From assembly GCA_946480785.1 (NCBI GenBank), contig CAMLLD010000026.1, forward strand, positions 1-64,000: 64,000 bases of DNA, read 5' to 3'. A program made the translations under genes and the position numbers. The notes below the pieces were generated by a model. The model saw only the letters and a program-made list of their open reading frames with translations. It did not search any database and was not told the DNA's origin. Source of the stretch: an uncultured Blastocatellia bacterium. Lineage in GTDB: Bacteria; Acidobacteriota; Blastocatellia; Pyrinomonadales; Pyrinomonadaceae. Below, piece after piece: positions 1-64,000 of the stretch (positions are counted from its first letter, which is position 1; each line of letters opens with the position of its first letter).

Positions 1-3000
1 GATCCCCTATCATGTGACCGGCCTCGTGCAGAGCGTTTATGTGCGACGGTGCTTGATGCCGTTTGGTGTAGTCGTCGTTAACCGATTTCTGGAGGTCTCT
101 CAGGCTTTGATGTTCCATAATCCTGGCCTGCTCGGGATCCTCCGTTTGATAAACGCCGATATCCGACAGCATCAACCCTAACGGATCGACGTGATTCATC
201 GGGTCGCCGTTCACATAACTGTAGCGATTGAAGCTCTGCGGATCCGCAATCTGAATGCTGCCGCCGTAAGGATCCGGCGCGGTCCACCTCGCGCTATACG
301 AGTCGTACTGCCGCCATAATGTATGGCCCAGCCCCGTCGCGTCGTCGTTCTCCATGCCCGCGTATTTACGCCGCGACGCATCGAGGCCACCATAACCCTG
401 GCCTGACGTGCGCATCCCGATGGTGCTTAGCTCTTCACCGTACGGCAGGTAATCATGACGGGAAAGTACGGTACCGGAAGTGTTCGTTATTGTGCGTGGC
501 GCGCTTTGATGATCGCTAAAGACATACTGCGTGCCGCCGTTTGCGGTCGTCGAGTTATACTCCGCGACCAATTTGGCGGTTACATCGTAGATCAGAACAC
601 TGGTTAGTGATCCGCCTATCTGCGTCCCGACGCGCTGGCCATTCGCGTCATACACACTCACCACCGCACCAGTCCCGTCGAGGTTCGCGCTCTGCTTCTG
701 CCGATTGTTGGCGTCGTACTGAAACTGAAGATTGCGAAACTTCGAATCGACGGTGATGTTGCCCGCGCTATCGTAGGTGACACCTGAGCTGAAACGATTA
801 GTAGCCTGGGTCACGTCGGCGGTTTCCACCCATTTTTGCGTGAAGGGATTGCCCGCGTTTTGCGCTTGCTTCTGGTAGCGATTACCAAAAACGTCATAGT
901 CGTAATTCACCAGATAACTCTGCTGGCTGTTGTCACCGCGAAACTCGCGCGCGGACGCGAGCCTGCCTAAAGTGTCATAGGCGAAACGTTGCTGCCATTG
1001 TTTCTGCGCGCCGATGAAACCTTCGATCTGTGCGATCTGCCCATTGTTTTTCGATTCATCGATTGTATTGGCGACGGGGTTGTAAACACCGTACTTGTAA
1101 TCGTAGTGCTCGATTTGACTGCCGCTCCTGGTCAGATCAACACTCTGGAGCTGCAACCGCGAATTGTACGCATAGCTTTCCACGGCGCCATTGCCGAGCA
1201 CGACAGATTTCAATAGTCCGCTTGACGACGTGTAGTCGAATTGGCCCGCATAAGTTGTCGCGCCACTCGAAACTGTTAAAAGTCGCGCGCCGTCGTCGTA
1301 CCCATAGTTAACCACTCGACCCGAAGGATAGGTCTCGCTCGCCAGGACGCCGCCCAGGGTGTAGCCGTAGCCAAGCGTATAAGTTTGACCGGCGATTATG
1401 TCCTGCTGTTTGGCTATCCGTCCCATCAAATCGTAATCGTAAAGGTGCGTTGTCGCCGGTACCGAACCTAGAGCAGCCGTTGTCGCTTCCGTCAACTCAC
1501 CCTTGTTGAAAAATCCCGTGCGAGCCTGATCGTAATTCTTGGTGATCGCCGGGGTGGTGTCGGAGTAAGTCACCTGATAAACGCGGTCGAGATTGTCGTA
1601 ACGAAACTGACTTTGAACATTGCGGGCGTCATACGCACTCGTAAGCAAACCTTGATACGGTACACCACCGATCGTTTCGTCATACACCAACTTCCGCGAC
1701 CACGAACTGTTGCCAGTCAATGAATCGGAGACGGTAAACGTCCCGGCTTGTTCGACCTGCCGTTCATAGAGCAGCCGGCCCAGCGCATCGTATTTAAAGT
1801 AGCGGTGTTGAGTTGGACTCGACCCCTGGGCGATGTGAACCAGATTGCCCTGCACGTTGTAATCGTACGAGCTCGCTTGCGTCGGGGTGTCAACCGCTCC
1901 GAGATTTCCGGTTGCATCGGGCTCATCAACGCGCACAATTCGGCCCAGGGCATCAGTCTTTTGCCGCCGCTGCCTACCCGCTTGATCGATAAGTGTCGTG
2001 TAAACACCCTGATAACTTGTCTGCGCGGTAGAAGCGTCAGGCAGAGTAACGAGAACCACTCGATTCAGCGAGTCATATTGCGTGACGGTCCAATCCGAAC
2101 TATGCGACAGATTGGCAACGCCATCCAACGTTGCAGTCCGGTAAGGGTTCGATATTTTCCACGGGCGGCCCATCTGATCGTAGATGGTGTCAGTCGCGAT
2201 GTAGTTCGTCGCGGTCTCAGAGGCGAAACTGCGACTCGGCCTGCCCAGCGGATCGACGTACTGGTAGGTCTTCGTCGTGCGCGTGGCATCCTGTTTCGTC
2301 TCCGTCAGGGTGTATGTATTACCGATGCTCTCGCCGAAGCTGTACTTCGTCCAACTACCATCCGGCCGGGTAACTTTGCGCAGCCGCGTTAACGGATCAT
2401 TTACTCCGCCATCGTCCTGATAACTCATTGACGTGACCTGCCCGTTGGCATCGGTCGCCGTTAACGGGACTCCGGTCGTGTAATCATAGGTATTGCTGGT
2501 AACCAACTCCACGTTTAAGCCGTGAGTGCCCAACGGATCGGGAATAGGTGTCTTTGCTTGCGTGGGATATGCGTGCTTATAGGTTGACGAGAAGTCTGTT
2601 TGTGACGGGTTACCGCGGACGTTCCAGGCTATTCGTGCGTTACCACATTGATCGAACTGACTATGTGTATCGAGGTAAAGGTTCGCGGCGGTATCTACAT
2701 AGCGTCTTGTCGTGGTTATGTTACCGCGCGCCGTCGTGCCCGGATCGCTGTAATCCGGACTACCCAGATCTCCGTAGGTCAACAGTGGATACGCGGCTTC
2801 GTCATAAAAGGTGTCTGTACGCGTGACGATTTGAAGGCTTGCATCCTTGAGCAATACAGAGGTCGACAGCGCCAGAATATTTCGATTTTGGTATGCCGAG
2901 TTGTTCAAGTACGTGGTTTCGGCGCGGCTCGCGAGAGGTCCGCTAGGTATCTCTGCGATCGTGCCGGATTGCGCTGTAGTCGGATTTACTGTAGCAAAGT

Positions 3001-4708
3001 GGTATTCGTTAGTGGCTGTTCGATCGAGGCCGGTGGAAAACTCAAACCCGTTAGGCGGGTACTCAAAAGTCATGTTTTTCGCCAAAGCGTCAGTGCCCGT
3101 ATCCAGAATCATGTGCACTGTTCGTATCCGACGGGCATTTCGATAAGCAGTATAAGTACCGGTATTGAACGTATTCGGAGGCACGGGCTTATTGAAGGTT
3201 GCGCTGGTTTGAGCATAGTCGTGCAGCGTGCGCCGCAGCATGGCGCCACCTTGTGACGCGGGCGCATAAACACGCTCTTCGACAACCATCCCTTCACGTG
3301 CTTCCTTGTACCCAAAGTTATTGCTGGGCGATCCGTTTGGCAGAAACAAGTAAGTCTCGGTGCGGCCGCCATCGGGCGCGGTGACTGTCATGGGCCAGTT
3401 ACTGCCCGAATATAGCCACTGGACCTCATCGGTTCCGGTACCACTCGCGCTGACAATTCGCGACGTCATTCCGCGGCTGCCTTGTCCGTACGGAGGTTGG
3501 AGATCGCTCGGTGGAGAGACGGTGGAATAGGTATATCGCTGATACCCACCTGTGGGATAAATAACCTTGTCCAGTTCGCCGTAGATGTCGTAAGAGAACT
3601 TGTAACTCTGGCCATTGGGAAACACGATTTCAGTCAACACGGTCGGATTGAACAGACTACCGCCTGACTGTCCGCGACCGATCATATAGACGTAGCTGTT
3701 TACCGATTCCTCAGGATCGGTATAACCCGAGAAGAACAACGAGGAACCTGCGTTCGGCTGAGGAAAGTTCGATCCACTTTGGCCGCTGGGCGGTGAGTTT
3801 GGATCCGGCAAGTAATAATCTGCCAGGAGCTTGAGTGCGGGAGTTTGCCCCTGAGCGTCAGGCGTTAGCGCATTGGATAGAGAGCGAAACTTCAGGGTGT
3901 AAGCTACCGTCGTGTTATTAAAAGCAGGAAGCGAATAGGTGTAGTCACCTGGTCCGGGATTAACCGGCCAGGGCATTCCAATGACGCGTCCTAAAGTATC
4001 AGTCCACTGCCGATTGGCAACGTTGTAGTTGAGTATGTTTCCGTTGCGGTCGATGTACTGCACTGCGCTTGTACTCAAGGTGTAGCGTGAGCCGTCGGGA
4101 AAATACAACGTTCCCGTAGTCTGCCCGCTGCTGTCGTAGCGCATTCGTGAACCGTCAACGGAGTAGAACGTTCCCGTCATGTCAACGACACCGGCATCCT
4201 GGTAAACGGCGTCCGCTTTTCGCATTTCATGGATCGAACCGTCAGGCAGATGCATGAACAGTTGGGCGATGCGAAAAGTATAGGGAGACTGGGTGCCGAA
4301 GGTGTATGGCTTGCCTGTGTACCAGTAGACGTCGCCGGTTCTGGGCCATTCGACTTTCGGCACGTCCAAACTGGTAGTCCATCCCGCCGTTGCATGTTCC
4401 GAGTAGATGGCCTCAGTGACGCTGCGCCGCACGTTGAATGGCAGCGAAACGGTGTTGGTAAACCCAACTCGCCACACGCGGTCACTCGAGTAGTTAAGCT
4501 TGACGGGCAAGCTAAGTCCACGGCCCGGATAGTTGGCCAGCGGGATCTCTAACGTCATCGCGTGACTGCCACCAGTCCCCTGGGTGAACTGAGCCTCCTG
4601 GGCTTGCACCAGCGAGGCAGCAGAAGAGAACCAAAGAACGGTAATACAGACACAGCCGAAAATCTTGATTAGGTCCGCGATCGTTAGTCGTGCAGTGAGT
4701 CTTTTCAT
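1..4708 (-). CDS. RHS/YD-repeat secreted protein with C-terminal HExxH peptidase-like motif (partial, 3' end off window)
   Basis: A single minus-strand frame starts at the ATG ending at 4708 and is still open at base 2, giving more than 1,560 codons. It begins with a signal-peptide-like segment (MKRLTARL..., hydrophobic core, SAASLVQAQ) and has a GGAG ribosome site eight bases upstream of the ATG. The middle reads as YD/RHS repeats (for example TDTIYDQMGRPW near 2160-2200). Near the left edge is an RHS core region: YAGMENDDATGLGH, then RWTAPDPYGG, then NRYSYVNGDPMNHVDPLGL. RHS cores are typically followed by a variable, often toxic, C-terminal domain. Here the last residues in the window are ALHEAGHMIGD, an HExxHxxG zinc-peptidase signature. 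It is the last gene of a three-gene operon. RHS identity is firm; the toxin activity is inferred. Confidence 0.9.
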   Translation of the reverse strand, partial: MKRLTARLTIADLIKIFGCVCITVLWFSSAASLVQAQEAQFTQGTGGSHAMTLEIPLANYPGRGLSLPVKLNYSSDRVWRVGFTNTVSLPFNVRRSVTEAIYSEHATAGWTTSLDVPKVEWPRTGDVYWYTGKPYTFGTQSPYTFRIAQLFMHLPDGSIHEMRKADAVYQDAGVVDMTGTFYSVDGSRMRYDSSGQTTGTLYFPDGSRYTLSTSAVQYIDRNGNILNYNVANRQWTDTLGRVIGMPWPVNPGPGDYTYSLPAFNNTTVAYTLKFRSLSNALTPDAQGQTPALKLLADYYLPDPNSPPSGQSGSNFPQPNAGSSLFFSGYTDPEESVNSYVYMIGRGQSGGSLFNPTVLTEIVFPNGQSYKFSYDIYGELDKVIYPTGGYQRYTYSTVSPPSDLQPPYGQGSRGMTSRIVSASGTGTDEVQWLYSGSNWPMTVTAPDGGRTETYLFLPNGSPSNNFGYKEAREGMVVEERVYAPASQGGAMLRRTLHDYAQTSATFNKPVPPNTFNTGTYTAYRNARRIRTVHMILDTGTDALAKNMTFEYPPNGFEFSTGLDRTATNEYHFATVNPTTAQSGTIAEIPSGPLASRAETTYLNNSAYQNRNILALSTSVLLKDASLQIVTRTDTFYDEAAYPLLTYGDLGSPDYSDPGTTARGNITTTRRYVDTAANLYLDTHSQFDQCGNARIAWNVRGNPSQTDFSSTYKHAYPTQAKTPIPDPLGTHGLNVELVTSNTYDYTTGVPLTATDANGQVTSMSYQDDGGVNDPLTRLRKVTRPDGSWTKYSFGESIGNTYTLTETKQDATRTTKTYQYVDPLGRPSRSFASETATNYIATDTIYDQMGRPWKISNPYRTATLDGVANLSHSSDWTVTQYDSLNRVVLVTLPDASTAQTSYQGVYTTLIDQAGRQRRQKTDALGRIVRVDEPDATGNLGAVDTPTQASSYDYNVQGNLVHIAQGSSPTQHRYFKYDALGRLLYERQVEQAGTFTVSDSLTGNSSWSRKLVYDETIGGVPYQGLLTSAYDARNVQSQFRYDNLDRVYQVTYSDTTPAITKNYDQARTGFFNKGELTEATTAALGSVPATTHLYDYDLMGRIAKQQDIIAGQTYTLGYGYTLGGVLASETYPSGRVVNYGYDDGARLLTVSSGATTYAGQFDYTSSSGLLKSVVLGNGAVESYAYNSRLQLQSVDLTRSGSQIEHYDYKYGVYNPVANTIDESKNNGQIAQIEGFIGAQKQWQQRFAYDTLGRLASAREFRGDNSQQSYLVNYDYDVFGNRYQKQAQNAGNPFTQKWVETADVTQATNRFSSGVTYDSAGNITVDSKFRNLQFQYDANNRQKQSANLDGTGAVVSVYDANGQRVGTQIGGSLTSVLIYDVTAKLVAEYNSTTANGGTQYVFSDHQSAPRTITNTSGTVLSRHDYLPYGEELSTIGMRTSGQGYGGLDASRRKYAGMENDDATGLGHTLWRQYDSYSARWTAPDPYGGSIQIADPQSFNRYSYVNGDPMNHVDPLGLMLSDIGVYQTEDPEQARIMEHQSLRDLQKSVNDDYTKRHQAPSHINALHEAGHMIGD

Positions 4709-4764
4709 CGTCTTAGCTCCGGACACAATTCAGTGTTGATGACAATTAGTGGCTCGTTGGCAGA

Positions 4765-5607
4765 TCACTTCACTCGTTGACGTAGCTCGTCCACGTGCAC
4801 CTTCTTGATCAGAACTCCGGTCAGCGAAGGATCCGTGTAAGCACTCGTCGCTAATCCCAACGCGGTCAGCGCCTGGTCCAGGTTGGTCCGCAGTTCCTGA
4901 ATGTGCACGGCTTTAATCGCCACACCCGTGAGTGAACTGTCGGTCCAAGTCGCCGCAGTAAGGTTCGCTGCCGCGCGCACGGCATTAACCGCCTGGCGCA
5001 ACTCAGTTACATGCTGCGCTTTGATTGGCGTTGTGCCTTGAGTCAGTGGATCGTCGGTGTAAGTGATCGCAGTGGCAACGTCGATACTGCTCGGCGCCGA
5101 CAAATTTCCGATCGCATCGGCGGAGCGCACGCGATAGAGATAAGCGTTGATGCTCGTCACTGTCGTGTCGGAATAACTCGTCGTCGCGACGTTGGAATTG
5201 ACGACGCTATAAGTGCCGCCGAGGTTAGGCGCGCGCTCCACCTGGTAGTGATGTGCGTTGGGCGCTGCCGGCCAAGTCAGGTCTATGCGTGAGCTGGAAA
5301 CGGTGGCCGCGACCAGACTCGCCGGTGCGACCAGCGGGTTCGGTTCCTCCGTCGCAATTAATTTCCCACCGGCGTAGATGTATTCCTTCGAGGGACTGTT
5401 CGGCGCCGGAATGGGTGGCGGTGGCGGCGGAGAGAAGAACATCGCTCCTACTCTCGTTTTGCTGAATGACGATCGCCACGGTCCCGCCGCCGTCGCGAGA
5501 CCGAGAATCGCAATCAGGCAAATGCTGCCCGCCACTGTGAACTTCCGAGTCTGCCGGCGATCAAAGCGCCGCCGCTGTTTCGGTCGTGTAGTTTTCTTCT
5601 TGCGCAT
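4765..5607 (-). CDS. Membrane-anchored or secreted fibronectin type III protein with C-terminal IKAxHxxELR repeats
   Basis: The 280-residue product has a very basic N-terminus (MRKKKTTRPKQRRR), one hydrophobic segment at about residues 26-45, and a proline stretch (PPPPPPIPAP). It then has the motif EYIYAGGKLIATEEP, which resembles the strand closing RHS shells. A fibronectin III-like domain follows at about 95-185 (SRIDLTWPAAPNAHHYQVER...YLYRVRSADAIGNLSAPS). The C-terminus has three tandem units of about 35 residues built on TDxSLTxxxxIKAxHxxELR, at about 190-280. It lies 28 bases after the GIGT-repeat gene and 56 before the RHS gene, so one transcript is likely. An extracellular adhesive or structural partner of the RHS protein is an inference from context. 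Confidence 0.8.
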   Translation of the reverse strand: MRKKKTTRPKQRRRFDRRQTRKFTVAGSICLIAILGLATAAGPWRSSFSKTRVGAMFFSPPPPPPIPAPNSPSKEYIYAGGKLIATEEPNPLVAPASLVAATVSSSRIDLTWPAAPNAHHYQVERAPNLGGTYSVVNSNVATTSYSDTTVTSINAYLYRVRSADAIGNLSAPSSIDVATAITYTDDPLTQGTTPIKAQHVTELRQAVNAVRAAANLTAATWTDSSLTGVAIKAVHIQELRTNLDQALTALGLATSAYTDPSLTGVLIKKVHVDELRQRVK

Positions 5608-5635
5608 CGCAACCTCTTTTCGCGTGAGTGGTGGT

Positions 5636-7549
5636 CTATTGCAGGCTCAACAGCACGAGGATCTCCCCCGTGCCCTGGGCCAACGGCTCGAGTGCTTTGC
5701 CAATCAACGTTCCGGGTCGATGAATGCGCACGCCGCCAATCTCCACCGGCATGGACTTCATCGCCACGCCTTCTTTGTCGCTGGTGACGAGCAAGTCGCC
5801 GATCTGAATTGGCCCATTCGTCGCGTCTACTTTCACTTTCACGCGTCCGGTGGTTGCAACCAGCACCCGGCCTTCGCCACGTTCGCCGAGCGCGAGGCCC
5901 GGGCGCAGCGAGATCACGCCTGCAACGCGGCTGTCGTAAGACTGGTTCGAGGCTACGACCTGGTTTGATTTGCTGGAGTCGAGAACTACAACTGTGCCTG
6001 CGGCGAGGTCCTGTGGAGAGTCAACCCATTCGGCCATGTCCTGGTACTTCGCATTGATGTTGCCGCCGACGTCGATATTGCCCGTTACCTTGATGTTTCC
6101 GGTGACGTGCAGCTTCTCGGTCGGACTCGGCGTAGCGACGCCGACATTGCCGGTGGCGTAGTTGATCGTCGTACCACTCGTGGCCCATTGGCTGCCGACG
6201 ACGGGCGAACCGCTTATCGTGAGCCCGGTCGCGTTGACTGTGCCGTTAACGTCGAGCTTCGTTGTCGGCGAAGCGACGCCGATGCCTACATTGCCGGTGC
6301 CGTAGTTGATCGTCGTACCGCTGGTGGTCCATTGCGAACTTCCGACCTGCGACCACGCAGTCTTGCAATCACCCGCAATGCACAATCCGCCGGATGTGTT
6401 GAGCTGGCCGCCTTGCACGTCGAGCCGATAAGCGGGCGACGTCGTGCCGAGACCGAGAGAGCCCGTTTGCGTCAGTGTTAAGCGAGCTGTGGTTCCAGGT
6501 GAGTCCCAGAACTGCAAGGCATCGGAACCGGTGGCATTGTTCACGAGATACCACTTATTTACTCCATTCACCGCCAGCGTGACGTTTGGGTTAAAGCCGG
6601 TGGCGGAATCAATGATGATGCCCCCGTTCGTGTTATCTGTTTTCTTGAAACGGGCGACGTACTGGCTGGCGGCTACGACGTCGAATTTATAGCCCGGGGT
6701 GGTGGTGCCGATGCCGACGTTTCCCGCCGAAGTGATGCGCATGCGCTCAGCGAGCGTTCCGGTGAGCATCGTGTTGAATGCGAGTACCCCGGAGTTGAGT
6801 GCGCCATCGGTAGACGTACCGATCGTAGTAAGCCGCTTCTCGTTGCCATCGGCGATGTTGCTGTTCGCGAAAGAGATCACGCCGATGGGGTTGTTTGCAC
6901 TGGTGAGATTCTTGCTGAGAACCAGACTGGCGAGCGGGACGATATTTGCGGTCGCGGTCCCGTAACCGAGTTCCATGACCACGTTGTTCTGCGAGCTGTA
7001 GCCCGAGTACAACTCCGTCTTGGTGCTGATGCTGCCCGCGAGAAAATTGCCGGAAGTGACCAGTCTTTCTTGCGGACTCGTCGTGCCGATGCCGACGTTA
7101 CCGGCGGCGTTGACGGTCATGCGAGCTGTGGGCGTAAACGGGCTGCCGGTCGAGATTCCATTGTTGGCATAGAAAGTTACGCTGCCAACGTTCATCTCGA
7201 TCATGCTGGCGGAGAGCGACTTCGCAATCCAGCCACTGTTGTAGGCCGCGCCGGCGGATAGAACAGCATGGGATGGTCCACCACTGTAGAGATAACCGCC
7301 GCTATCGGCGGCGCCCATCCCGAAGCGAACCTGCGCCCGATCCAAGGCGTTGGTGATGTCGAATTTGTAATTTGGACTAGTCGTGCCGACGCCGACGTTG
7401 TTTGAGTTGGTATTCGAGATGTTGCCGTTAACATCGGGCGCGGTCCATTGCGCTTTGGCCACCGCGGGCTGTGATAGAAATAACGCCATGAAGAACACCG
7501 CGCACACGAGGAGGGCAAGCGCCTTATGCGCCTTTGAGATCGTTTCCAT
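5636..7549 (-). CDS. GIGTTSP-repeat tail-fibre-like surface protein with conserved C-terminal domain
   Basis: The 637-residue product starts with a signal peptide (METISKAHKALALLVCAVFFM...SQPAVAKA). It contains at least six copies of a repeat centred on NVGIGTTSPxxxLDV, as seen in phage tail fibres and bacterial surface fibres. The C-terminal 140 residues read KYQDMAEWVDSPQDLAAGTVVVLD... and end in GTLIGKALEPLAQGTGEILVLLSLQ, a block I recognise as the conserved end of secreted GIGT-repeat proteins and distantly like the Peptidase_G2 autoproteolytic domain of tail spikes. No catalytic residue can be assigned. It is the first gene of the operon and has an AGGAGA ribosome site before the ATG. 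Trimeric fibre assembly is inferred from the family. Confidence 0.8.
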   Translation of the reverse strand: METISKAHKALALLVCAVFFMALFLSQPAVAKAQWTAPDVNGNISNTNSNNVGVGTTSPNYKFDITNALDRAQVRFGMGAADSGGYLYSGGPSHAVLSAGAAYNSGWIAKSLSASMIEMNVGSVTFYANNGISTGSPFTPTARMTVNAAGNVGIGTTSPQERLVTSGNFLAGSISTKTELYSGYSSQNNVVMELGYGTATANIVPLASLVLSKNLTSANNPIGVISFANSNIADGNEKRLTTIGTSTDGALNSGVLAFNTMLTGTLAERMRITSAGNVGIGTTTPGYKFDVVAASQYVARFKKTDNTNGGIIIDSATGFNPNVTLAVNGVNKWYLVNNATGSDALQFWDSPGTTARLTLTQTGSLGLGTTSPAYRLDVQGGQLNTSGGLCIAGDCKTAWSQVGSSQWTTSGTTINYGTGNVGIGVASPTTKLDVNGTVNATGLTISGSPVVGSQWATSGTTINYATGNVGVATPSPTEKLHVTGNIKVTGNIDVGGNINAKYQDMAEWVDSPQDLAAGTVVVLDSSKSNQVVASNQSYDSRVAGVISLRPGLALGERGEGRVLVATTGRVKVKVDATNGPIQIGDLLVTSDKEGVAMKSMPVEIGGVRIHRPGTLIGKALEPLAQGTGEILVLLSLQ

Positions 7550-7764
7550 GTCTGTCTCCTAAAGAGTTGTCTGCAAAAAAGACTTAGGCCGGTGAGCCTG
7601 GTCTTCAGCGCAAGTATCCTGAACTGTTTCCGTAGCTAAAAAGTTTGCTCTGGGCTAATACGGAAAGCCCGATTTGGGGAGTAAGAGGATGAACCCTTGG
7701 CTCGTTCTGGCCCTAATTCGTTGGACCACTGTTGCCGATGTTGGACCACCTTGAGATGAGAACG
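7550..7764 (-). promoter_or_regulatory. Long structured 5' leader of the GIGT/RHS operon, possible attenuator or riboswitch
   Basis: The predicted transcript starts near 7764, about 215 bases before the first start codon. The leader contains a perfect 8-bp inverted repeat (TACGGAAA 7659-7666 with TTTCCGTA 7627-7634), a competing pairing (AGCCC 7666-7670 with GGGCT 7652-7656), a TTCAG/CTGAA hairpin (7604-7623) that shares bases with the next structure, and then a terminator hairpin. GTTGGACCAC occurs twice exactly 20 bases apart (7720-7729, 7740-7749) in the early transcript. Mutually exclusive stems ahead of a terminator are typical of attenuation. I could not match a riboswitch class; GCAAAC and GGCCTAAG recall c-di-GMP-I aptamers, but the required core is missing. 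Confidence 0.5.
7575..7605 (-). terminator. Intrinsic terminator inside the leader, upstream of the operon's first ATG
   Basis: On the minus strand AAGAC-c-AGGC-tcaccg-GCCT-aa-GTCTT forms a nine-pair stem that runs straight into TTTTTT. It lies only about 25 bases before the start codon at 7549, so it would stop the operon before translation unless prevented. Its position makes it a candidate expression switch and not the end of an upstream gene. Confidence 0.6.
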
Positions 7765-7770
7765 AGGCGC

Positions 7771-7799
7771 ATCATAGAGTGCTCGATTTCGGCTGTCAA
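7771..7799 (-). promoter_or_regulatory. Sigma70-type promoter of the GIGT/RHS operon
   Basis: The minus strand reads TTGACA (7799-7794), a 17-base spacer, then TATGAT (7776-7771). The -35 box is perfect and the -10 box differs from consensus at one position. Predicted start of transcription is about 7764. It is one of the best promoter matches in the window. Confidence 0.7.
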
Positions 7800-7839
7800 C
7801 AAAATTCTCAATTAATTGATCGACATCCGATCTCTCGCT

Positions 7840-7868
7840 TTGTTATCCATATGTATCTGTGCTACGAA
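7840..7868 (+). promoter_or_regulatory. Promoter of the TMEM175-like gene
   Basis: TTGTTA (7840-7845), 17 bases, TACGAA (7863-7868). The next plus-strand gene's promoter at 8495 has the same boxes and spacing, which supports both. The leader would be about 37 bases. With the opposing promoter at 7771-7799 and the leader described above, this accounts for most of the 362-base gap 7550-7911. Confidence 0.5.
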
Positions 7869-7911
7869 TGCGACTCGTGGAGTGAATTGCTAACAGCGAC
7901 TAAGCACACCG

Positions 7912-8484
7912 ATGACTACCGGACGAGTTGAAGCATTCAGCGATGGCGTGATCGCGATCATCATCACGATCATGGTCCTGGAGCTGCGGCCGCCTCATGA
8001 AGCCACGCTCGCGGGCTTGCGCCCGTTGCTGCCGGTGCTCCTCAGTTACGTGATGAGCTACATCTATATTGGAATCTACTGGAACAATCATCATCACTTG
8101 CTGCATGCCGCACAACATGTAGACGGTCGCTGCCTTTGGGCCAACCTGCATCTGCTGTTCTGGTTGTCGTTGATTCCGTTTGTGACGGCGTGGATGGGTG
8201 AGAACCATTTCACGACGTGGCCCGTCGCGCTTTATGGCGGTGTGTTGCTGTTGAGCGGGATCGCTTACTACATCCTCGTGCGCGCGCTACTCGCCTCACA
8301 GGGAAATGACCTGCTCGCCGCCGCGCTCGGCTCAGACTTCAAAGGCAAGATCTCGATCGTAATCTACATGATCGCGATTCCGCTCGCCTTCGTGCGCGCG
8401 TGGCTCGCTTTCCTGTTCTACGTCTTCGTGGCCATCATCTGGCTCATCCCCGACCGCCGCATCGAGCGCAACGTGGTGGAATAA
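7912..8484 (+). CDS. TMEM175 family (DUF1211) potassium channel-like membrane protein
   Basis: The 190-residue integral membrane protein begins TTGRVEAFSDGVIAIIITIMVLEL. This is the FSD signature of the first helix in the TMEM175/DUF1211 family, whose bacterial members form potassium-permeable tetramers. About six hydrophobic segments follow, with a WNNHHHLLHAAQHVDG loop after the second, as in the family. Bacterial members have one six-helix unit, which matches this length. It stands alone under its own promoter. Ion selectivity cannot be read from the sequence. Confidence 0.85.
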   Translation: MTTGRVEAFSDGVIAIIITIMVLELRPPHEATLAGLRPLLPVLLSYVMSYIYIGIYWNNHHHLLHAAQHVDGRCLWANLHLLFWLSLIPFVTAWMGENHFTTWPVALYGGVLLLSGIAYYILVRALLASQGNDLLAAALGSDFKGKISIVIYMIAIPLAFVRAWLAFLFYVFVAIIWLIPDRRIERNVVE

Positions 8485-8494
8485 ATCTTCCGCT

Positions 8495-8523
8495 TTGTTA
8501 TCGGCGTGAAGTTGTGCTACCAA
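8495..8523 (+). promoter_or_regulatory. Promoter predicted to give a leaderless transcript of the receptor gene
   Basis: TTGTTA (8495-8500), 17 bases, TACCAA (8518-8523). The ATG of the receptor starts at 8531, seven bases after the -10 box, where transcription would begin. There is no Shine-Dalgarno sequence in the intervening bases. Confidence 0.5.
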
Positions 8524-8530
8524 ATGCGCC

Positions 8531-10993
8531 ATGTTAAGCGCAGTACTATTGGCACTTCTGTTTTTAACTCCCCAGGGTGGCAGCATCAAAGGAAAAGTTG
8601 TTGCCGATATTCCGGAACAACGCAAAGCTCTTCCGGGTGTCGTCGTTACGCTGAGCGGCGATCGCCTCGGCGATAAGAAACTTCAGAGCGTCACGGATTC
8701 CGACGGACAGTTTGATTTCACCGGGCTTATCGCCGGCGATTACACCGTCACCGTCGAGTTCTCCGGTTTCAAGAAGTACGAACAGAAACTCAGCGTGCAG
8801 ATCGAGGCGACGGTCGAACACAACGTACTGTTGCAACCAGTGCCGCTGAGTGAGTCCGTAACAGTCACCGACGATCCGCGCGATCCGGTCCGAACAGAAT
8901 CCTCAACGCCTTCCGTTCTTACGACGCAAGCGCTGCGCGACGCGCCGCTGATCGATCAGAAGTTTCAGGACGCGCTGCCGTTGTTGCCGGGCGTAGTGCG
9001 TGGACCGGACGGCAATCTCAACATTAAAGGCACGCGCCCGACGCAGAGCGGTATTCTGGTTTCGAGTCTCAACGTTACCGATCCGGTGACGGGCGCGCCC
9101 GCGATCGAGTTGCCGCTCGAAGCGGTCGACACGGTGCAGGTCTACTCGAATCCGTATTCGGCGGAGTTTGGCAGGTTCACCGGCGCGGTCACGACGATCG
9201 AAACGCGTTCGGGCAGCAACGACTGGCGCTATCTCGTCACCGGCACACTCCCGCGGCCGCGCTGGCGCGACGGCAAGATCTTCGGCATCGGCGCGGCGAC
9301 GCCACGCGTCGCGGTCGGTGGTCCGATCAAGAAAGACAAGCTGTTCTTTTTCCAGAGCGTCGAATATCGCTTTGTGCGCAACGAGGTTCCGAGCCTTAAA
9401 GCACTCAACGAATCACAACGCGACATCAAGCGCGAAAGCTTCGACTCGTTCTCGCGTATCGATTACGTCGTCAACCCAAACAATCGCTTGACCGGCAGCT
9501 TCTCGTTGTTTCCGCAGAAGTTTGATTTCTTCAATCTCAACACCTTCAATCCGTCCGACACGACCGCGAACTTTCATCAACGCGGCTGGTTTCTCGCGCT
9601 CAACGAACAGGCGACTTTTCAATCAGGCGCGCTGCTGCAATCGAGCTTCAGCGCGAAACAGTTTGACGGCGACATCTTCGGCAACAGCGTCGCGCCTTAT
9701 CTGATCGCGCCCGATCGCAATTTCGGCGGCTGGTTCGATCGACAGCATCGCGACAGCCGCCGTTACGAGCTACTCGAGAGCTATAACTTCCGCCCGCAGT
9801 CGTGGCACGGCTCGCATGCCTTCAAAGCCGGACTCAACTTCAGTCACACGTCTTTCACGGGAACCGATCGCAGCAACCCGGTCACGATCCTGCGCGCGAA
9901 CGGCACGCGCTATCAGTTGATCGATTTCACCGGCGCAGGTGTGCTCGAACAAAAACAGAACGAGTTCTCCGCTTTTCTGCAGGACAAATGGATCGTAAAC
10001 AAGCGAGTCGTGCTCGATCTGGGCTTGCGTTACGATCGCGATCAGCTCGGTGAGGAAAACAATCTCGCGCCGCGACTCGGCGTCGTAATCGCGCCGACAG
10101 ATTCCGGCCGTACGATCGTGCGCGGCGGCATCGGAATTTTCTACGACAAGATTCCGCTGAACGTCGGCGCGTTCGAACAGTATCAGGATCTCGTGGTCAC
10201 GACTTTCGCAAACAACGGTACCACCGTCGTCGATGGTCCACGCACTTTCCGCAACACTGCGCCGGACGATCTGAAAAACCCCTACAGTCTCGCGTGGAAC
10301 TTGCAGGTGGACCACGAGCTAAACAATCACCTGCTGCTGCGGCTCGGTTACGAAGAGCGCAGTACGCGCCGTGATTTCGTGCTCCAACCGATTGCTAACC
10401 AGTCCACGCCGGCTGACGGCTTGCTTTTCCTGGAGAACTCGGGAAGATCGCGTTATCGCGAACTGCAGGCGGTCGCGCGCTTCCGTTTTCAGGAAAGTCG
10501 CAACATCTATTTGTCGTACGTGCGCTCGCAATCGCTCGGCAATCTGAATGACTTCAACACCTACTTTGGCAATCAGAAGCACCCGGTGATTCGTCCGGAC
10601 GAGTACGGCAAACAGCCTTACGACGTGCCGAACCGGCTGCTGTTCTGGGGCGACTTCGGTTTGCCGTTTGATATCGTCGCGACACCGGTGTTGGATTGGC
10701 GCAGCGGTTTTCCGTTTTCGTTGCTGAACGAGCAGCAGGACTTTGTTGGACCACGTAACGAGGGCGGTCGTTATCCGCAACTGATGACGCTCGATCTGCT
10801 GGTGACGAAAGGTCTTTCGATTCCGTTTCGCGGCAAGAAATACAAAGGCCGCGCGGGCTTTACGATCTTCAACATCACGAACCACTGGAACCCGCGCGAC
10901 GTGCAGAACAACCTGGACGCCGCGCAGTTCGGCACGTTTTATAACAGCGCGGATCGTAGTGTGAGATTGAAGTTCGAGTTTGTGAAGTATTGA
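8531..10993 (+). CDS. TonB-dependent receptor-like outer membrane protein with carboxypeptidase-regulatory domain
   Basis: The 820-residue product has a short signal peptide (MLSAVLLALLFLTPQGG). A carboxypeptidase-regulatory-like beta-sandwich follows at about 18-100 (GSIKGKVVADIPEQRKALPGVVVTLSGD...DFTGLIAGDYTVTVEFSGFKKYEQ). A plug-like domain spans about 115-235 (VLTTQALRDAPLIDQKFQDALPLLPGVVRG...EFGRFTGAVTTIETRSG). A long beta-barrel ends in VRLKFEFVKY with a terminal aromatic residue. This is the architecture of acidobacterial TonB-dependent transporters, often larger and less substrate-defined than FecA/BtuB. No clear TonB box was found. The ligand is unknown. The secreted hydrolases directly downstream suggest uptake of their products. 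Confidence 0.85.
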   Translation: MLSAVLLALLFLTPQGGSIKGKVVADIPEQRKALPGVVVTLSGDRLGDKKLQSVTDSDGQFDFTGLIAGDYTVTVEFSGFKKYEQKLSVQIEATVEHNVLLQPVPLSESVTVTDDPRDPVRTESSTPSVLTTQALRDAPLIDQKFQDALPLLPGVVRGPDGNLNIKGTRPTQSGILVSSLNVTDPVTGAPAIELPLEAVDTVQVYSNPYSAEFGRFTGAVTTIETRSGSNDWRYLVTGTLPRPRWRDGKIFGIGAATPRVAVGGPIKKDKLFFFQSVEYRFVRNEVPSLKALNESQRDIKRESFDSFSRIDYVVNPNNRLTGSFSLFPQKFDFFNLNTFNPSDTTANFHQRGWFLALNEQATFQSGALLQSSFSAKQFDGDIFGNSVAPYLIAPDRNFGGWFDRQHRDSRRYELLESYNFRPQSWHGSHAFKAGLNFSHTSFTGTDRSNPVTILRANGTRYQLIDFTGAGVLEQKQNEFSAFLQDKWIVNKRVVLDLGLRYDRDQLGEENNLAPRLGVVIAPTDSGRTIVRGGIGIFYDKIPLNVGAFEQYQDLVVTTFANNGTTVVDGPRTFRNTAPDDLKNPYSLAWNLQVDHELNNHLLLRLGYEERSTRRDFVLQPIANQSTPADGLLFLENSGRSRYRELQAVARFRFQESRNIYLSYVRSQSLGNLNDFNTYFGNQKHPVIRPDEYGKQPYDVPNRLLFWGDFGLPFDIVATPVLDWRSGFPFSLLNEQQDFVGPRNEGGRYPQLMTLDLLVTKGLSIPFRGKKYKGRAGFTIFNITNHWNPRDVQNNLDAAQFGTFYNSADRSVRLKFEFVKY

Positions 10994-11022
10994 TTTAAAA
11001 TCCTTTTCCTTCGGAGTTACGC

Positions 11023-12915
11023 ATGCGAACTCTTCTAGTTCTACTTTTACTGTCTTCAACAATCCTGGCCCAAACACTTCCAAACGAAACACCTTCAACC
11101 TTCAACCCGACTAACGCCGGCTTCAACTACACCCGCCGCGAAGTGATGATACCGATGCGCGACGGCGTCAAGCTGCACACCGTCATCCTCGTGCCCAAGG
11201 GCGCACGCAACGCGCCGATCCTCCTGACGCGCACGCCTTACAACGCCGACGAGCTGACGACTCACGTGAACAGCTCGCAGCTCGGCCCTGCTTTGTACGG
11301 CTACGACAACGCCACCGACGTGATCGTCGAAGGCGGTTACATCCGCGTCATTCAGGACATTCGCGGCAAGTACGGCTCGGAAGGCGACTACGTGATGAAC
11401 CGCCCACTGCATGGTCCACAAAATCCGACGAACGTGGACCACGCCACCGACACGTACGACACGATCGACTGGCTCGTCAAAAACATTCCCGAGAGCAACG
11501 GGCGCGTCGGCATTCTCGGCATCTCCTACGATGGTTTTCTGCCGCTGATGGCGCTCATCAATCCGCATCCCGCGTTGAAAGTCTCAGTGCCGATGAATCC
11601 GATGGTCGACGGCTGGCGCGGCGACGACTGGTTTCACTGGGGCGCGTTTCGCCAGCAGGGCATGAGCTACATCTACGATCAGCAAGCTACGCGCGCGAAC
11701 GACATCACGTGGTGGACCAGCCACGCCGACGATTACGACATGTTTATGGAAGCAGGCTCGGCCGGCGAGCTCGGTCGCCGCCGCGGACTCGAACAAGTCG
11801 GCTTCTGGCGCAAGCTGCTCGAGCATCCGAGTTACGACGCTTACTGGCGCGATCAGGCCGTCGACAAGATTCTCGCGACGCAGCCGTTAAAGGTGCCGGT
11901 GCTGCTGGTCCATAGTCTGTGGGACCAGGAAGACATCTACGGCGACATCGCGGTTTACAAAGCCATCGAGCCGAAAGACACCAACAACGACAAGGTGTTT
12001 CTGGTGCTCGGCCCGTGGCATCACGGCCAGGAGATTCGCGAAGGCAGCGCGCTCGGCGCGATCAAATTTAATAGTGACACCGCCCTCACGTTTCGGCGTG
12101 AAATACTGCGGCCGTTTCTCGATCAGTATTTGAAAGAAGGCGCGCCGAAGGCGAACATCGCGCCCGTTACTGCGTTCGAAACGGGCACGAACACGTGGCA
12201 CAAACTGTCTTCGTGGCCGGCGGGTTGCGAAAAAGGCTGCGCGGTCAAACCGACGCCGCTTTATCTAACGGGCGGTTTGAAAGCGAGCTTCACGCAAAGC
12301 TCGCAAGCGCCGGGCTATGAGGAGTACATTTCCGATCCCGCGAAGCCGGTACCGTTTCGCGCGCGGCCGATCGACAACGCGAGCTGGTCGCGCTGGCTCG
12401 CGGACGATCAGCGCGAGATGTCGGGACGTCCGGACGTGCTCGTGTTCACTTCCGACGTGTTGACCGAGCCGGTGAAGATCAGTGGCGAGCCGATCGCGAA
12501 CCTGATCGCTTCGACGAGCGGCACTGATTCCGATTGGGTCGTGAAGTTGATCGACCTGTATCCCGATCAGGTTGCCGGGCAGCCGAACATGGGTGGTTAT
12601 CAGTTGATGATCTCGGCGGACGTGTTTCGCGGTCGTTATCGCGAGAGCCTCGAGGTGGCGAAACCGATCGCCGCCAACACGCCGCTGCTTTATCGCTTTG
12701 GCTTGCCGACGGCGAACCACGTATTTCTGCCCGGGCATCGCATCATGGTCCAGATTCAGAGCTCGTGGTTCCCGCTCACCGATCGCAACCCGCAGACGTT
12801 CGTGCCGAACATCTTCTGGGCGAAGCCCGAGGATTATCAAAAGGCCACGCAAAGGATTTACAACGCTGCCGGGCAGGCCAGCTTTGTCGAACTCCCACTC
12901 GTTACGAAACCGTGA
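11023..12915 (+). CDS. Secreted CocE/NonD family hydrolase (X-Pro dipeptidyl-peptidase S15-like)
   Basis: The 630-residue product has a signal peptide (MRTLLVLLLLSSTILAQ). It begins its catalytic part with REVMIPMRDGVKLHTVILVPKG, typical of CocE/PepX proteins. The nucleophile motif is GISYDGF (Ser near 168). Likely acid and base residues lie in LLVHSLWDQED and LGPWHHGQ. The C-terminal part (about 400-630) is the jelly-roll domain of the family. The substrate could be an acyl ester or an acylated or proline-containing peptide; sequence alone does not decide. The gene follows the receptor by 29 bases with a CGGAG ribosome site, and the next hydrolase follows by 24 bases, so the three probably form an operon. 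Confidence 0.85.
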   Translation: MRTLLVLLLLSSTILAQTLPNETPSTFNPTNAGFNYTRREVMIPMRDGVKLHTVILVPKGARNAPILLTRTPYNADELTTHVNSSQLGPALYGYDNATDVIVEGGYIRVIQDIRGKYGSEGDYVMNRPLHGPQNPTNVDHATDTYDTIDWLVKNIPESNGRVGILGISYDGFLPLMALINPHPALKVSVPMNPMVDGWRGDDWFHWGAFRQQGMSYIYDQQATRANDITWWTSHADDYDMFMEAGSAGELGRRRGLEQVGFWRKLLEHPSYDAYWRDQAVDKILATQPLKVPVLLVHSLWDQEDIYGDIAVYKAIEPKDTNNDKVFLVLGPWHHGQEIREGSALGAIKFNSDTALTFRREILRPFLDQYLKEGAPKANIAPVTAFETGTNTWHKLSSWPAGCEKGCAVKPTPLYLTGGLKASFTQSSQAPGYEEYISDPAKPVPFRARPIDNASWSRWLADDQREMSGRPDVLVFTSDVLTEPVKISGEPIANLIASTSGTDSDWVVKLIDLYPDQVAGQPNMGGYQLMISADVFRGRYRESLEVAKPIAANTPLLYRFGLPTANHVFLPGHRIMVQIQSSWFPLTDRNPQTFVPNIFWAKPEDYQKATQRIYNAAGQASFVELPLVTKP

Positions 12916-12939
12916 TTGTCTTTGCAAGGAGCTGTGCAA

Positions 12940-13686
12940 ATGAAACCTTACCTGTTACTCGCGCTCACACTCGTGCTGCTAAGTTTCGCGTCGTCGACTG
13001 TGGTCAAAGACGACATCACCAAGGAGCTCATCACCTCCAACGGCAAGACGCGCGCTTACTACCTCTACGTTCCTTCCACGCTCAAGCCCGGGACTCCAGC
13101 GCCGCTAATCGTGATGCTGCACGGCTCCGGCCGCACCGGCACCTCGCTCGTCGAGAAATGGAAAGACTACGCGAAGAAGGAAGGCATCATCATCGCGGGG
13201 CCCGACTCGACGAACACGCGCGGCTGGGCGTCGCCCGTTGATGGTCCTGACTACCTGCGCGATCTGGTTGAAGAGCTGAAAGCGAAGTATCCGATCAATC
13301 CGCGGCGCGTGTATTTGTTTGGCCACTCGGCGGGCGCTTGCTTCGCCCTGCACATGTCGTTGATGGAGTCGCAGTATTTTGCGGCGACCGCGATTCACGC
13401 GGGGGCGTTGACTGAAGACGAGATGTCGATGACGGATCTGGCGAAACGTAAGATTCCGATCTCGATTCAGGTGGGCGACAGCGATCAGTTCTTTCCGCTG
13501 AAGCCGGTGCGCGCGACGCGCGATGCGTTGAAAGCCGCGGGCATTCCAGTCGACCTGATCGAGATACCGAACCACGATCATTGGTACTACGATTCGGCGT
13601 CGAAGTTTAATCAAACGGCGTGGGAGTTTTTGAAGAAGTACGAGCTCGACGCCGATCCCGTTTATCAGAAGTACAACTGGAACTAG
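12940..13686 (+). CDS. Secreted alpha/beta hydrolase, esterase/PHB depolymerase-like
   Basis: I start this 248-residue product at the ATG at 12940, which has AAGGAG at normal distance, not at the in-frame TTG at 12916. It has a signal peptide (MKPYLLLALTLVLLSFASST). The oxyanion region is PLIVMLHGSGRTG, the nucleophile elbow is LFGHSAGACFAL, an acid candidate is in VGDSDQFFP, and the histidine is in IPNHDHWYY. This pattern fits LpqC/poly(3-hydroxybutyrate) depolymerase-type esterases and dienelactone hydrolase relatives. It is last in the receptor-hydrolase operon. The exact substrate is unknown. Confidence 0.8.
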   Translation: MKPYLLLALTLVLLSFASSTVVKDDITKELITSNGKTRAYYLYVPSTLKPGTPAPLIVMLHGSGRTGTSLVEKWKDYAKKEGIIIAGPDSTNTRGWASPVDGPDYLRDLVEELKAKYPINPRRVYLFGHSAGACFALHMSLMESQYFAATAIHAGALTEDEMSMTDLAKRKIPISIQVGDSDQFFPLKPVRATRDALKAAGIPVDLIEIPNHDHWYYDSASKFNQTAWEFLKKYELDADPVYQKYNWN

Positions 13687-13743
13687 GATTTTTACCGACC
13701 CGTGTACGCACAGTTTGATCTTCGAGCACGGCGGTTCGCCCTT

Positions 13744-13981
13744 GAGCGCCGAAGGCGCGGCCAGAAGGTAGCCAGGGGCAAGCGCGCAGCGCAGCGAGCG
13801 CGCCGCCCCTGGATCTCTCAAAACACAGATTGAGGCCCAGAGGGCCGACAGAACCTGCGCGCCGCCGCATGGCTGTCGCCCGTTCCGGGCTCACCCGTTT
13901 TCGCTAGTGATCCAGGAGCTGCGTGCACCGCTTCGCGGCGCACTTGCCCCTGGCTACCTTCTGGCCGCGCCTTCGGCGCTC
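13744..13981. repeat. Inverted pair of a ~75-bp repeat with perfect 39-bp arms
   Basis: The 355-base gap 13687-14041 has no gene. Bases 13744-13782 and 13943-13981 are perfect reverse complements over 39 bases. Each arm belongs to a longer unit that also carries a gatccagg end and a variable hairpin: GCGCGC-tcgctgc-GCTGCGCGC-like in one copy, GTGC-a-CCGC-ttc-GCGG-c-GCAC in the other. The hairpin sequences differ but pairing is kept. Conserved flanks around a structure-conserving loop suggest a dispersed REP/MITE-like family inserted in opposite orientations. Confidence 0.75.
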
Positions 13982-14041
13982 ACTGTGAGCGATACGATCA
14001 CGCTTTCGGTGCTCACCGTTAATGTGCTCGCGCTTTCCACT

Positions 14042-14608
14042 TTAGAGCGACACGACGGCGCCGTCGGGGAAGACGAGGTGATGGACTTTGATCGCCGGCG
14101 GCGAGAAGTTTGGATCGATGATTACAGTTCGCACCTTTCGCGATCGCTGGTTCATGCGCGCCACGTAGCCCGTGTCACCCGCTTGATACAGCAGTAACAA
14201 ATCGCCCTCGTACTCGAGTGAGTAGACGCGCTCGATACGTTCTGGCGCGCCTACCTTCAGATAAAAAGACCGCCGCACGCCCGCGTGTGACGTCGCTTCA
14301 CCCGTCCCGTCGTGCCGCAGGATGTACTTCGCCATTGACGTCGAGAACAGAAAAAACGTGCGCTCGTTGGCGCTTGCCTCCCCGAAACGTTCGGCCAACA
14401 CAAACGGCGACTCTTCCGCACGCTGCGCCCGAACCGTACGTTCACCGCTCGCCGCCAACGAAGACATCGCTGGCAACGAAGACACCGACGACGATGAAGA
14501 CGCCGGCAACGAAGAGACCGCCCTCAACGAAGACACCGCCGGCACTGAAGACGCAGACGCCAACACCGCGAGCGCCACCAGCACACACACCACCACAAAC
14601 TTCTTCAC
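14042..14608 (-). CDS. Secreted hypothetical protein with Ser/Ala-rich low-complexity repeat
   Basis: The 188-residue product starts at GTG (14606-14608), supported by AAAGGAG upstream. It has a signal peptide (MKKFVVVCVLVALAVLASASS). A low-complexity tract at about 20-55 repeats (V/A)SSLPA, encoded by a degenerate tandem DNA repeat at about 14450-14560. The remaining 130 residues (ESPFVLAERFGEASANERTFFLF...) are not a family I recognise. It is transcribed divergently from the next gene across 61 bases. The function is unknown. Confidence 0.65.
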   Translation of the reverse strand: MKKFVVVCVLVALAVLASASSVPAVSSLRAVSSLPASSSSSVSSLPAMSSLAASGERTVRAQRAEESPFVLAERFGEASANERTFFLFSTSMAKYILRHDGTGEATSHAGVRRSFYLKVGAPERIERVYSLEYEGDLLLLYQAGDTGYVARMNQRSRKVRTVIIDPNFSPPAIKVHHLVFPDGAVVSL

Positions 14609-14669
14609 GACTTGTTTCTCCTTTGGCGGGGCGGTGAGGTATAGTCAGTTTACTACAGCGAGGAAGTAC

Positions 14670-14975
14670 ATGGACAGACGAAGACTCGAGCAGCTTGAGC
14701 AATACGTGCTTGGTTTCTTCCGCACCGCCGGCCGCTCGCGCATCCCGGCGCAGGAACTGTTCGACAGCACCGCCGAGTTCGCCAACGCCGACATCGTCAG
14801 GGCCCTCGAAGACCTCGAGAAGTCGCAACGTCTGGTCGTGCGTCACACGACCGAAGGCACTGATTACGTCTCACTAACGCAGCAAGGCGCAGCGTTCCTT
14901 GACCTCGCTCAAACAGACTCCGACGAAGGGTCAGCACTGCCACATCCACCGAAGAGTGCGACCAAAAACAGTTGA
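14670..14975 (+). CDS. Small hypothetical protein, winged-helix-like
   Basis: The 101-residue product starts at the ATG at 14670, with GAGGAAG seven bases upstream. An in-frame extension to 14322 overlaps the opposing gene and is discounted. It is predicted mostly helical (RRRLEQLEQYVLGFFRTAGRSRIPAQELFDS), then ADIVRALEDLEKSQRLVVRHTTEGTDYVSLTQQG. That helix-turn-helix then beta-wing pattern resembles winged-helix DNA-binding proteins, but the match is loose. The C-terminal 20 residues look disordered. A regulatory role for its divergent secreted neighbour is possible but unproven. Confidence 0.6.
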   Translation: MDRRRLEQLEQYVLGFFRTAGRSRIPAQELFDSTAEFANADIVRALEDLEKSQRLVVRHTTEGTDYVSLTQQGAAFLDLAQTDSDEGSALPHPPKSATKNS

Positions 14976-14982
14976 GCAATTA

Positions 14983-15543
14983 ATGATGGTGTGCCATCGC
15001 AAACAAACTCGGTTCGGGTTCCTCGCAGTGCTCATACTCGCATCGTGTCTTAACGCCCTGGCCCAGCAGGAGCGCGCCGCGGCGATGCGGTCGGCCCATG
15101 CGGGCAACACGCTCAACGAGCTCCGCGACAAGCACCGCGCCCTGCTGGTCGTGTTTCGGTCGCGCGTGCTCGACGTCAACGACCGCGAGCGCGCCATCAT
15201 GGAAGACGTGCTCAAGGCCGACCCGCAACCCAAGGGACGCGCTCGCTGGGTCTACAATCAACTCGCACAAAAGCTGAACAGCTACGTTAATAAATACAAA
15301 AGCCTGACCGCCGCCGAAGGTCTCGCCGACGCTGATTACATCATCTATTTCAACGTCGTCGAGTATCGGCGCATTCTCGACGCCGTCTACCCGTACGGCG
15401 AGCTCTTCGTGATCGTCAAAGGCTCGCCGGCGCAACTGAAACCACCGCATGTCGTCTGGCGCGCGGACAAAGTGCTCTTTGCCGGCGATGCCATCGGCGA
15501 TCTGATCAAAGAACTCAAAGCAGTGCGCGGCGAAGGCTCATAA
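14983..15543 (+). CDS. Secreted hypothetical protein
   Basis: This is about 186 residues from the ATG pair at 14983/14986, seven bases after the stop of the small upstream gene. It has a signal peptide (FGFLAVLILASCLNALAQ). The mature part is helical then alpha/beta (HRALLVVFRSRVLDVNDRERAIMEDVLKAD...DADYIIYFNVVEYRRILDAVYPYGELFVIVKG). I do not recognise the family. The in-frame extension to 14899 overlaps the previous gene and would hide the signal peptide, so it was rejected. Confidence 0.65.
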   Translation: MMVCHRKQTRFGFLAVLILASCLNALAQQERAAAMRSAHAGNTLNELRDKHRALLVVFRSRVLDVNDRERAIMEDVLKADPQPKGRARWVYNQLAQKLNSYVNKYKSLTAAEGLADADYIIYFNVVEYRRILDAVYPYGELFVIVKGSPAQLKPPHVVWRADKVLFAGDAIGDLIKELKAVRGEGS

Positions 15544-15557
15544 GCAGCGCGCATCCT

Positions 15558-15615
15558 TGGAGTGCGCCGACTTGTCGGCGCTTTGGCCAAAGCGGTGCTA
15601 AGGCACCGCACTCCA
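15558..15615. repeat. 58-bp double-hairpin repeat, copy A
   Basis: The unit is bounded by TGGAGTGC and GCACTCCA and contains two hairpins: GCGCCGAC-tt-GTCGGCGC and GCGGTGC-taag-GCACCGC. An equally long copy lies at 49589-49646 and a 3' fragment at 56057-56088. It sits between two genes and has the look of a REP or short MITE family. Confidence 0.75.
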
Positions 15616-15726
15616 GAGAGGCGCAAAACCCAAACTGACCCAGTACTTCTTTTTGCAACGAGCCGAAAATCCGGACGTGTATGCAATCCGTGAAACTTTA
15701 GGCGGTTTAGACTCACTAACCTGATC

Positions 15727-18700
15727 ATGTTGCGTTGCGCCCTACTCCTCTGTGTCCTCGCTATGCCCGTTCCGGCCCAGCAAACGAACGGCATGGTGAA
15801 GGGCACTGTCACGGACCAGCTCGACAGTCTGGTCGTCGGCGCGACCGTCACGTTGCGAAATGCGAACGAAGTAGTAGTCAGCGCGAAGACCAACTCAGCG
15901 GGAGTCTACGAATTTAAACATCTCGCTCCCGGAACATACACGCTGAAGGTCATCGCTCCCGGTTTCAACGTTTTCGAAGAGAAATCCGTCAACGTACGCG
16001 CGCGCGAAACCACCACGGTCAACGCGCAACTCGACGTGGCGTTTGAAGAGCAGCAGGTAGTCGTCGACGATCGAAACATCAGCACCGACGCCGACAACAA
16101 TGCCGGCGCGGTCGTCTTGCGCGGCCGCGATCTGGAAGCCTTGCCGAACGATCCGCAAGCATTGCTCGCGGCGTTGCAATCACTCGCCGGGCCAGTAGAT
16201 CCCGAAGCCGGCGGTCCGCAAATTAAGGTGGACGGCTTCTCGAACGGCCAACTGCCGCCGAAAGAAGCGATCCGCGAAGTGCGCGTAAACAACAACCCGT
16301 TCTCCGCGGAAAACGAGTTTCCCGGTTTCGGCGGCATCGAGATCTTCACGCAACCCGGCGCCGACAAGTGGCACGGCGGGATCGCTTTCGACTTCAACGA
16401 CGAAAGCCTCAACTCGCGTAATCCATACACGACGCGACGCGCGCCTTATCAACAACGCGCGTACAGCTTCAACCTGAGTGGACCAATTAAACCCAAACGC
16501 GCGTCGTTCTCAGTTTTCTTCAATCGCTATCTCAGCGACGCGAACTCAGTCGTGAACGCCACCGTTCTCGACGACGCGACGCTCAAGCCCGTCACGCTCA
16601 ATCAATCATTCATCACGCCGGAGAAGACGAACTACGGCAACGGTCGCATAGATTTCAAGATCAATAAACAGCACACGCTCGTGGGCCGGTTCAGTTACAA
16701 CGGGTCCACGCAGGATCTACAGGGCATCGGCGGCTTCGCGCTGCCGTCGCGAGCTTACGGCGGGCGACGGACCAACTTCGTCGTGCAGCTTACCGAGACG
16801 GCGATGCTCAACGAAAAGACCGTCAATGAGACTCGCTTTCAGTGGATTCGCAGCCGGTTCAAGCAGACGAGCACCGACGATGGTTTCGCTTTGAACGTGC
16901 AAGACTCGTTCTTCGGCGGCGGCTCTCAGGTCGGCGCTTCCAGCAACACGCAGCAGCGCTTCGAGCTACAGAATTTCACTTCGTGGACCAAGGGGAATCA
17001 TTTTCTCAAAGTGGGCGCACGGCTGCGGCACTCGCATATCGACAGCGTCTCGCCCGGAAACTTCGGCGGCACTTACACCTTCGCGGGCGGACTTGGTCCA
17101 AAACTCGATGCGAACGATCAACCAGTGCTCGGACCGAACAATCAGCCGCTCTTAGTTGAAGTCAGCAGTCTCGAACGCTATCGCCGCACGCTCGCGTTCG
17201 CGCGCGCCGGAATGAGCCCGGCGGCGATCAGGTTGCTCGGCGGCGGCGCTACGCAGTTCTCGATCGCGGGTGGCATTCCGGAAGCGGAAGTGAAACAGAC
17301 AGACGTCTCGTTCTACCTGCAGGACGAGTGGAAGGTCAGACCAAACTTCACCCTCTCGCCGGGTCTGCGTTACGAGAACCAAAACAACATCGACAACAAC
17401 TTCGACTTCGCGCCGCGGCTCGCGTTTGCGTGGTCGCCGAACTTCGGCGGCAAGAAAGCAGCGCCGGCGCCGGTTAAGCCCGCAGCGCCCGCTGACTCGA
17501 GCGCCGCGACGCCAGCCAAACCCGTGACGCCGGCCAAACCCGCAACACCAACCGCAACGACTGCGGCAACTACACCAGCAGCAGCCGCGCCGCCGCCTGG
17601 ACCACCAAAGACAGTCTTCCGCGGCGCTGCAGGACTCTTCTACAACCGCGTCTCAGAAGACCTGACACTGCAATCGATCAGGTTCGACGGCGTTCACCAG
17701 CAACAATACGTCGTCACGGATCCGCAAGTGCTCAATCTGTTTCCCGCCATTCCGAGCATCGATCAACTCTCCGCGTTTTCACAACCACAACTGCGCCGCG
17801 ACATCGCCGACGACTTTCACACCTGGCGTTCACTGCGCGTGATGTTCAGTGTCGAGCGTCTGCTGCCGGCGAAGATCAGATTGTCAGTCACTTATTTTTA
17901 CGGTCGCACCACGCGGCAAATGCGCGCGACGAACATCAACGCTCCGCTCGGCGGCACGTTCATCCTCGGCCAACCGGACAGCGGCGTGCGGCCGCTCGGC
18001 AGCGCCGCCGGAAACATCTTCGAGTACCAATCGAACGGCCGCTCCATCGGAAACACGCTCAGCGTCAACGTCAACGGCAATTTGAAGAAACTCAGTTTTT
18101 GGGGCGGCCTCAACCTCAACAAAACGAGAAACACCGACAGCGGCACGAGCGGTTCGCCGTTCGACGCGTATGACTTCAGTCACGAGTGGGCGCGCACGCC
18201 GTACGGCAGCTTGCTGTTCGCCTACGGCGGCAACAGTTATTCAGCGCCGCACGACATCAGCTTCAACACGTTCATGCTGGCCAGCTCCGGTGTGCCGTTC
18301 AACATCACGACGGGCCGCGACACGAATGGCGACACGATCTTCAGCGAGCGGCCGGCATTTGCCACCGATCTCAACAAACCCGGCGTGGTGATCACACCGC
18401 TCGGCGCTTTCGATCCGACGCCCGTGCCCGGACAGACGATCATTCCGCGCAACTTCGGACGTGGTCCAGGGTTTATGTTGGTGAGCTTGAATGTGGCGAA
18501 GACGTGGAAGTTTGGTAAAGCGATCGAGCCGAAGAGTCCGCCGCCGGGTGGTCCAACCACGACCAATGCGGGGAGTGCCGCAACGACCGCGGGCAATGCG
18601 CCGGCGAAACCACCCGCGAAGCCGCCGGTGCAACGACCTTACTCTTTGACGTTCTCGATCAGCGTCAACAATCTCTTCAATCGCAACAACCAGGGAAGTC

Positions 18701-18828
18701 CCGTCGGCAACATGGCCTCACCTTACTTCTTGAAATCCGCTTCGGCTTCAAATAACTTCTTCTTCGGCCAGGGCAGCGGCTCCGGCGGCAATCGCACCAT
18801 CACCTTGAGACTCAGGCTGGGTTTCTGA
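15727..18828 (+). CDS. Large TonB-dependent receptor-like outer membrane protein with Pro/Ala-rich insertions
   Basis: The 1,033-residue product has a signal peptide (MLRCALLLCVLAMPVPAQ). A carboxypeptidase-regulatory domain lies at about 20-105 (GMVKGTVTDQLDSLVVGATVTLRN...HLAPGTYTLKVIAPGFNVFEEK). A plug-like region (about 125-215) and a barrel end in GNRTITLRLRLGF with C-terminal Phe. Two low-complexity tracts interrupt the barrel: about 55 residues rich in PAKP/PAPV/TATT near residue 580-635, and a second (PAKPPAKPPVQRPY) near 955. Such tracts normally sit in surface loops or long turns. There is no partner operon. The substrate is unknown. Confidence 0.85.
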   Translation: MLRCALLLCVLAMPVPAQQTNGMVKGTVTDQLDSLVVGATVTLRNANEVVVSAKTNSAGVYEFKHLAPGTYTLKVIAPGFNVFEEKSVNVRARETTTVNAQLDVAFEEQQVVVDDRNISTDADNNAGAVVLRGRDLEALPNDPQALLAALQSLAGPVDPEAGGPQIKVDGFSNGQLPPKEAIREVRVNNNPFSAENEFPGFGGIEIFTQPGADKWHGGIAFDFNDESLNSRNPYTTRRAPYQQRAYSFNLSGPIKPKRASFSVFFNRYLSDANSVVNATVLDDATLKPVTLNQSFITPEKTNYGNGRIDFKINKQHTLVGRFSYNGSTQDLQGIGGFALPSRAYGGRRTNFVVQLTETAMLNEKTVNETRFQWIRSRFKQTSTDDGFALNVQDSFFGGGSQVGASSNTQQRFELQNFTSWTKGNHFLKVGARLRHSHIDSVSPGNFGGTYTFAGGLGPKLDANDQPVLGPNNQPLLVEVSSLERYRRTLAFARAGMSPAAIRLLGGGATQFSIAGGIPEAEVKQTDVSFYLQDEWKVRPNFTLSPGLRYENQNNIDNNFDFAPRLAFAWSPNFGGKKAAPAPVKPAAPADSSAATPAKPVTPAKPATPTATTAATTPAAAAPPPGPPKTVFRGAAGLFYNRVSEDLTLQSIRFDGVHQQQYVVTDPQVLNLFPAIPSIDQLSAFSQPQLRRDIADDFHTWRSLRVMFSVERLLPAKIRLSVTYFYGRTTRQMRATNINAPLGGTFILGQPDSGVRPLGSAAGNIFEYQSNGRSIGNTLSVNVNGNLKKLSFWGGLNLNKTRNTDSGTSGSPFDAYDFSHEWARTPYGSLLFAYGGNSYSAPHDISFNTFMLASSGVPFNITTGRDTNGDTIFSERPAFATDLNKPGVVITPLGAFDPTPVPGQTIIPRNFGRGPGFMLVSLNVAKTWKFGKAIEPKSPPPGGPTTTNAGSAATTAGNAPAKPPAKPPVQRPYSLTFSISVNNLFNRNNQGSPVGNMASPYFLKSASASNNFFFGQGSGSGGNRTITLRLRLGF

Positions 18829-18852
18829 CCGCGCCTGAAGACTGGTCCAAAC

Positions 18853-19143
18853 ATGCTGACACATATCGTGGTCTGGAAGTATCGTGTTGACGTCGAACAG
18901 TCTGCGCGCGAAGAGCACGTGAATCGATTGCGCGCGCTCGCGTCGCTGGTTCCCGAAGTGCAAACACTCGCAGTCGGCTCTGACACGTTGTTTCTGCCGC
19001 GCTCGTACCACACCGGTCTCGTCGCGACGTTCGCCGATCGTGCCGGGCTCGACGCTTACACCGATCATCCCGAGCACCTTAAAGTCGTTGCGTTTGGCCG
19101 AACGATCAGCGAGCACGTCGCGTCAGTTGATTTCGTCGATTAG
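18853..19143 (+). CDS. Dabb family (stress-responsive A/B barrel) protein
   Basis: The 96-residue product begins MLTHIVVWKYR and contains LRALASLVPEVQTLAVGSD and HTGLVATFADRAGLDAYTDHPEHLKVV...VDFVD. This is the standard Dabb ferredoxin-like dimer layout, and its length is the normal family length. Dabb proteins are small dimeric barrels with varied or unknown roles, and the substrate cannot be assigned. It is 24 bases after the receptor gene and 6 bases before the PHP-domain gene, so co-transcription with the latter is likely. Confidence 0.8.
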   Translation: MLTHIVVWKYRVDVEQSAREEHVNRLRALASLVPEVQTLAVGSDTLFLPRSYHTGLVATFADRAGLDAYTDHPEHLKVVAFGRTISEHVASVDFVD

Positions 19144-19149
19144 AAAATC

Positions 19150-20283
19150 GTGTTCAAGAAGCTCGCGATCGCGTGTGTTGTCCTGCTCCTGCTGAGCCAG
19201 GTTCCTTTTGTCTACCGGCGCTACAAACTCCGCAAGCTGAGCGCCGCAATCAACCAGATCAACTCCCAACGAACTGCGCCCGCAACGTCACCGCAGTGGT
19301 CCGAGTACAAAGGCGTGATCCACGTCCACTCTTTTCTCGGCGGCCACAGCTCCGGCACGTTCTCCGACATCATCGCCGCCGCACAAGCCAACCAACTCGA
19401 CTTCGTAGTCATGACCGAGCACACCGAAAAAGATTTCGACACCGCGGCCATGACTCTGAAAGACCGTCACGCGGGTGTGCTTTTCATCAACGGCAACGAG
19501 ACGGCCGCGGCAAACGGCGACCGCCTGCTGACACTGCCGGACAACATCGCGATCGCCGCGTATCCCGAAGACCTCAAAAACTGGGACACGCCGGGACTCA
19601 GCGGCGTCGAGGTCTACAACGTCTACACCAACACGCGCGGGGCGAATCCAATCACCGCCTTTTTCGACGTGCTCTGGTCGCATCGTGCTTATCCCGATCT
19701 GCTTTTCGGGCTCTATTACGAACGCCCGACGGAAAGTCTGAAGAAGTGGGACGAAGCGTTGGTCCATGCGCGGCTTACGGCCACGCCCGGCAACGACGCG
19801 CACGCGAACATCGGTTTGAATTTGCGAGACGGTGCGGGAAAAACTCTGGCCGGTATTCAACTCGATCCTTACTCAACAAGCTTCCGGCTCGTGCGTCTGC
19901 ACGTGCTCATCGACTCCAGCAAGACGCTGGACACAGCGCAACTCCTCGACGCCATCAAAGCCGGCCACTGCTTCATCGGCTTCGATCTCTTCGGCGACAC
20001 CACCGGTTTCAGATTCGAAGCGACAACCGCGACGGAAACCCGACCTCAAGGCGACGAGGTTCCGGTGCAAAACGACCTGCGCTTGCGAATCCAAACGCCG
20101 GTAGCAAGCCGCGTGGTGCTGCTCAAAAACGGCTCACCGATTCTGAACGAGACCGGTTTTACGACAAAGGAGTTTCCAATAACGGAGCGAGGCGTGTATC
20201 GCGTGGAAGTCTACTTACCGGAGGTCGAGCGGATCATCGGTGAAAAACCGTGGATCATTTCCAACCCGATTTACGTTCGTTGA
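19150..20283 (+). CDS. PHP-domain metal-dependent phosphoesterase-like protein, membrane-anchored
   Basis: The 377-residue product starts at GTG (19150). An N-terminal hydrophobic anchor (MFKKLAIACVVLLLLSQVPF) leads into a PHP domain: YKGVIHVHSFLGGHSSGT supplies the HxH pair, DFVVMTEHTEKDF the next histidine and FINGNETAAANGD the Glu. A later TPGNDAHANIG adds Asp/His ligands. PHP domains bind two or three metals and hydrolyse phosphoesters. The C-terminal 110 residues look like a beta-sandwich (RPQGDEVPVQNDLRLRIQTPVASRVVLLKNG). A periplasmic location is inferred from the anchor. The substrate is unknown. Confidence 0.75.
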   Translation: MFKKLAIACVVLLLLSQVPFVYRRYKLRKLSAAINQINSQRTAPATSPQWSEYKGVIHVHSFLGGHSSGTFSDIIAAAQANQLDFVVMTEHTEKDFDTAAMTLKDRHAGVLFINGNETAAANGDRLLTLPDNIAIAAYPEDLKNWDTPGLSGVEVYNVYTNTRGANPITAFFDVLWSHRAYPDLLFGLYYERPTESLKKWDEALVHARLTATPGNDAHANIGLNLRDGAGKTLAGIQLDPYSTSFRLVRLHVLIDSSKTLDTAQLLDAIKAGHCFIGFDLFGDTTGFRFEATTATETRPQGDEVPVQNDLRLRIQTPVASRVVLLKNGSPILNETGFTTKEFPITERGVYRVEVYLPEVERIIGEKPWIISNPIYVR

Positions 20284-20345
20284 CTTTAAAACGGCTGCGC
20301 CCCACCGGGTGCCCTGCTAGCGGCCCTGTGGGGCGACAAACCATC

Positions 20346-20371
20346 GCCGGAAAGCTCCGGCTTATTCATTT
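20346..20371 (+). terminator. Probable intrinsic terminator after the PHP-domain gene
   Basis: GCCGGA-aagc-TCCGGC forms a six-pair hairpin followed by the T-rich stretch TTATTCATT. A second short inverted repeat, CCCCAC/GTGGGG, lies upstream at about 20300-20333. The U-tract is imperfect, so termination is probable, not certain. Confidence 0.5.
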
Positions 20372-20485
20372 GGAAGCGGTGCGTACGTTCACCGGAGTAC
20401 TGTGGGGATCTAGTGTTTGATCCCACGCTCCCTTAGCCCTCGTATGGTGGGGTTGAGGGAGACAGCCTTCCACACACTGTTTTTT
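20372..20485 (+). ncRNA. Candidate structured RNA: three hairpins closed by an outer stem, then T6
   Basis: The rest of the 301-base gap 20284-20584 contains a compact set of inverted repeats. They are GGAAG 20372-20376 with CTTCC 20467-20471 (outer stem); CGGTG-8 nt-CACCG at 20377-20394; GTGGGGATC 20402-20410 with GATCCCAC 20419-20426; and CTCCCT 20428-20433 with AGGGAG 20456-20461, extended by GCCC/GGGT. Six T follow at 20480-20485. The layout is a cloverleaf-like multi-branch RNA. It has no tRNA sequence features, no SRP GGAAG..AGCAGC core and no RNase P motif. Existence is inferred only from pairing. Confidence 0.35.
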
Positions 20486-20569
20486 CAAGTTCGTCCAGTC
20501 TAGGCATGGCCCCACTACCTGTCAAGATTCAGCTTGACCGAATGTGATCCGTACAAACTCACATTCGTT

Positions 20570-20575
20570 TAGAAT
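20570..20575 (+). promoter_or_regulatory. -10-like TAGAAT next to the glycosylase start codon
   Basis: TAGAAT ends nine bases before the ATG at 20585 and no Shine-Dalgarno sequence intervenes. No convincing -35 box is placed correctly; TTGACC lies further upstream. The arrangement resembles the leaderless layout at 8531 and 22835. Confidence 0.3.
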
Positions 20576-20584
20576 GCCCACCTA

Positions 20585-21463
20585 ATGGAAATCAAAATCC
20601 GCACGCCACAGAATTTCAACTTCAAGCGAACTGTCATCAGCCACGGCTGGTACGGCCTGCCTCCCTTCTCGCTGGACTCCGAAAAGTGGCTGCTCACGCG
20701 CGTCATCGATCTCGCCCCCAAACCGCCCGTCACGATCGTGATGGCCGGACGCAAAGGCCACGTGCGGGTCACAACTTCGCGCTCGCTCAACGAACGCGAG
20801 ACAGCGAAAGTCACGCGTGACGCGCGTCACATGCTGCGCCTCGACGACGACCTCGAACAGTTCTATCTCGCGACCGGAGCCGACGCGGAGTTTGGCTGGA
20901 TCGCGACGCAGGGCGCCGGCCGCCTGTTGCGTTCGCCCACAGTCTACGAAGACCTCGTGAAGATGATCTGCACGACGAATTGTTCGTGGGCGTTGACCGT
21001 GAAAATGGTCACCGGACTGGTCGAGAACCTGGGCCGCGAAAGCGACGACCAGCGCCGTTCGTTTCCCACTCCGGAAGCGATGGCCGCGATGCCGCTGAGG
21101 TTTTTTGTCGACGAGGTTCGCGCCGGTTATCGCGCGTCGTATTTGAAGGAACTCGCCGAGCGGGTGGCGTCGGGTGAACTCAACGTAGAGGAATGGCTGA
21201 CGAGTCCGCTTTCAACCGCCGAACTCACGAAACAGATGAAAGGCGTTAAAGGCGTAGGGCCATACGCGGCGGAAAATCTGTTGAAGTTGTTGGGACGTTA
21301 CGACGGGCTCGCGCTCGACTCATGGACTCGCGCGCGGTTCTACAAGATCAGAAACAGCGGCCGGAAAGCAAACGACAAAAAGATCGCGCGCTACTACTCA
21401 CGCTTCAACGAATGGCGCGGTCTTGCGCTCTGGTGCGATGTCACCCGCGACTGGCTGGATTGA
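20585..21463 (+). CDS. HhH-GPD DNA glycosylase (AlkA/OGG1-like fold), monofunctional
   Basis: The 292-residue product has an N-terminal TATA-like beta domain (MEIKIRTPQNFNFKRTVISHGWYGLPPF...) and a helical domain with MICTTNCSWALTVKMVTGLVENLG. The helix-hairpin-helix reads MKGVKGVGPYAAENLLKLLGRYDGLALDSW. The Asp in LALDSW is the expected catalytic aspartate. The position that holds Lys in OGG1 and other bifunctional glycosylases (GTKVA) is Tyr here (GPYAA), so no lyase activity is expected. The lesion it removes is unknown; 3-methyladenine-type bases are most likely. It is a single gene. Confidence 0.8.
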   Translation: MEIKIRTPQNFNFKRTVISHGWYGLPPFSLDSEKWLLTRVIDLAPKPPVTIVMAGRKGHVRVTTSRSLNERETAKVTRDARHMLRLDDDLEQFYLATGADAEFGWIATQGAGRLLRSPTVYEDLVKMICTTNCSWALTVKMVTGLVENLGRESDDQRRSFPTPEAMAAMPLRFFVDEVRAGYRASYLKELAERVASGELNVEEWLTSPLSTAELTKQMKGVKGVGPYAAENLLKLLGRYDGLALDSWTRARFYKIRNSGRKANDKKIARYYSRFNEWRGLALWCDVTRDWLD

Positions 21464-21465
21464 AA

Positions 21466-21508
21466 CCACAGATTACACAGATCAAAAAGCGATCTGTGTA
21501 ATCTGTGG
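21466..21508. terminator. Perfect 18-bp palindrome between convergent genes, likely bidirectional terminator
   Basis: CCACAGATTACACAGATC (21466-21483) and its exact reverse complement (21491-21508) flank a seven-base loop, starting just after the glycosylase stop and ending before the stop of the opposing gene. The ACACAGAT wording is that of a palindromic repeat seen at gene ends in many bacteria. A related element lies at 46580-46660. No strong U-tract follows on either strand. Confidence 0.6.
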
Positions 21509-21520
21509 ATGACCGTGTCT

Positions 21521-22081
21521 CTACTTATTGAAAACCAGCGTGGAGTCCTGCGGGCCGCGCGGGCTTTCGCTATGCCGAGTCACTGTCAATGTCTTGCCGT
21601 CGGCTGAGAGCTGCAGTTTCTCAGTCGTGGTCGCGGTGACCTCACCGTTTGGTCCTTCAAAAGTCGACTTGCTCGACAGCTCCAGCGTCTTGCCGTCACC
21701 GGATACCGTCGCCTTGCGAGCGACTTTTCCTCGTCCACCCATGTCGGCGGAAGTTTCACTGCCGTCGAGATTGAACGTTCTTGGACCACCGAAGCCGCCC
21801 ATGCCGCGGCCCTGACCACCACCACCGGCCGGGCGATCGCCACCACCCATGTTTGCGGGGGGATTACCGCCGGTGACCTTCTCTTCGATCGTGATCTCTT
21901 TATCGGTTTGCGTGATCACCCACGAAACGCTTTCGGCGTTTTGCAGGCGCGGATTGAGACCCTGGCTTTTGCTCTTATCAAGCGTCCAGGTGCCGCCGAA
22001 GTTCGCAGGCGCGGCAGCATGCACGGCCAGAGCGATTACAAGCGCGCTCATCATGCCAAGAGCGCAAAGCAACTTTCTCAT
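21521..22081 (-). CDS. Secreted lipocalin-like hypothetical protein with Gly-rich loop
   Basis: The 186-residue product has a signal peptide (MRKLLCALGMMSALVIALAVHAAA) and an AAGGAGAT ribosome site. The mature part opens with FGGTWTLDKSKS, the sequence that starts many small secreted acidobacterial beta-barrel proteins. It alternates beta-strands (VSWVITQTDKEITIEEKV...KTLELSSKSTF...KTLTVTRHSE). A Gly-rich segment (NMGGGDRPAGGGGQGRGMGG) interrupts the barrel at about 78-98. Ligand and function are unknown. It is a single gene, convergent with the glycosylase. Confidence 0.7.
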   Translation of the reverse strand: MRKLLCALGMMSALVIALAVHAAAPANFGGTWTLDKSKSQGLNPRLQNAESVSWVITQTDKEITIEEKVTGGNPPANMGGGDRPAGGGGQGRGMGGFGGPRTFNLDGSETSADMGGRGKVARKATVSGDGKTLELSSKSTFEGPNGEVTATTTEKLQLSADGKTLTVTRHSESPRGPQDSTLVFNK

Positions 22082-22360
22082 TCAAGATCTCCTTACTATC
22101 AGTGGGATTGTCCAAATAATTGACGAATGCGCCGCAGTCTAACAAATGAGCAAACGAAAAACTGTAAGGAACTGCAAAGAATTGTAAAGAGAAGGTAAAG
22201 AATTACGCTGCGGAACCTTTGCTTGAAGCAGCGCGTACGAACGAGGTCTTTGAAAAACTAATCGAGTTCATTTTCTGTCATAAGCAAACTCCGAGTGGTG
22301 TTTAGTTCGCAGGAGGAGCTCGAGAACAAGTTAGCTAACTAAATCCCAAGGAGAGTGGTA

Positions 22361-22735
22361 ATGAAGTCAATCATGAATCGAATGCTGGTCGTTTTAATGG
22401 TCGGGGCCCTGACGAGTGTTGTGGCGCTGGCCAAAGTGCAGAAGCACAGAGTCACCTTTGATAACGACATCAAGGTGAATGGGTCGCTGGTGAAGAAAGG
22501 AACCTACGACGTCAAGTTTGACGATCAAACTGGTCAACTGACGATCGCGAAGGATGGAAAAGTTATCGCCCAGGCAATGGCCAAGCTCGAGCCGCGCGCG
22601 AAGAAAGCGAACGATTTTCAACTGCGTTCGAACGGCAGCGGTGACGACACTCATCTCGTCGGCGTGACCTTCGGTGGTTCCGACAAAGACGTTGTGATCA
22701 GCAACAGCGGCGCAACAACCACGGGTAGCAACTAA
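22361..22735 (+). CDS. Small secreted hypothetical protein of an acidobacterial family
   Basis: I start this 124-residue product at ATG 22361 because AAGGAG (22348-22353) is seven bases upstream; a GTG at 22355 is too close to it. It has a signal peptide (MKSIMNRMLVVLMVGALTSVVALA). The body HRVTFDNDIKVNGSLVKKGTYDVKFDDQTGQLTIAKDGKVIA is one beta-rich domain that I recall from small secreted acidobacterial proteins, without a known role. The 273-base gap upstream holds A- and G-rich GTAAAG-type repeats (about 22165-22205) but no convincing promoter. Confidence 0.7.
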   Translation: MKSIMNRMLVVLMVGALTSVVALAKVQKHRVTFDNDIKVNGSLVKKGTYDVKFDDQTGQLTIAKDGKVIAQAMAKLEPRAKKANDFQLRSNGSGDDTHLVGVTFGGSDKDVVISNSGATTTGSN

Positions 22736-22768
22736 CAAGAGTTTCTCTGAACGGCTGCAATCCCCTCT

Positions 22769-22808
22769 TACGCCTCGAGGCTCGCCCGCTTCGAGGCGTA
22801 GTTGTTTT
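22769..22808 (+). terminator. Strong intrinsic terminator
   Basis: TACGCCTCGA (22769-22778) and TCGAGGCGTA (22791-22800) form a perfect ten-pair stem with a 12-base loop, followed by GTTGTTTT. It closes the small secreted protein gene and lies 27 bases upstream of the aldo/keto reductase start codon. Confidence 0.75.
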
Positions 22809-22821
22809 CCCGTCACTGATC

Positions 22822-22827
22822 TAATAT
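22822..22827 (+). promoter_or_regulatory. -10 box TAATAT seven bases before the reductase ATG
   Basis: TAATAT ends seven bases before the ATG at 22835, so a transcript would begin at or beside the start codon. No Shine-Dalgarno sequence is present. A TTGTTT lies upstream but with a short 14-base spacer. This is a second candidate for leaderless expression. Confidence 0.35.
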
Positions 22828-22834
22828 CTCTCCC

Positions 22835-23827
22835 ATGAGATACAGAAGGTTTGGGCGCACGGGTTGGGAAGTTGGGGAGATCGGCTATGGCATGTGGGGG
22901 ATGGCCAGTTGGTCCAACTCCGACGACGAAGAATCGCTGCGCTCGCTGCAAGTTTCGATAGATCACGGCTGCAATTTTTTCGATACTGCGTACGCTTACG
23001 GCGAAGGCCACAGCGAGGGACTGCTCGGCCAAACCGTTCGCGCCAATCCCGACAAACGTCTCTACACCGCGACGAAGATCCCACCCAAGACGCGTCAGTG
23101 GCCGGCCACGGAAGATTCCAAGCTGCAGGACACTTATCCACCGGATTACGTGGAAGAGTATGTGCATCGCAGTCTGGAGAACGCGCAGTTGGACCAGTTT
23201 GATCTGATGCAGTTCCACACCTGGAACGACGAGTGGATGCGTGACGATCGCTGGTTCTACAAGCTCGACGATCTGCGCAGTCAGAAATTGATCAATGCGA
23301 TCGGGATCAGCATCAATCGCTGGGAGCCGTGGAACGGCGTGCGCGCGGTGCGCAGCGGGCAGATCGACGCGGTGCAGGTGATCTACAACATCTTCGATCA
23401 GAATCCGGAAGATGAGTTGTTTCCGGCGTGTCGTGAGATGGATGTGGCGGTGATTGCGCGCGTGCCGTTTGACGAAGGAACGTTGACGGGCACGTTGACG
23501 AAGGAGAGCAAGTGGCCCGAAGGTGATTGGCGCAACACTTACTTCGTGCCCGAGAACTTGATCCCGAGCGTGGAACGAGCGGATGCGATCAAGAAGCTGC
23601 TCGAAGAGTGGAACCGCGAACACGAGACGCACATCACGATGCCGGAGCTCGCGTTGCGCTTCATACTCGCGAATGAAGACGTGAGTACGATCATTCCCGG
23701 GATGCGCAAGTTGTCACACGTGGAGTCGAACATCGCGGCGAGTGATGCTGGACCATTGCCGCGTGAGTTACAGGAGAAGTTGCGGACGTTTCGCTGGGTG
23801 CGCAAGCCGACGCCGTGGTCACAGTAA
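22835..23827 (+). CDS. Aldo/keto reductase
   Basis: The 330-residue NAD(P)H-dependent oxidoreductase begins MRYRRFGRTGWEVGEIGYGMWGM. The catalytic tetrad can be placed: Asp and Tyr in FFDTAYAYGEGHSE, Lys in YTATKIPPK and His in DLMQFHTWND. The C-terminal cofactor motif is IIPGMRKLSHVESNIAAS. Length and motif order fit the (beta/alpha)8 AKR family. Substrate unknown. It is a single gene between a terminator and the DinB-like gene. Confidence 0.85.
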   Translation: MRYRRFGRTGWEVGEIGYGMWGMASWSNSDDEESLRSLQVSIDHGCNFFDTAYAYGEGHSEGLLGQTVRANPDKRLYTATKIPPKTRQWPATEDSKLQDTYPPDYVEEYVHRSLENAQLDQFDLMQFHTWNDEWMRDDRWFYKLDDLRSQKLINAIGISINRWEPWNGVRAVRSGQIDAVQVIYNIFDQNPEDELFPACREMDVAVIARVPFDEGTLTGTLTKESKWPEGDWRNTYFVPENLIPSVERADAIKKLLEEWNREHETHITMPELALRFILANEDVSTIIPGMRKLSHVESNIAASDAGPLPRELQEKLRTFRWVRKPTPWSQ

Positions 23828-23880
23828 GGACGGCGTCATCACTCTAAGATCCATAAGATCCCCCTCTTAACGACGTCACG

Positions 23881-24390
23881 ATGTCAGCTCTCGACGCTGA
23901 ATCTCTGATCGCCGCGTGGCGCACTAACAACCGCGTCACGACCTATCTGATCGAAAACCTGCCGGCCGAGTTGTGGTCCATGGACGTTCCCGGCGTGCCG
24001 CGCCGCACGATTCGCACGATCGCCGCGCACCTGCACAACTCGCGTTGCGCTTGGATCAAATCGCTCGGCGCACGCCACGGGATCGCGACGCCGAGTCGCG
24101 TCGATCTCCGGACAGTGCGTCCCGCAGAACTCTTACGCGCGCTTTCGCGGAGCAGCGAAGGCATCATCGCCCTGATTCGTCTCGGCGCTGAACGCGGCGG
24201 CTCAGTCCCGCCGGCGCACTGGCAAAACTTTCCCACCGATCTCGTTCACTTTCTCAACTACTTCGTCGCCCACGAAGCCCACCACCGCGGTCAACTGATC
24301 TTGATCGCGCGCCAACTCGGCCACCGCCTGCCGCGCGAAGTTGTCGATGGCCTGTGGCAATGGAAGATCCGCGCGCGCGCGCGTAGTTAG
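23881..24390 (+). CDS. DinB-like four-helix protein
   Basis: The 169-residue helical product has the DinB/YfiT metal-binding pattern: a His in IAAHLHNSRCAW and the pair in FVAHEAHHRGQLI near residue 135. This fold includes DNA-damage-induced DinB proteins and thiol-dependent transferases (DUF664, mycothiol/bacillithiol S-transferases). Which activity applies is not visible. It is the last gene before the compositionally distinct block. Confidence 0.75.
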   Translation: MSALDAESLIAAWRTNNRVTTYLIENLPAELWSMDVPGVPRRTIRTIAAHLHNSRCAWIKSLGARHGIATPSRVDLRTVRPAELLRALSRSSEGIIALIRLGAERGGSVPPAHWQNFPTDLVHFLNYFVAHEAHHRGQLILIARQLGHRLPREVVDGLWQWKIRARARS

Positions 24391-24452
24391 GAAGCTCAGT
24401 GGGGCAATACTCCCCATCTCGCAGTAATAGTTATTGAATCTAAGTCGCGGAA

Positions 24453-24481
24453 TTGACAGTGCTGCGGGCAGGTGTTACACA
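24453..24481 (+). promoter_or_regulatory. Promoter of the Crp/Fnr-type gene
   Basis: TTGACA (24453-24458), 17 bases, TACACA (24476-24481). It is the only good promoter in the 325-base gap 24391-24715. The leader would be about 230 bases and includes the inverted repeat at 24584-24615. Confidence 0.5.
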
Positions 24482-24583
24482 GTCTTCATCTCGGATATTT
24501 GAAGTACGCTAAAAAGAAATCACTTCCTCCTCCGCTGCTCTGCGCTGTCGCTGGTCTCATCTCAGACAGCCGAAGTGATAAAC

Positions 24584-24615
24584 CCCAAAAAGTTACGAAG
24601 CGACCGGTTTTTGGG
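24584..24615 (+). promoter_or_regulatory. Inverted repeat in the Crp/Fnr gene leader
   Basis: CCCAAAAA (24584-24591) and TTTTTGGG (24608-24615) are exact reverse complements separated by 16 bases. It could be a leader hairpin or a protein site; nothing else in the leader favours either. Confidence 0.35.
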
Positions 24616-24715
24616 CGACTCAGTCTGCAGACTCGCGCCCGCGATAGAAGTGTGTGGCTGACGTGTCCGGAGAAAACGGCGCGGGCAGCAAACTTAGTTA
24701 TCAAGGGGAAGATCT

Positions 24716-25441
24716 ATGCCTACGGCCCTCACGCAAACTGCTGCATTTAGAAATCGGATATTGGCAGGCCTGCCGCGCGAAAAATACCCTGAACTGTTTT
24801 CCAATCTTAAGCCCGTCGAACTGCATACGCAGGAGATCCTTTACCACGCGGAAGATGAAATGCGTTCTGTTTATTTCATTAACAACGGCATCGCTTCCCT
24901 GATGTCAATTACGAGCGAAGGCAATAGCATCGAGGTTGGTAATATCGGCAGAGAAGGAATAGTGGGTGTTCCGGTGCTGCTGACGCACCTCAAAACGCCT
25001 CATCAGGTAATGGTGCAAGTGCCCGGTGACGCATTCATGCTCAGCGCCGATCTTCTGAGACAGGAATTCAGCAAGGACGGCATCTTAAAAGATCGGCTTC
25101 TCTCCTATACTCACGTGCGTGCTACCTATATGTCCCAACTCGGTGTTTGCAATCACTTCCATACCGTCGATAAGCGGCTTTGCCGTTGGTTGCTGGTCAG
25201 CAGTCTCCAGATGCAATCACAAAGCTTTCGCATGACGCACGAATCACTTTCGCAAGTGCTGGGCACCGGTCGAACCGGCGTTACGATGGCGGCAAACAAA
25301 CTCCAAAAGGCAGGCTTACTCAAGTATCACCGCGGCGAAATTACGATTCTCGATCGCGCCGGTATGGAAAGCGCGTGCTGCGATTGCTATCAAATCACTA
25401 AAGAGCTCTTCGCCTCTTTATTCGGCTCTTCAATGTCCTAA
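24716..25441 (+). CDS. Crp/Fnr family transcriptional regulator
   Basis: The 241-residue product has an N-terminal cyclic-nucleotide-binding-like barrel at about 15-135 (ELHTQEILYHAEDEMRSVYFINNGIASLMSI...VGNIGREGIVGVPVLL). A dimer helix and a winged helix follow; the recognition region is MTHESLSQVLGTGRTGVTMAANKLQKAGLL. The cAMP phosphate-binding RxS motif is not evident and there is no Fnr-type N-terminal Cys cluster, though CCDC occurs near the C-terminus. The effector is therefore unknown. It has an AGGGGA ribosome site. It sits just upstream of the peptide cluster, with possible operator repeats in between. Confidence 0.85.
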   Translation: MPTALTQTAAFRNRILAGLPREKYPELFSNLKPVELHTQEILYHAEDEMRSVYFINNGIASLMSITSEGNSIEVGNIGREGIVGVPVLLTHLKTPHQVMVQVPGDAFMLSADLLRQEFSKDGILKDRLLSYTHVRATYMSQLGVCNHFHTVDKRLCRWLLVSSLQMQSQSFRMTHESLSQVLGTGRTGVTMAANKLQKAGLLKYHRGEITILDRAGMESACCDCYQITKELFASLFGSSMS

Positions 25442-25476
25442 TCTCACGACCACTAAGCGCGAGTTATGGTCAGCGA

Positions 25477-25511
25477 GTGACGGTCACTCAGTGACGGTCA
25501 CGGAATGACGG
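25477..25511 (+). promoter_or_regulatory. Tandem operator-like repeats, 14-bp period
   Basis: Two exact 11-bp palindromes GTGAC-g-GTCAC lie at 25477-25487 and 25491-25501, and a third partial copy TGACGG starts at 25506, all in 14-base steps. They occupy the gap between the Crp/Fnr-type gene and the radical SAM gene. A regulator binding here would control the peptide operon. The spacing does not match a classical Crp site (TGTGA-N6-TCACA). Confidence 0.45.
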
Positions 25512-25577
25512 ACGGCTGAATCATTTTTTTCGTATCGTTTGCCACGTTCACTCATTGCTAAGCAGACTCGCCTCCCA

Positions 25578-27020
25578 ATGACGGGTCAGTTTACTTGCCC
25601 AGATAAATTGTTGTTCTTCCCCCGTCCAAATCATCTGGTTACTGATCTGCCTGAGGCGTACATGGAATTAGTTCAAATCGCTCACCGGTTTCTTTCGAAC
25701 CAGGAGCTTACAAAACGGCAAGAAACTCGCTACGTCCAATTCACTGAACCCTTTCAGCCGAACGGCTTACCTTATCTTTCAGAAGGCTTCAACATCCGTT
25801 TGCATACCGGTGATTGGGCGGCGCTGTTTCCGCGCTATCACCTGATGTTCGTCTCTCCCGATCTGCAACGTACGAGGGAATTCATCGCTCACCAGGCGAA
25901 TGGGTATGAACGGCTGCTTACTGAGCCGATGAAGGAAAGTTTCGCAACGTATTTTCAGTTCCCGCGCGATCCTTACCCGGACTCGAATCCTTTCCCGCAA
26001 GGACAAGTTTTGGATTCGACGATCTGTTTTCTGCCGACAAACGACTGTAGCCTGGGATGTAAATACTGCTTCTCCGGTGCTCAACCTAAAAAATTTGGCG
26101 CTATCCCATGGGAGATCGCAAAAGCGGCTATAGACCTCGGAACGAGGAATGCCGTCATGAATCGGATACGGTCAGGAAGCGGCAAGCTCGAGATTCGTTT
26201 TTTTGGCGGAGGCGAGCCGACTGAGTACTGGGATAGTTTTTCTTCCATCGTCGAGTATGCAAGAGCGAATGCCAAAAAGAGCAATGTCGACGTTACGGTA
26301 GCCACGATCACAAATGGCCAGGTCGATCCGGAACACTACGAATGGTTCAGAGATAACATCGACGAAATTACCGTCTCCATGGATGGCCCACCCGAAATCC
26401 AAAACGCGCAACGCCCAACCGCCGCCGGCGAGAACTCCTTTGATAAGTCCTGGGCATTTCTGTCGCAGATGGACGCGTTCGAGAAGAACATCAAGTGCAT
26501 ACGCGTAACCGTCACGGCCCAGACCGTCACTCGAATGGAAGAGATAACGACGTTCTTTTGGGACAACCTCCAAAAGCCCTACACCATGCAATTCGAAGCG
26601 GTCTATTTTTCAGAGGTGGGAAGGCAGAACACTGAAATGCCGCAGGCCCTGGAGTTTGTCAAAGAGTTTCGACGTCTGGAGGAGATGGTTTATCAACGTT
26701 GCGCCGCCGGTCAAAAACACGGATTGGTCGGGTCGGCCGCAAAACCTCTGGCCATTCGCGTCGGCGCGTACTGCGACTCGTTGGAAGGAAGAGGATTGTT
26801 TGTTACGCCCGATGGTTACTTAAGCATCTGTTCCGAAATCAGTGTGCCCACCGATCCACGCAAGGACGATTACTTCGTCGGCAAGTACGATTCATCCACC
26901 AAACGATTCCATGTTTCAGAGCGAGGCGCCGCAAATATACGCAAGGGCACTCCCTGGTGGTGCCGCGGCTGCTTTGCACAATTTTCGTGTCGGGGTGGTT
27001 GTGAACTCGCAAAACGCTGA
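25578..27020 (+). CDS. Radical SAM/SPASM peptide maturase
   Basis: This is 480 residues from the ATG at 25578; an upstream in-frame TTG at 25539 is the alternative, and neither has a good ribosome site. About 150 N-terminal residues are unrecognised. The radical SAM core has CSLGCKYC (Cys 157, 161, 164) for the 4Fe-4S cluster and the FFGGGEPT glycine-rich SAM-binding motif. The SPASM region begins with a Cys followed by GYLSIC (Gx4C), then CRGCFAQFSCRGGC, an exact CX2CX5CX3C. The canonical seventh SPASM Cys is missing before the stop but present in the +1 frame. Directly downstream is the (CQ)5 precursor, so this enzyme probably installs thioether or other radical crosslinks on that peptide. 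Confidence 0.85.
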   Translation: MTGQFTCPDKLLFFPRPNHLVTDLPEAYMELVQIAHRFLSNQELTKRQETRYVQFTEPFQPNGLPYLSEGFNIRLHTGDWAALFPRYHLMFVSPDLQRTREFIAHQANGYERLLTEPMKESFATYFQFPRDPYPDSNPFPQGQVLDSTICFLPTNDCSLGCKYCFSGAQPKKFGAIPWEIAKAAIDLGTRNAVMNRIRSGSGKLEIRFFGGGEPTEYWDSFSSIVEYARANAKKSNVDVTVATITNGQVDPEHYEWFRDNIDEITVSMDGPPEIQNAQRPTAAGENSFDKSWAFLSQMDAFEKNIKCIRVTVTAQTVTRMEEITTFFWDNLQKPYTMQFEAVYFSEVGRQNTEMPQALEFVKEFRRLEEMVYQRCAAGQKHGLVGSAAKPLAIRVGAYCDSLEGRGLFVTPDGYLSICSEISVPTDPRKDDYFVGKYDSSTKRFHVSERGAANIRKGTPWWCRGCFAQFSCRGGCELAKR

Positions 27021-27189
27021 TAAGTACATCAGGCGCTGGTGGTGCCAGATGGTCAGGGCCAATATCAGAAACACCTGGACCGATGTACGAGCAAACCGAA
27101 TACAGGCGCGAGCGCGAATTGGAGACCCGCACGGTGAAGAGTTGATATGGCTGCCGATATGGGATGTCTCCGCTTCGATGGATGATTAG
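27010..27189 (+). other. Out-of-frame C-terminal tail of the SPASM maturase (+1 frameshift)
   Basis: Immediately after ELAKR the original frame stops (TGA 27018-27020). A +1 shift near 27010-27017 continues with ADKYIRRWWCQMVRANIRN and stays open to TAG at 27187-27189. The CQMVR segment has the form and distance of the last SPASM cysteine. With it, the enzyme would have all seven auxiliary-cluster cysteines and end 42 bases before the precursor ATG. The break may be a real mutation, a base error, or programmed frameshifting at CGC-TGA-T. Confidence 0.55.
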
Positions 27190-27231
27190 CCCAAACCAGT
27201 CGTTCCCAAACTTACGAAAGGAGGTGAGCCT

Positions 27232-27384
27232 ATGTCCTACGAAAAACCTACTATTGTCACTCTGACATTTGCTGAAGTCGAAAACGCCAAGATCGTGGCG
27301 ATGCTGCAATCACAACCGGACCAGCCAGTTGATGGCGGCGGCGGATGTCAATGTCAATGTCAATGCCAATGCCAGGCACAGTAG
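27232..27384 (+). CDS. RiPP precursor peptide with (Cys-Gln)5 core
   Basis: This 50-residue ORF is too short for most gene callers but has the strongest ribosome site in the window, AAAGGAGGTGA, eight to nine bases before its ATG. The leader reads MSYEKPTIVTLTFAEVENAK, then IVAMLQSQPDQPVD. The core is GGGGCQCQCQCQCQAQ, ten residues of alternating Cys and Gln after four Gly. It is followed by a hairpin and by PqqD-peptidase and exporter genes, and preceded by the SPASM maturase. That context is typical of ribosomally made, post-translationally modified peptides. The Gly4 run could mark the cleavage site. I know of no described class with a (CQ)n core. Confidence 0.8.
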   Translation: MSYEKPTIVTLTFAEVENAKIVAMLQSQPDQPVDGGGGCQCQCQCQCQAQ

Positions 27385-27404
27385 ACCGACGATAAACAGA
27401 TTAC

Positions 27405-27441
27405 CCGGAATAAGCCGGATCTCTTATCCGGTTTATTCCGG
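27405..27441 (+). terminator. 16-bp hairpin after the precursor gene, without U-tract
   Basis: Bases 27405-27420 pair with 27426-27441 (CCGGAATAA..., one G-U pair) around a five-base loop, 20 bases after the precursor stop. No T-run follows, so it is better read as a stability or partial-termination hairpin that would raise precursor mRNA over the enzyme and transporter genes. This and a few plain bases fill the 116-base gap 27385-27500. Confidence 0.55.
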
Positions 27442-27500
27442 CTAACATCGCAGTTATTTGCGCCGGCCCATCACACCGCGCGTAGTTCAGGGGATTTGCC

Positions 27501-28739
27501 ATGAATACCTATCACCCGCTTTGTGCGCTTGAGAACCTGCAGATCGAAGCAGCCGGGAATGAATTCATTGTCTTCGACTCTAAAGCAAAAACATTCCATC
27601 TCTTAAATTCCACTGCTTACAGCATTCTCGAGGCGTGCAACGGCTCAAATACGATCAGCGATATTGCGACGAGCCTATCCGGTAAATTCGGTCGTGAGGA
27701 TGTGGATTCGGTTTTAGCAGACGTCACCGAAACTGTTGGTTTGCTTGAATCCAAGGGATTGCTGTCGCTTGTGACCAGTGAATCTGTTTCGCCGATTGAA
27801 TCAGGGCTTGGTAGTGATGGCCCGCTTCTGGCTGTCTCTGTTACCGGAACAAGCATGTTCCCGGTGCTCCTTTCCGGAGACAAGGTGTTAGTAAAGAAGA
27901 TTTTACCGGAAGAGTTAAGTGTTGGCGACATCGTTGTTTGGTCAAATAACTCCAGGGAGTGGATAGCCCATCGGATCATTTCACTTGATACATCATCCAC
28001 TCCGGCACTGATAACCACGAAAGGTGATCTGTACTATCAGGCAGATCCACCGATTGCAGTCGATCGAATATTAGGGAAGGTCATGGCGGTGCTTCAGGAT
28101 GGCGAGCTCAAATGGCTTAAGGATCTTGAAAGCAGTGGGAGTCCGGCAGCGCGGAATGGATCGAGTGCGGAGCAATCACAACGGAGACCTTCGTACAAGG
28201 GACTGAAGGTGCTGGACCTGCGGGAAATTTCGGTTGATTGCATTCAAAGTATCGAATCAGTTGAGGACGTCAGTCTCGTCGTCCTCGCTCCTGAAAACGA
28301 GCACGCGTGGCCGCAAGTAGCAACAAAGAATGTAAAGTCGGTTTTCACCGCGCCTAAGGAATACAGGTTATACACGGGCCAACCGGAGTTGTTACCAGAA
28401 ATGCTCGAGTTCATGCCCGAACCGCTGCGGCTGATCGTATCGGGACAACTCTTCCTCACGCGCTTTGAGCCGCAACAGATACGCGAGACGTTCAGGGAGT
28501 TGATAGTGATGGGGCAGGTATATGTGAGCTCAGTCGAAGGAAAAACTGCAGTTGAATCGATCGCAAAAATCATCACCGGCGGGATCTCGATTGTGCCGGC
28601 GGAACACACGCGCTGGCTCGGCGAATCGATTCTGGGCCCGGAGTATACAAGTCAGCACAGGCCCCTCGTGGCGATCGGAGATTTGTCGATTTCCGAACGC
28701 CTGAAGCAAATGCCGACCGGTGTGACGGTCTACAGATAA
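27501..28739 (+). CDS. PqqD-like leader-binding domain fused to an S26-type signal peptidase and a novel C-terminal domain
   Basis: The 412-residue product has three parts. Residues 15-95 are PqqD-like (FIVFDSKAKTFHLLNSTAYSIL...TISDIATSLSGKFG...LLESKGLL), the fold that binds RiPP leaders. Residues about 108-205 are an S24/S26 peptidase of the Ser-His type: Ser118 in VTGTSMFP, His157 in WIAHRII, and Asp176/Asp182 in TTKGDLYYQAD. Residues about 222-412 (LKVLDLREISVDCIQSIESVEDVSLVVL...) are an unrecognised domain that is repeated in the next gene. No transmembrane helix is evident, which is unusual for a signal peptidase. The likely job is to hold the precursor leader and remove it. Confidence 0.75.
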   Translation: MNTYHPLCALENLQIEAAGNEFIVFDSKAKTFHLLNSTAYSILEACNGSNTISDIATSLSGKFGREDVDSVLADVTETVGLLESKGLLSLVTSESVSPIESGLGSDGPLLAVSVTGTSMFPVLLSGDKVLVKKILPEELSVGDIVVWSNNSREWIAHRIISLDTSSTPALITTKGDLYYQADPPIAVDRILGKVMAVLQDGELKWLKDLESSGSPAARNGSSAEQSQRRPSYKGLKVLDLREISVDCIQSIESVEDVSLVVLAPENEHAWPQVATKNVKSVFTAPKEYRLYTGQPELLPEMLEFMPEPLRLIVSGQLFLTRFEPQQIRETFRELIVMGQVYVSSVEGKTAVESIAKIITGGISIVPAEHTRWLGESILGPEYTSQHRPLVAIGDLSISERLKQMPTGVTVYR

Positions 28740-28764
28740 TCAGTTTGAAAGTCAGGAGCAGCTC

Positions 28765-29451
28765 ATGGGAACTACTATCAAAGACGTGCCGATCCTCGAT
28801 TTGAGATCGGTATCACGCGACGCGATCTCGCAGATTGACCTCGTGGAAAACATAAAGACTGTTGTGGTGAGCACTGAAAACGTAGAAGCGTTTATGTCGG
28901 TGCCGAGAGTTGAGGTCCGCTCTCATCTAATCATCCATCCTGACGAAAAACTGTTCATCGGTCAGATTGAGTTCAACGATAGTTTTCTAAATCAACTCTC
29001 CGCAAACACGAAGCTCGTTATCCTCGGTCATGTGCTGATCGACGGGTTCACCATATCATTGTTCCACGAACGTATTCAGAGTCTTAGAGTCTACGGACAA
29101 ATAGTCTATGCGGATGCCAGAAGTGCGGCGGCGCTGCTGGCTCGGTTGGAAAGACTGCAAGGCCAACTAATACGAATGCGTCCCAACTCTATTCGCTGGA
29201 TAGGCGTGACAAACCTGAACGCGAATAAATTGGACGCCGTTGCCGGCCGGCCGGTCGTCAGCATAGGTCCGATAAAAATCGATCCGGACCTGCCTGCGAC
29301 CGACATTACAAAAGCAATCCCTTCGATGGTCCAGATCGGCGAGATTATCGGACCGGAAGAAGCTGTGTCCGCGCTGTTTTCTGTCTGCGAACGACGATTA
29401 GGAACGTACCGGTTAGCTCAAGTGGAAAAGGCTCACTACGCGGGTACTTGA
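28765..29451 (+). CDS. Cluster protein of unknown function sharing the fusion's C-terminal domain
   Basis: This 228-residue product has an AGGAG ribosome site. It aligns by eye with residues 222-412 of the preceding protein: VPILDLRSVSRDAISQIDLVENIKTVVVS matches VLDLREISVDCIQSIESVEDVSLVVL, LVILGHVLIDGF matches LIVSGQLFLTRF, LRVYGQIVYA matches LIVMGQVYVS, and GRPVVSIGPIKI matches HRPLVAIGDLSI. The alternating hydrophobic strands suggest a stacked beta fold. There is no signal peptide and no catalytic motif. Its stop overlaps the beginning of the ABC exporter reading frame, so it is part of the operon. A scaffold or partner role is a guess. Confidence 0.65.
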   Translation: MGTTIKDVPILDLRSVSRDAISQIDLVENIKTVVVSTENVEAFMSVPRVEVRSHLIIHPDEKLFIGQIEFNDSFLNQLSANTKLVILGHVLIDGFTISLFHERIQSLRVYGQIVYADARSAAALLARLERLQGQLIRMRPNSIRWIGVTNLNANKLDAVAGRPVVSIGPIKIDPDLPATDITKAIPSMVQIGEIIGPEEAVSALFSVCERRLGTYRLAQVEKAHYAGT

Positions 29452-29459
29452 GAGCACTA

Positions 29460-31307
29460 ATGATGACGGTTCGGAAGCTCGCGCAAAGTGTTTCTGCCTA
29501 CCTCAGCATTCTTCGTATCGTATCCGCGGGGAACCGTTCTCTCTTTGCTACGTCGCTGGTTGTTAATATTCTAATCGCACAAGTACCGGCCCTGTTGGCC
29601 TACACCAGTAAGAACGTTGTCGACTCGCTGCTGTCGCGAAGTTACGCTACCCGCTCCTTCATTCCTCTTTCGCCGCCCCTCTTCTTTGGGTGTGTTTATC
29701 TTTGCCTGTTGCTGGCCCAATACGCAGGCCAGGCCCTGCTGCTCCATTTGAATGAAATGCTGACTGAGAGTGGCTCGAAGCATATTCACGCGCAGATCAT
29801 TCAGTCAGCTATTCGAATGGAAGGTCTTTATTATTTTGAAAACCCCGCGTTTCATAATCGAAGATCGTTGCTGGAACGGGATGCTTTGTACATCCCGATG
29901 AATATCCTGCGCTTCGCGACCGACGTCTCGAGTATTGCGGTTACCACCTTTGGCATGGTGCTGCTACTCGCCGGTCTTCACCCGCTCATACCCGTTCTAA
30001 TCCTGCTCTCCGGGATACCGGATGTGATCGCCCAGAAAAAAGGCCATCGACTGATCTATGAAGGCATCAGGGAAACTGCCCACGAGGAACGAAGAAAAGA
30101 ATACTTTCGCTCGGTGCTGCTCGACGAAGAACACGCCAAGGAAGTACGACTCTATAACCTCGCCAACTATTTCATCAGCAAATACAACGAGTCGTTCAGA
30201 CGCGTTCTCGAGCTCGTCGTCCCCATCCGAAAGCGTCACATAAGAAGCTCGAATCTTAGTCGTGTTCTTGTGACTATAGGAGCTGTTCTTCCTTATCTCT
30301 GGACCATCGGCAAAGCGTTGCGCGGTGAAATCACTCCGGGCCAGTTGGTCCTCTTTATGACCGCGATAGTCGTAATCCATCAGCAGATGGCCAGAACAGC
30401 CCAAACGCTCGCTGGTCACCAGGACGTTATCTATGTGATGAGAGAGCTTGCTGCGTGGCTGGAAATGAAACCGGATCTCGTTTCAGTGGCGCCGAATCTT
30501 CAGGTAAGGAGAAAGCCTGAGCTGCCGCCACAGGTCAGAATCTCCAATCTGTGGTTTAGTTATCCCCGCTCCGATCGAGACGTGTTGCGCGGAGTTGATC
30601 TCGAAATACCCCACGGAAAATCGCTGGCGATCGTCGGCCGAAACGGCTCCGGTAAAACAACTCTCGTAAAGCTCTTGTGCCGGTTGTATGACCCCACTCA
30701 AGGGACAATCTGCTACGACGGGATCGACATCCGGCTGCTCAATCTCGATGACTTGCGAAACTCCATCGGAATTATTTTCCAGGACTTCAACCGGTATCAC
30801 TTAACGATCAATGAGAACATCGCCCTCGGAAAGGCTACCGACAATGCGACGCTCAATGATGTACATCAAGCTGCCACAGCGGCCGGGGCAGCGGATTTCA
30901 TCGAGCGCACGGCGCAAGGTTACGACACGCTGCTGGGCAATCAATTTTCAGGCGGGCACGAATTGTCCGGTGGCCAATGGCAACGGCTGGCGCTCGCGAG
31001 AGCTTTTTTTCGCAACGCGGGCCTGCTGGTGCTGGATGAACCTACTGCGTCGGTGGACATCGCTACTGAAGCCCGCCTCTATGCACGTTTCAAAAAGATG
31101 ACCGAGGGCAAAACGGCCCTGTTGATCTCGCATCGGTTGTCTACTGTTCGCATTGCCGATCGCATCGCTGTTCTCGAAGCCGGCAAGGTCATCGAATTCG
31201 GAGATCACGAGAGCCTCATGAGTTTGCAGGGGACCTACAATGAGATGTTTGTGATCCAGGCGGAGCGGTTTCGACGATCAGAGGAATTTGCAACTATCCA
31301 GCGCTAA
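29460..31307 (+). CDS. ABC exporter half-transporter (permease-ATPase), first of pair
   Basis: This is 615 residues from ATG 29460; an upstream in-frame TTG at 29448 is possible. The N-terminal membrane domain (about 15-330) has around six hydrophobic segments. The ATPase domain has Walker A IVGRNGSGKTT near 390, signature HELSGGQWQRLALARAFF near 500, Walker B LLVLDEPTAS near 522 and the switch LLISHRLSTV. There is no N-terminal C39 peptidase, consistent with a separate S26-type protease in the cluster. It probably forms a heterodimer with the next gene to export the modified peptide. Confidence 0.85.
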   Translation: MMTVRKLAQSVSAYLSILRIVSAGNRSLFATSLVVNILIAQVPALLAYTSKNVVDSLLSRSYATRSFIPLSPPLFFGCVYLCLLLAQYAGQALLLHLNEMLTESGSKHIHAQIIQSAIRMEGLYYFENPAFHNRRSLLERDALYIPMNILRFATDVSSIAVTTFGMVLLLAGLHPLIPVLILLSGIPDVIAQKKGHRLIYEGIRETAHEERRKEYFRSVLLDEEHAKEVRLYNLANYFISKYNESFRRVLELVVPIRKRHIRSSNLSRVLVTIGAVLPYLWTIGKALRGEITPGQLVLFMTAIVVIHQQMARTAQTLAGHQDVIYVMRELAAWLEMKPDLVSVAPNLQVRRKPELPPQVRISNLWFSYPRSDRDVLRGVDLEIPHGKSLAIVGRNGSGKTTLVKLLCRLYDPTQGTICYDGIDIRLLNLDDLRNSIGIIFQDFNRYHLTINENIALGKATDNATLNDVHQAATAAGAADFIERTAQGYDTLLGNQFSGGHELSGGQWQRLALARAFFRNAGLLVLDEPTASVDIATEARLYARFKKMTEGKTALLISHRLSTVRIADRIAVLEAGKVIEFGDHESLMSLQGTYNEMFVIQAERFRRSEEFATIQR

Positions 31308-33127
31308 TGAGTATGCGATTGCTGAACAAAGTAAAGATCGTCCTGCGAGTCTGGAGATTTCTTTATCAGTATCAACGGTACGGGATCCTGTGGGGAGTTG
31401 CGCTCATTCTCGCCGGTCTGTATCCCGCAATCACTGCGTGGATCTCCAAACAGGTTATCAATGCCGTCTTCGCGCCAGCTCACCAGCAGCTTGTAAGCTG
31501 GCTACCGAACGCCTTCCTGTTCGCGATCGCCTATGGTGTTGTCAGCCTGGTACACGGAATCATCACCACGTCTTCCGCCGTTGAGCTGGTTACGATCAAA
31601 GATAGGAATACTCGGGTCACCGATCAGTTATTGATGGAGAAAACAGCGGGCTCCATAGGTATCACGGCTTATGCGCTTTCACAGACCAGAGATGAGATCC
31701 GTTTAGCATCAATAGGCGGACAATCTTTACCAGCTTGTTTCACTGAGAGCGTCGACCTGTTTCAACATTTGGTTGCGGTAATCGCCTTGTCGATTATTCT
31801 CATTCATTACCATCCGTTAGTGGCGGCGATAGTTTTGTTGCCGGCGATACCGCTGCTTTACACCCAACCAAAAGTTCGGGCCAACACTGTGGCGGCGTTG
31901 ATCTATGAGAGCCCGTTGTATCGGCAGATGGGATATTTTCTCGAGTTGATGCTGGGGACGAGCACGGCCAAGGAAATCAGGATTTATCGCACCGGCCACT
32001 TTTTCCTTGATAAGTATCGGCACGCGGCGGATGCGATTATCAAGAAAGCCCGAGGTCTACGCTGGAGCGCCACGAAAAGCGCCATCTTGTGGGGATCGCT
32101 CGCTGCCGCAGGGATCGGCGGAGCTTATCTCTACATCATCTATTTGGCGACGACCAACGCGATCAGTATTGGTGACGTGGTGATGTACAGTGCCGCCGTG
32201 TTCTACACTGGCGGCTCCATCCGCGCGTTAATTCAGAGTGCGTCTTCGTTGTCCGGCAGCATTATTTCGGTAGAGAATTTCTTTGCCTACCTCGATCAAC
32301 AGCCTCCGGCGGTTGCGTCACAATCCATTTCAGGCGTGGCGACGGCTGATTTGAGAAGCCCGGAGTGGAAGATAGACCACCTTACGTATTCGTATCCCGA
32401 ACGCAGCGAGAAAGCGCTCGACGATGTCAGCTTTAGTATCAAGCCAAAAGAGAAGATCGCCATCGTTGGCCTGAACGGAGCGGGTAAGACAACGCTTATG
32501 AAGCTGATGCTGCGTCTACTCGAGCCTGATGAAGGGACTATCAGCTTTCGCGGAATCGACCTCAGAGACTGGGACGTGCCAGTGCTGAGGAAAAACTTCG
32601 GGGTTGTCTTTCAGGATTTCTCGAAGTTTAAGTTAACGCTTTACGACAATATCGCTTTGGCCTTAAATGGAGCGTCTGCGGATCATCGTGATGCTGCGGT
32701 ATTCAATGCCGCTCGTTTGGCAGGAGTAGACGAGATTGCCGATCGCTCACCGCAAGGTTACCAAATGCAACTCGGAAAGGAGTTTTCAAAGGGCACCGAT
32801 CTGTCAGGAGGACAATGGCAACGCGTCGCCGTTGCCAGAGGATTTGTCAGAGATGCCGAGGTGGTTTTTCTTGATGAACCCACCGCCGCCCTGGATGTGA
32901 AAACAGAGCGAGCGCTGTTTGAGCAGTTGATGGCTTTGGCGCAGAATAGAACGGCAATCATAATCTCGCACCGGTTATTCGTTACGCCCATGGTCGATCG
33001 CATATTGGTGCTTGACCGTGGACGCCTGGTTGAGGAGGGCCGGCACGATCAACTCATGAGACGAGACGGTGTTTATGCAGAGATGTTCAAAACTCAGGTA
33101 GGACTATATTGGCCGGCGGCACAGTAG
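31307..33127 (+). CDS. ABC exporter half-transporter (permease-ATPase), second of pair
   Basis: The 606-residue product starts at the ATG sharing one base with the previous stop (TAATG), so translation is coupled. The membrane domain spans about 15-325. The ATPase has Walker A IVGLNGAGKTT near 388, signature TDLSGGQWQRVAVARGFV near 498, Walker B VVFLDEPTAALD near 520 and IIISHRLFV. Both nucleotide sites look intact. Sequence divergence from its partner points to a heterodimeric exporter. Confidence 0.85.
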   Translation: MSMRLLNKVKIVLRVWRFLYQYQRYGILWGVALILAGLYPAITAWISKQVINAVFAPAHQQLVSWLPNAFLFAIAYGVVSLVHGIITTSSAVELVTIKDRNTRVTDQLLMEKTAGSIGITAYALSQTRDEIRLASIGGQSLPACFTESVDLFQHLVAVIALSIILIHYHPLVAAIVLLPAIPLLYTQPKVRANTVAALIYESPLYRQMGYFLELMLGTSTAKEIRIYRTGHFFLDKYRHAADAIIKKARGLRWSATKSAILWGSLAAAGIGGAYLYIIYLATTNAISIGDVVMYSAAVFYTGGSIRALIQSASSLSGSIISVENFFAYLDQQPPAVASQSISGVATADLRSPEWKIDHLTYSYPERSEKALDDVSFSIKPKEKIAIVGLNGAGKTTLMKLMLRLLEPDEGTISFRGIDLRDWDVPVLRKNFGVVFQDFSKFKLTLYDNIALALNGASADHRDAAVFNAARLAGVDEIADRSPQGYQMQLGKEFSKGTDLSGGQWQRVAVARGFVRDAEVVFLDEPTAALDVKTERALFEQLMALAQNRTAIIISHRLFVTPMVDRILVLDRGRLVEEGRHDQLMRRDGVYAEMFKTQVGLYWPAAQ

Positions 33128-33136
33128 CAGAACCTC

Positions 33137-35581
33137 ATGACTCACTTCTTTAAATTCTTCAAAGGGATCTTAAAAGACGTACGTTATGCCGGCCGCCGGC
33201 TGCGAAAATATCCGGTGTTGTCGTTTGGCATCGTGTTAACTGTGGCCCTTGGCATCGGTGCCAATGCAACGATTTTCGGCGTCATCAATGCAGTGCTGCT
33301 GGATCCACTTCCTTACAAAAATCCCGATCGCCTCGTGCGGCTTTGGGAAAATAATCCGGGGCAGACTCAGCCTGAATCTCCTGTCTCCGTGCCGAACTTC
33401 CAAGACTGGCAACGGCAGCAGTCGGTCTTTCAGGAACTAGCGGCATTAGAGCCGGCGACTTTCAATATCACGGGTTGGGGTGAACCGCAGCGAGTCGCCT
33501 CCGCTCGCATCACCGCTAACCTCATACCAGCGTTGGGAGTCTCTCCCGAACTCGGCCGCAGTTTTCTTCCTGAAGAAGAACAGCCGGGCCACAGTCGCGT
33601 CGCACTATTGAGCGACACGCTTTGGCAGCGACAATTCGGCGCCGATCGATCCATCGTGAATCGAACGATTCAGCTCAACGGTGAGACTTATACCGTAGTC
33701 GGCGTGATGCCACCCGGATTCCAGTTCAGTGGCAATAGAGAGCTGTGGGTCCCGCTGGTAATCGATCCGCAGAAGGAACCCTGGCGCGCCGACCGCAGTA
33801 ATCGCAATCTGTCGGTATTTGGCCTGCTGAAACCCGGGGTAAGTTTCAACCAGGCGGTTTCAGATATGAACGTCGTAGCCCAACGTTTGGGAGAACAGCA
33901 TCCGGAATCAAACACAGGATGGCGCGTGCACCTGAGCACGTTTTATGACTGGCTCGTGCCGAAAGAGGTGCGGACCGCGATGCTGGGGTTGTTTATCGGC
34001 GTCAGCTTATTGCTGTTGATTGCCTGCGTGAACGTGGCAAATCTACTGCTGGCCAATGTGACGTCGCGGCAACAGGAAATGGCGATGCGCGCCGCTTTAG
34101 GCGCATCTCCCAGTCGTTTGATTAGACAACTATTGAGCGAGAGCTTGCTGCTGGCACTGTTCGGTGGAGTGCTCGGGTTGGCGTTCGCCTTTTGGGCCAC
34201 GAGAGTGATTTCCTCCGCCAACATGCAAAATATCGCTCGACTCAGTGAGGCTCGCATCGACGGTTCCGTACTCGTCTTTACGTTGATCGTGACCACTATT
34301 ACCGGAGTGATTTTCGGCCTGGCGCCGGCTTGGTTCGCTTCCCGCGTCAATCTTACCGACAAATTGAAAGAAGGCGCCCGCAGCGTTAGCGACAAGGGAA
34401 CGCACCGCCTGCGTAGTGCGTTGGTGGTGGCGGAAGTCACGATGGCGGCGGCGGTCCTCGTGAGTGCGGGCTTGTTGGTGACCGTGTTGGCGCGGCTGCA
34501 AGCTGTGCCGCCAGGCTTCTCACCCGATAACGTTTTTACGATGCAGATTAGCTTGCCGGGATCGAAGTACGGTGAGCGCCAGCAGCGAGTTAATTTCTTC
34601 GATCAACTGCTGCAGCGGCTGCGCGCGATTCCTGGTGTGGTCGACGCCGCGGCAGTTCAACAAGCGCCGGGATCCATCAACGACTGGTCCTTGGAAATTA
34701 TTCTGGAAGGCGCCGCGGCCGCAACGACGCAGACGAAATCATCCGCCCAGGCACACGCTGTTACCCCGCGTTATTTCCAGACGATGGGCATTCCGTTTAT
34801 ACAAGGACAGGATTTCGCATACCACTATCGAGCGGATCAACCGCTGGAATATATAGTCAGCGAAAGCTTCGCGCAGCGCTATTGGCCCAACGAAAATGCC
34901 ATCGGCCAACATTTTCGTGCAGGCCCAAATAATCCCGTTGGCACAGTGGTGGGTATTGTTGGCGACGTGCGTACACTCAACTCGCAGCAGGACGCCGCGC
35001 CTGCTTTCTACTTTCCTTACGGTTACGTTGGTATGCCCGGAATGGTGGTGGTGGTGCGCACAAACGGCCCACCGGAAACCTTTGCGACATCGCTTCGCGC
35101 CGAGGTGAGCCAAATCGATCGGGACCAGCCTGTATATAACGCGCGAACTATGAACGAAATCATTGCTCGCGCCACCTCGCAGCAACGTTTTCAGGCAATC
35201 CTATCGAGCACCTTTGCCGTCGTCGCTTTGCTACTGGTGGCTGTCGGGATCTATAGCGTCGTGGCCTACTCGGTACGACAGCGCCATCGGGAGATCGGTA
35301 TCCGCATGGCTGTGGGGGCGAGTGCTCCGAAGATATTGATCATGGTCATCGCGCAGGGCATGCGTAATGTATTGCTTGGCCTGGCGCTCGGACTCGTTGG
35401 TTCCGTAGCCTTAACGCGCTTGATAGGCAGTTCCGTGTTCGGGCTTACGACGCCGGCAACAGACCTGCGCATCTATCTTCTGGTCGCGTTGCTACTCATG
35501 GCCGTTGCCTTCATCGCTTGCTATCTACCGGCCTGGCGCGCAACAAAGATCAATCCTTCGCTGGCGTTGCGAAGTGAATAA
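33137..35581 (+). CDS. ADOP-type duplicated FtsX/MacB permease
   Basis: The 814-residue product starts with a short DVRYAGRRLRKYP preface and TM1 (LSFGIVLTVALGIGANATIFGVINAVLL). A large extracytoplasmic MacB_PCD domain follows (PYKNPDRLVRLWENNPG...VVGVMPPGFQF), then three TM segments near 290-410. A second MacB_PCD and final FtsX-like TM block end at ATKINPSLALRS. Two permease repeats in one chain are the mark of the acidobacterial duplicated orphan permease group, which usually lack a dedicated ATPase gene, as here. Ten bases after the exporter pair, it may serve export or self-protection in the peptide system, but these proteins are very common and could be a passenger. Confidence 0.85.
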   Translation: MTHFFKFFKGILKDVRYAGRRLRKYPVLSFGIVLTVALGIGANATIFGVINAVLLDPLPYKNPDRLVRLWENNPGQTQPESPVSVPNFQDWQRQQSVFQELAALEPATFNITGWGEPQRVASARITANLIPALGVSPELGRSFLPEEEQPGHSRVALLSDTLWQRQFGADRSIVNRTIQLNGETYTVVGVMPPGFQFSGNRELWVPLVIDPQKEPWRADRSNRNLSVFGLLKPGVSFNQAVSDMNVVAQRLGEQHPESNTGWRVHLSTFYDWLVPKEVRTAMLGLFIGVSLLLLIACVNVANLLLANVTSRQQEMAMRAALGASPSRLIRQLLSESLLLALFGGVLGLAFAFWATRVISSANMQNIARLSEARIDGSVLVFTLIVTTITGVIFGLAPAWFASRVNLTDKLKEGARSVSDKGTHRLRSALVVAEVTMAAAVLVSAGLLVTVLARLQAVPPGFSPDNVFTMQISLPGSKYGERQQRVNFFDQLLQRLRAIPGVVDAAAVQQAPGSINDWSLEIILEGAAAATTQTKSSAQAHAVTPRYFQTMGIPFIQGQDFAYHYRADQPLEYIVSESFAQRYWPNENAIGQHFRAGPNNPVGTVVGIVGDVRTLNSQQDAAPAFYFPYGYVGMPGMVVVVRTNGPPETFATSLRAEVSQIDRDQPVYNARTMNEIIARATSQQRFQAILSSTFAVVALLLVAVGIYSVVAYSVRQRHREIGIRMAVGASAPKILIMVIAQGMRNVLLGLALGLVGSVALTRLIGSSVFGLTTPATDLRIYLLVALLLMAVAFIACYLPAWRATKINPSLALRSE

Positions 35582-35613
35582 CGCGAGCAGTTGATCGTTA
35601 CTACTGGCTCGCG
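35582..35613. terminator. Candidate bidirectional terminator
   Basis: CGCGAGC (35582-35588) and GCTCGCG (35607-35613) form a seven-pair stem with an 18-base loop between the convergent permease and peptidase genes, overlapping the latter's stop codon. Only a weak T-rich stretch follows. Confidence 0.35.
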
Positions 35614-37739
35614 TCTTTACTCGCTTTCGTGTCCAGCACTTTCACCAGAAACGCCCAGCGGTCGGCGATCTCGTCGATGATCTTCGAGGTCGGCTTGCCG
35701 GCGCCGTGGCCGGCTTTTGTTTCGATCCGGATCAAGATCGGCGCGTCGCCGGCTTGTGCTGCTTGCAGCGTCGCCGCGAATTTAAAACTGTGTCCCGGCC
35801 AAACGCGATCGTCGTGATCCGCGGTCGTGATCATTGTCGGCGGATACGACGTTCCGGGCTTGATGTTGTGCAGCGGCGAATACGCATACAACGCCTTGAA
35901 GTCGTCCGCATTGTCGGACGAGCCATAATCCGAAACCCACGCCCAACCAATCGTGAACTTCTGAAACCGCAGCATGTCCATCACTCCAACCGCCGGTATC
36001 GCCGCGCCAAACAAATCCGGCCGTTGCGTCAACGCCGCGCCAACGAGCAACCCGCCGTTACTCCCACCACCGATCGCGAGCTTCGGCGTCGACGTGTACT
36101 TGTTCGCAATCAACCACTCCGCTGCGGCGATGAAGTCGTCAAACACGTTCTGCTTTTTTAACTTCATTCCCGCCTGGTGCCACTCTTCACCATACTCGCC
36201 GCCGCCGCGCAGACTCGGTTGCGCGTAAACGCCGCCCATCTCCATCCACACGAGATTCCCAACCGAAAACCCCGGCGTCAGCGAGATATTGAAACCACCA
36301 TAACCGTAGAGATAAGTCGGGTTATTGCCGTCAAGCTTCAACCCCTTCTTGTGCGTGATGAACATCGGCACCTTCGTGCCGTCTTTGCTCGTGTAGAAAA
36401 CCTGCTTCGTTTCGAAGTCAGACGGATTGAACTCGACTTTCGGCTGGCGAAAGATCGTGCTCCTGCCGGTGGTGAAGTCGTAACGATAGATCGTCGGCGG
36501 CGTGGTGAAGCCGGTGAACGAGTAGAATGTCTCTTTGTCCGTGGCCTTGCCGCCGAAACCTTCAGCAGTACCGATGTCGGGAAACGCGATCTCGTTCACA
36601 AACTTGCCCGCTGTGTCGTAGATCTTCACCTGCGTGTACGCGTCTTTCAGGTAGTTCAAAACGAACTTGTGATTCACGAAACTCGTGCCTTGCAGCGTCT
36701 CTTTGCTCTCCGGCACGACGACTTTCCAATTCGCGCGCTCAGGCTTCGCGACGTCGATCTCGATCACTTTGCCGCGCGGCGCATCCAAATCAGTCTGGAA
36801 CCAGAAGCGGGAGCCTTCGTTACCGACAAACGTGTAAGCCGCGTCGAAAGCGTCAAGCAGCTTCACCACCGGCGCGTCCTTGGCTTTGAGATCCTTGTAG
36901 TAGACGCGGCTCTTCACGTCAGTGCCCTGCGAAACGTTGATGATCAGATAGTTGCCGTCTTCCGTAACCGAACCGCCTAACAACCACTCCTTCTGATCCG
37001 GCCGCTCATAAACGAGGGCGTCTGAAACCTGCGGCGTGCCGAGCTGATGGTAGTAGATCTTCTGAAAGTAGTTCGTCGCTTTGAGCGCATCGGCTTTGGG
37101 CTCGTCGTAGCGACTGTAAAAGAAACCTTTGCCGTCGCGCGTCCACGAGACGCCGGAAAACTTCACCCACTTAAGATCGTCCGCGAGATCTTTACTCGTC
37201 GTGACGTCGCGAACTTTCCATTCCTGCCAATCCGAACCTGACGCCGAAAGACTGTAAGCCAGCAGCTTGCCGTCGGGACTCACTTGCAGACCCGAGACCG
37301 CCACCGTGCCATCAGACGAGAGCGTGTTCGGATCGAGCACCATCTGCGGCTGCGCGTCGAGCGCGTTGACCGTGTAAAGCACCGACTGGTTCTGCAAGCC
37401 GCTGTTGCGCGTGTAGAAGTAGCGATTGCCTTCTTTGAAAGGGACGCCGTACTTCTCGAAGTTCCACAGCTTCGTGAGTCGCTCCCGGATCGCTGCGCGT
37501 TGCGGAATCGAGTTGAGAAAGCTAAAGGTCAACTTGTTTTCGGCTTCGACCCACTGGCGTGTTTCTTCGGAGTCGAGGTCTTCAAGCCAGCGATACGGAT
37601 CGGCGACTTTCACACCGTGGTAAATGTCGACCTGATCGCTCTTTCTGGCCGGGGGATAGTCGTAGTTTTTGGTCATAAATATCGTTGTTGCAAAGAGGCA
37701 CACGACGGCAGTGATACGGGTGAGTGGGGTAAGCAACAT
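35601..37739 (-). CDS. Prolyl oligopeptidase family serine peptidase (S9A)
   Basis: The 712-residue product has an N-terminal hydrophobic segment (LTRITAVVCLFATTIFM) and a DYPPARKSDQVDIYHGVKVADPYRWLED start typical of prolyl oligopeptidase. The central seven-bladed propeller occupies about 75-440. The catalytic Ser is in IGGGSNGGLL near 560, Asp in TADHDDRVWPGHS near 642 and His in KAGHGAGKP near 677. The enzyme cleaves short peptides after proline. The N-terminal segment suggests export to the periplasm. It is a single gene convergent with the peptide cluster. GC and codon use return to the host style here. Confidence 0.9.
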   Translation of the reverse strand: MLLTPLTRITAVVCLFATTIFMTKNYDYPPARKSDQVDIYHGVKVADPYRWLEDLDSEETRQWVEAENKLTFSFLNSIPQRAAIRERLTKLWNFEKYGVPFKEGNRYFYTRNSGLQNQSVLYTVNALDAQPQMVLDPNTLSSDGTVAVSGLQVSPDGKLLAYSLSASGSDWQEWKVRDVTTSKDLADDLKWVKFSGVSWTRDGKGFFYSRYDEPKADALKATNYFQKIYYHQLGTPQVSDALVYERPDQKEWLLGGSVTEDGNYLIINVSQGTDVKSRVYYKDLKAKDAPVVKLLDAFDAAYTFVGNEGSRFWFQTDLDAPRGKVIEIDVAKPERANWKVVVPESKETLQGTSFVNHKFVLNYLKDAYTQVKIYDTAGKFVNEIAFPDIGTAEGFGGKATDKETFYSFTGFTTPPTIYRYDFTTGRSTIFRQPKVEFNPSDFETKQVFYTSKDGTKVPMFITHKKGLKLDGNNPTYLYGYGGFNISLTPGFSVGNLVWMEMGGVYAQPSLRGGGEYGEEWHQAGMKLKKQNVFDDFIAAAEWLIANKYTSTPKLAIGGGSNGGLLVGAALTQRPDLFGAAIPAVGVMDMLRFQKFTIGWAWVSDYGSSDNADDFKALYAYSPLHNIKPGTSYPPTMITTADHDDRVWPGHSFKFAATLQAAQAGDAPILIRIETKAGHGAGKPTSKIIDEIADRWAFLVKVLDTKASKDASQ

Positions 37740-37826
37740 GAAAACGCTCCCTTTTCAGATTCGATGGCAACGCAGGTATGGTAAACAGGTGAGAGTATAC
37801 ATAGGTTTCGAAGGCGCACAAAACAG

Positions 37827-37856
37827 TTGACAACCGGGAAATGAATGAGTGAATCT
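37827..37856 (+). promoter_or_regulatory. Possible promoter of the transglycosylase-like gene
   Basis: A perfect TTGACA (37827-37832) is followed after 17-18 bases by TGAATC/GAATCT, a weak -10. The predicted start is about 55 bases before the ATG at 37918. Confidence 0.35.
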
Positions 37857-37917
37857 AAGTCAACGCTTGCCGCCCCCCGGTAAGCAGGAATTTGATCCGC
37901 AGCTCTCCTAAGCAGCT

Positions 37918-39189
37918 ATGAAAATGAGAAGTCTAATCGCCCTGGCGCCAGTTCTCTTTGTCTTTTCCGCCGTGGAAATTCGGGCACAGGAGAGCAATAC
38001 CAATCAGCTCGTGCGGCCGCGCGTCGTCGCGCAAAATCCGGCCGCTCCGACGGTAAATCCGAAATTACCTGTAACTGTTAATCCGAACGTGCCGCTGCCG
38101 GAGAGCGCTCCCGCAGCAACGACCGCTGCGGAAACACAGAAACCGGCCACGACTGCGCCGCTCAATTTCCTGACGCCGTCGCTGATTCAGTCGCGCATTT
38201 CCGAAGCGCGCCGGATGATGAAGACACGGCCGGTGACGACGGCGTTGACCGTGCCGTCGATCGACTTTGTCACGATCGCGGCGCTCGATCGCGAAAACGC
38301 CAAAACGCACCTGATCACACTTTCGAAGCAGTCGTTTCTGACGAAGGGCGCGCAGGTCAACGCGATCTCTTCATTGGGGACAAACGTCACGATCAACGTG
38401 TTGCGCGCGAATGGAGTCAACACCGCGCTCACGATCTTCACGCCCACGGGACAGTCGCTCGTGCCGCTCACGGTCGAGTATCCGATCGAGCGCAACGGGC
38501 TGTTTCGCGAGATGGCGTATTACACGTCCGCGCACCCGGCGCTGCTTTCGAACGACCTCGTGCGCTCGGGACAATCCTACATCCGCAACATGCTCGACCT
38601 CGCCGCGACGCGACTGCGGAACAGTGGCGTGCCCATCTCGCCGCAGATCGTGGACGTCGCCGAGCGTCTATGCGTTGTCGAACACGTCGATCACGAGCGC
38701 TTCCGCGCTGAAAACCGCATCGCTTTGTATGAAGAGATCTATTCGCTGTTTGCGCTCAACGAGCTAGACACGTATCGCTTTTCAGTGAGCAGCGCGGGCG
38801 CGGGCGGGATGGTGCAGATGATTCCGTGGGCTTACAACCTCGAGCGCACGCGGCATCCGGGCGTCGGTCTCATTCCCGATTTCGTCACCGGCATGCGCAA
38901 TCACGCGAATGCGCTGCAGGCGATGCTGCTTTACATGAACGACACGTGGAATGAATTAGCCGCGAATGAAGATGTGAAGAATGCGTTGGACACACAACTC
39001 GCGACGCCGACTGAATTGCTCGCCGCAGGTTACAACTCCAACGCCGCGAAGCTGCCGCTTTATTTGAAGCGCGGCGGCGACGCGTGGCGCACGTTGATTC
39101 CGCGTGAGACGCAGATGTACCTGCAGATCTACAAATCCTTCGAGAGCCTCGTGCCGCTGAAGGCGCGCTACAATCCCGTTACTAAGTAA
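37918..39189 (+). CDS. Secreted protein with divergent lytic-transglycosylase-like domain
   Basis: The 423-residue product has a signal peptide ([24 protein letters not shown]). A Pro/Ala/Thr-rich linker spans about 30-80 and a beta-rich middle domain follows. At about 280-310 the sequence [27 protein letters not shown] matches the SLT pattern, in which the catalytic Glu is eight residues before SSAGA and GxxQxxP follows. Spacing is identical to classical transglycosylases. The rest of the SLT fold is hard to see, so the call is tentative. A role in peptidoglycan remodelling is inferred. It overlaps the convergent exporter gene by 8 bases. Confidence 0.6.
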
Positions 39190-40984
39190 CAGCCTCGCGA
39201 TAGGAGGGGTCGGCATATTGGAGCTTGTAGAGTTTCCAATAGAGGCCCCGCTCCGCCAACAGTTCCTGGTGCGTTCCCTGCTCGCGAATCTCGCCGTGGT
39301 GCAACACGATGATGCGATCCGCGTTCTGAACCGTCGACAAACGATGCGCGACGACGATTGACGTGCGGTCGCGCATTACGCGTTCGATCGCCGCCTGAAT
39401 CAGTTGCTCCGTCTCGGTGTCGATCGAGCTCGTCGCTTCGTCGAGAATCAACAACGCCGGGTCAAAGGCGAGAGCACGGGCAAATGAAATGAGTTGCTTC
39501 TGGCCCACCGACAGCCCCGCGCCACGCTCACGCACTTCCGCTTTGTAGTTGTCTTTCAGACGACTAATGAAGCTATCCGCGTGAACTTCACGCGCCGCCC
39601 AACGCACGCGCTCTTCACTAATGTCTTCACGCCCGAGACGGATGTTGCCTTCGATCGTGCCGCTGAACAGAAACACTTCCTGCAGCACCACGGCGAAGTT
39701 TTCACGCAAAGCTTTCAAGTCCCACTCGCGCAGATCGACGCCGTCGAGCAGGATGCGGCCACGTTGAATGTCGTAGAAACGCATCAACAGGTTCGTGATC
39801 GTCGTCTTGCCCGAACCTGTGTGACCCACGAGCGCGATCGACTGTCCCGGCTCGACCGTGAACGACACGTCTTTCAAAACATAGTCTTCGTCCTTGTAAG
39901 CGAACCACACGTTCTGAAACTCGATGCGGCCGCGCGCGCGTTCGGCTTTCACAGGCTCCGCCGGCGAGAGAATCGCGATCGGCAAGTCGAGCGTCCTGAA
40001 AATGCGATGCGACGCCACGACCGCGGCTTGCAGCACGTTGTACTTGTCCGAGATGTCGCGGATCGGCTGAAACAACTGTTGCGAATACTGAATAAACGCG
40101 ACGAGCGCGCCCAGCGACAGCACGCCGTGCATCACGCGATAACCGCCGTACCAGATGATCAGCGCGACGCCGATCGCGCCGATCAGATCGACGAGCGGAA
40201 AGAACACCGCGTAATAAAAGATCGTGTCGATGTTTGCACGCCGATACTCGTCGTTGATGCCCTCGAAAGTGTTGACCGACTTCGCTTCGGCGTTGAAGAT
40301 TTGGACGGTTTGCGCGCCCGCGAAGTGCTCCTGCAGAAACGCGTTGATGCGCGCGATGCGCGTGCGCACGAGGTCGTAACCACGCCGCGCGCCGCGCCGA
40401 AACCACGTCGTCGCGCCGAAGAGCAGCGGCACCGTCAACAAAGTGATCAACGTCAACCGCACGTCCATCCACATCATCACGGAGATGATCGCGACGATCA
40501 TCACGAGATCGCCGAGCAGGTCAGTCACACCGGCGGTGAAGAGCTCGTTGAGCGCATCGACGTCGCTCGTGAGCCGCGTCATGATGCGGCCGACGGGATT
40601 GCGATCGTAATAAGCGATCTCCTGATGTTGCAGCTTGTCGTAAAGCTCCTTGCGCATGTCGAACATGACGTACTGTCCGATGCTGTTGAGCAGGATCGCC
40701 TGGAAATAAGAAAAGACGAGTCGCAGCAGTTGCGTGGCGAAGTACAACGCGACGAGTAAGCCCAGGCCTTCGAGTCGTTTCGGAAGGATGTGCCAATCGA
40801 TCGCGTACTGCGTGAACTTGGGCTGAAGTATGCCGAGCAGGTTGAGCGCGAGCGTCAGCAGGAGCGCCGGAATCAGCAGACGCACGTACGGCTTGAGATA
40901 GCGCAAGAGCCGCCGCGCGACCTGAAAGTCGTAAGTCTTGCCGATCGCTTCTTCTTCGTGAAACTGTGTTACTGCCGTCGCCAT
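39182..40984 (-). CDS. ABC exporter half-transporter, second of a pair
   Basis: The 600-residue permease-ATPase has a membrane domain at about 35-330 and Walker [12 protein letters not shown] near 382. The signature is [16 protein letters not shown], that is LSVGQ in place of LSGGQ, as in one half of several heterodimeric exporters. Walker B is [12 protein letters not shown] and the switch is VVAHRLSTV. It starts 10 bases after its partner gene ends. Such pairs (BmrCD or YheHI type) export drugs or lipids. The substrate is unknown. Confidence 0.85.
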
Positions 40985-40993
40985 TTAAATAAA

Positions 40994-42736
40994 TTAAGTT
41001 GCCGCCAGTTCTTCCTCGAGCAGTTGCCGTTCATACAAGTCAGCGTATTCGCCTTCCAACGCGAGCAGCTCGTCGTGAGTTCCCTGCTCCACGATCCGTC
41101 CTTCGTCTAAAACACAGATCAAATCAGCGTCGCGCACGGTCGAGATGCGATGCGACACGATCAAGCTCGTGCGGTCGCGCATCACGCCGCGTAGCTGCGC
41201 GAGAATCTTCTCTTCCGTGTACGTGTCGACCGACGACAACGCATCGTCGAGAATCAAAATCTTCGGTGCGCGCAACACTGCGCGCGCGATCGCCGTGCGC
41301 TGCTTCTGCCCGCCCGAAAGCGTGATGCCGCGTTCGCCAACGAGCGTGTCGAAACCATTGGGAAACCCCGCGATGTCGTCTGACAATCCCGCGATCTCCG
41401 CGGCCCATTCGATGTCCGCCATCTCCGCTTTCTCGACGCCGAACGCGATGTTCCCTTTGAGCGTGTCGCTGAACAAAAACGTTTCCTGCGGCACGTAACC
41501 GATGCTCGAGCGCAGTTGCTTCAACGGATATTTCTGAATCGAGATGCCGTCGATGAACACCGTGTTCTCCGGCGCCTCAATCAAACGCGGGATCAGGTTC
41601 GCGATCGTCGATTTCCCGCTGCCGGTGCGGCCGACAAAAGCCACCGTGTGGCCCGCGGGAATCTTCAAGTTCACGTCGCGCAGCACCGGTTCGTCGTTCT
41701 CGTGGTAACGAAACGTCAGGTTGCTAAACTCGATCTCGCCCTTGATCGGCGGCTGCTCGGTTACGTGGGGCTCGTCGGCGATAGTGGGCTTGATGCGGAG
41801 GACCGCGTTGATGCGTTTCAGACTCGCGGTGCCGCGTTGATAAAGATTCACGACGTAGCCCAGCGCAATCAGTGGCCAGATCAAGCGCGTGAGATACAGA
41901 TTGAACATCGTGAACTCGCCCACCGTGATCTCGCCGCGTATTGCGAGCGGCACGCCGACCCAGATGATCAGCACGTAGCCGACGCCGATCAGAAAAGTCA
42001 TCAGCGGGCGCATCAGCGCGTCGATGCGCACGAGTCCGAGGTTGCGCTCGGCGTACTCGCGGTTGAGTTCATTGAACGCCGCCATCTCCGCGTCTTCCTG
42101 CGCGTACGCGCGCACCACGCGCACGCCCGTGAAGTTTTCCTGCGCGCGCGCCGTGATCTGCGCGAAGAAGTCCTGGATCTTTTCGAAACGCGTGTGGACC
42201 TGTTGGCCGAAAAACTTGACCGTCAACGACACCAGCGGCATCGTCAAAAAGAGCAACAGCGTGAGCTTCCAGTTGAGGAAGAACAGGAACGGCAAGACCA
42301 GCACGACGACGAACACCGTCTGCAACGTGTACATGATCATCGGTCCCGCGAGCTGGCGCACCGCCGCGAGATCGTTCGTCGCGCGCGCCATCAGGTCGCC
42401 GACGCGATGTTCGTGATAGAACGACAGCGGCTGATCGACTAGATGGCCGTAAAACTCCTCGCGCAAGTCGTACTCGACGTTGCGCGACATGCCGATCAGG
42501 ATGCGGCGTTGCAGGAAGAGAAAGACGCCGCTGACTATGCTCGCAGCGAGGACCTTTCCGGCCGCGATCGTCAGGTTCGTCCAACTGACTTGATGCCAGT
42601 TTGCATCGACCGCCCGCCCGACGATGAGCGGAATGAACAGACCAACAACAACGCCGGCCAGAATACAAGCGATCCCGATTATTAGTTGTAATTTATAGCG
42701 ACGAAAATAACGCGCAAATTTCCTTAAGTCATCCAT
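40994..42736 (-). CDS. ABC exporter half-transporter, first of a pair
   Basis: The 580-residue permease-ATPase begins [32 protein letters not shown]. Its Walker A is [11 protein letters not shown] near 366, its signature is [18 protein letters not shown], its Walker B is [12 protein letters not shown] with Asp at the catalytic-Glu position, and its switch is IVSHRISTV. The Asp substitution suggests one degenerate ATP site in the heterodimer. It is first in the two-gene operon. Confidence 0.85.
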
Positions 42737-42766
42737 CCGTCGCTACAGCTTACCAGATGTGACAAG

Positions 42767-43192
42767 TCAGGCGGTTATGCGGAGGTAGGTGCTGAGGGCG
42801 GTGGCGGCGAGTTTCTCGTTTTCGTCGAATAAGTCTGCTGAAACCGTGATCACGCGGCGGCCCGCGCGCACGACGCGCGCCACCGCTTTCGCCGCGCCGT
42901 TGCTCACCGGCCGCAGATAATGAATCGTCATGTCGACGGTCACGGTGCGCTCACCTTCGTCGAGTATCGGAATGATCGCAAACGCAAACGCGGAGTCGAT
43001 CAGCGAAGCCATCACGCCGCCGTGCACGATGCCGTCGTTGCGCATCAACTCGTCACGCACGTGAACCACGAGCGTCGCCGTTCCCTGCCCGACGGATTCG
43101 ACTTCAATACCGAGCAGCTTCAGAAACGGCACGCCCGCGCGCGCGTGTTCGATGCGCCGCCGTTGTTCGTCCGTCAACTCCGCCGTGTTCAT
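42767..43192 (-). CDS. PaaI-type hotdog thioesterase
   Basis: The 141-residue product fits the PaaI/YdiI hotdog family: ARAGVPFLKLLGIEVESVGQGTATL, then MRNDGIVHGGVMASLIDSAFAFA with the HGG active-site motif, then TVTVDMTIHYLRPVSNGAAKAVARVVRAGRRVITVSADLFDENEKLAATALSTY. The enzyme hydrolyses acyl-CoA thioesters; the acyl group is not predictable. Its ATG overlaps the YbjQ stop (ATGA), so translation is coupled. Confidence 0.85.
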   Translation of the reverse strand: MNTAELTDEQRRRIEHARAGVPFLKLLGIEVESVGQGTATLVVHVRDELMRNDGIVHGGVMASLIDSAFAFAIIPILDEGERTVTVDMTIHYLRPVSNGAAKAVARVVRAGRRVITVSADLFDENEKLAATALSTYLRITA

Positions 43193-43596
43193 GAACGAAA
43201 ACTCTCTCCCGGATTCAACGGCTCGACGATCACCGCCGTGCCGTACGCGAGCACTTCCGTAACGCCCTGCGAAAGCTCGGTCGTATCGTAACGCGCGCCG
43301 ATGACGGCGTTCGCGCCCAACTCGGTCGCGTGTTGGATCATGATGTCAAACGCGTCTTCTCGCGTCTGTTCGCAGAGCTTGGTCCAAACGGTGATATTGC
43401 CGCCCACGATCGTTTGCAACGTCGCGCCAAGCGTCGCGAAAACATTGCGCGAACGCACGACGATGCCGCGGACGACGCCGAGGTTCTGCACGACGCGATA
43501 GTTCGGCAGGTCGAAGGCAGTCGTGACCATCTGGTGCGAAACGGAATAACGCGGCGGGCTGACGGCGTAAGGAGCGCGTTGGACGGCGTCACTCAT
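43189..43596 (-). CDS. YbjQ/UPF0145 family protein
   Basis: The 135-residue product contains VVQNLGVVRGIVVRSRNVFATLGATLQTIVGGNITVWTKLCEQTREDAFDIMIQHATELGANAVIGARYDTTE, the full UPF0145 pattern. These proteins form pentameric rings sometimes called heavy-metal-binding, and their function is unsettled. It overlaps both neighbours by the four bases ATGA. Confidence 0.85.
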   Translation of the reverse strand: MSDAVQRAPYAVSPPRYSVSHQMVTTAFDLPNYRVVQNLGVVRGIVVRSRNVFATLGATLQTIVGGNITVWTKLCEQTREDAFDIMIQHATELGANAVIGARYDTTELSQGVTEVLAYGTAVIVEPLNPGESFRS

Positions 43597-44000
43597 GATT
43601 TTTTCCTCGGTTTGGGGGACTTCTTAGAACGCTTATAAAGACTGGCGCCAGATGAAACAGCTTTTGTTTTTGGGATGAATAGAAACGTTTGCAGGTCGCA
43701 ACGGTTGCTCTTATTGAAGACCACGCCTTCCTGTTCCAGCATGCGTTGCTGCTTGTCGTGCGGCAACACGAGGCGGCCGGTCGAGGTCGCGCCCTGCGCG
43801 TTGAGCACGCGATGCCACGGCGTGCCGTCAGGCGAAGAGTGCATGCAGAAGCCGACGGTGCGCGGCGTGTAACCGTCGCCGAGCAACTCGGCAATCTGCC
43901 CGTAAGTCATCACTCGCCCGCGCGGAATGCGTCGCACGAGAGCGTAAACGCGTTCGCGATACTTTGGGTTTCCCTGCTTCGGCTTTTCAGTGGGTTTCAT
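43593..44000 (-). CDS. Alkyltransferase-like protein (MGMT fold, Trp in place of catalytic Cys)
   Basis: I start at ATG 44000 (135 residues); an upstream in-frame start at 44042 would deepen the overlap with the cyclase gene. YRERVYALVRRIPRGRVMTYGQIAELLG and RTVGFCMHSSPDGTPWHRVLNAQGATSTGR are the Ada/MGMT DNA-binding domain. The transferase motif PCHR is PWHR, so the protein cannot accept alkyl groups. Such ATL proteins bind O6-alkylguanine and hand it to nucleotide excision repair. The 40-residue Lys/Ser-rich tail is an extension. Confidence 0.85.
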   Translation of the reverse strand: MKPTEKPKQGNPKYRERVYALVRRIPRGRVMTYGQIAELLGDGYTPRTVGFCMHSSPDGTPWHRVLNAQGATSTGRLVLPHDKQQRMLEQEGVVFNKSNRCDLQTFLFIPKTKAVSSGASLYKRSKKSPKPRKKS

Positions 44001-44637
44001 CGTTTGCCAGGGTTCGCAAGACAGCGCGCGCAGGCGCGCCATCGCCGAGCTGCGTGCGCAAACGCAGCGGCAAGCAGATCAGTTCATACTTCCCCGCCGG
44101 AACGTGCGCGAGATTCAGACCTTCAAGAATGATCACTTCGTGAGACAACAACGCGCGATGAACCCCGTTATCCGGCGAATGAAACTGCTCGATCGAGAGA
44201 TAATCAATGCCGACTAACTTCACGCCTTGTGCGATGAGTCTTTTCGCTGCGGGCAGTTCGAGATATGTGAAGTTAGTTTTGAACTGGTTGTCCCAGAGGG
44301 CGGAGTTGCGCGTCTTGAAAAGCACGCGGATCGTTCCCGGCGCGCAGTGCGCCGCGACAAACGCTTCGTCGATCGTTAGCGTGTCGTCCGGAACCTCGAT
44401 CACGTGGGCTTCACCAATCAACACCTCGAGATCGAGCGACTCAACCTGCTTCGCGCCTTCGATGAAGTGCGCGGGCGCATCGACATGCGTGCCCGTATGC
44501 GCGCTAAAACAGAGCGCCGAAACGTTCGCGTCGCCGCCGTTCGCGAGGCTCGACCAGTTGTCGATCTTTATTGCGGGATCGCCCGGCCAGGACGGCAGCT
44601 CCGTGCTGATCGGAACGCTGAGGTCGTAAATTGGCAC
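43987..44637 (-). CDS. Cyclase family protein (kynurenine formamidase-like metal hydrolase)
   Basis: The 216-residue product starts IYDLSVPISTELPSWPGDP and carries the metal-binding motif HTGTHVDAPAHF (HxGTHxDxPxH), diagnostic of the cyclase/KynB family, plus GIDYLSIE and GVHRALLSHEVIILEGL. KynB hydrolyses N-formylkynurenine; other members act on different amides or esters. No tryptophan-catabolic neighbours are present, so the substrate is open. It is first in a four-gene overlapping operon and divergent from mqnA. Confidence 0.85.
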   Translation of the reverse strand: MPIYDLSVPISTELPSWPGDPAIKIDNWSSLANGGDANVSALCFSAHTGTHVDAPAHFIEGAKQVESLDLEVLIGEAHVIEVPDDTLTIDEAFVAAHCAPGTIRVLFKTRNSALWDNQFKTNFTYLELPAAKRLIAQGVKLVGIDYLSIEQFHSPDNGVHRALLSHEVIILEGLNLAHVPAGKYELICLPLRLRTQLGDGAPARAVLRTLANDETH

Positions 44638-44665
44638 TGGCGAATAGTAATATGGCGTTGGTTAA

Positions 44666-44671
44666 TATACT
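44666..44671 (+). promoter_or_regulatory. -10 box TATACT before mqnA
   Basis: TATACT ends nine bases before the mqnA ATG at 44681 and no Shine-Dalgarno sequence is present. It lies in the 43-base gap shared with the divergent cyclase gene. The -35 region is not recognisable. Confidence 0.35.
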
Positions 44672-44680
44672 AGCAGCCAC

Positions 44681-45478
44681 ATGATCACACCGTTCAGACT
44701 CGCCGCTTCCAGTTACCTGAATTCCGCGCCGCTGATTTGGAGCTTTCTTAAAGGCCCGAAACGCGGGCGCGTCGATTTTGTTGAAGCCGTGCCGTCGCGC
44801 TGCGCCGCGCTGCTCGCGCAAGCAGAAGTCGAAGGCGCACTCGTGCCGGTGATTGAGTATCAACGGATCGCGGGCGGCGCGCTCGTCGCAGACGTTTGCG
44901 TCGGTTCGCAGAAGGAGGTGCTGAGCGTCGTGCTCGTTTCGAAAGACACCGAGCTCGAACACGTGCGCAGCGTCGCTTTGGACGAGTCGTCACGAACTTC
45001 CGCCACGCTAGTTAAAATTATCTTTCGCGAGTTTTTGGACCACGAGCCGGCGTGGACAGTGCGCACACCGAACCTGGAAGAGATGCTCGAACGTAACGAC
45101 GCCGCGCTGATTATCGGCGATCCGGGAATGACGTTTCCGCGCGCCGGACTGAAGGTTTGGGACATGGCGAGCTTGTGGCGCAAGTACACCGGACTCGGGT
45201 TCGTGTTTGCGATGTGGATGGTGCGCGATGAAGCACTCGAGCGAGCGCGAACAGTTGATTTCGCGGGCGCGCGTGACGAAGGCGTCGCTCACGTTGAAGA
45301 CATCGTCGCCGAGTATCAAAACAAGATCCCGCTGCCGGTGAGCGAGTTGCGAAAGTACCTGACCGAGAACATCGTGTTTCACGTAGACGAGTCGATGCAG
45401 CGTGGGCTACAGCTCTATTACGAGCTCGCTTTCAAACACAAACTTATCGACTCGGTGAAACCGCTGCGGTTTGTTTAG
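44681..45478 (+). CDS. mqnA: Chorismate dehydratase, futalosine pathway of menaquinone synthesis
   Basis: The 265-residue MqnA/MqnD-type protein begins FRLAASSYLNSAPLIW, and RIAGGALVADVCVGSQKEVLSVVLVSK matches MqnA better than MqnD. Later motifs are LERNDAALIIGDPGMTF and YTGLGFVFAMWMVR. MqnA dehydrates chorismate to 3-[(1-carboxyvinyl)oxy]benzoate, the entry to the futalosine route. The gene is followed 23 bases later by mqnC. Confidence 0.85.
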   Translation: MITPFRLAASSYLNSAPLIWSFLKGPKRGRVDFVEAVPSRCAALLAQAEVEGALVPVIEYQRIAGGALVADVCVGSQKEVLSVVLVSKDTELEHVRSVALDESSRTSATLVKIIFREFLDHEPAWTVRTPNLEEMLERNDAALIIGDPGMTFPRAGLKVWDMASLWRKYTGLGFVFAMWMVRDEALERARTVDFAGARDEGVAHVEDIVAEYQNKIPLPVSELRKYLTENIVFHVDESMQRGLQLYYELAFKHKLIDSVKPLRFV

Positions 45479-45501
45479 CGTTTTTGGTAAGCTACAAGAG
45501 A

Positions 45502-46641
45502 ATGACACAGGCACTACAGATACAGCAGATTTTGGACCGAGTGCTCGACGGCGAGCGGATGACTTCAGACGAATGCCGCACGCTGCTCGAGTCGCACGAG
45601 ATCGCTCGCCTCGGTGTCGCCGCCGATGAGATCCGCGCGCGCCGCCATCCCGACAACGTCGTCACCTACATCATCGATCGCAACATCAACTACACAAACG
45701 TCTGCAACGTGGTCTGCACGTTCTGCGCGTTCTATCGCCGGCCCGGCGCGCCCGACACTTACGTGCGCACCTTCGACGAGATCTGCGAAAAGATCGACGA
45801 GACGATCGCGCTCGGCGGCACCGGGGTGTTGATGCAGGGCGGACTGCATCCCGATTTCGGCATCGAGTGGTACGAAGACCTGTTGCGCAACCTGCGCGCG
45901 AAGTATCCCGGCTTTCAGTTGCACTGCTTTTCGCCGCCCGAGATTCACAACCTGCACCTGATCTCGAAACTCGATTACGAAACGATCATGGCGCGTTTGA
46001 AAGCGGCGGGACTCTACAGTCTTCCCGGCGGCGGCGCGGAAATTCTCGACGACGAAGTGCGCAAGCGCGTGGCGACGAAGTGTACGACTGACGAGTGGCT
46101 CGCGGTGATGCGTGCGGTTCATCGCGTTGGACTGCGCTCCACCGCGACCATGATGTTCGGCATCGGTGATACCATCGAGCATCGCGTGCGCCACTTGCAA
46201 CGCATTCGCGATCTACAGGACGAGACCGGCGGCTTCACCGCCTTCATTCCCTGGACTTTTCAACGCGAGAACACGGCGCTCGGCCGCAAGATTAAAGACG
46301 AGCCGACGGGTGTGGATTATCTGAAGATGCTGGCGGTGTCGCGGCTGTTCCTCGACAACATCGAAAACTTTCAGTCGTCGTGGCTGACGCAGGGCTTGCG
46401 TCTCGGGCAGGTCGCGTTGCGCTTCGGCGCGAACGACATGGGCTCGATCATGATCGAAGAGAACGTCGTGTCTGCCGCCGGCGCGAACAATCGCGCCGAC
46501 GAGAAGATGCTGCGTTACCTGATCAGCGAAGCCGGCTTCATCCCCCAGCAGCGCGACATCCTCTACGAACACGTCAACCGGCCACAGACATCCACGGACA
46601 AACACGGATCTGACCAGACCGATTTTGCTCTGTCCGTGTAG
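45502..46641 (+). CDS. mqnC: Cyclic dehypoxanthinyl futalosine synthase (radical SAM)
   Basis: I start this 379-residue product at ATG 45502, not at the in-frame TTG at 45484. The cluster motif is NYTNVCNVVCTFCAFYRRPG (Cys 68, 72, 75), characteristic of MqnC, followed by GGTGVLMQGGLHPD and the LPGGGAEILDDEVR segment. MqnC makes the spiro intermediate that cyclises dehypoxanthine futalosine. mqnB, mqnE and mqnD are not in the window. The last 20 or so residues (RPQTSTDKHGSDQTDFALSV) are encoded by a palindromic repeat and are probably not a conserved part of the enzyme. Confidence 0.9.
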   Translation: MTQALQIQQILDRVLDGERMTSDECRTLLESHEIARLGVAADEIRARRHPDNVVTYIIDRNINYTNVCNVVCTFCAFYRRPGAPDTYVRTFDEICEKIDETIALGGTGVLMQGGLHPDFGIEWYEDLLRNLRAKYPGFQLHCFSPPEIHNLHLISKLDYETIMARLKAAGLYSLPGGGAEILDDEVRKRVATKCTTDEWLAVMRAVHRVGLRSTATMMFGIGDTIEHRVRHLQRIRDLQDETGGFTAFIPWTFQRENTALGRKIKDEPTGVDYLKMLAVSRLFLDNIENFQSSWLTQGLRLGQVALRFGANDMGSIMIEENVVSAAGANNRADEKMLRYLISEAGFIPQQRDILYEHVNRPQTSTDKHGSDQTDFALSV

Positions 46642-46660
46642 GTCCGTTAAATCCGTGGCC
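46580..46660. repeat. Palindromic element forming the mqnC 3' end and the gap to the RNase gene
   Basis: GGCCAC (46580-46585) pairs with GTGGCC (46655-46660), and inside them ACGGACaaACACGGA is mirrored by TCCGTGTagGTCCGT with few mismatches. The mqnC stop (46639-46641) lies within the right arm and the RNase gene's stop abuts it. It resembles the dispersed CCACAGACAAACACGGAT-type repeats found at bacterial gene ends and could serve as a bidirectional terminator. Confidence 0.65.
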
Positions 46661-49275
46661 TAAACCAACGCGAAGTCAAACTGTTCCTGGTGAATGGTCG
46701 GATCGCTGGTGATGTCGATTGGACCAAGATAGTCCTCGATCTCCGTCATCACGTCGCGCTCGGTTGTGCGCAGCGCTTTCGCCACGTCCGGATTGATCCG
46801 CAACGTCACCTGCTTGTTCTCGGCGTCGCCGTTCACTTCTTTCGCGAGGCGCCGCGCGTCTTCGAGCAGCTCGTAACAGATCGTCTGCGGCGACTTCACG
46901 AGGCCCGCGCCGGTGCAGTACGGACACGGCGAACAGAGCGTGCGCTCCAGCGACTGCTTCACGCGCTTGCGCGTCATGATCACGAGGCCGAAGTCGTTGA
47001 ACGAAAGCACCTTCGTCGGCGACTTGTCGTTGCGCAGCGCGTCCTGCAACGCTGTCATCACTTTCTGCCGGTTGCGGCGCTCTTCCATGTCGATCAGGTC
47101 GAGCACGATGATGCCACCGAGGTCGCGCAGGCGAATCTGCCGGACGATCTCGTCCACGGCTTCGAGGTTCGTGCGCGTGATCGTGTCTTCGAGACGGCCA
47201 CTGCCGCGCCCGACAAACTTGCCGGTGTTGACGTCGATCGCCACGAGCGCTTCGGTCTGGTTGATGACGAGATAACCACCTGACTTCAACCACACGCGCG
47301 GCTTGATCGCTTTATCGATCTCCGTTTGCACGCCGTAGGCTTCGAGAATCGGCTGGTCCTTCGTGTAGAGCTTCACGCGCCGCACCAGCCGCGGCTGAAT
47401 GCGATTAACAAACTCGACGATCGCCTGGTACTCCTCTTCCGAGTCGACGCGAATCGATTCGAAGTCGTCCGACAACTGATCGCGCAGCAAACGCTGCACG
47501 AGATCGAGATCGCGATGGACCAGCGACGGCGCTTTCGCTTTCTCTGCCCCCGCACGAATATCGAGCCACGTACGAACGAGATAACGCACGTCCTCGCGCA
47601 AGTCTTTCTCAGTGATCCCAACGCCCGCCGTGCGCACGATAAAGCCACCGGACGGAATGTCTTCTTCGGCACGGATCGTCTGAATCAACTTGCGCAACCG
47701 ATGACGCTCAGTATCCGACTCGATCTTGCGCGACACACCGACGTGTTCGACCGTCGGCATGTAAACCAGAAACCGGCCCGGCAGCGCGATGTGCGACGTG
47801 ATGCGCGCGCCTTTCTTGGCGATCGGCTCTTTCGCGATCTGGACCAGGATCTCCTGGCCTTCGCTTAACAGGTCAGTGATCGCGGGCTGATGGCGTTCGC
47901 GACGCTGGCCACGATAACCGCGCTGCTCGCGACGCTGATCCCGATCGCGATCGCGTCCGCGTGGTCGTGGTGAATGCGACTCGGCCGGCGGCGCGGGCGG
48001 CGCAGCGACCTCGACCTCCTCTGCTTCGACAAACTGTGTCTGCTCGACCTCGTCGTCGAGTCCGTCCGACGAAATCGCGCTCTCCTGTTCGGCCGGCCCG
48101 CTCGAACCCGGCTTGTTCTTGCTCGAGCGACGACGGCGGCGCCCGCCGCGGCGCGTCGCAAATTCACCGCGCGACTGTGTCTCCATCATGCTCGCTTCTG
48201 AATCAGCGTAAGGCTCACCACCCTCGGCTTCGTTCGCGCTCGCAGCGGCTCGTTTCTTCGAAGACTTTTTGGTCGACGCTTTCTTTTTGGCAGCAGTCTT
48301 GGTTGCTGCTTTGGCCGGGCGCTTCTTCGTCGCTGCTGCTTTACGCGAACGTTTGGTCGTCGTTTCCGCAACCGGTTCGGCCGCCGCTTCTTCTTCGTCG
48401 TCACTCACGCGCTGAAACGCAAAACTCTGCGGTGTGTCATCGCTGACGTCGTCAACGAAACTCGAAACGTGCGCTTCGAGCGGACGCCGTTCGGTGCGCA
48501 TCGGCTCGACGTCAACATCAGCGTCATCGTCGATGCGTTCGAACGTATCTCCACCGAAGCCGCTCGGCAGTAACGAACCGACTTCCGCAGTGCGAAAGTC
48601 GTCTTCCATGTTGAACTCGACCGCGTGAATCTGATCGAAGATGCGTTCCTGCAGTCGCGCATCCTTGAACATCTCGCCGTTTGCGGCGGTCTCCTCTTCG
48701 TCGACGATGCGCTCGATCGAAGGATCGCCGGCGACGAAAGGTGTATCAGGCACTTCGAAATCCGGCTCCTCTGCCGGCATCGACGCAGCGCTCGGCGTCT
48801 CGTCGCGTTCCCATCGCCCACGACGCCGACCACGGCGCCCGCGACGCTTTCCTGACTCACCACCGTCGGCACTTTCAGCGGGCGCGGTTTCTTCATGCCG
48901 CAACGGCTCGACGCGCTCCTGCGTGGCCTCGATGCGCTGCTCGCGTTCGACGCGATTGAGGGCGATTTCTTCGGCCGCGGCGTGTTCCGCGTCGGGCGTG
49001 CCCTTTTTGGACTTGTCGATGACGATTCTTTCAAACTCTTCCTCTTCATCGAAGAAGTCGGAAACGTAGAGGAACGCGTCGCGTTCGAGGCCGATGTCGA
49101 CGAAAGCCGACTGCATTCCGGGCAGGACGCGCATCACGCGGCCCTTGTAGATGTTTCCGACGATTCCCTGGTGTTGTTCACCACGTTCGATGTAGAACTC
49201 TGCGACCTTATCGTCTTCAATGATCGCAATCTTCTTCTCGCGTCCGTTGACGCTAACGATTAGTTGTTTAGACAT
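46660..49275 (-). CDS. Ribonuclease E/G with large low-complexity insertion in the S1 domain
   Basis: The 871-residue product begins MSKQLIVSVNGREKKIAIIEDD and has the S1 start GIVGNIYKGRVMRVLPGMQSAFVDIGLERDAFLYVSDFF. The S1 domain is then interrupted by about 390 acidic, Arg-rich, Ala/Lys-rich residues (KRRGRRGRRRGRW, KRSRKAAATKKRPAKAATK). It resumes at ITDLLSEGQEILVQIAKEP near 464. The DNase I-like catalytic part has Asp in VAIDVNTGKFVG near 677 and IIVLDLIDM near 721. The Zn-link CSPCPYCTGAG is near 783. It performs endonucleolytic mRNA and rRNA processing. Whether to call it rne or rng is unclear because the usual C-terminal RNase E scaffold is absent and the disordered region is internal. 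Confidence 0.9.
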   Translation of the reverse strand: MSKQLIVSVNGREKKIAIIEDDKVAEFYIERGEQHQGIVGNIYKGRVMRVLPGMQSAFVDIGLERDAFLYVSDFFDEEEEFERIVIDKSKKGTPDAEHAAAEEIALNRVEREQRIEATQERVEPLRHEETAPAESADGGESGKRRGRRGRRRGRWERDETPSAASMPAEEPDFEVPDTPFVAGDPSIERIVDEEETAANGEMFKDARLQERIFDQIHAVEFNMEDDFRTAEVGSLLPSGFGGDTFERIDDDADVDVEPMRTERRPLEAHVSSFVDDVSDDTPQSFAFQRVSDDEEEAAAEPVAETTTKRSRKAAATKKRPAKAATKTAAKKKASTKKSSKKRAAASANEAEGGEPYADSEASMMETQSRGEFATRRGGRRRRRSSKNKPGSSGPAEQESAISSDGLDDEVEQTQFVEAEEVEVAAPPAPPAESHSPRPRGRDRDRDQRREQRGYRGQRRERHQPAITDLLSEGQEILVQIAKEPIAKKGARITSHIALPGRFLVYMPTVEHVGVSRKIESDTERHRLRKLIQTIRAEEDIPSGGFIVRTAGVGITEKDLREDVRYLVRTWLDIRAGAEKAKAPSLVHRDLDLVQRLLRDQLSDDFESIRVDSEEEYQAIVEFVNRIQPRLVRRVKLYTKDQPILEAYGVQTEIDKAIKPRVWLKSGGYLVINQTEALVAIDVNTGKFVGRGSGRLEDTITRTNLEAVDEIVRQIRLRDLGGIIVLDLIDMEERRNRQKVMTALQDALRNDKSPTKVLSFNDFGLVIMTRKRVKQSLERTLCSPCPYCTGAGLVKSPQTICYELLEDARRLAKEVNGDAENKQVTLRINPDVAKALRTTERDVMTEIEDYLGPIDITSDPTIHQEQFDFALV

Positions 49276-49588
49276 TTCTTACCTTTTCTGAGATTGGTCA
49301 GCGCGCCGCGAAACCGGGGTAGAGACCAGTTTCCGCGGGGCTGAATGCGGATGGATTGGGCGTGGTGCGCCGCATGGGGCGCAACTCGGGTCGCGCTCGG
49401 ATCACAAACGTCCGGGACGCGACAACAATTTCTTTCTCTCAACAGAAAACCTGACTAGCCGCTTGGCGGGCCGGAGATACTGTTACAGGGAGCGCATGCT
49501 AAACGAGAATCAGTACCTCGGAGCTTGTGCTCTGAACCTGGTCAGCCGCGGAGTATACCCCAAATCCCTCAATATTCCCTAATTGCTT
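49276..49588 (-). promoter_or_regulatory. Long upstream region of the RNase E/G gene, with -10-like TATACT
   Basis: No gene is seen here. On the minus strand TATACT occupies 49557-49552; no clear -35 box goes with it. Transcription from there would give a leader of about 270 bases. RNase E of other bacteria controls its own mRNA through a long leader, so this may be similar. The stretch TGAACCTGGTCAG on the plus strand recalls SRP RNA, but the GGAAGcAGCAGC core is absent. Confidence 0.3.
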
Positions 49589-49646
49589 TGGAGTGCGCCG
49601 ACTCGTCGGCGCTTTGGCTAAAGCGGTGACAAGTCCCCGCACTCCA
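49589..49646. repeat. 58-bp double-hairpin repeat, copy B
   Basis: Same length and ends (TGGAGTGC...GCACTCCA) as copy A at 15558-15615. The first hairpin is GCGCCGAC-tc-GTCGGCGC. The second hairpin has decayed (GCGGtg...ccCCGC). It abuts the stop of the DUF983 gene. Confidence 0.75.
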
Positions 49647-49650
49647 AGGC

Positions 49651-50055
49651 CTAATGTTCCTTCCCGCCTTCGTAACGCGAGAAGGGTGTGTACTTCGGCA
49701 ACGACTCGACAATGTAGTCAAAACCGAGCCATAAACTCCAACTGTGATGATAGAACGCGACCGGAACGATCAGCGCCAGGATGAATAGCACCACCAGCAC
49801 GCTCTCGTAATTCGCGCCTAAAATCAGCAAACAAAAGAAGCAGACCAGCAGGATTGCGAACTCGGTCGTCACCACGTTCGCGAGAATTGCCCCCACAAAA
49901 AACCCGTCCTCGCGTTTGAACAGCGCCATGCAGGTGGGGCAGTGATGGCGGATGCGAAACGGGTGCGAGAAAATCTTCGACTCACCACACACGGGACACA
50001 ACAGCCGCAAACAACGACGTAGTACCTGCTTGATCTGTTGGAAATCTTTTTTCAC
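49651..50055 (-). CDS. DUF983 family zinc-ribbon membrane protein
   Basis: I start at GTG 50055 (134 residues), because the longer frame to 50235 overlaps the next gene and its promoter. A zinc ribbon LLCPVCGESKIFSHPFRIRHHCPTCMALFKRED is followed by two or three hydrophobic segments (GFFVGAILANVVTTEFAILLVCFFCLLILG and VLVVLFILALIVPVAFYHHSWSLWLGFDY), the standard DUF983 arrangement. Function unknown; other members lie near respiratory genes. Confidence 0.75.
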   Translation of the reverse strand: MKKDFQQIKQVLRRCLRLLCPVCGESKIFSHPFRIRHHCPTCMALFKREDGFFVGAILANVVTTEFAILLVCFFCLLILGANYESVLVVLFILALIVPVAFYHHSWSLWLGFDYIVESLPKYTPFSRYEGGKEH

Positions 50056-50126
50056 TACCCGCCGCCATATTACCCCGCGAACGGGCAAACAAACCAGCGG
50101 CAACAAAAACCGCCAATAAAAGTTTC

Positions 50127-50156
50127 TTGACACTCCGCGGCGGGTTTGGGTAACAA
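50127..50156 (+). promoter_or_regulatory. Promoter of the small hypothetical gene at 50208
   Basis: Perfect TTGACA (50127-50132), 18 bases, TAACAA (50151-50156). Predicted leader is about 45 bases. It overlaps the upstream extension of the divergent DUF983 frame, which supports the shorter start for that gene. Confidence 0.5.
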
Positions 50157-50207
50157 AGGGCCGACACCGTAACGACTCAACTCCCTGACCCAAAGGATGC
50201 TTCGAAT

Positions 50208-50552
50208 ATGTCCTGGAACAGAATCGTACTGCCAATGGAGGACGACCCCAACCCCGAAACCATCGAGATCGGAAATATGGGCTGGGAAGTCTATCGACGG
50301 GAAAATGAGCCGGCGGGCTTTGCGATGTTTCACGTCACGTTTGCCGACGAGACGGGCCGGAAGTATGAGCGTATCGTCTATCTTTCACCGGTAGCTTCGG
50401 AGCTGTGCCGGAACATCGCCGAGAAGTATTCGCTCGAGCCGTGCAAAACGCCCGCGCGTGACGAGTCGAACATCATGTTTGTGTTCGGCGATCCGCGGAT
50501 GATGGGACAACTCCGCGACTCCGTGGACACCGACGCTCTCGTCGTGACTTAA
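50208..50552 (+). CDS. Hypothetical cytosolic protein
   Basis: The 114-residue product (MSWNRIVLPMEDDPNPETIEIGNMGWEVYRRENEPAGFAMFHVTFADETGRKYERIVYLSPV...) has codon use like its neighbours and its own promoter. It has no signal peptide, membrane segment or motif I recognise. It ends 4 bases before the stop of the convergent peptidase gene. Confidence 0.65.
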   Translation: MSWNRIVLPMEDDPNPETIEIGNMGWEVYRRENEPAGFAMFHVTFADETGRKYERIVYLSPVASELCRNIAEKYSLEPCKTPARDESNIMFVFGDPRMMGQLRDSVDTDALVVT

Positions 50553-50556
50553 AACA

Positions 50557-52746
50557 TCACATCTTCACATAACGATCGAACCACGCCAGCGTGCGCTCGA
50601 GCGCGTCCACGCGATGACGCGGCTCGCGCAGGCCGTGGCCTTCACGCGGATAACGCACCAGCACCGTGTCCACACCGCGACGCTTCAACGCCATGTACAT
50701 CTCTTCCGCCTGCGTGATGTGCACGTCGTTATCATTCTCACCGTGAATAAACAGCGTCGGCGTCTGCACCTGCCGCACGTAACGCAACGGCGACCATTGC
50801 CACAGCAAATCAAAGTTGTCCCACGGAAACCCGCCGAACTCCGCGTGAATTAGATCCTGATAAAGCGACGTCGCGTAGAAACTGATCAGATTACTCACAC
50901 TCGCCGACGCCACCGCCGCACGAAAACGCGGCGTCTGCGTAATGATCCAGTTCGTCATGAACCCGCCGTAACTGCCGCCCGTCACCGCCAGCCGGTCGCT
51001 GTCGATCCACGAGTTTTTCTTTAACACTTCATCAACACCGAGCATCAGGTCGCGATAATCACCGCCGCCCCACTCGTTCACTGTGCCGTCAGAAAACTTC
51101 TGCCCGTAGCCGCTCGAGCCGCGCGGATTCAGATAGAGCACGCCGTAACCACGCGCCGCGTAAGCTTGAAAGCTCGCATTGAACGACCAGCCATACATGC
51201 CGTGCGGACCACCGTGAACGCTCAGGATCAACGGACACTTGTGATCGTTCGAGCACGCGGGCGGCTTCATCAACCAGCCCTGGATCTGCGTGCCGTCGAA
51301 ACTCGCGAAGTTGATCTCTTCAGGCGGCACGAGCCGCACGGAACGAACAAACGAATCGTTGTGCGCGCTCAAACGCCGCATCGGCACGAGGCCGCCGATA
51401 CCGATCCACACTTCCGCCGGGCGCAAAGCGCTGCCCAACGTAAGCGCCATCGGAAACGCGACTTCCGCGCCGCCGGTGCGCGTCACCGTCTGCGAGCGTT
51501 GCGCAAAACTGAAGCTCGTAATCTGAAACGGTTGGGCCAGGGCCAGCGGCGAGCCGGACTCGGTGCGAAACTTCGATTCGCCGAGATCGAAGCCGCCCGC
51601 GAGTTGATCCTCAAGCGTGTAAAGTGAAAAGCGATTGACGCGCCCGCTGCTGACGGACGTCTTGAAGATCGTCGTGTAGCCGCGATCGCCCGCGAGATAA
51701 AAGATCGAGTTGCCGTCCGGCGACCACTGCGGATCGCGCACGCGCCTATCTTGATCCGTCACGACTTCACGACCGCCGCCGCCCGCGGCGTTGATGACCC
51801 AGAGATGCGCGTCTTCAGCGACGCTGTCGATCGTCGTCACGTCACGGCGCGTCGCGGTGTAAGCGATCATTTTGCCATCGGGCGACCACGTCGGATCGTA
51901 TTCACAGCCCTTCGTTTGGGTGATCTGGCGCGTCTGACCGCTGAAGTCGACAGCGAATATGTCGGAGTTGTTGTTCGCGTCCGGGTCGGATTCGTGGTTT
52001 GAAAGAAACGCGATCTCGTCGCCACGCGGACTGAAACTGACGGCGTGATCGTAGAACGGGCCGGAAGTCAGTTGCTGCGGATATGGGCGCTCGACGTCGA
52101 CGAGCCAGATGTGCGTGCGTTGATTGTCGGAGAGCGACGTGCGCGATTTGTACTGGATGCGATCGATGACGCGCGGATCGTTGGGCTTTGAATCCGTGTC
52201 GGCCTTCGCCGAGATATAAGCGATGCGGCGCGAGTCGGGAGACCATGCGAACGGCTCGCCCGCGTAAGTGATGAAGAAGTTAGTCGACTGAATCGGCGCG
52301 ATGAAGCGCGGCGCTTCGGGCTTGTCGAGCTTCACGACCCAGAGCCCGTCCTGCTCTTCTTTTTGCGAGAGAAAGGCGATTGACGAACCGTCGGGCGACC
52401 AGCGTGGTGTTGATGCGTTCCAACCTGAAGGAAGCAGCGGGCGCGAGATCGAGCGCGTGTCGGGCCAGTCGACATAAGGCACCGTGCGGCGTTGGAACGG
52501 CTGCACCGGCGTGACGACGAATGGTTCCGCTCCCACACGCGCGAGCCAAAGCGTGCTCACGTTCTTGTCTTCGTCGACAGCGGAGACAGTGTAGACGACC
52601 CACTGTCCGTTCGGCGCGATCTGCGCGTCGGTGACGTTGGCGATGCGCAGGATGTCGGAGGGGATCATTGTGCGGCGTGGTTGGGCCACCACTTCCCCAA
52701 CCAAAGACAACACTACAACCGCAGCAGCAAACTTAAACTTGATCAT
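50557..52746 (-). CDS. Secreted S9 family peptidase (acylaminoacyl/dipeptidyl peptidase type)
   Basis: I start at ATG 52746 (729 residues) because this gives a signal peptide (MIKFKFAAAVVVLSLVGEVVAQ) and an ATGA overlap with the upstream stop; the longer frame does not. The N-terminal propeller carries WSPDG repeats. The hydrolase domain has LSVHGGPHGMYGWSF, Ser in VTGGSYGGFMT near 592, Asp in IHGENDNDVHITQAEE near 670 and His in PREGHGLREPRHR near 702. This layout fits S9C/S9B-type peptidases. It is last in the three-gene set with the decarboxylase. Confidence 0.9.
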   Translation of the reverse strand: MIKFKFAAAVVVLSLVGEVVAQPRRTMIPSDILRIANVTDAQIAPNGQWVVYTVSAVDEDKNVSTLWLARVGAEPFVVTPVQPFQRRTVPYVDWPDTRSISRPLLPSGWNASTPRWSPDGSSIAFLSQKEEQDGLWVVKLDKPEAPRFIAPIQSTNFFITYAGEPFAWSPDSRRIAYISAKADTDSKPNDPRVIDRIQYKSRTSLSDNQRTHIWLVDVERPYPQQLTSGPFYDHAVSFSPRGDEIAFLSNHESDPDANNNSDIFAVDFSGQTRQITQTKGCEYDPTWSPDGKMIAYTATRRDVTTIDSVAEDAHLWVINAAGGGGREVVTDQDRRVRDPQWSPDGNSIFYLAGDRGYTTIFKTSVSSGRVNRFSLYTLEDQLAGGFDLGESKFRTESGSPLALAQPFQITSFSFAQRSQTVTRTGGAEVAFPMALTLGSALRPAEVWIGIGGLVPMRRLSAHNDSFVRSVRLVPPEEINFASFDGTQIQGWLMKPPACSNDHKCPLILSVHGGPHGMYGWSFNASFQAYAARGYGVLYLNPRGSSGYGQKFSDGTVNEWGGGDYRDLMLGVDEVLKKNSWIDSDRLAVTGGSYGGFMTNWIITQTPRFRAAVASASVSNLISFYATSLYQDLIHAEFGGFPWDNFDLLWQWSPLRYVRQVQTPTLFIHGENDNDVHITQAEEMYMALKRRGVDTVLVRYPREGHGLREPRHRVDALERTLAWFDRYVKM

Positions 52747-53288
52747 GGCTTCGGTGTGGGCTTCGGCGTGGACTTGTCTTCGATCTTCAAACTGTTGCGC
52801 ACCGTGTCCCACGCGGGAGTGGACTCCTTGATCTCGCGATCGGGACCGAAGATGGTCAGGATCACGACGCGTTGGCCCAACAGCGCCCAATAGATCTTCG
52901 CGGCGCCGGGCTCGCCGAGGTTCGCCGAGACTTTCACGCCGTCGGCTTTCACGCCCGCGATCTCCGAGCTGTCAGCCGACTGCTGTGGTTTCGCGCCCAT
53001 CGATTCAAACTGCTTCCCGACAGAGGCGACGTAGGGATCGATGAATGCTTTCTTCGCATCGGGAAACTTCTCCGGCGTGATGTGACCCTTGTGAACGAAC
53101 ACGCGGATCTGCACGTCGCTCTTGGGCCGTGCGAGAGTTACTTGTTGCGCGTCGGGATTGCTGTCGTCGTAGACGGTCCAACCGTCGGGATAATCGAATG
53201 AGACACCGTTAGCGCTGAAGGTCTTGTTGCTCTGCGCCAGCGCTCCACTTAAAAACAAAACGGCAGCTACTGCCAAAAGTATTTTCAT
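52743..53288 (-). CDS. Secreted PsbP/DcrB-like protein
   Basis: The 181-residue product has a signal peptide (MKILLAVAAVLFLSGALAQ). The body NKTFSANGVSFDYPDGWTVYDDSNPDAQQVTLARPKSDVQIRVFV resembles the PsbP/DcrB/Mog1 alpha-beta fold found in many small periplasmic proteins. The C-terminus is a TPKPTPKP tail. It overlaps both neighbours by ATGA. The role is unknown. Confidence 0.7.
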   Translation of the reverse strand: MKILLAVAAVLFLSGALAQSNKTFSANGVSFDYPDGWTVYDDSNPDAQQVTLARPKSDVQIRVFVHKGHITPEKFPDAKKAFIDPYVASVGKQFESMGAKPQQSADSSEIAGVKADGVKVSANLGEPGAAKIYWALLGQRVVILTIFGPDREIKESTPAWDTVRNSLKIEDKSTPKPTPKP

Positions 53289-54724
53289 CTCGCCCTCCGC
53301 AATTGTTCATTCAACAACTCCCACACCTGCCGCACGTGCGCTTCCGTCGTGCGAATGTTCCCGATCGACAACCGCAGCGTTAGCTTGTTGTTCAGCTTCG
53401 TGTGCGACAGCAACGCGCGCCCGCTTGCGTTCACACCGTGCATGATCGCTTCGTTCAGCGCGTCGAGATCTTTCTCGGCAAGGCCTGAACGATGAGCGCG
53501 GAAACAAACGAGCGCCAACGGATGCGGCGCCATCAACTCCCAATCCCCAGCACTCTCGGCCCACGACGCAAACAAATTCGCCAAACGCACGTGCTCGCGA
53601 ATACGCGCCGCCAAACCTTCATGCCCGAAGTAACGAATCACCATCCACAACTTCAGCGCGCGAAAACGTCGCCCGAGCTGAATGCCGTAATCCGATCCGC
53701 TGCGCACCTTCTCCTGTTCCGGCGTTTTCAAATACTCCGGCACGAGCGAAAACGCGCGCTTCAACAGATCCATGTGGCGGCAATAAAGCACCGACAGATC
53801 GAACGGCGTGAACAACCACTTGTGCGGATTCGTCACGAGCGAGTCAGCGCGTTCGCAACCCGCGAGTATCGACCTGAACTCGGGCACGATCGCCGCCGAA
53901 CCCGCGTACGCCGCATCGACATGCAACCACAGCGCGTGCGCTTCGCAAATGGGCACGATCTCCGGCACCGGATCGATGCTGGAAGTCGAAGTTGTTCCCA
54001 CTGTCGCAACGACGCAGAACGGCAGATGACCGGCACGTTTGTCTTCTTCGATCGCCGCTGCGAGTGCGCGCGGGTCCATGCGAAACTCCGCATCGGTCGG
54101 AATCTTGCGCAAAGCACGCTGCCCGAGACCAAGCGTGATCACGCCCTTCTCGATCGACGAATGCGCCTGCTCGGAAACGTATATCCGCAGCAGCGGCAGA
54201 TCGGCCCGGCCGGACATGCCGTCTTCACGAACGCGTTGTTCGACACCTTCACGCGCGGCGGCAATCGCGTGCATGCTCGAAACCGAGGCCGTGTCGTAGA
54301 TGATTCCGCTCAGGCCGGGGTCGAGTCCCATCATCTGCCGCAGCCAGTCGAGCGTTACTTCTTCGAGTTCGGTCGAAGCGGGCGACGTGCGCCAGAGCAT
54401 CGCTTTGTTATCGAAAGCGGCCGTCAGCAGTTCGCCCAAGATGCCCGGCCCGGAAGTCGAAGTCGCGAAATAAGCGAAGAATGAAGGATGGCTCCAGTGC
54501 GTCAACGCCGGCACGATGAGTCGATCGAGGTCCGAAACGATCTGCTCCATCGGCTCGCCATCTTCCGGCGGCGCTTCAGGCAACTGCGCCTTCAAGTCGC
54601 CCGGCTCGATCGCAGCAAGCACAGGTAAATCGTCGATATGCTCGAAATAGTCGGCGATCCAGTCTATAAGTTGATGGCCGAAGCGGCGAAAGTCCGCCCC
54701 GCTCATATCCAGGTTGTTGTTCAC
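53285..54724 (-). CDS. PLP-dependent aromatic amino acid decarboxylase family protein
   Basis: The 479-residue product has the group II decarboxylase pattern: LTHWSHPSFFAYFATSTSGPGILGE at the N-terminus, YVSEQAHSSIEKG, VVATVGTTSTSSIDP, LWLHVDAAYAGSA with the PLP-contacting Asp, and SLVTNPHKWLFTPFD with the Schiff-base Lys near 302. These enzymes decarboxylate Tyr, DOPA or Trp, among others; some members instead act on phenylacetaldehyde chemistry. First gene of the coupled set with the PsbP-like protein and the S9 peptidase. A link to peptide degradation is a guess. Confidence 0.85.
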   Translation of the reverse strand: MNNNLDMSGADFRRFGHQLIDWIADYFEHIDDLPVLAAIEPGDLKAQLPEAPPEDGEPMEQIVSDLDRLIVPALTHWSHPSFFAYFATSTSGPGILGELLTAAFDNKAMLWRTSPASTELEEVTLDWLRQMMGLDPGLSGIIYDTASVSSMHAIAAAREGVEQRVREDGMSGRADLPLLRIYVSEQAHSSIEKGVITLGLGQRALRKIPTDAEFRMDPRALAAAIEEDKRAGHLPFCVVATVGTTSTSSIDPVPEIVPICEAHALWLHVDAAYAGSAAIVPEFRSILAGCERADSLVTNPHKWLFTPFDLSVLYCRHMDLLKRAFSLVPEYLKTPEQEKVRSGSDYGIQLGRRFRALKLWMVIRYFGHEGLAARIREHVRLANLFASWAESAGDWELMAPHPLALVCFRAHRSGLAEKDLDALNEAIMHGVNASGRALLSHTKLNNKLTLRLSIGNIRTTEAHVRQVWELLNEQLRRAR

Positions 54725-54747
54725 GGCGCCCTATCTTAACTCTAATT

Positions 54748-54776
54748 TTGACTAAGAAGGGGCTGAAAGCTATTAT
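54748..54776 (+). promoter_or_regulatory. Promoter of the liv operon
   Basis: TTGACT (54748-54753), 17 bases, TATTAT (54771-54776). One mismatch in each box. The transcript would start near 54783, about 44 bases before the first gene. Confidence 0.65.
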
Positions 54777-54826
54777 TCACGGCGATTAGACCCGCATCAG
54801 AAAACTTCTAGCCCGCGAGGAACTAT

Positions 54827-56038
54827 ATGAAACGCATTTTGGTAGCTGTAATCGTTTCGTTGAGTCTGTTGAGCGCCTGCAATAATTCGGGCGGCGACAA
54901 CAAAGTGCGCGTCGGCGTCTTCATGTCGCTTACCGGCACGACCGCAAACTTCGGTATCTCGTCAGTTAACGGCATAAAGATGGCCGCTGACGAGGTCAAC
55001 AATGCCGGCGGCATCAACGGCAAGCAGATCGAGTTGCTGGTCCAGGACGATCGTTCCGACGCGTCCGAGGCCGCGACGATCGTGACGAAGTTTGTGACGC
55101 AGGACCAGGTACACGCGGTCCTCGGCGAAGTGGCGAGCTCGCGTTCGATCGCTGCCGCGCCCATCGCCCAGAATGCGCACGTGCCGATGCTCACGCCGTC
55201 ATCGACGAACCCCGAAGTTACCAAGAAGGGCGACTACATCTTCCGCAGTTGCTTCATCGATCCGGTGCAGGGCGCCGCGATCGCGCAGTTTGCGGCGAAG
55301 TCGCTGGGCGCGAAGACCGCGGCGATCATGGTTGACCGCAAGAACGATTACTCGACCGGGCTGGAAAAAGTAATCAACGAAACGTTTACCAAGATGGGCG
55401 GCAAGATCGTCGCCGTGCAGTCGTATCAGGAAGGCGATCAGGATTTCAACGCGCAGTTGACTTCGCTCAAGGGCGCGAATCCCGAGGTGATTTTTGTTCC
55501 GGGTTATTACAACGACGTCGGTTTGATCGCGAAGCAGGCGCGCGACAAAGGCATCACGGTGCCGCTAATCGGCGGCGATGGTTGGGACTCGACTCAGCTT
55601 TACGCCATCGGCGGCTCGGCTTTGAACGGCTCTTATTTCACCAACCACTACTCGCCTTACGATACCGATCCGAAAGTGCAGAAGTTTGTTAACGACTACA
55701 AGTCGCGTTACGGCAGCTTGCCCGACGCGCTCGCCGCGACCGCTTACGACGCCGCGCACATCATGTTCGACGCCATCAAGCGTTCGAAGTCGCTCAATGG
55801 ACCAGACATTCGCGACGCACTCGCCGCGACCAAAGACTATCCCGGCGTGACCGGCACAGTAACCTTCAATCAGAATCGCGACGCCGTGAAGCCGATCGTG
55901 ATGATCGAGATCAAGGACGGCGGCGTGTATGCCGTGAAGGAACACGTCAATGTCGAAGGCGCAGCGCCCACTTCGACCGCCAACAACGCGCCGGGAGCAC
56001 CAGCGGCGACTGTGCCGGCCAAGACCGCGACCCAGTGA
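54827..56038 (+). CDS. Branched-chain amino-acid-type ABC importer, periplasmic binding lipoprotein 1
   Basis: The 403-residue product has a lipobox (VSLSLLSAC, lipidated Cys near 18) and a GAGGAAC ribosome site. The Leu/Ile/Val-binding fold is evident: KVRVGVFMSLTGTTANFGISSVNGIKMAADEVNNAGGINGKQIELLVQDD...VTKKGDYIFRSCFIDPVQG...IGGDGWDSTQLY...AATAYDAAHIMFDAIKRS. The C-terminal 30 residues are Ala/Thr/Pro-rich. It captures the substrate for the permease genes downstream. The precise ligand is not predictable and may be other amino acids. Confidence 0.9.
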   Translation: MKRILVAVIVSLSLLSACNNSGGDNKVRVGVFMSLTGTTANFGISSVNGIKMAADEVNNAGGINGKQIELLVQDDRSDASEAATIVTKFVTQDQVHAVLGEVASSRSIAAAPIAQNAHVPMLTPSSTNPEVTKKGDYIFRSCFIDPVQGAAIAQFAAKSLGAKTAAIMVDRKNDYSTGLEKVINETFTKMGGKIVAVQSYQEGDQDFNAQLTSLKGANPEVIFVPGYYNDVGLIAKQARDKGITVPLIGGDGWDSTQLYAIGGSALNGSYFTNHYSPYDTDPKVQKFVNDYKSRYGSLPDALAATAYDAAHIMFDAIKRSKSLNGPDIRDALAATKDYPGVTGTVTFNQNRDAVKPIVMIEIKDGGVYAVKEHVNVEGAAPTSTANNAPGAPAATVPAKTATQ

Positions 56039-56056
56039 TCGCTATCAGCACTTCTA

Positions 56057-56088
56057 CCAAAGCGGCGCTCGCAGGGCGGCACACTCCA
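56057..56088. repeat. 3' fragment of the 58-bp double-hairpin repeat (copy C)
   Basis: CCAAAGCGG...ACTCCA matches the right half of copies A (15558) and B (49589). Here the second hairpin has a different stem (GCGGCGC...). It sits between binding protein 1 and the permease inside the liv operon. Confidence 0.5.
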
Positions 56089-56129
56089 AAGGTCGAGGTT
56101 GGCAAATCACCAGCCGGCGAATCACACGT

Positions 56130-57098
<969 letters not shown>

Positions 57099-57113
57099 GG
57101 ACGACGAAGAAGA

Positions 57114-58190
57114 GTGCCCCGGTTACTGCGTAATCTCATCATCGCCCTGATCGTCATTGCCGTCCTCATCGGACTCGATTTCGTCTTTCAGGGACGGACG
57201 CTCAACCCCTACTTCGTGCGTATCCTGATGCTCTGCGGCATCGCGATCACGCTCGCAGTTTCACTCAACCTGATCAACGGCTTCACCGGACAGTTCTCGA
57301 TCGGACACGCCGGCTTCATGGCTATCGGCGCGTACTCGTCGGCGTATTTTTCTGTGAACTACGGTATGAACCTCGCGAACGCGCTCGGTGGCGGCAAGCT
57401 CGGCTGGGTCGTCGCGCTCACGCTCGCCACGTTGATCGGCGCGTTCTTCGCCGGTCTGGCGGGACTCGCCGTCGGCATTCCGAGTTTACGTCTGCGCGGT
57501 GACTATCTCGCGATCGTCACGCTCGGCTTCGGCCAGATCATTGTCGTCTTTCTCAACAACATCGACGCGATCGGCGGCGCGCGTGGTTACTCCGGCATTC
57601 CCATCGTCAAGAGTTTCTTTTGGATTTTTCTGATCGCGGTCCTGACGGTCGTGATCGTCTTCAACATCGTCAACTCCGCCTTTGGCCGCGCGTTGATCTC
57701 GATTCGCGACGACGAACTTGCCGCCGAGGCGATGGGCGTGAACACGACGCGCTACAAAGTGATTGCGTTTGTGATCTCGTCGGCAATGGCAGGCGCGGGC
57801 GGCGTGCTGCTGGCCCACTTCGATGGTTATCTGAATCCGAAGTCGTTTGAGTTTCTCAAGTCGTTCGAGATCCTGATCATGATCATTCTCGGCGGCCTCG
57901 GATCGATCGTCGGTTCGATACTGGGCGCGATCCTGTTGACTGTTTTGCCGGAAGCGCTGCGTGGGTTTGCCGAGTATCGCATGGTGATCTACTCGCTGCT
58001 ACTGATCATTCTCATGATCGTGCGGCCGCAGGGTTTGCTCGGATCGGCGGCGCCGCTCAAAGCGTGGCGCAAGCGCGCGAAGCGACTCGCGGAATCAGCG
58101 GGTGGTGGTCCAACCGCGGCGCCGACCAATCCGGCCACCGTAGCGACTCAGCCTGAGCGACCAGTGCCCGGAGGTGAGAATCTCAAATGA
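57114..58190 (+). CDS. livM: Branched-chain amino acid ABC importer permease, LivM type
   Basis: The 358-residue product starts at GTG 57114 with AAGAAGA upstream. It contains ITLAVSLNLINGFTGQFSIGHAGFMAIGAYSSAYF, typical of LivM, and FEILIMIILGGLGSIVGSILGAILLTVLPE. The C-terminal 40 residues are a cytosolic tail rich in Ala/Pro/Thr. Its stop overlaps the next ATG. Confidence 0.9.
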   Translation: MPRLLRNLIIALIVIAVLIGLDFVFQGRTLNPYFVRILMLCGIAITLAVSLNLINGFTGQFSIGHAGFMAIGAYSSAYFSVNYGMNLANALGGGKLGWVVALTLATLIGAFFAGLAGLAVGIPSLRLRGDYLAIVTLGFGQIIVVFLNNIDAIGGARGYSGIPIVKSFFWIFLIAVLTVVIVFNIVNSAFGRALISIRDDELAAEAMGVNTTRYKVIAFVISSAMAGAGGVLLAHFDGYLNPKSFEFLKSFEILIMIILGGLGSIVGSILGAILLTVLPEALRGFAEYRMVIYSLLLIILMIVRPQGLLGSAAPLKAWRKRAKRLAESAGGGPTAAPTNPATVATQPERPVPGGENLK

Positions 58191-58969
58191 GCACTAACAC
58201 AAACGGGCAGAGCGTCGTACTGGAAACACAAAAAGCGACGATTCGTTTCGGCGGCCTTACTGCCGTCAACGAACTCGACATGAGCGTCAAGCAGGGCGAG
58301 ATCTACGGTCTCATCGGTCCAAACGGCGCCGGCAAGACAACGATCTTCAACCTGCTCACGGGCGTTTACGAGCCGACGTCCGGCGAGATCCATTTCGACG
58401 GCCGGCGTATCGACGGCCTGCGTCCTTACCAGATCGCGAGTCGCGGCATCTCGCGCACGTTTCAAAACATCCGGCTGTTTCCGAGTATGACGGTGCTCGA
58501 AAACGTCATGACGGCGTGTCACATTCACGTGGGCCAGAACTTGCTCGACGCCGTCCTGCGCACGCCGCGCTACCTGAACGACGAAAAGAAACACGAGGAA
58601 TACTGTTTCGAGTTGCTGGAGATTTTCGACCTCGCGCGCGTCAGTGAAGAAGGCGGTACGAGTTTGCCTTACGGTTCACAACGACGGCTCGAGATCGTGC
58701 GCGCGCTCGCGACGCGTCCGAAGTTGTTGCTGCTCGACGAGCCCGCTGCGGGCATGAATCCGTCCGAGCAGGAAGATCTGATGCACCTGATCAAACAGAT
58801 CCGCGACCGGTTTGGACTGACGATTCTACTCGTCGAACACAACATGAAGGTCGTGATGGGCGTCTGCGAGCGCATCCAGGTGGTCGACTACGGAAAATGC
58901 ATCGCGCTCGGCCTGCCGCAGGACATCAAGAACGATCCCAAAGTGATCGAAGCGTACTTAGGCGATTAA
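58187..58969 (+). CDS. livG: Branched-chain amino acid ABC importer ATPase, LivG type
   Basis: The 260-residue ATPase has Walker A IGPNGAGKTTIFNLLTG, the LivG-type segment RPYQIASRGISRTFQNIRLFPSMTVLENVM, a degenerate signature SLPYGSQRRLEIVRALA (as usual for LivG) and Walker B LLLLDEPAAGMNPSE. It overlaps livM by ATGA and is followed directly by livF. Confidence 0.9.
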   Translation: MSTNTNGQSVVLETQKATIRFGGLTAVNELDMSVKQGEIYGLIGPNGAGKTTIFNLLTGVYEPTSGEIHFDGRRIDGLRPYQIASRGISRTFQNIRLFPSMTVLENVMTACHIHVGQNLLDAVLRTPRYLNDEKKHEEYCFELLEIFDLARVSEEGGTSLPYGSQRRLEIVRALATRPKLLLLDEPAAGMNPSEQEDLMHLIKQIRDRFGLTILLVEHNMKVVMGVCERIQVVDYGKCIALGLPQDIKNDPKVIEAYLGD

Positions 58970-59674
58970 ATGCTGACTCTCGAAGACGTCTCAGTGAACT
59001 ACGGCGCGATCGAAGCGCTGACCGGTATTTCGCTCCGCGTCAACCAGGGTGAGGTCGTCACGCTCATCGGTGCGAACGGCGCCGGTAAAACCACCACCCT
59101 GCGCACTATCACCGGACTGCTCGAGCCACGCGCCGGCAAGATCACTTTCGAAGGCGAAGACATCGGCGGCAAAGCGACTCACAAACTCGTCGCGCGCGGC
59201 ATCTCGATGTCGCCCGAAGGCCGCGGCGTGTTTGCCAATCTCACGGTGCGCGAGAACCTGCAAATGGGCGCGTACCTGATCCGAAACAAAGCGCAGGTCG
59301 CTGCCGACATGGACCGCGCGTTCAAGATGTTTCCGCGTCTCAAAGAACGCGAGTCGCAGAAAGCCGGCACGCTTTCCGGCGGCGAACAACAAATGCTCGC
59401 GATGGGCCGCGCGTTGATGTCGAATCCGCGCCTGCTGCTACTCGACGAGCCTTCGCTTGGACTCGCGCCGCTCGTCGTGCACACAATTTTTGAAGCGATC
59501 GATGAAATCAAGTCAAAGGGAACCACGATCCTGCTGGTCGAACAGAACGCGCACGCTGCTTTGGGCCACTCCGATCGCGCATACGTGCTGGAGACCGGAC
59601 GAATCGTGATGGAAGGTCCGTCGAAGGACCTCGCGAGCGATCCCAGAATTAAAGAAGCGTATCTCGGTGAGTAA
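58970..59674 (+). CDS. livF: Branched-chain amino acid ABC importer ATPase, LivF type
   Basis: The 234-residue ATPase starts directly after the livG stop (TAAATG). It has Walker A IGANGAGKTTTLRTITG, the LivF-type GISMSPEGRGVFANLTVRENL, signature GTLSGGEQQMLAMGRALM and Walker B LLLLDEPSLGLAP. It forms the heterodimeric motor with LivG. Confidence 0.9.
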   Translation: MLTLEDVSVNYGAIEALTGISLRVNQGEVVTLIGANGAGKTTTLRTITGLLEPRAGKITFEGEDIGGKATHKLVARGISMSPEGRGVFANLTVRENLQMGAYLIRNKAQVAADMDRAFKMFPRLKERESQKAGTLSGGEQQMLAMGRALMSNPRLLLLDEPSLGLAPLVVHTIFEAIDEIKSKGTTILLVEQNAHAALGHSDRAYVLETGRIVMEGPSKDLASDPRIKEAYLGE

Positions 59675-60938
59675 TTCACACCTTAACGACCGCCTCATTC
59701 CCAACTCTCCCACGCCACGCTCAACGACTCTTTATCTGCGCAGCCTGCTGTTGCCCGTCGCGATCGTGCTGCTCGCGCTCGCTTTCTCCTGCGCGCGCAA
59801 GGTGGACAACAACGCGCCACCGAAACCCGGCACGATCAAGATTGGTTATTTCGGCGATCTGAGCGGGCAGACATTTAACTTCGGCCGTTCCGCCTACAAC
59901 GGCGTGCTCATGGCCGCGGCGGAGATCAATCAGTACGGCGGCATCAACGGGCGCCAGATCGACGTTGTCATCGAAGACGATAAGGGCAGTCCCGAAGAAG
60001 CCGCGCGACTCACGGCGAAACTGATCGATCGCGACAAAGTGGTGGCGATCATTGCGGGCGGCACGTCGGGCAACAGCCTCGCGGCCGCGCCGAAAGCGCA
60101 GGCGTCGCACGTACCGCTCATCTCACCGTCGTCGACCGACCCGGCGGTGACGCAGACCGGCGATTACATCTTTCGCACCTGTTTCGTCGATTCGTTTCAG
60201 GGCGAGGCGATGGCGAGTTTCGCGGCCAACACGTTGAAGGCGAAGAAGGCGGCGATTCTTTTTGATTTCAACACGCCGTACGGCCGCGGCCTGACGGAGT
60301 TTTTTGGCGTCGCGTTTTGGAAGTTGGGCGGCGCTGTCGTGAGCAAGCAGTCGTACGTGCAGGGCGACGCGGATTTCAAAGGACAGTTGAGCACGATCAA
60401 GGCGGCGGAGCCGGACGTGATTTACATTCCCGGTTACTACGCCGACGTGGCGCTGATCGCGAAACAGGCGCGGGCGATGGGTATGGACCAGCCGCTACTC
60501 GGCGGTGATGGCTGGGACGCGCCGGAGTTGTGGCAGTTGGGCGGCGACGCGCTGAACAATTCTTACATGTCGACGCATTACTCGGTTGACGATCCGTCGC
60601 CGGCGATTCAGGCGTTTGTGCAGCAGTACAAGCAGCGTTACCAGAACCTCGTGCCGGATGCGCACGCGGCGCTCGCCTACGATGCGGCGCGTGTGCTGTT
60701 TGACGCGTTGCAGCGTTCAGGAACGACTGATAGTACGAAGTTGCGTGACGCGCTGGCGCAGACGAAAGATTTCGGCGGCGTGACCGGCATCATCACGATA
60801 GATGGCGATCGGAACGCGATCAAACCGGCAGTTGTTTTGAAACTTCACGACGCGGCTTTCATTTTTCAGGAGCGCATCCAGCCGCAGTCTCTTCCTACTT
60901 CTGTAACTGTTTCCGCGCCGACTGCAACTCCTCACTAA
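59667..60938 (+). CDS. Branched-chain amino-acid-type periplasmic binding lipoprotein 2
   Basis: The 423-residue product starts at GTG 59667, overlapping livF by eight bases. It has a hydrophobic signal (LLLPVAIVLLALAFSC) with lipobox Cys near 43. The fold matches binding protein 1 (IKIGYFGDLSGQTFNFGRSAYNGVLMAAAEINQYGGINGRQIDVVIEDDKGS...GGDGWDAPELW). The two differ enough to suggest distinct ligands for one permease. Its 3' end overlaps the convergent argH by 44 bases. Confidence 0.9.
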   Translation: MSNSHLNDRLIPNSPTPRSTTLYLRSLLLPVAIVLLALAFSCARKVDNNAPPKPGTIKIGYFGDLSGQTFNFGRSAYNGVLMAAAEINQYGGINGRQIDVVIEDDKGSPEEAARLTAKLIDRDKVVAIIAGGTSGNSLAAAPKAQASHVPLISPSSTDPAVTQTGDYIFRTCFVDSFQGEAMASFAANTLKAKKAAILFDFNTPYGRGLTEFFGVAFWKLGGAVVSKQSYVQGDADFKGQLSTIKAAEPDVIYIPGYYADVALIAKQARAMGMDQPLLGGDGWDAPELWQLGGDALNNSYMSTHYSVDDPSPAIQAFVQQYKQRYQNLVPDAHAALAYDAARVLFDALQRSGTTDSTKLRDALAQTKDFGGVTGIITIDGDRNAIKPAVVLKLHDAAFIFQERIQPQSLPTSVTVSAPTATPH

Positions 60939-62250
60939 CCTTCTCGGGCGCAGTGCCGCCGATCTGTGACTTCGATCCTAAGGTTCGTTCCAACGACAAC
61001 GCCTCGAAAACCTGGGCGTCAATCAACTCTGAAAATCCTTTGAGTTCCGTGAGCGAGAGTCGTTCAATCTCCTTCCCCGCTTCAACCGCACGCATCACGA
61101 TCTTCCCAACTACTTCATGCGCCTGCCGAAATGGCATCCCTTTACGCACTAAATAATCCGCGAGCTCAGTAGCATTCATATAACCCGTCGACGCCGCAGC
61201 CAGCGCGCGCTCTTTGTTAACCCCGACATTGCGCAGCACAGTACCAGTGACCTGCAAACACCCACTCACCGTGTCGACACAGTCAAACACCGCTTCCTTG
61301 TCTTCCTGCATGTCTTTGTTGTACGCGAGCGGCAGCCCTTTGAGCACCGTCAACACGCCCAACAGATCGCCAAACACACGCCCCGCTTTCCCCCGCACCA
61401 ACTCCATCGAATCAGGATTCTTCTTCTGCGGCATCAGACTCGATCCCGTCGCAATCGCATCACCGAGCTCAAAGAACCCAAACTCCGTCGTCGAATAAAG
61501 AATGACATCTTCCGCGAGACGCGACAGATGGACCATCACGAGCGCGCAGTCACTGAGAAACTCAACACAGAAATCACGATCGCTCACGGCATCAAGACTG
61601 TTCCGCGTCACGCCCTCGAATCCCAACAACGCCGCCAACGCCTCTCGATCGATCGGAAACGAAGTTCCCGCGAGCGCCGCCGAACCGAGCGGCAACACAT
61701 TCACGCGTCGCCTCGTCTCGGCAAGCCTTTCACGATCGCGTTGCAACATCTCGAAGTAAGCCAGACACCAGTGGGCCAACAGCACCGGCTGCGCGCGTTG
61801 CAGATGTGTGTACCCCGGAATCACGACCTCCCGGTTTCCCTCACCAAACTCAACCAGCGCGGTCTGGACCTCGCGTACCAATCCGCTTAGATCGTCGAGC
61901 GCCTCACGCAGCCACAACCTGAAATCCGTGGCCACCTGATCGTTACGACTGCGCCCCGTGTGCAGCTTGCGCCCCGTGTCACCGATCAACTCAACCAGAC
62001 GCGCTTCCACAAACGAATGCACGTCCTCGGCTGACGAACCAGCATCCACGCCCTGCTCGCCTATCTGCTTCAATCCGTGTCTGATCTGACTCGCCTCAGT
62101 GCTCGTTACGATTCCCGCGTGCTCCAACGCGCCGCACCACGCGATGCTCGCCTGCACGTCGACCGCAAACAACCGGCGGTCAAAGCGAAACGAGTTGTTG
62201 AACTCCGCAAACTGCGGGTCCGATTTTCCCTTGAATCTTCCACCCCACAT
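60895..62250 (-). CDS. argH: Argininosuccinate lyase
   Basis: The 451-residue product has the start WGGRFKGKSDPQFAEFNNSFRFD, the substrate motif LHTGRSRNDQVATDFRLW, GYTHLQRAQPVLLAHW and the superfamily signature GSSLMPQKKNPDSMELVRGK. It releases arginine and fumarate in the last step of arginine synthesis. It is transcribed away from argR across a short shared control region. Confidence 0.95.
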   Translation of the reverse strand: MWGGRFKGKSDPQFAEFNNSFRFDRRLFAVDVQASIAWCGALEHAGIVTSTEASQIRHGLKQIGEQGVDAGSSAEDVHSFVEARLVELIGDTGRKLHTGRSRNDQVATDFRLWLREALDDLSGLVREVQTALVEFGEGNREVVIPGYTHLQRAQPVLLAHWCLAYFEMLQRDRERLAETRRRVNVLPLGSAALAGTSFPIDREALAALLGFEGVTRNSLDAVSDRDFCVEFLSDCALVMVHLSRLAEDVILYSTTEFGFFELGDAIATGSSLMPQKKNPDSMELVRGKAGRVFGDLLGVLTVLKGLPLAYNKDMQEDKEAVFDCVDTVSGCLQVTGTVLRNVGVNKERALAAASTGYMNATELADYLVRKGMPFRQAHEVVGKIVMRAVEAGKEIERLSLTELKGFSELIDAQVFEALSLERTLGSKSQIGGTAPEKVSEELQSARKQLQK

Positions 62251-62292
62251 AAACCTTCGTCCTCAGTTGATCTCCACGCAACCCGCATGATA

Positions 62293-62336
62293 GTTTATTC
62301 ATCTATGCAACGATTATGCAAGTTGTATGAATAAAC
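62293..62336. promoter_or_regulatory. Candidate ARG-box region between argH and argR
   Basis: GTTTATTCAT (62293-62302) and ATGAATAAAC (62327-62336) are perfect inverted repeats, and TATGCA occurs twice between them. On the minus strand this reads TTGCATAATCGTTGCAT flanked by TTTATTCAT and ATGAATAAA, in the style of ArgR/AhrC half-sites (TNTGAAT, ATTCANA, TTGCAT). The right arm includes the argR start codon itself. Binding by ArgR here would control argH and argR-argG together. Confidence 0.55.
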
Positions 62337-62740
62337 GAGAGCGGCAACAAAAGATATTGAGCCTGATCCAAGCCAAGCCAATCGGCACGCAGGAAGACCT
62401 GCGCGCCCTGCTCGAACGCGCGGGCGTCACGGCCACGCAGTCGAGCGTCTCGCGCGATCTCGAAGAGCTCGGCATCGTGAAGCAGCACGGCCATTACACG
62501 CTGCCGCGAGCCAACGGCACGTCCGCGCGCGGACTGCTGAGTTTAGACCAGGCCGGCGATAGCCTGGTAATCGCACGCACGCTGCCGGGGCTCGCTTCGG
62601 CGGTCGCAGTGGAGATCGATGCGGCCGCGTTGACCGATGTGGTGGGGACGATCGCGGGTGAAGACACGATCTTCATCGCGGTGCGCGACGCGAAGGCGCA
62701 AAAGACTACGGTCAAAAAGGTTTGGGAACTGTTTCAATGA
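62327..62740 (+). CDS. argR: Arginine repressor
   Basis: The 137-residue product has the N-terminal winged helix [51 protein letters not shown] with the SSVSRDL recognition helix. The C-terminal hexamer/arginine domain has [34 protein letters not shown], where GTIAGEDT is the arginine-binding motif (usually GTIAGDDT). No ribosome site precedes its ATG. It overlaps argG by ATGA. Confidence 0.9.
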
Positions 62741-63930
62741 CGAACTTAAAAAAGATCGTGCTTGCCTACTCGGGCGGCCTCGACACTTCAGTCATGCTGC
62801 GCTGGCTGAAGGAGCGCTACCACTGCGAGGTCGTTTGTTTTTGCGCGAACGTGGGCCAGGGCGCGGAGCTGTCGGGTCTCGAAGAGAAAGCGCATGCGAC
62901 CGGCGCGTCGAAACTCTACGTCGAAGATCTGCGCGAAGAGTTTGTGCGCGATTACGTCTGGACCGCGGTCAAAGCCAACGCGGTTTATGAGGGCGTCTAT
63001 TTGCTGGGCACTTCGCTCGCGCGTCCCGTAATCGCGAAGAAGCAGATCGAGATCGCGCACGCGGAAGGCGCGGATGCAGTGGCCCACGGCGCGACGGGCA
63101 AAGGCAACGACCAGGTGCGGTTCGAGCTCACGTACTACGCGCTGCAACCGGACATCAAGGTCATCGCGCCGTGGCGTGAGTGGGAATTCAAGGGCCGCAC
63201 GGATCTGATCGCGTATGCGAAGCAGCACGACATTCCGGTCACGGCAACGGCCGAGAAGCCGTATTCGACCGATGCGAACCTGATGCACATCTCCTACGAA
63301 GGCGGGATTCTCGAAGACCCGTGGGCCGAGCCGCCCGAGAACATCTTTCAACTCACGCGCTCGCCGGAGAACGCGCGTGGCGAAGCGCAGTACGTCGAGA
63401 TCTCTTTCGAGAAAGGCGAGCCGGTGGCGATCGATGGCCGCAAACTCGATCCCGTTACGCTGCTGGAGACGTTGAACAAGCTCGGTGGCGAGCACGGCAT
63501 CGGGCGCGTCGACCTGGTGGAGAATCGCTTCGTCGGTATGAAGTCGCGCGGTGTTTACGAGACGCCGGGCGTGACGATCCTGCACGCCGCGCATCGTGCG
63601 CTCGAGTCGATCACGCTCGATAGAGAAGTGATGCACTTGCGCGATTCGCTCTCTGTGAAGTTTGCCGAGAGCATCTACTACGGTTTCTGGTTCGCGCCCG
63701 AATTCAAACTGCTGCGCCGGACGATTGAAGAGACGCAGGCGACGGTGACGGGCGACGTGCGTTTGAAGTTGTTTCGCGGTAACGCGATCGTAGTCGGACG
63801 CCGTTCGCCACATTCCCTTTACGACGAACGCATTGCCACGTTTGAAGCCGACACTGTTTACAACCAGCGCGACGCCGAGGGCTTCATCAAACTCAACGCG
63901 CTGCGGCTGCGGTTAGGAGGTGCACGATGA
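62737..63930 (+). CDS. argG: Argininosuccinate synthase
   Basis: I start at ATG 62737 (397 residues), overlapping the argR stop; an in-frame GTG at 62722 is less likely. The ATP-pyrophosphatase loop is [52 protein letters not shown] and [14 protein letters not shown] are the substrate-binding motifs. It joins citrulline and aspartate. The operon continues with a further gene. Confidence 0.95.
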
Positions 63931-64000
63931 ATGAGATCAATGTTATCGACGTCGACAAGATCGGATCGGCGACGTCGCCGCTCGGTTTGACGAAAACGGT
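63927..64000 (+). CDS. Unidentified gene of the arg operon (partial, runs off right edge)
   Basis: The ATG at 63927 overlaps the argG stop (ATGA) and has AGGAGG nine bases upstream, the best ribosome site after the precursor peptide's. The visible 24 codons read [20 protein letters not shown], then LTKT. They are too few to name the product. Position suggests another arginine biosynthesis enzyme. Confidence 0.6.

What the first reader, a model, noticed from the sequence alone, without database searches (positions are those of the whole stretch)
25477..33127. Probable new RiPP-type system with a (Cys-Gln)5 core peptide
Seen: a 50-residue ORF (27232-27384) with the strongest ribosome site in the window and the C-terminus GGGGCQCQCQCQCQAQ. 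It is flanked by a radical SAM/SPASM enzyme, a PqqD-S26 peptidase fusion and a pair of peptide-type ABC exporters. Known: SPASM enzymes with PqqD domains modify ribosomal peptides, and several attach Cys sulfur to neighbouring residues. Inferred: up to five Cys-Gln units are crosslinked or chelate metal, the leader is removed at the Gly run, and the product is exported. I know of no described RiPP class with a (CQ)n core, but I could not search.
Basis: partly seen in the sequence, partly recalled or inferred. Interest (0 to 1): 0.93.

Follow-up and report, generated by a model that had tools for sequence, protein, structure and literature searches.

The report
New RiPP family with Cys-Gln repeat
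A gene cluster, probably from a soil acidobacterium, encodes a tiny peptide ending in five Cys-Gln repeats beside a radical SAM enzyme, a fused PqqD-type and signal-peptidase-type protein and two ABC transporter genes; it is likely a new kind of peptide natural product in which each cysteine is predicted to be tied to a nearby glutamine.

Summary
The 50-aa ORF (27232-27384) ends (CQ)5AQ, and 32 homologues share its leader, Gly run and CQ repeat. It lies among a radical SAM/SPASM maturase, a PqqD-S26 fusion, a paralogue of that protein's C-terminal domain and two MsbA-like ABC genes; the order recurs in a Bryobacteraceae contig with a diverged leader but a similar core. Corrections: the window's maturase is frameshifted and loses the last SPASM cysteine, and the leader is probably not cut at the Gly run. 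The RRE-S26 fusion resembles a module shown in 2026 to cut LPP-family RiPP leaders: YxxP leader, identical Ser-His-Asp spacing, compatible -3/-2/-1 register. That predicts cleavage after Asn18. The maturase is closest to the ranthipeptide enzyme CteB in sequence and fold, and no eighth SPASM ligand is conserved, so Cys-S to Gln thioethers are the likeliest product (untested; the cores do not separate a Gln at +1 from one at +3). My searches found no paper on a (CQ)n RiPP; (Asp-Cys)n is the nearest seen in print. New variant of a known kind.

The parts
24716..25441 (+). Crp/Fnr-type regulator, likely regulator of the cluster
   Evidence: PF00027 and PF13545; 74% identical to the gene directly upstream of the maturase in L122
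25459..25511 (.). 14-bp tandem array with GTGACGGTCAC palindromes, candidate operator
   Evidence: a 5-copy 14-bp array lies at the same place in L122
25578..27020 (+). Radical SAM/SPASM maturase, frameshifted near 27006. This reading begins at an ATG; the family start by alignment is the MELVQI methionine at 25662
   Evidence: CteB is the nearest solved structure of the family
27007..27189 (+). Out-of-frame remainder of the maturase C-terminus, carrying the last SPASM Cys (overlaps the preceding frame up to 27020)
   Evidence: one search compared with A2
27232..27384 (+). Precursor peptide with YxxPx[IV] leader, GGGG and (CQ)5AQ
27501..28739 (+). PqqD (RRE) + S26 serine peptidase + X domain fusion
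28765..29451 (+). X-domain protein, paralogue of the C-terminal domain of the preceding protein, function unknown
   Evidence: no Pfam, NCBIfam or significant PDB sequence match
29448..31307 (+). MsbA-like ABC exporter half 1; no C39 peptidase found
31307..33127 (+). MsbA-like ABC exporter half 2; no C39 peptidase found

Best explanation
This is a conserved, probably acidobacterial, RiPP-type gene cluster whose 50-residue precursor ends in (Cys-Gln)5-Ala-Gln; its YxxP leader is predicted to be held by a PqqD-S26 fusion protein while a CteB-like radical SAM/SPASM enzyme likely joins each Cys sulfur to a Gln side-chain carbon, after which the S26 domain would cut after Asn18 and the ABC pair would export the product. 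Shown by sequence: the conserved precursor family, the gene set, the YxxPx[IV] leader, the S26 Ser-His-Asp triad at the spacing of the peptidase LppS, and seven conserved SPASM cysteines with no conserved eighth. Inferred by homology: leader binding by the RRE, RRE-assisted S26 cleavage after Asn18 (product A19-Q50, 32 aa), an open iron site on the AuxI cluster that binds a substrate Cys, and S-C thioether formation. Least certain: the acceptor carbon (Gln C-gamma is my guess, by analogy with Glu C-gamma of PapB and Asn C-beta of NxxcA) and the spacing (Cys i to Gln i+3 preferred over i+1). In the window itself the maturase gene carries a frameshift, so this copy may be inactive or the assembly wrong.
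Confidence: 0.58

Rival explanations
1. The radical SAM enzyme epimerises every second residue (D-Cys or D-Gln), giving an alternating L/D peptide that folds as a beta-helix, as in polytheonamide.
For: The alternating core suits 1,3 epimerisation, the PoyD pattern (PMC8326336 passages); Gln positions are kept even where Cys is replaced.
Confidence: 0.1
2. The peptide is a metal-binding or redox peptide (Cu, Zn or Fe-S) whose free Cys thiols coordinate metal, the SAM enzyme making only a minor change.
For: A dense Cys array and an exporter pair; metal-chelating Cys-rich RiPPs have been proposed in Antarctic soil bacteria (PMC8692599 passages); a TonB-dependent-receptor-like outer membrane protein lies upstream at 15727-18828.
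Against: Gln is more invariant than Cys in the 33-row alignment, which metal binding by thiols does not explain; no metal regulator or metal pump was recognised among the 20 window proteins scanned.
Confidence: 0.14
3. A sactipeptide-type product: Cys sulfur joined to Gln alpha carbons.
For: The same enzyme superfamily, and an open auxiliary cluster is also reported for the sactisynthase SkfB.
Confidence: 0.14
4. A lanthipeptide hybrid: a LanB/LanC pair dehydrates Thr in the core and Cys adds to it.
For: In L121 a full LanB follows the ABC pair, a LanC-like gene lies upstream, and the core has three Thr; of ten short ORFs with a strong ribosome site listed on that contig, the CQ one is the only one starting with ATG.
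Against: 30 of 33 precursor cores, the window's included, have no Ser or Thr (exceptions P0033, P0034 and the odd tail of P0036); no LanB or LanC among the 20 window proteins scanned.
Confidence: 0.04

Closest known systems
Ranthipeptides (CteB/SCIFF, PapB/freyrasin, NxxcA)
   Same: Radical SAM/SPASM maturase, nearest in sequence and fold to CteB; the same seven SPASM Cys align; Cys-rich core; acceptors named in PMC8326336 are side-chain carbons next to an acid, amide or hydroxyl
   Different: Scores far below the SCIFF and PapB cut-offs; the core is (CQ)n, not CX3D or six-Cys; a PqqD-type RRE sits on a separate PqqD-S26 protein
LPP (linear polyphosphorylated peptide) family, P. alginolyticus lpp cluster (PMC13381572, passages)
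   Same: YxxPx[V/I] leader, RRE with an Asn and an Asp at like spacing, archaeal-type signal peptidase with the same Ser-His-Asp spacing, MsbA-like exporter, compatible leader register up to the cut site
   Different: RRE and peptidase are fused and carry an extra X domain; a radical SAM/SPASM enzyme stands where LPP has an HprK-like kinase; acidobacterial, whereas the LPP peptidases studied are mostly from Bacillota
(Asp-Cys)n radical SAM clusters (Clusters 59 and 115 of PMC9062424, passages)
   Same: In Cluster 59, a precursor with a Cys-containing dipeptide motif, repeated up to six times, beside a radical SAM enzyme; product unknown
   Different: Asp in place of Gln; Cluster 59 is described as recombinase, rSAM and peptide only; no RRE-S26 fusion in the passage read
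Lasso peptides (B1 RRE)
   Same: Leader motif and RRE fold
   Different: No macrolactam synthetase or B2 cysteine protease among the ten cluster-region proteins scanned

Membership tests
Ranthipeptide | Radical SAM maturase with CX3CX2C and SPASM | tested here: met
   C129, C133, C136 and seven SPASM Cys in 39 of 39 family rows examined; the window copy itself loses the last one by frameshift
Ranthipeptide | Auxiliary cluster with an open coordination site | tested here: inconclusive
   Sequence count matches CteB (openness of CteB from PMC8326336 passages); no metal site modelled
Ranthipeptide | Non-alpha Cys thioether in the product | not testable with these tools
   Needs MS and NMR
SCIFF or PapB subfamily | Maturase reaches the curated NCBIfam cut-off | tested here: not met
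   93.2 of 425 bits and 91.7 of 340 bits for the full-length homologue P0038
LPP | YxxP leader read by an RRE | tested here: met
   Motif in 33 of 33 precursors; PqqD domain with the Asn and Asp in 104 of 104 ungapped rows; binding itself not tested
LPP | Archaeal-type signal peptidase with Ser-His-Asp triad | tested here: met
   Spacing 39 and 25 as in LppS; TIGR02228 above cut-off (57.8 against 51.85 bits)
LPP | HprK-like kinase and core phosphorylation | tested here: not met
   No such kinase among the ten proteins of 23881-35581 nor the nine L121 proteins scanned with Pfam; phosphorylation not testable
Lasso peptide | Macrolactam synthetase (C) and B2 peptidase | tested here: not met
   None among the ten proteins of 23881-35581 scanned
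Proteusin-type epimerised RiPP | PoyD-type epimerase without auxiliary clusters | tested here: not met
   Full SPASM motif present in the family; definition from PMC8326336 passages

The most novel reading that the evidence does not exclude
A new RiPP class: a ladder of interleaved Cys(i)-Gln(i+3) thioethers, the first Gln-carboxamide acceptor series, made by a CteB-like enzyme on a peptide that is handed over and cut by a single fused RRE-signal-peptidase protein.
Probability: 0.35. Interest if true: 0.86.

Novelty: new variant of a known kind. Interest (0 to 1): 0.72.

Why it matters
It pairs two modules that I did not find together in the papers searched: thioether-type radical SAM chemistry and the LPP-type RRE plus signal-peptidase leader cutter, here fused in one gene. 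It makes two sharp, cheap predictions (10 Da lost over five Cys; cleavage after Asn18). If Gln is the acceptor, it would add a residue to those named as thioether acceptors in the review I read (PMC8326336, passages) and give a simple repeat substrate for studying how such enzymes step along a peptide.

Tried and rejected
The genome-contig scan with the precursor alignment found 105 stretches but confirmed none by tblastn; I put this down to the short, low-complexity query without checking. Remote maturase loci L123-L126 (22-26% identity) showed no C-x-C-x-C-x-C run and no CQCQ in the stretches held. L132 (G434), the one further phylum hit, showed no short Cys-rich ORF of this kind in its 3,960 bases and is treated as another system. 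Six further loci hit by the PqqD-S26 profile were partial PqqD or S26 matches without a CQ-type short ORF in their stretches of about 3.3 kb. Plasmids: 53 records encode distant radical SAM relatives (under 32% identity in the 20 rows shown); not pursued. VIA rows for the PqqD-S26-X model span residues 2-207, so the X domain fold was barely tested. Rfam found nothing in 24000-34000. Cleavage at the Gly run was set aside but not excluded. Two papers on MNIO peptides that hold 'S26', 'PqqD' and 'radical SAM' were seen in the listing only; the protease review PMC10885120 likewise.

Full report
What is there. The repeat is not expected by chance and uses mixed codons. A search of 5.8 billion proteins found 32 relatives at E <= 1, the weakest at 7e-6. 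Aligned (33 rows), they share MxYEKPxIVxLTLAELENAKI, a variable linker, a Gly run and the CQ repeat. Position by position, Y3, P6, L11, E15, E17, A23, the last two Gly and all but C43, C47 and A49 of the repeat are invariant, while residues 26-35 vary: the signature of a leader, a spacer and a core. Cores number 34 with the L121 one; 26 are CQCQCQCQCQAQ, and the other eight keep the x-Q alternation with 6-8 Cys counted to the end of the ORF, some Cys replaced by A, S, L, G, Q or T. P0036 has an odd tail that may be a frameshift; it was kept in the counts.

Neighbours. Upstream, 25578-27020, is a radical SAM/SPASM enzyme; downstream are a PqqD-S26 fusion (27501-28739), a 228-aa protein (28765-29451) and two ABC genes (29448-31307, 31307-33127). 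The 228-aa protein is a paralogue of the C-terminal domain (about 231-412) of the PqqD-S26 protein (26% identity, E 6e-15 for the single comparison); the PqqD-S26 profile also hits the L121 copy of the small protein (E 9.5e-19). This 'X domain' has no Pfam or NCBIfam match and no significant PDB sequence match; in the model it shows alternating strands and short helices, mostly with pLDDT above 80. Its role is open.

Conservation of the set. A scan of one genome per species gave six maturase loci, two of them close. L121 (Bryobacteraceae MAG, 65%) has maturase, then a 47-aa ORF MAYPKASITSFTDDELDVKLGNEIRRFGGCTCQCQTQCQCQTQGCVE with an AGGAGG site, then PqqD-S26-X, the X protein and two ABC genes. 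So a strongly diverged leader still ends in a Cys/Gln alternation at the same place. L122 (Pyrinomonadaceae MAG, 83%) is cut by the contig end inside the maturase. The system is rare in sampled genomes: 1 of 162 genomes of one class and 1 of 257 of one order, each being the genome already known, and 2 of 396 of the phylum, one already known and one (G434) treated as another system. In the protein database 27 of 57 maturases with a contig length and 6 of 33 precursors share a reported longest-contig length with a PqqD-S26 protein; P0012 shares it with both. Equal length is only a proxy for the same contig, and one of the six is the window's own precursor. Of the 27 precursors without a match, 18 are on contigs under 3 kb, but nine are on longer ones, so linkage there is unproven. 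The window is placed near the L122 genome: its RNase E/G is 84% identical there, with no hit in the L121 genome at 1e-20.

The frameshift. The window's maturase stops soon after SPASM C447; the family's EPRSQN...WWCQMVR continues in another frame up to 27189. About 5 bases are missing by comparison with P0038, a 96-97% identical intact protein. Either this copy is decaying or the assembly is wrong. All mechanism below refers to the intact family.

Which bond. Over the nine distinct cores, 53 of 57 Cys have Gln at +1 and 53 of 57 at +3; every other offset tested (-7 to +7) does worse, and 32 of 34 cores are fully satisfied at +1 and equally at +3, the failures being P0036 and L121 both times. 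The last core Cys is followed by CQxQ in 32 of 34, which +3 explains and +1 does not; in L121, +3 serves 5 of 6 Cys and +1 serves 4 of 6. This is a mild preference only. PapB accepts CX0-6D and Glu, linking the carbon beside the acid (PMC9413430 passages), and NxxcA links Cys to Asn C-beta, so Gln C-gamma is a reasonable, unproven acceptor.

Regulation. A Crp/Fnr-type gene upstream (24716-25441) is 74% identical to the one before the maturase in L122, and both loci carry 14-bp tandem arrays with TGACnGTCA units between regulator and maturase. TGACNGTCAC occurs five times in the window (0.76 expected; four of the five are two palindromic sites read on both strands, one is elsewhere, at 3381) and four times in L122 (0.07 expected): a candidate operator. 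L121 has no GTGAC-GTCAC site.

Novelty. Of four papers holding 'CQCQCQ' three are unrelated by title and the fourth concerns self-assembling peptides (passages). 'Cys-Gln' with radical SAM, precursor peptide and repeat gave none, 'alternating cysteine' with radical SAM and precursor peptide none. The nearest in print that I saw is an (Asp-Cys)n radical SAM cluster of unknown product (PMC9062424 passages). Most subscription papers and all bioRxiv-only preprints lie outside that library.

Noticed in passing
25578-27189: The window's maturase is frameshifted (about 5 bases short against relatives), losing the last SPASM cysteine; either decay or assembly error.
   Followed up: partly
24716-25511: Crp/Fnr-type regulator followed by a 14-bp TGACnGTCA repeat array, both also present before the maturase in L122: a candidate operator for the cluster.
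   Followed up: partly
28765-29451 and about 28191-28739: An X domain with no known family, present twice (fused and free); the fused copy is predicted as alternating strands and short helices.
   Followed up: partly
L121:2489-3820 and L121:17615-20758: LanC-like and full-length LanB genes flank the Bryobacteraceae version, whose core contains Thr and whose S26 triad is lost; possible lanthipeptide hybrid.
   Followed up: partly
33137-35581: ADOP-type FtsX/MacB permease directly after the ABC pair; LanB takes this place in L121, so it is probably not part of the system.
   Followed up: no
39182-42736: A second pair of ABC exporter genes on the minus strand, with full ABC_membrane matches.
   Followed up: no
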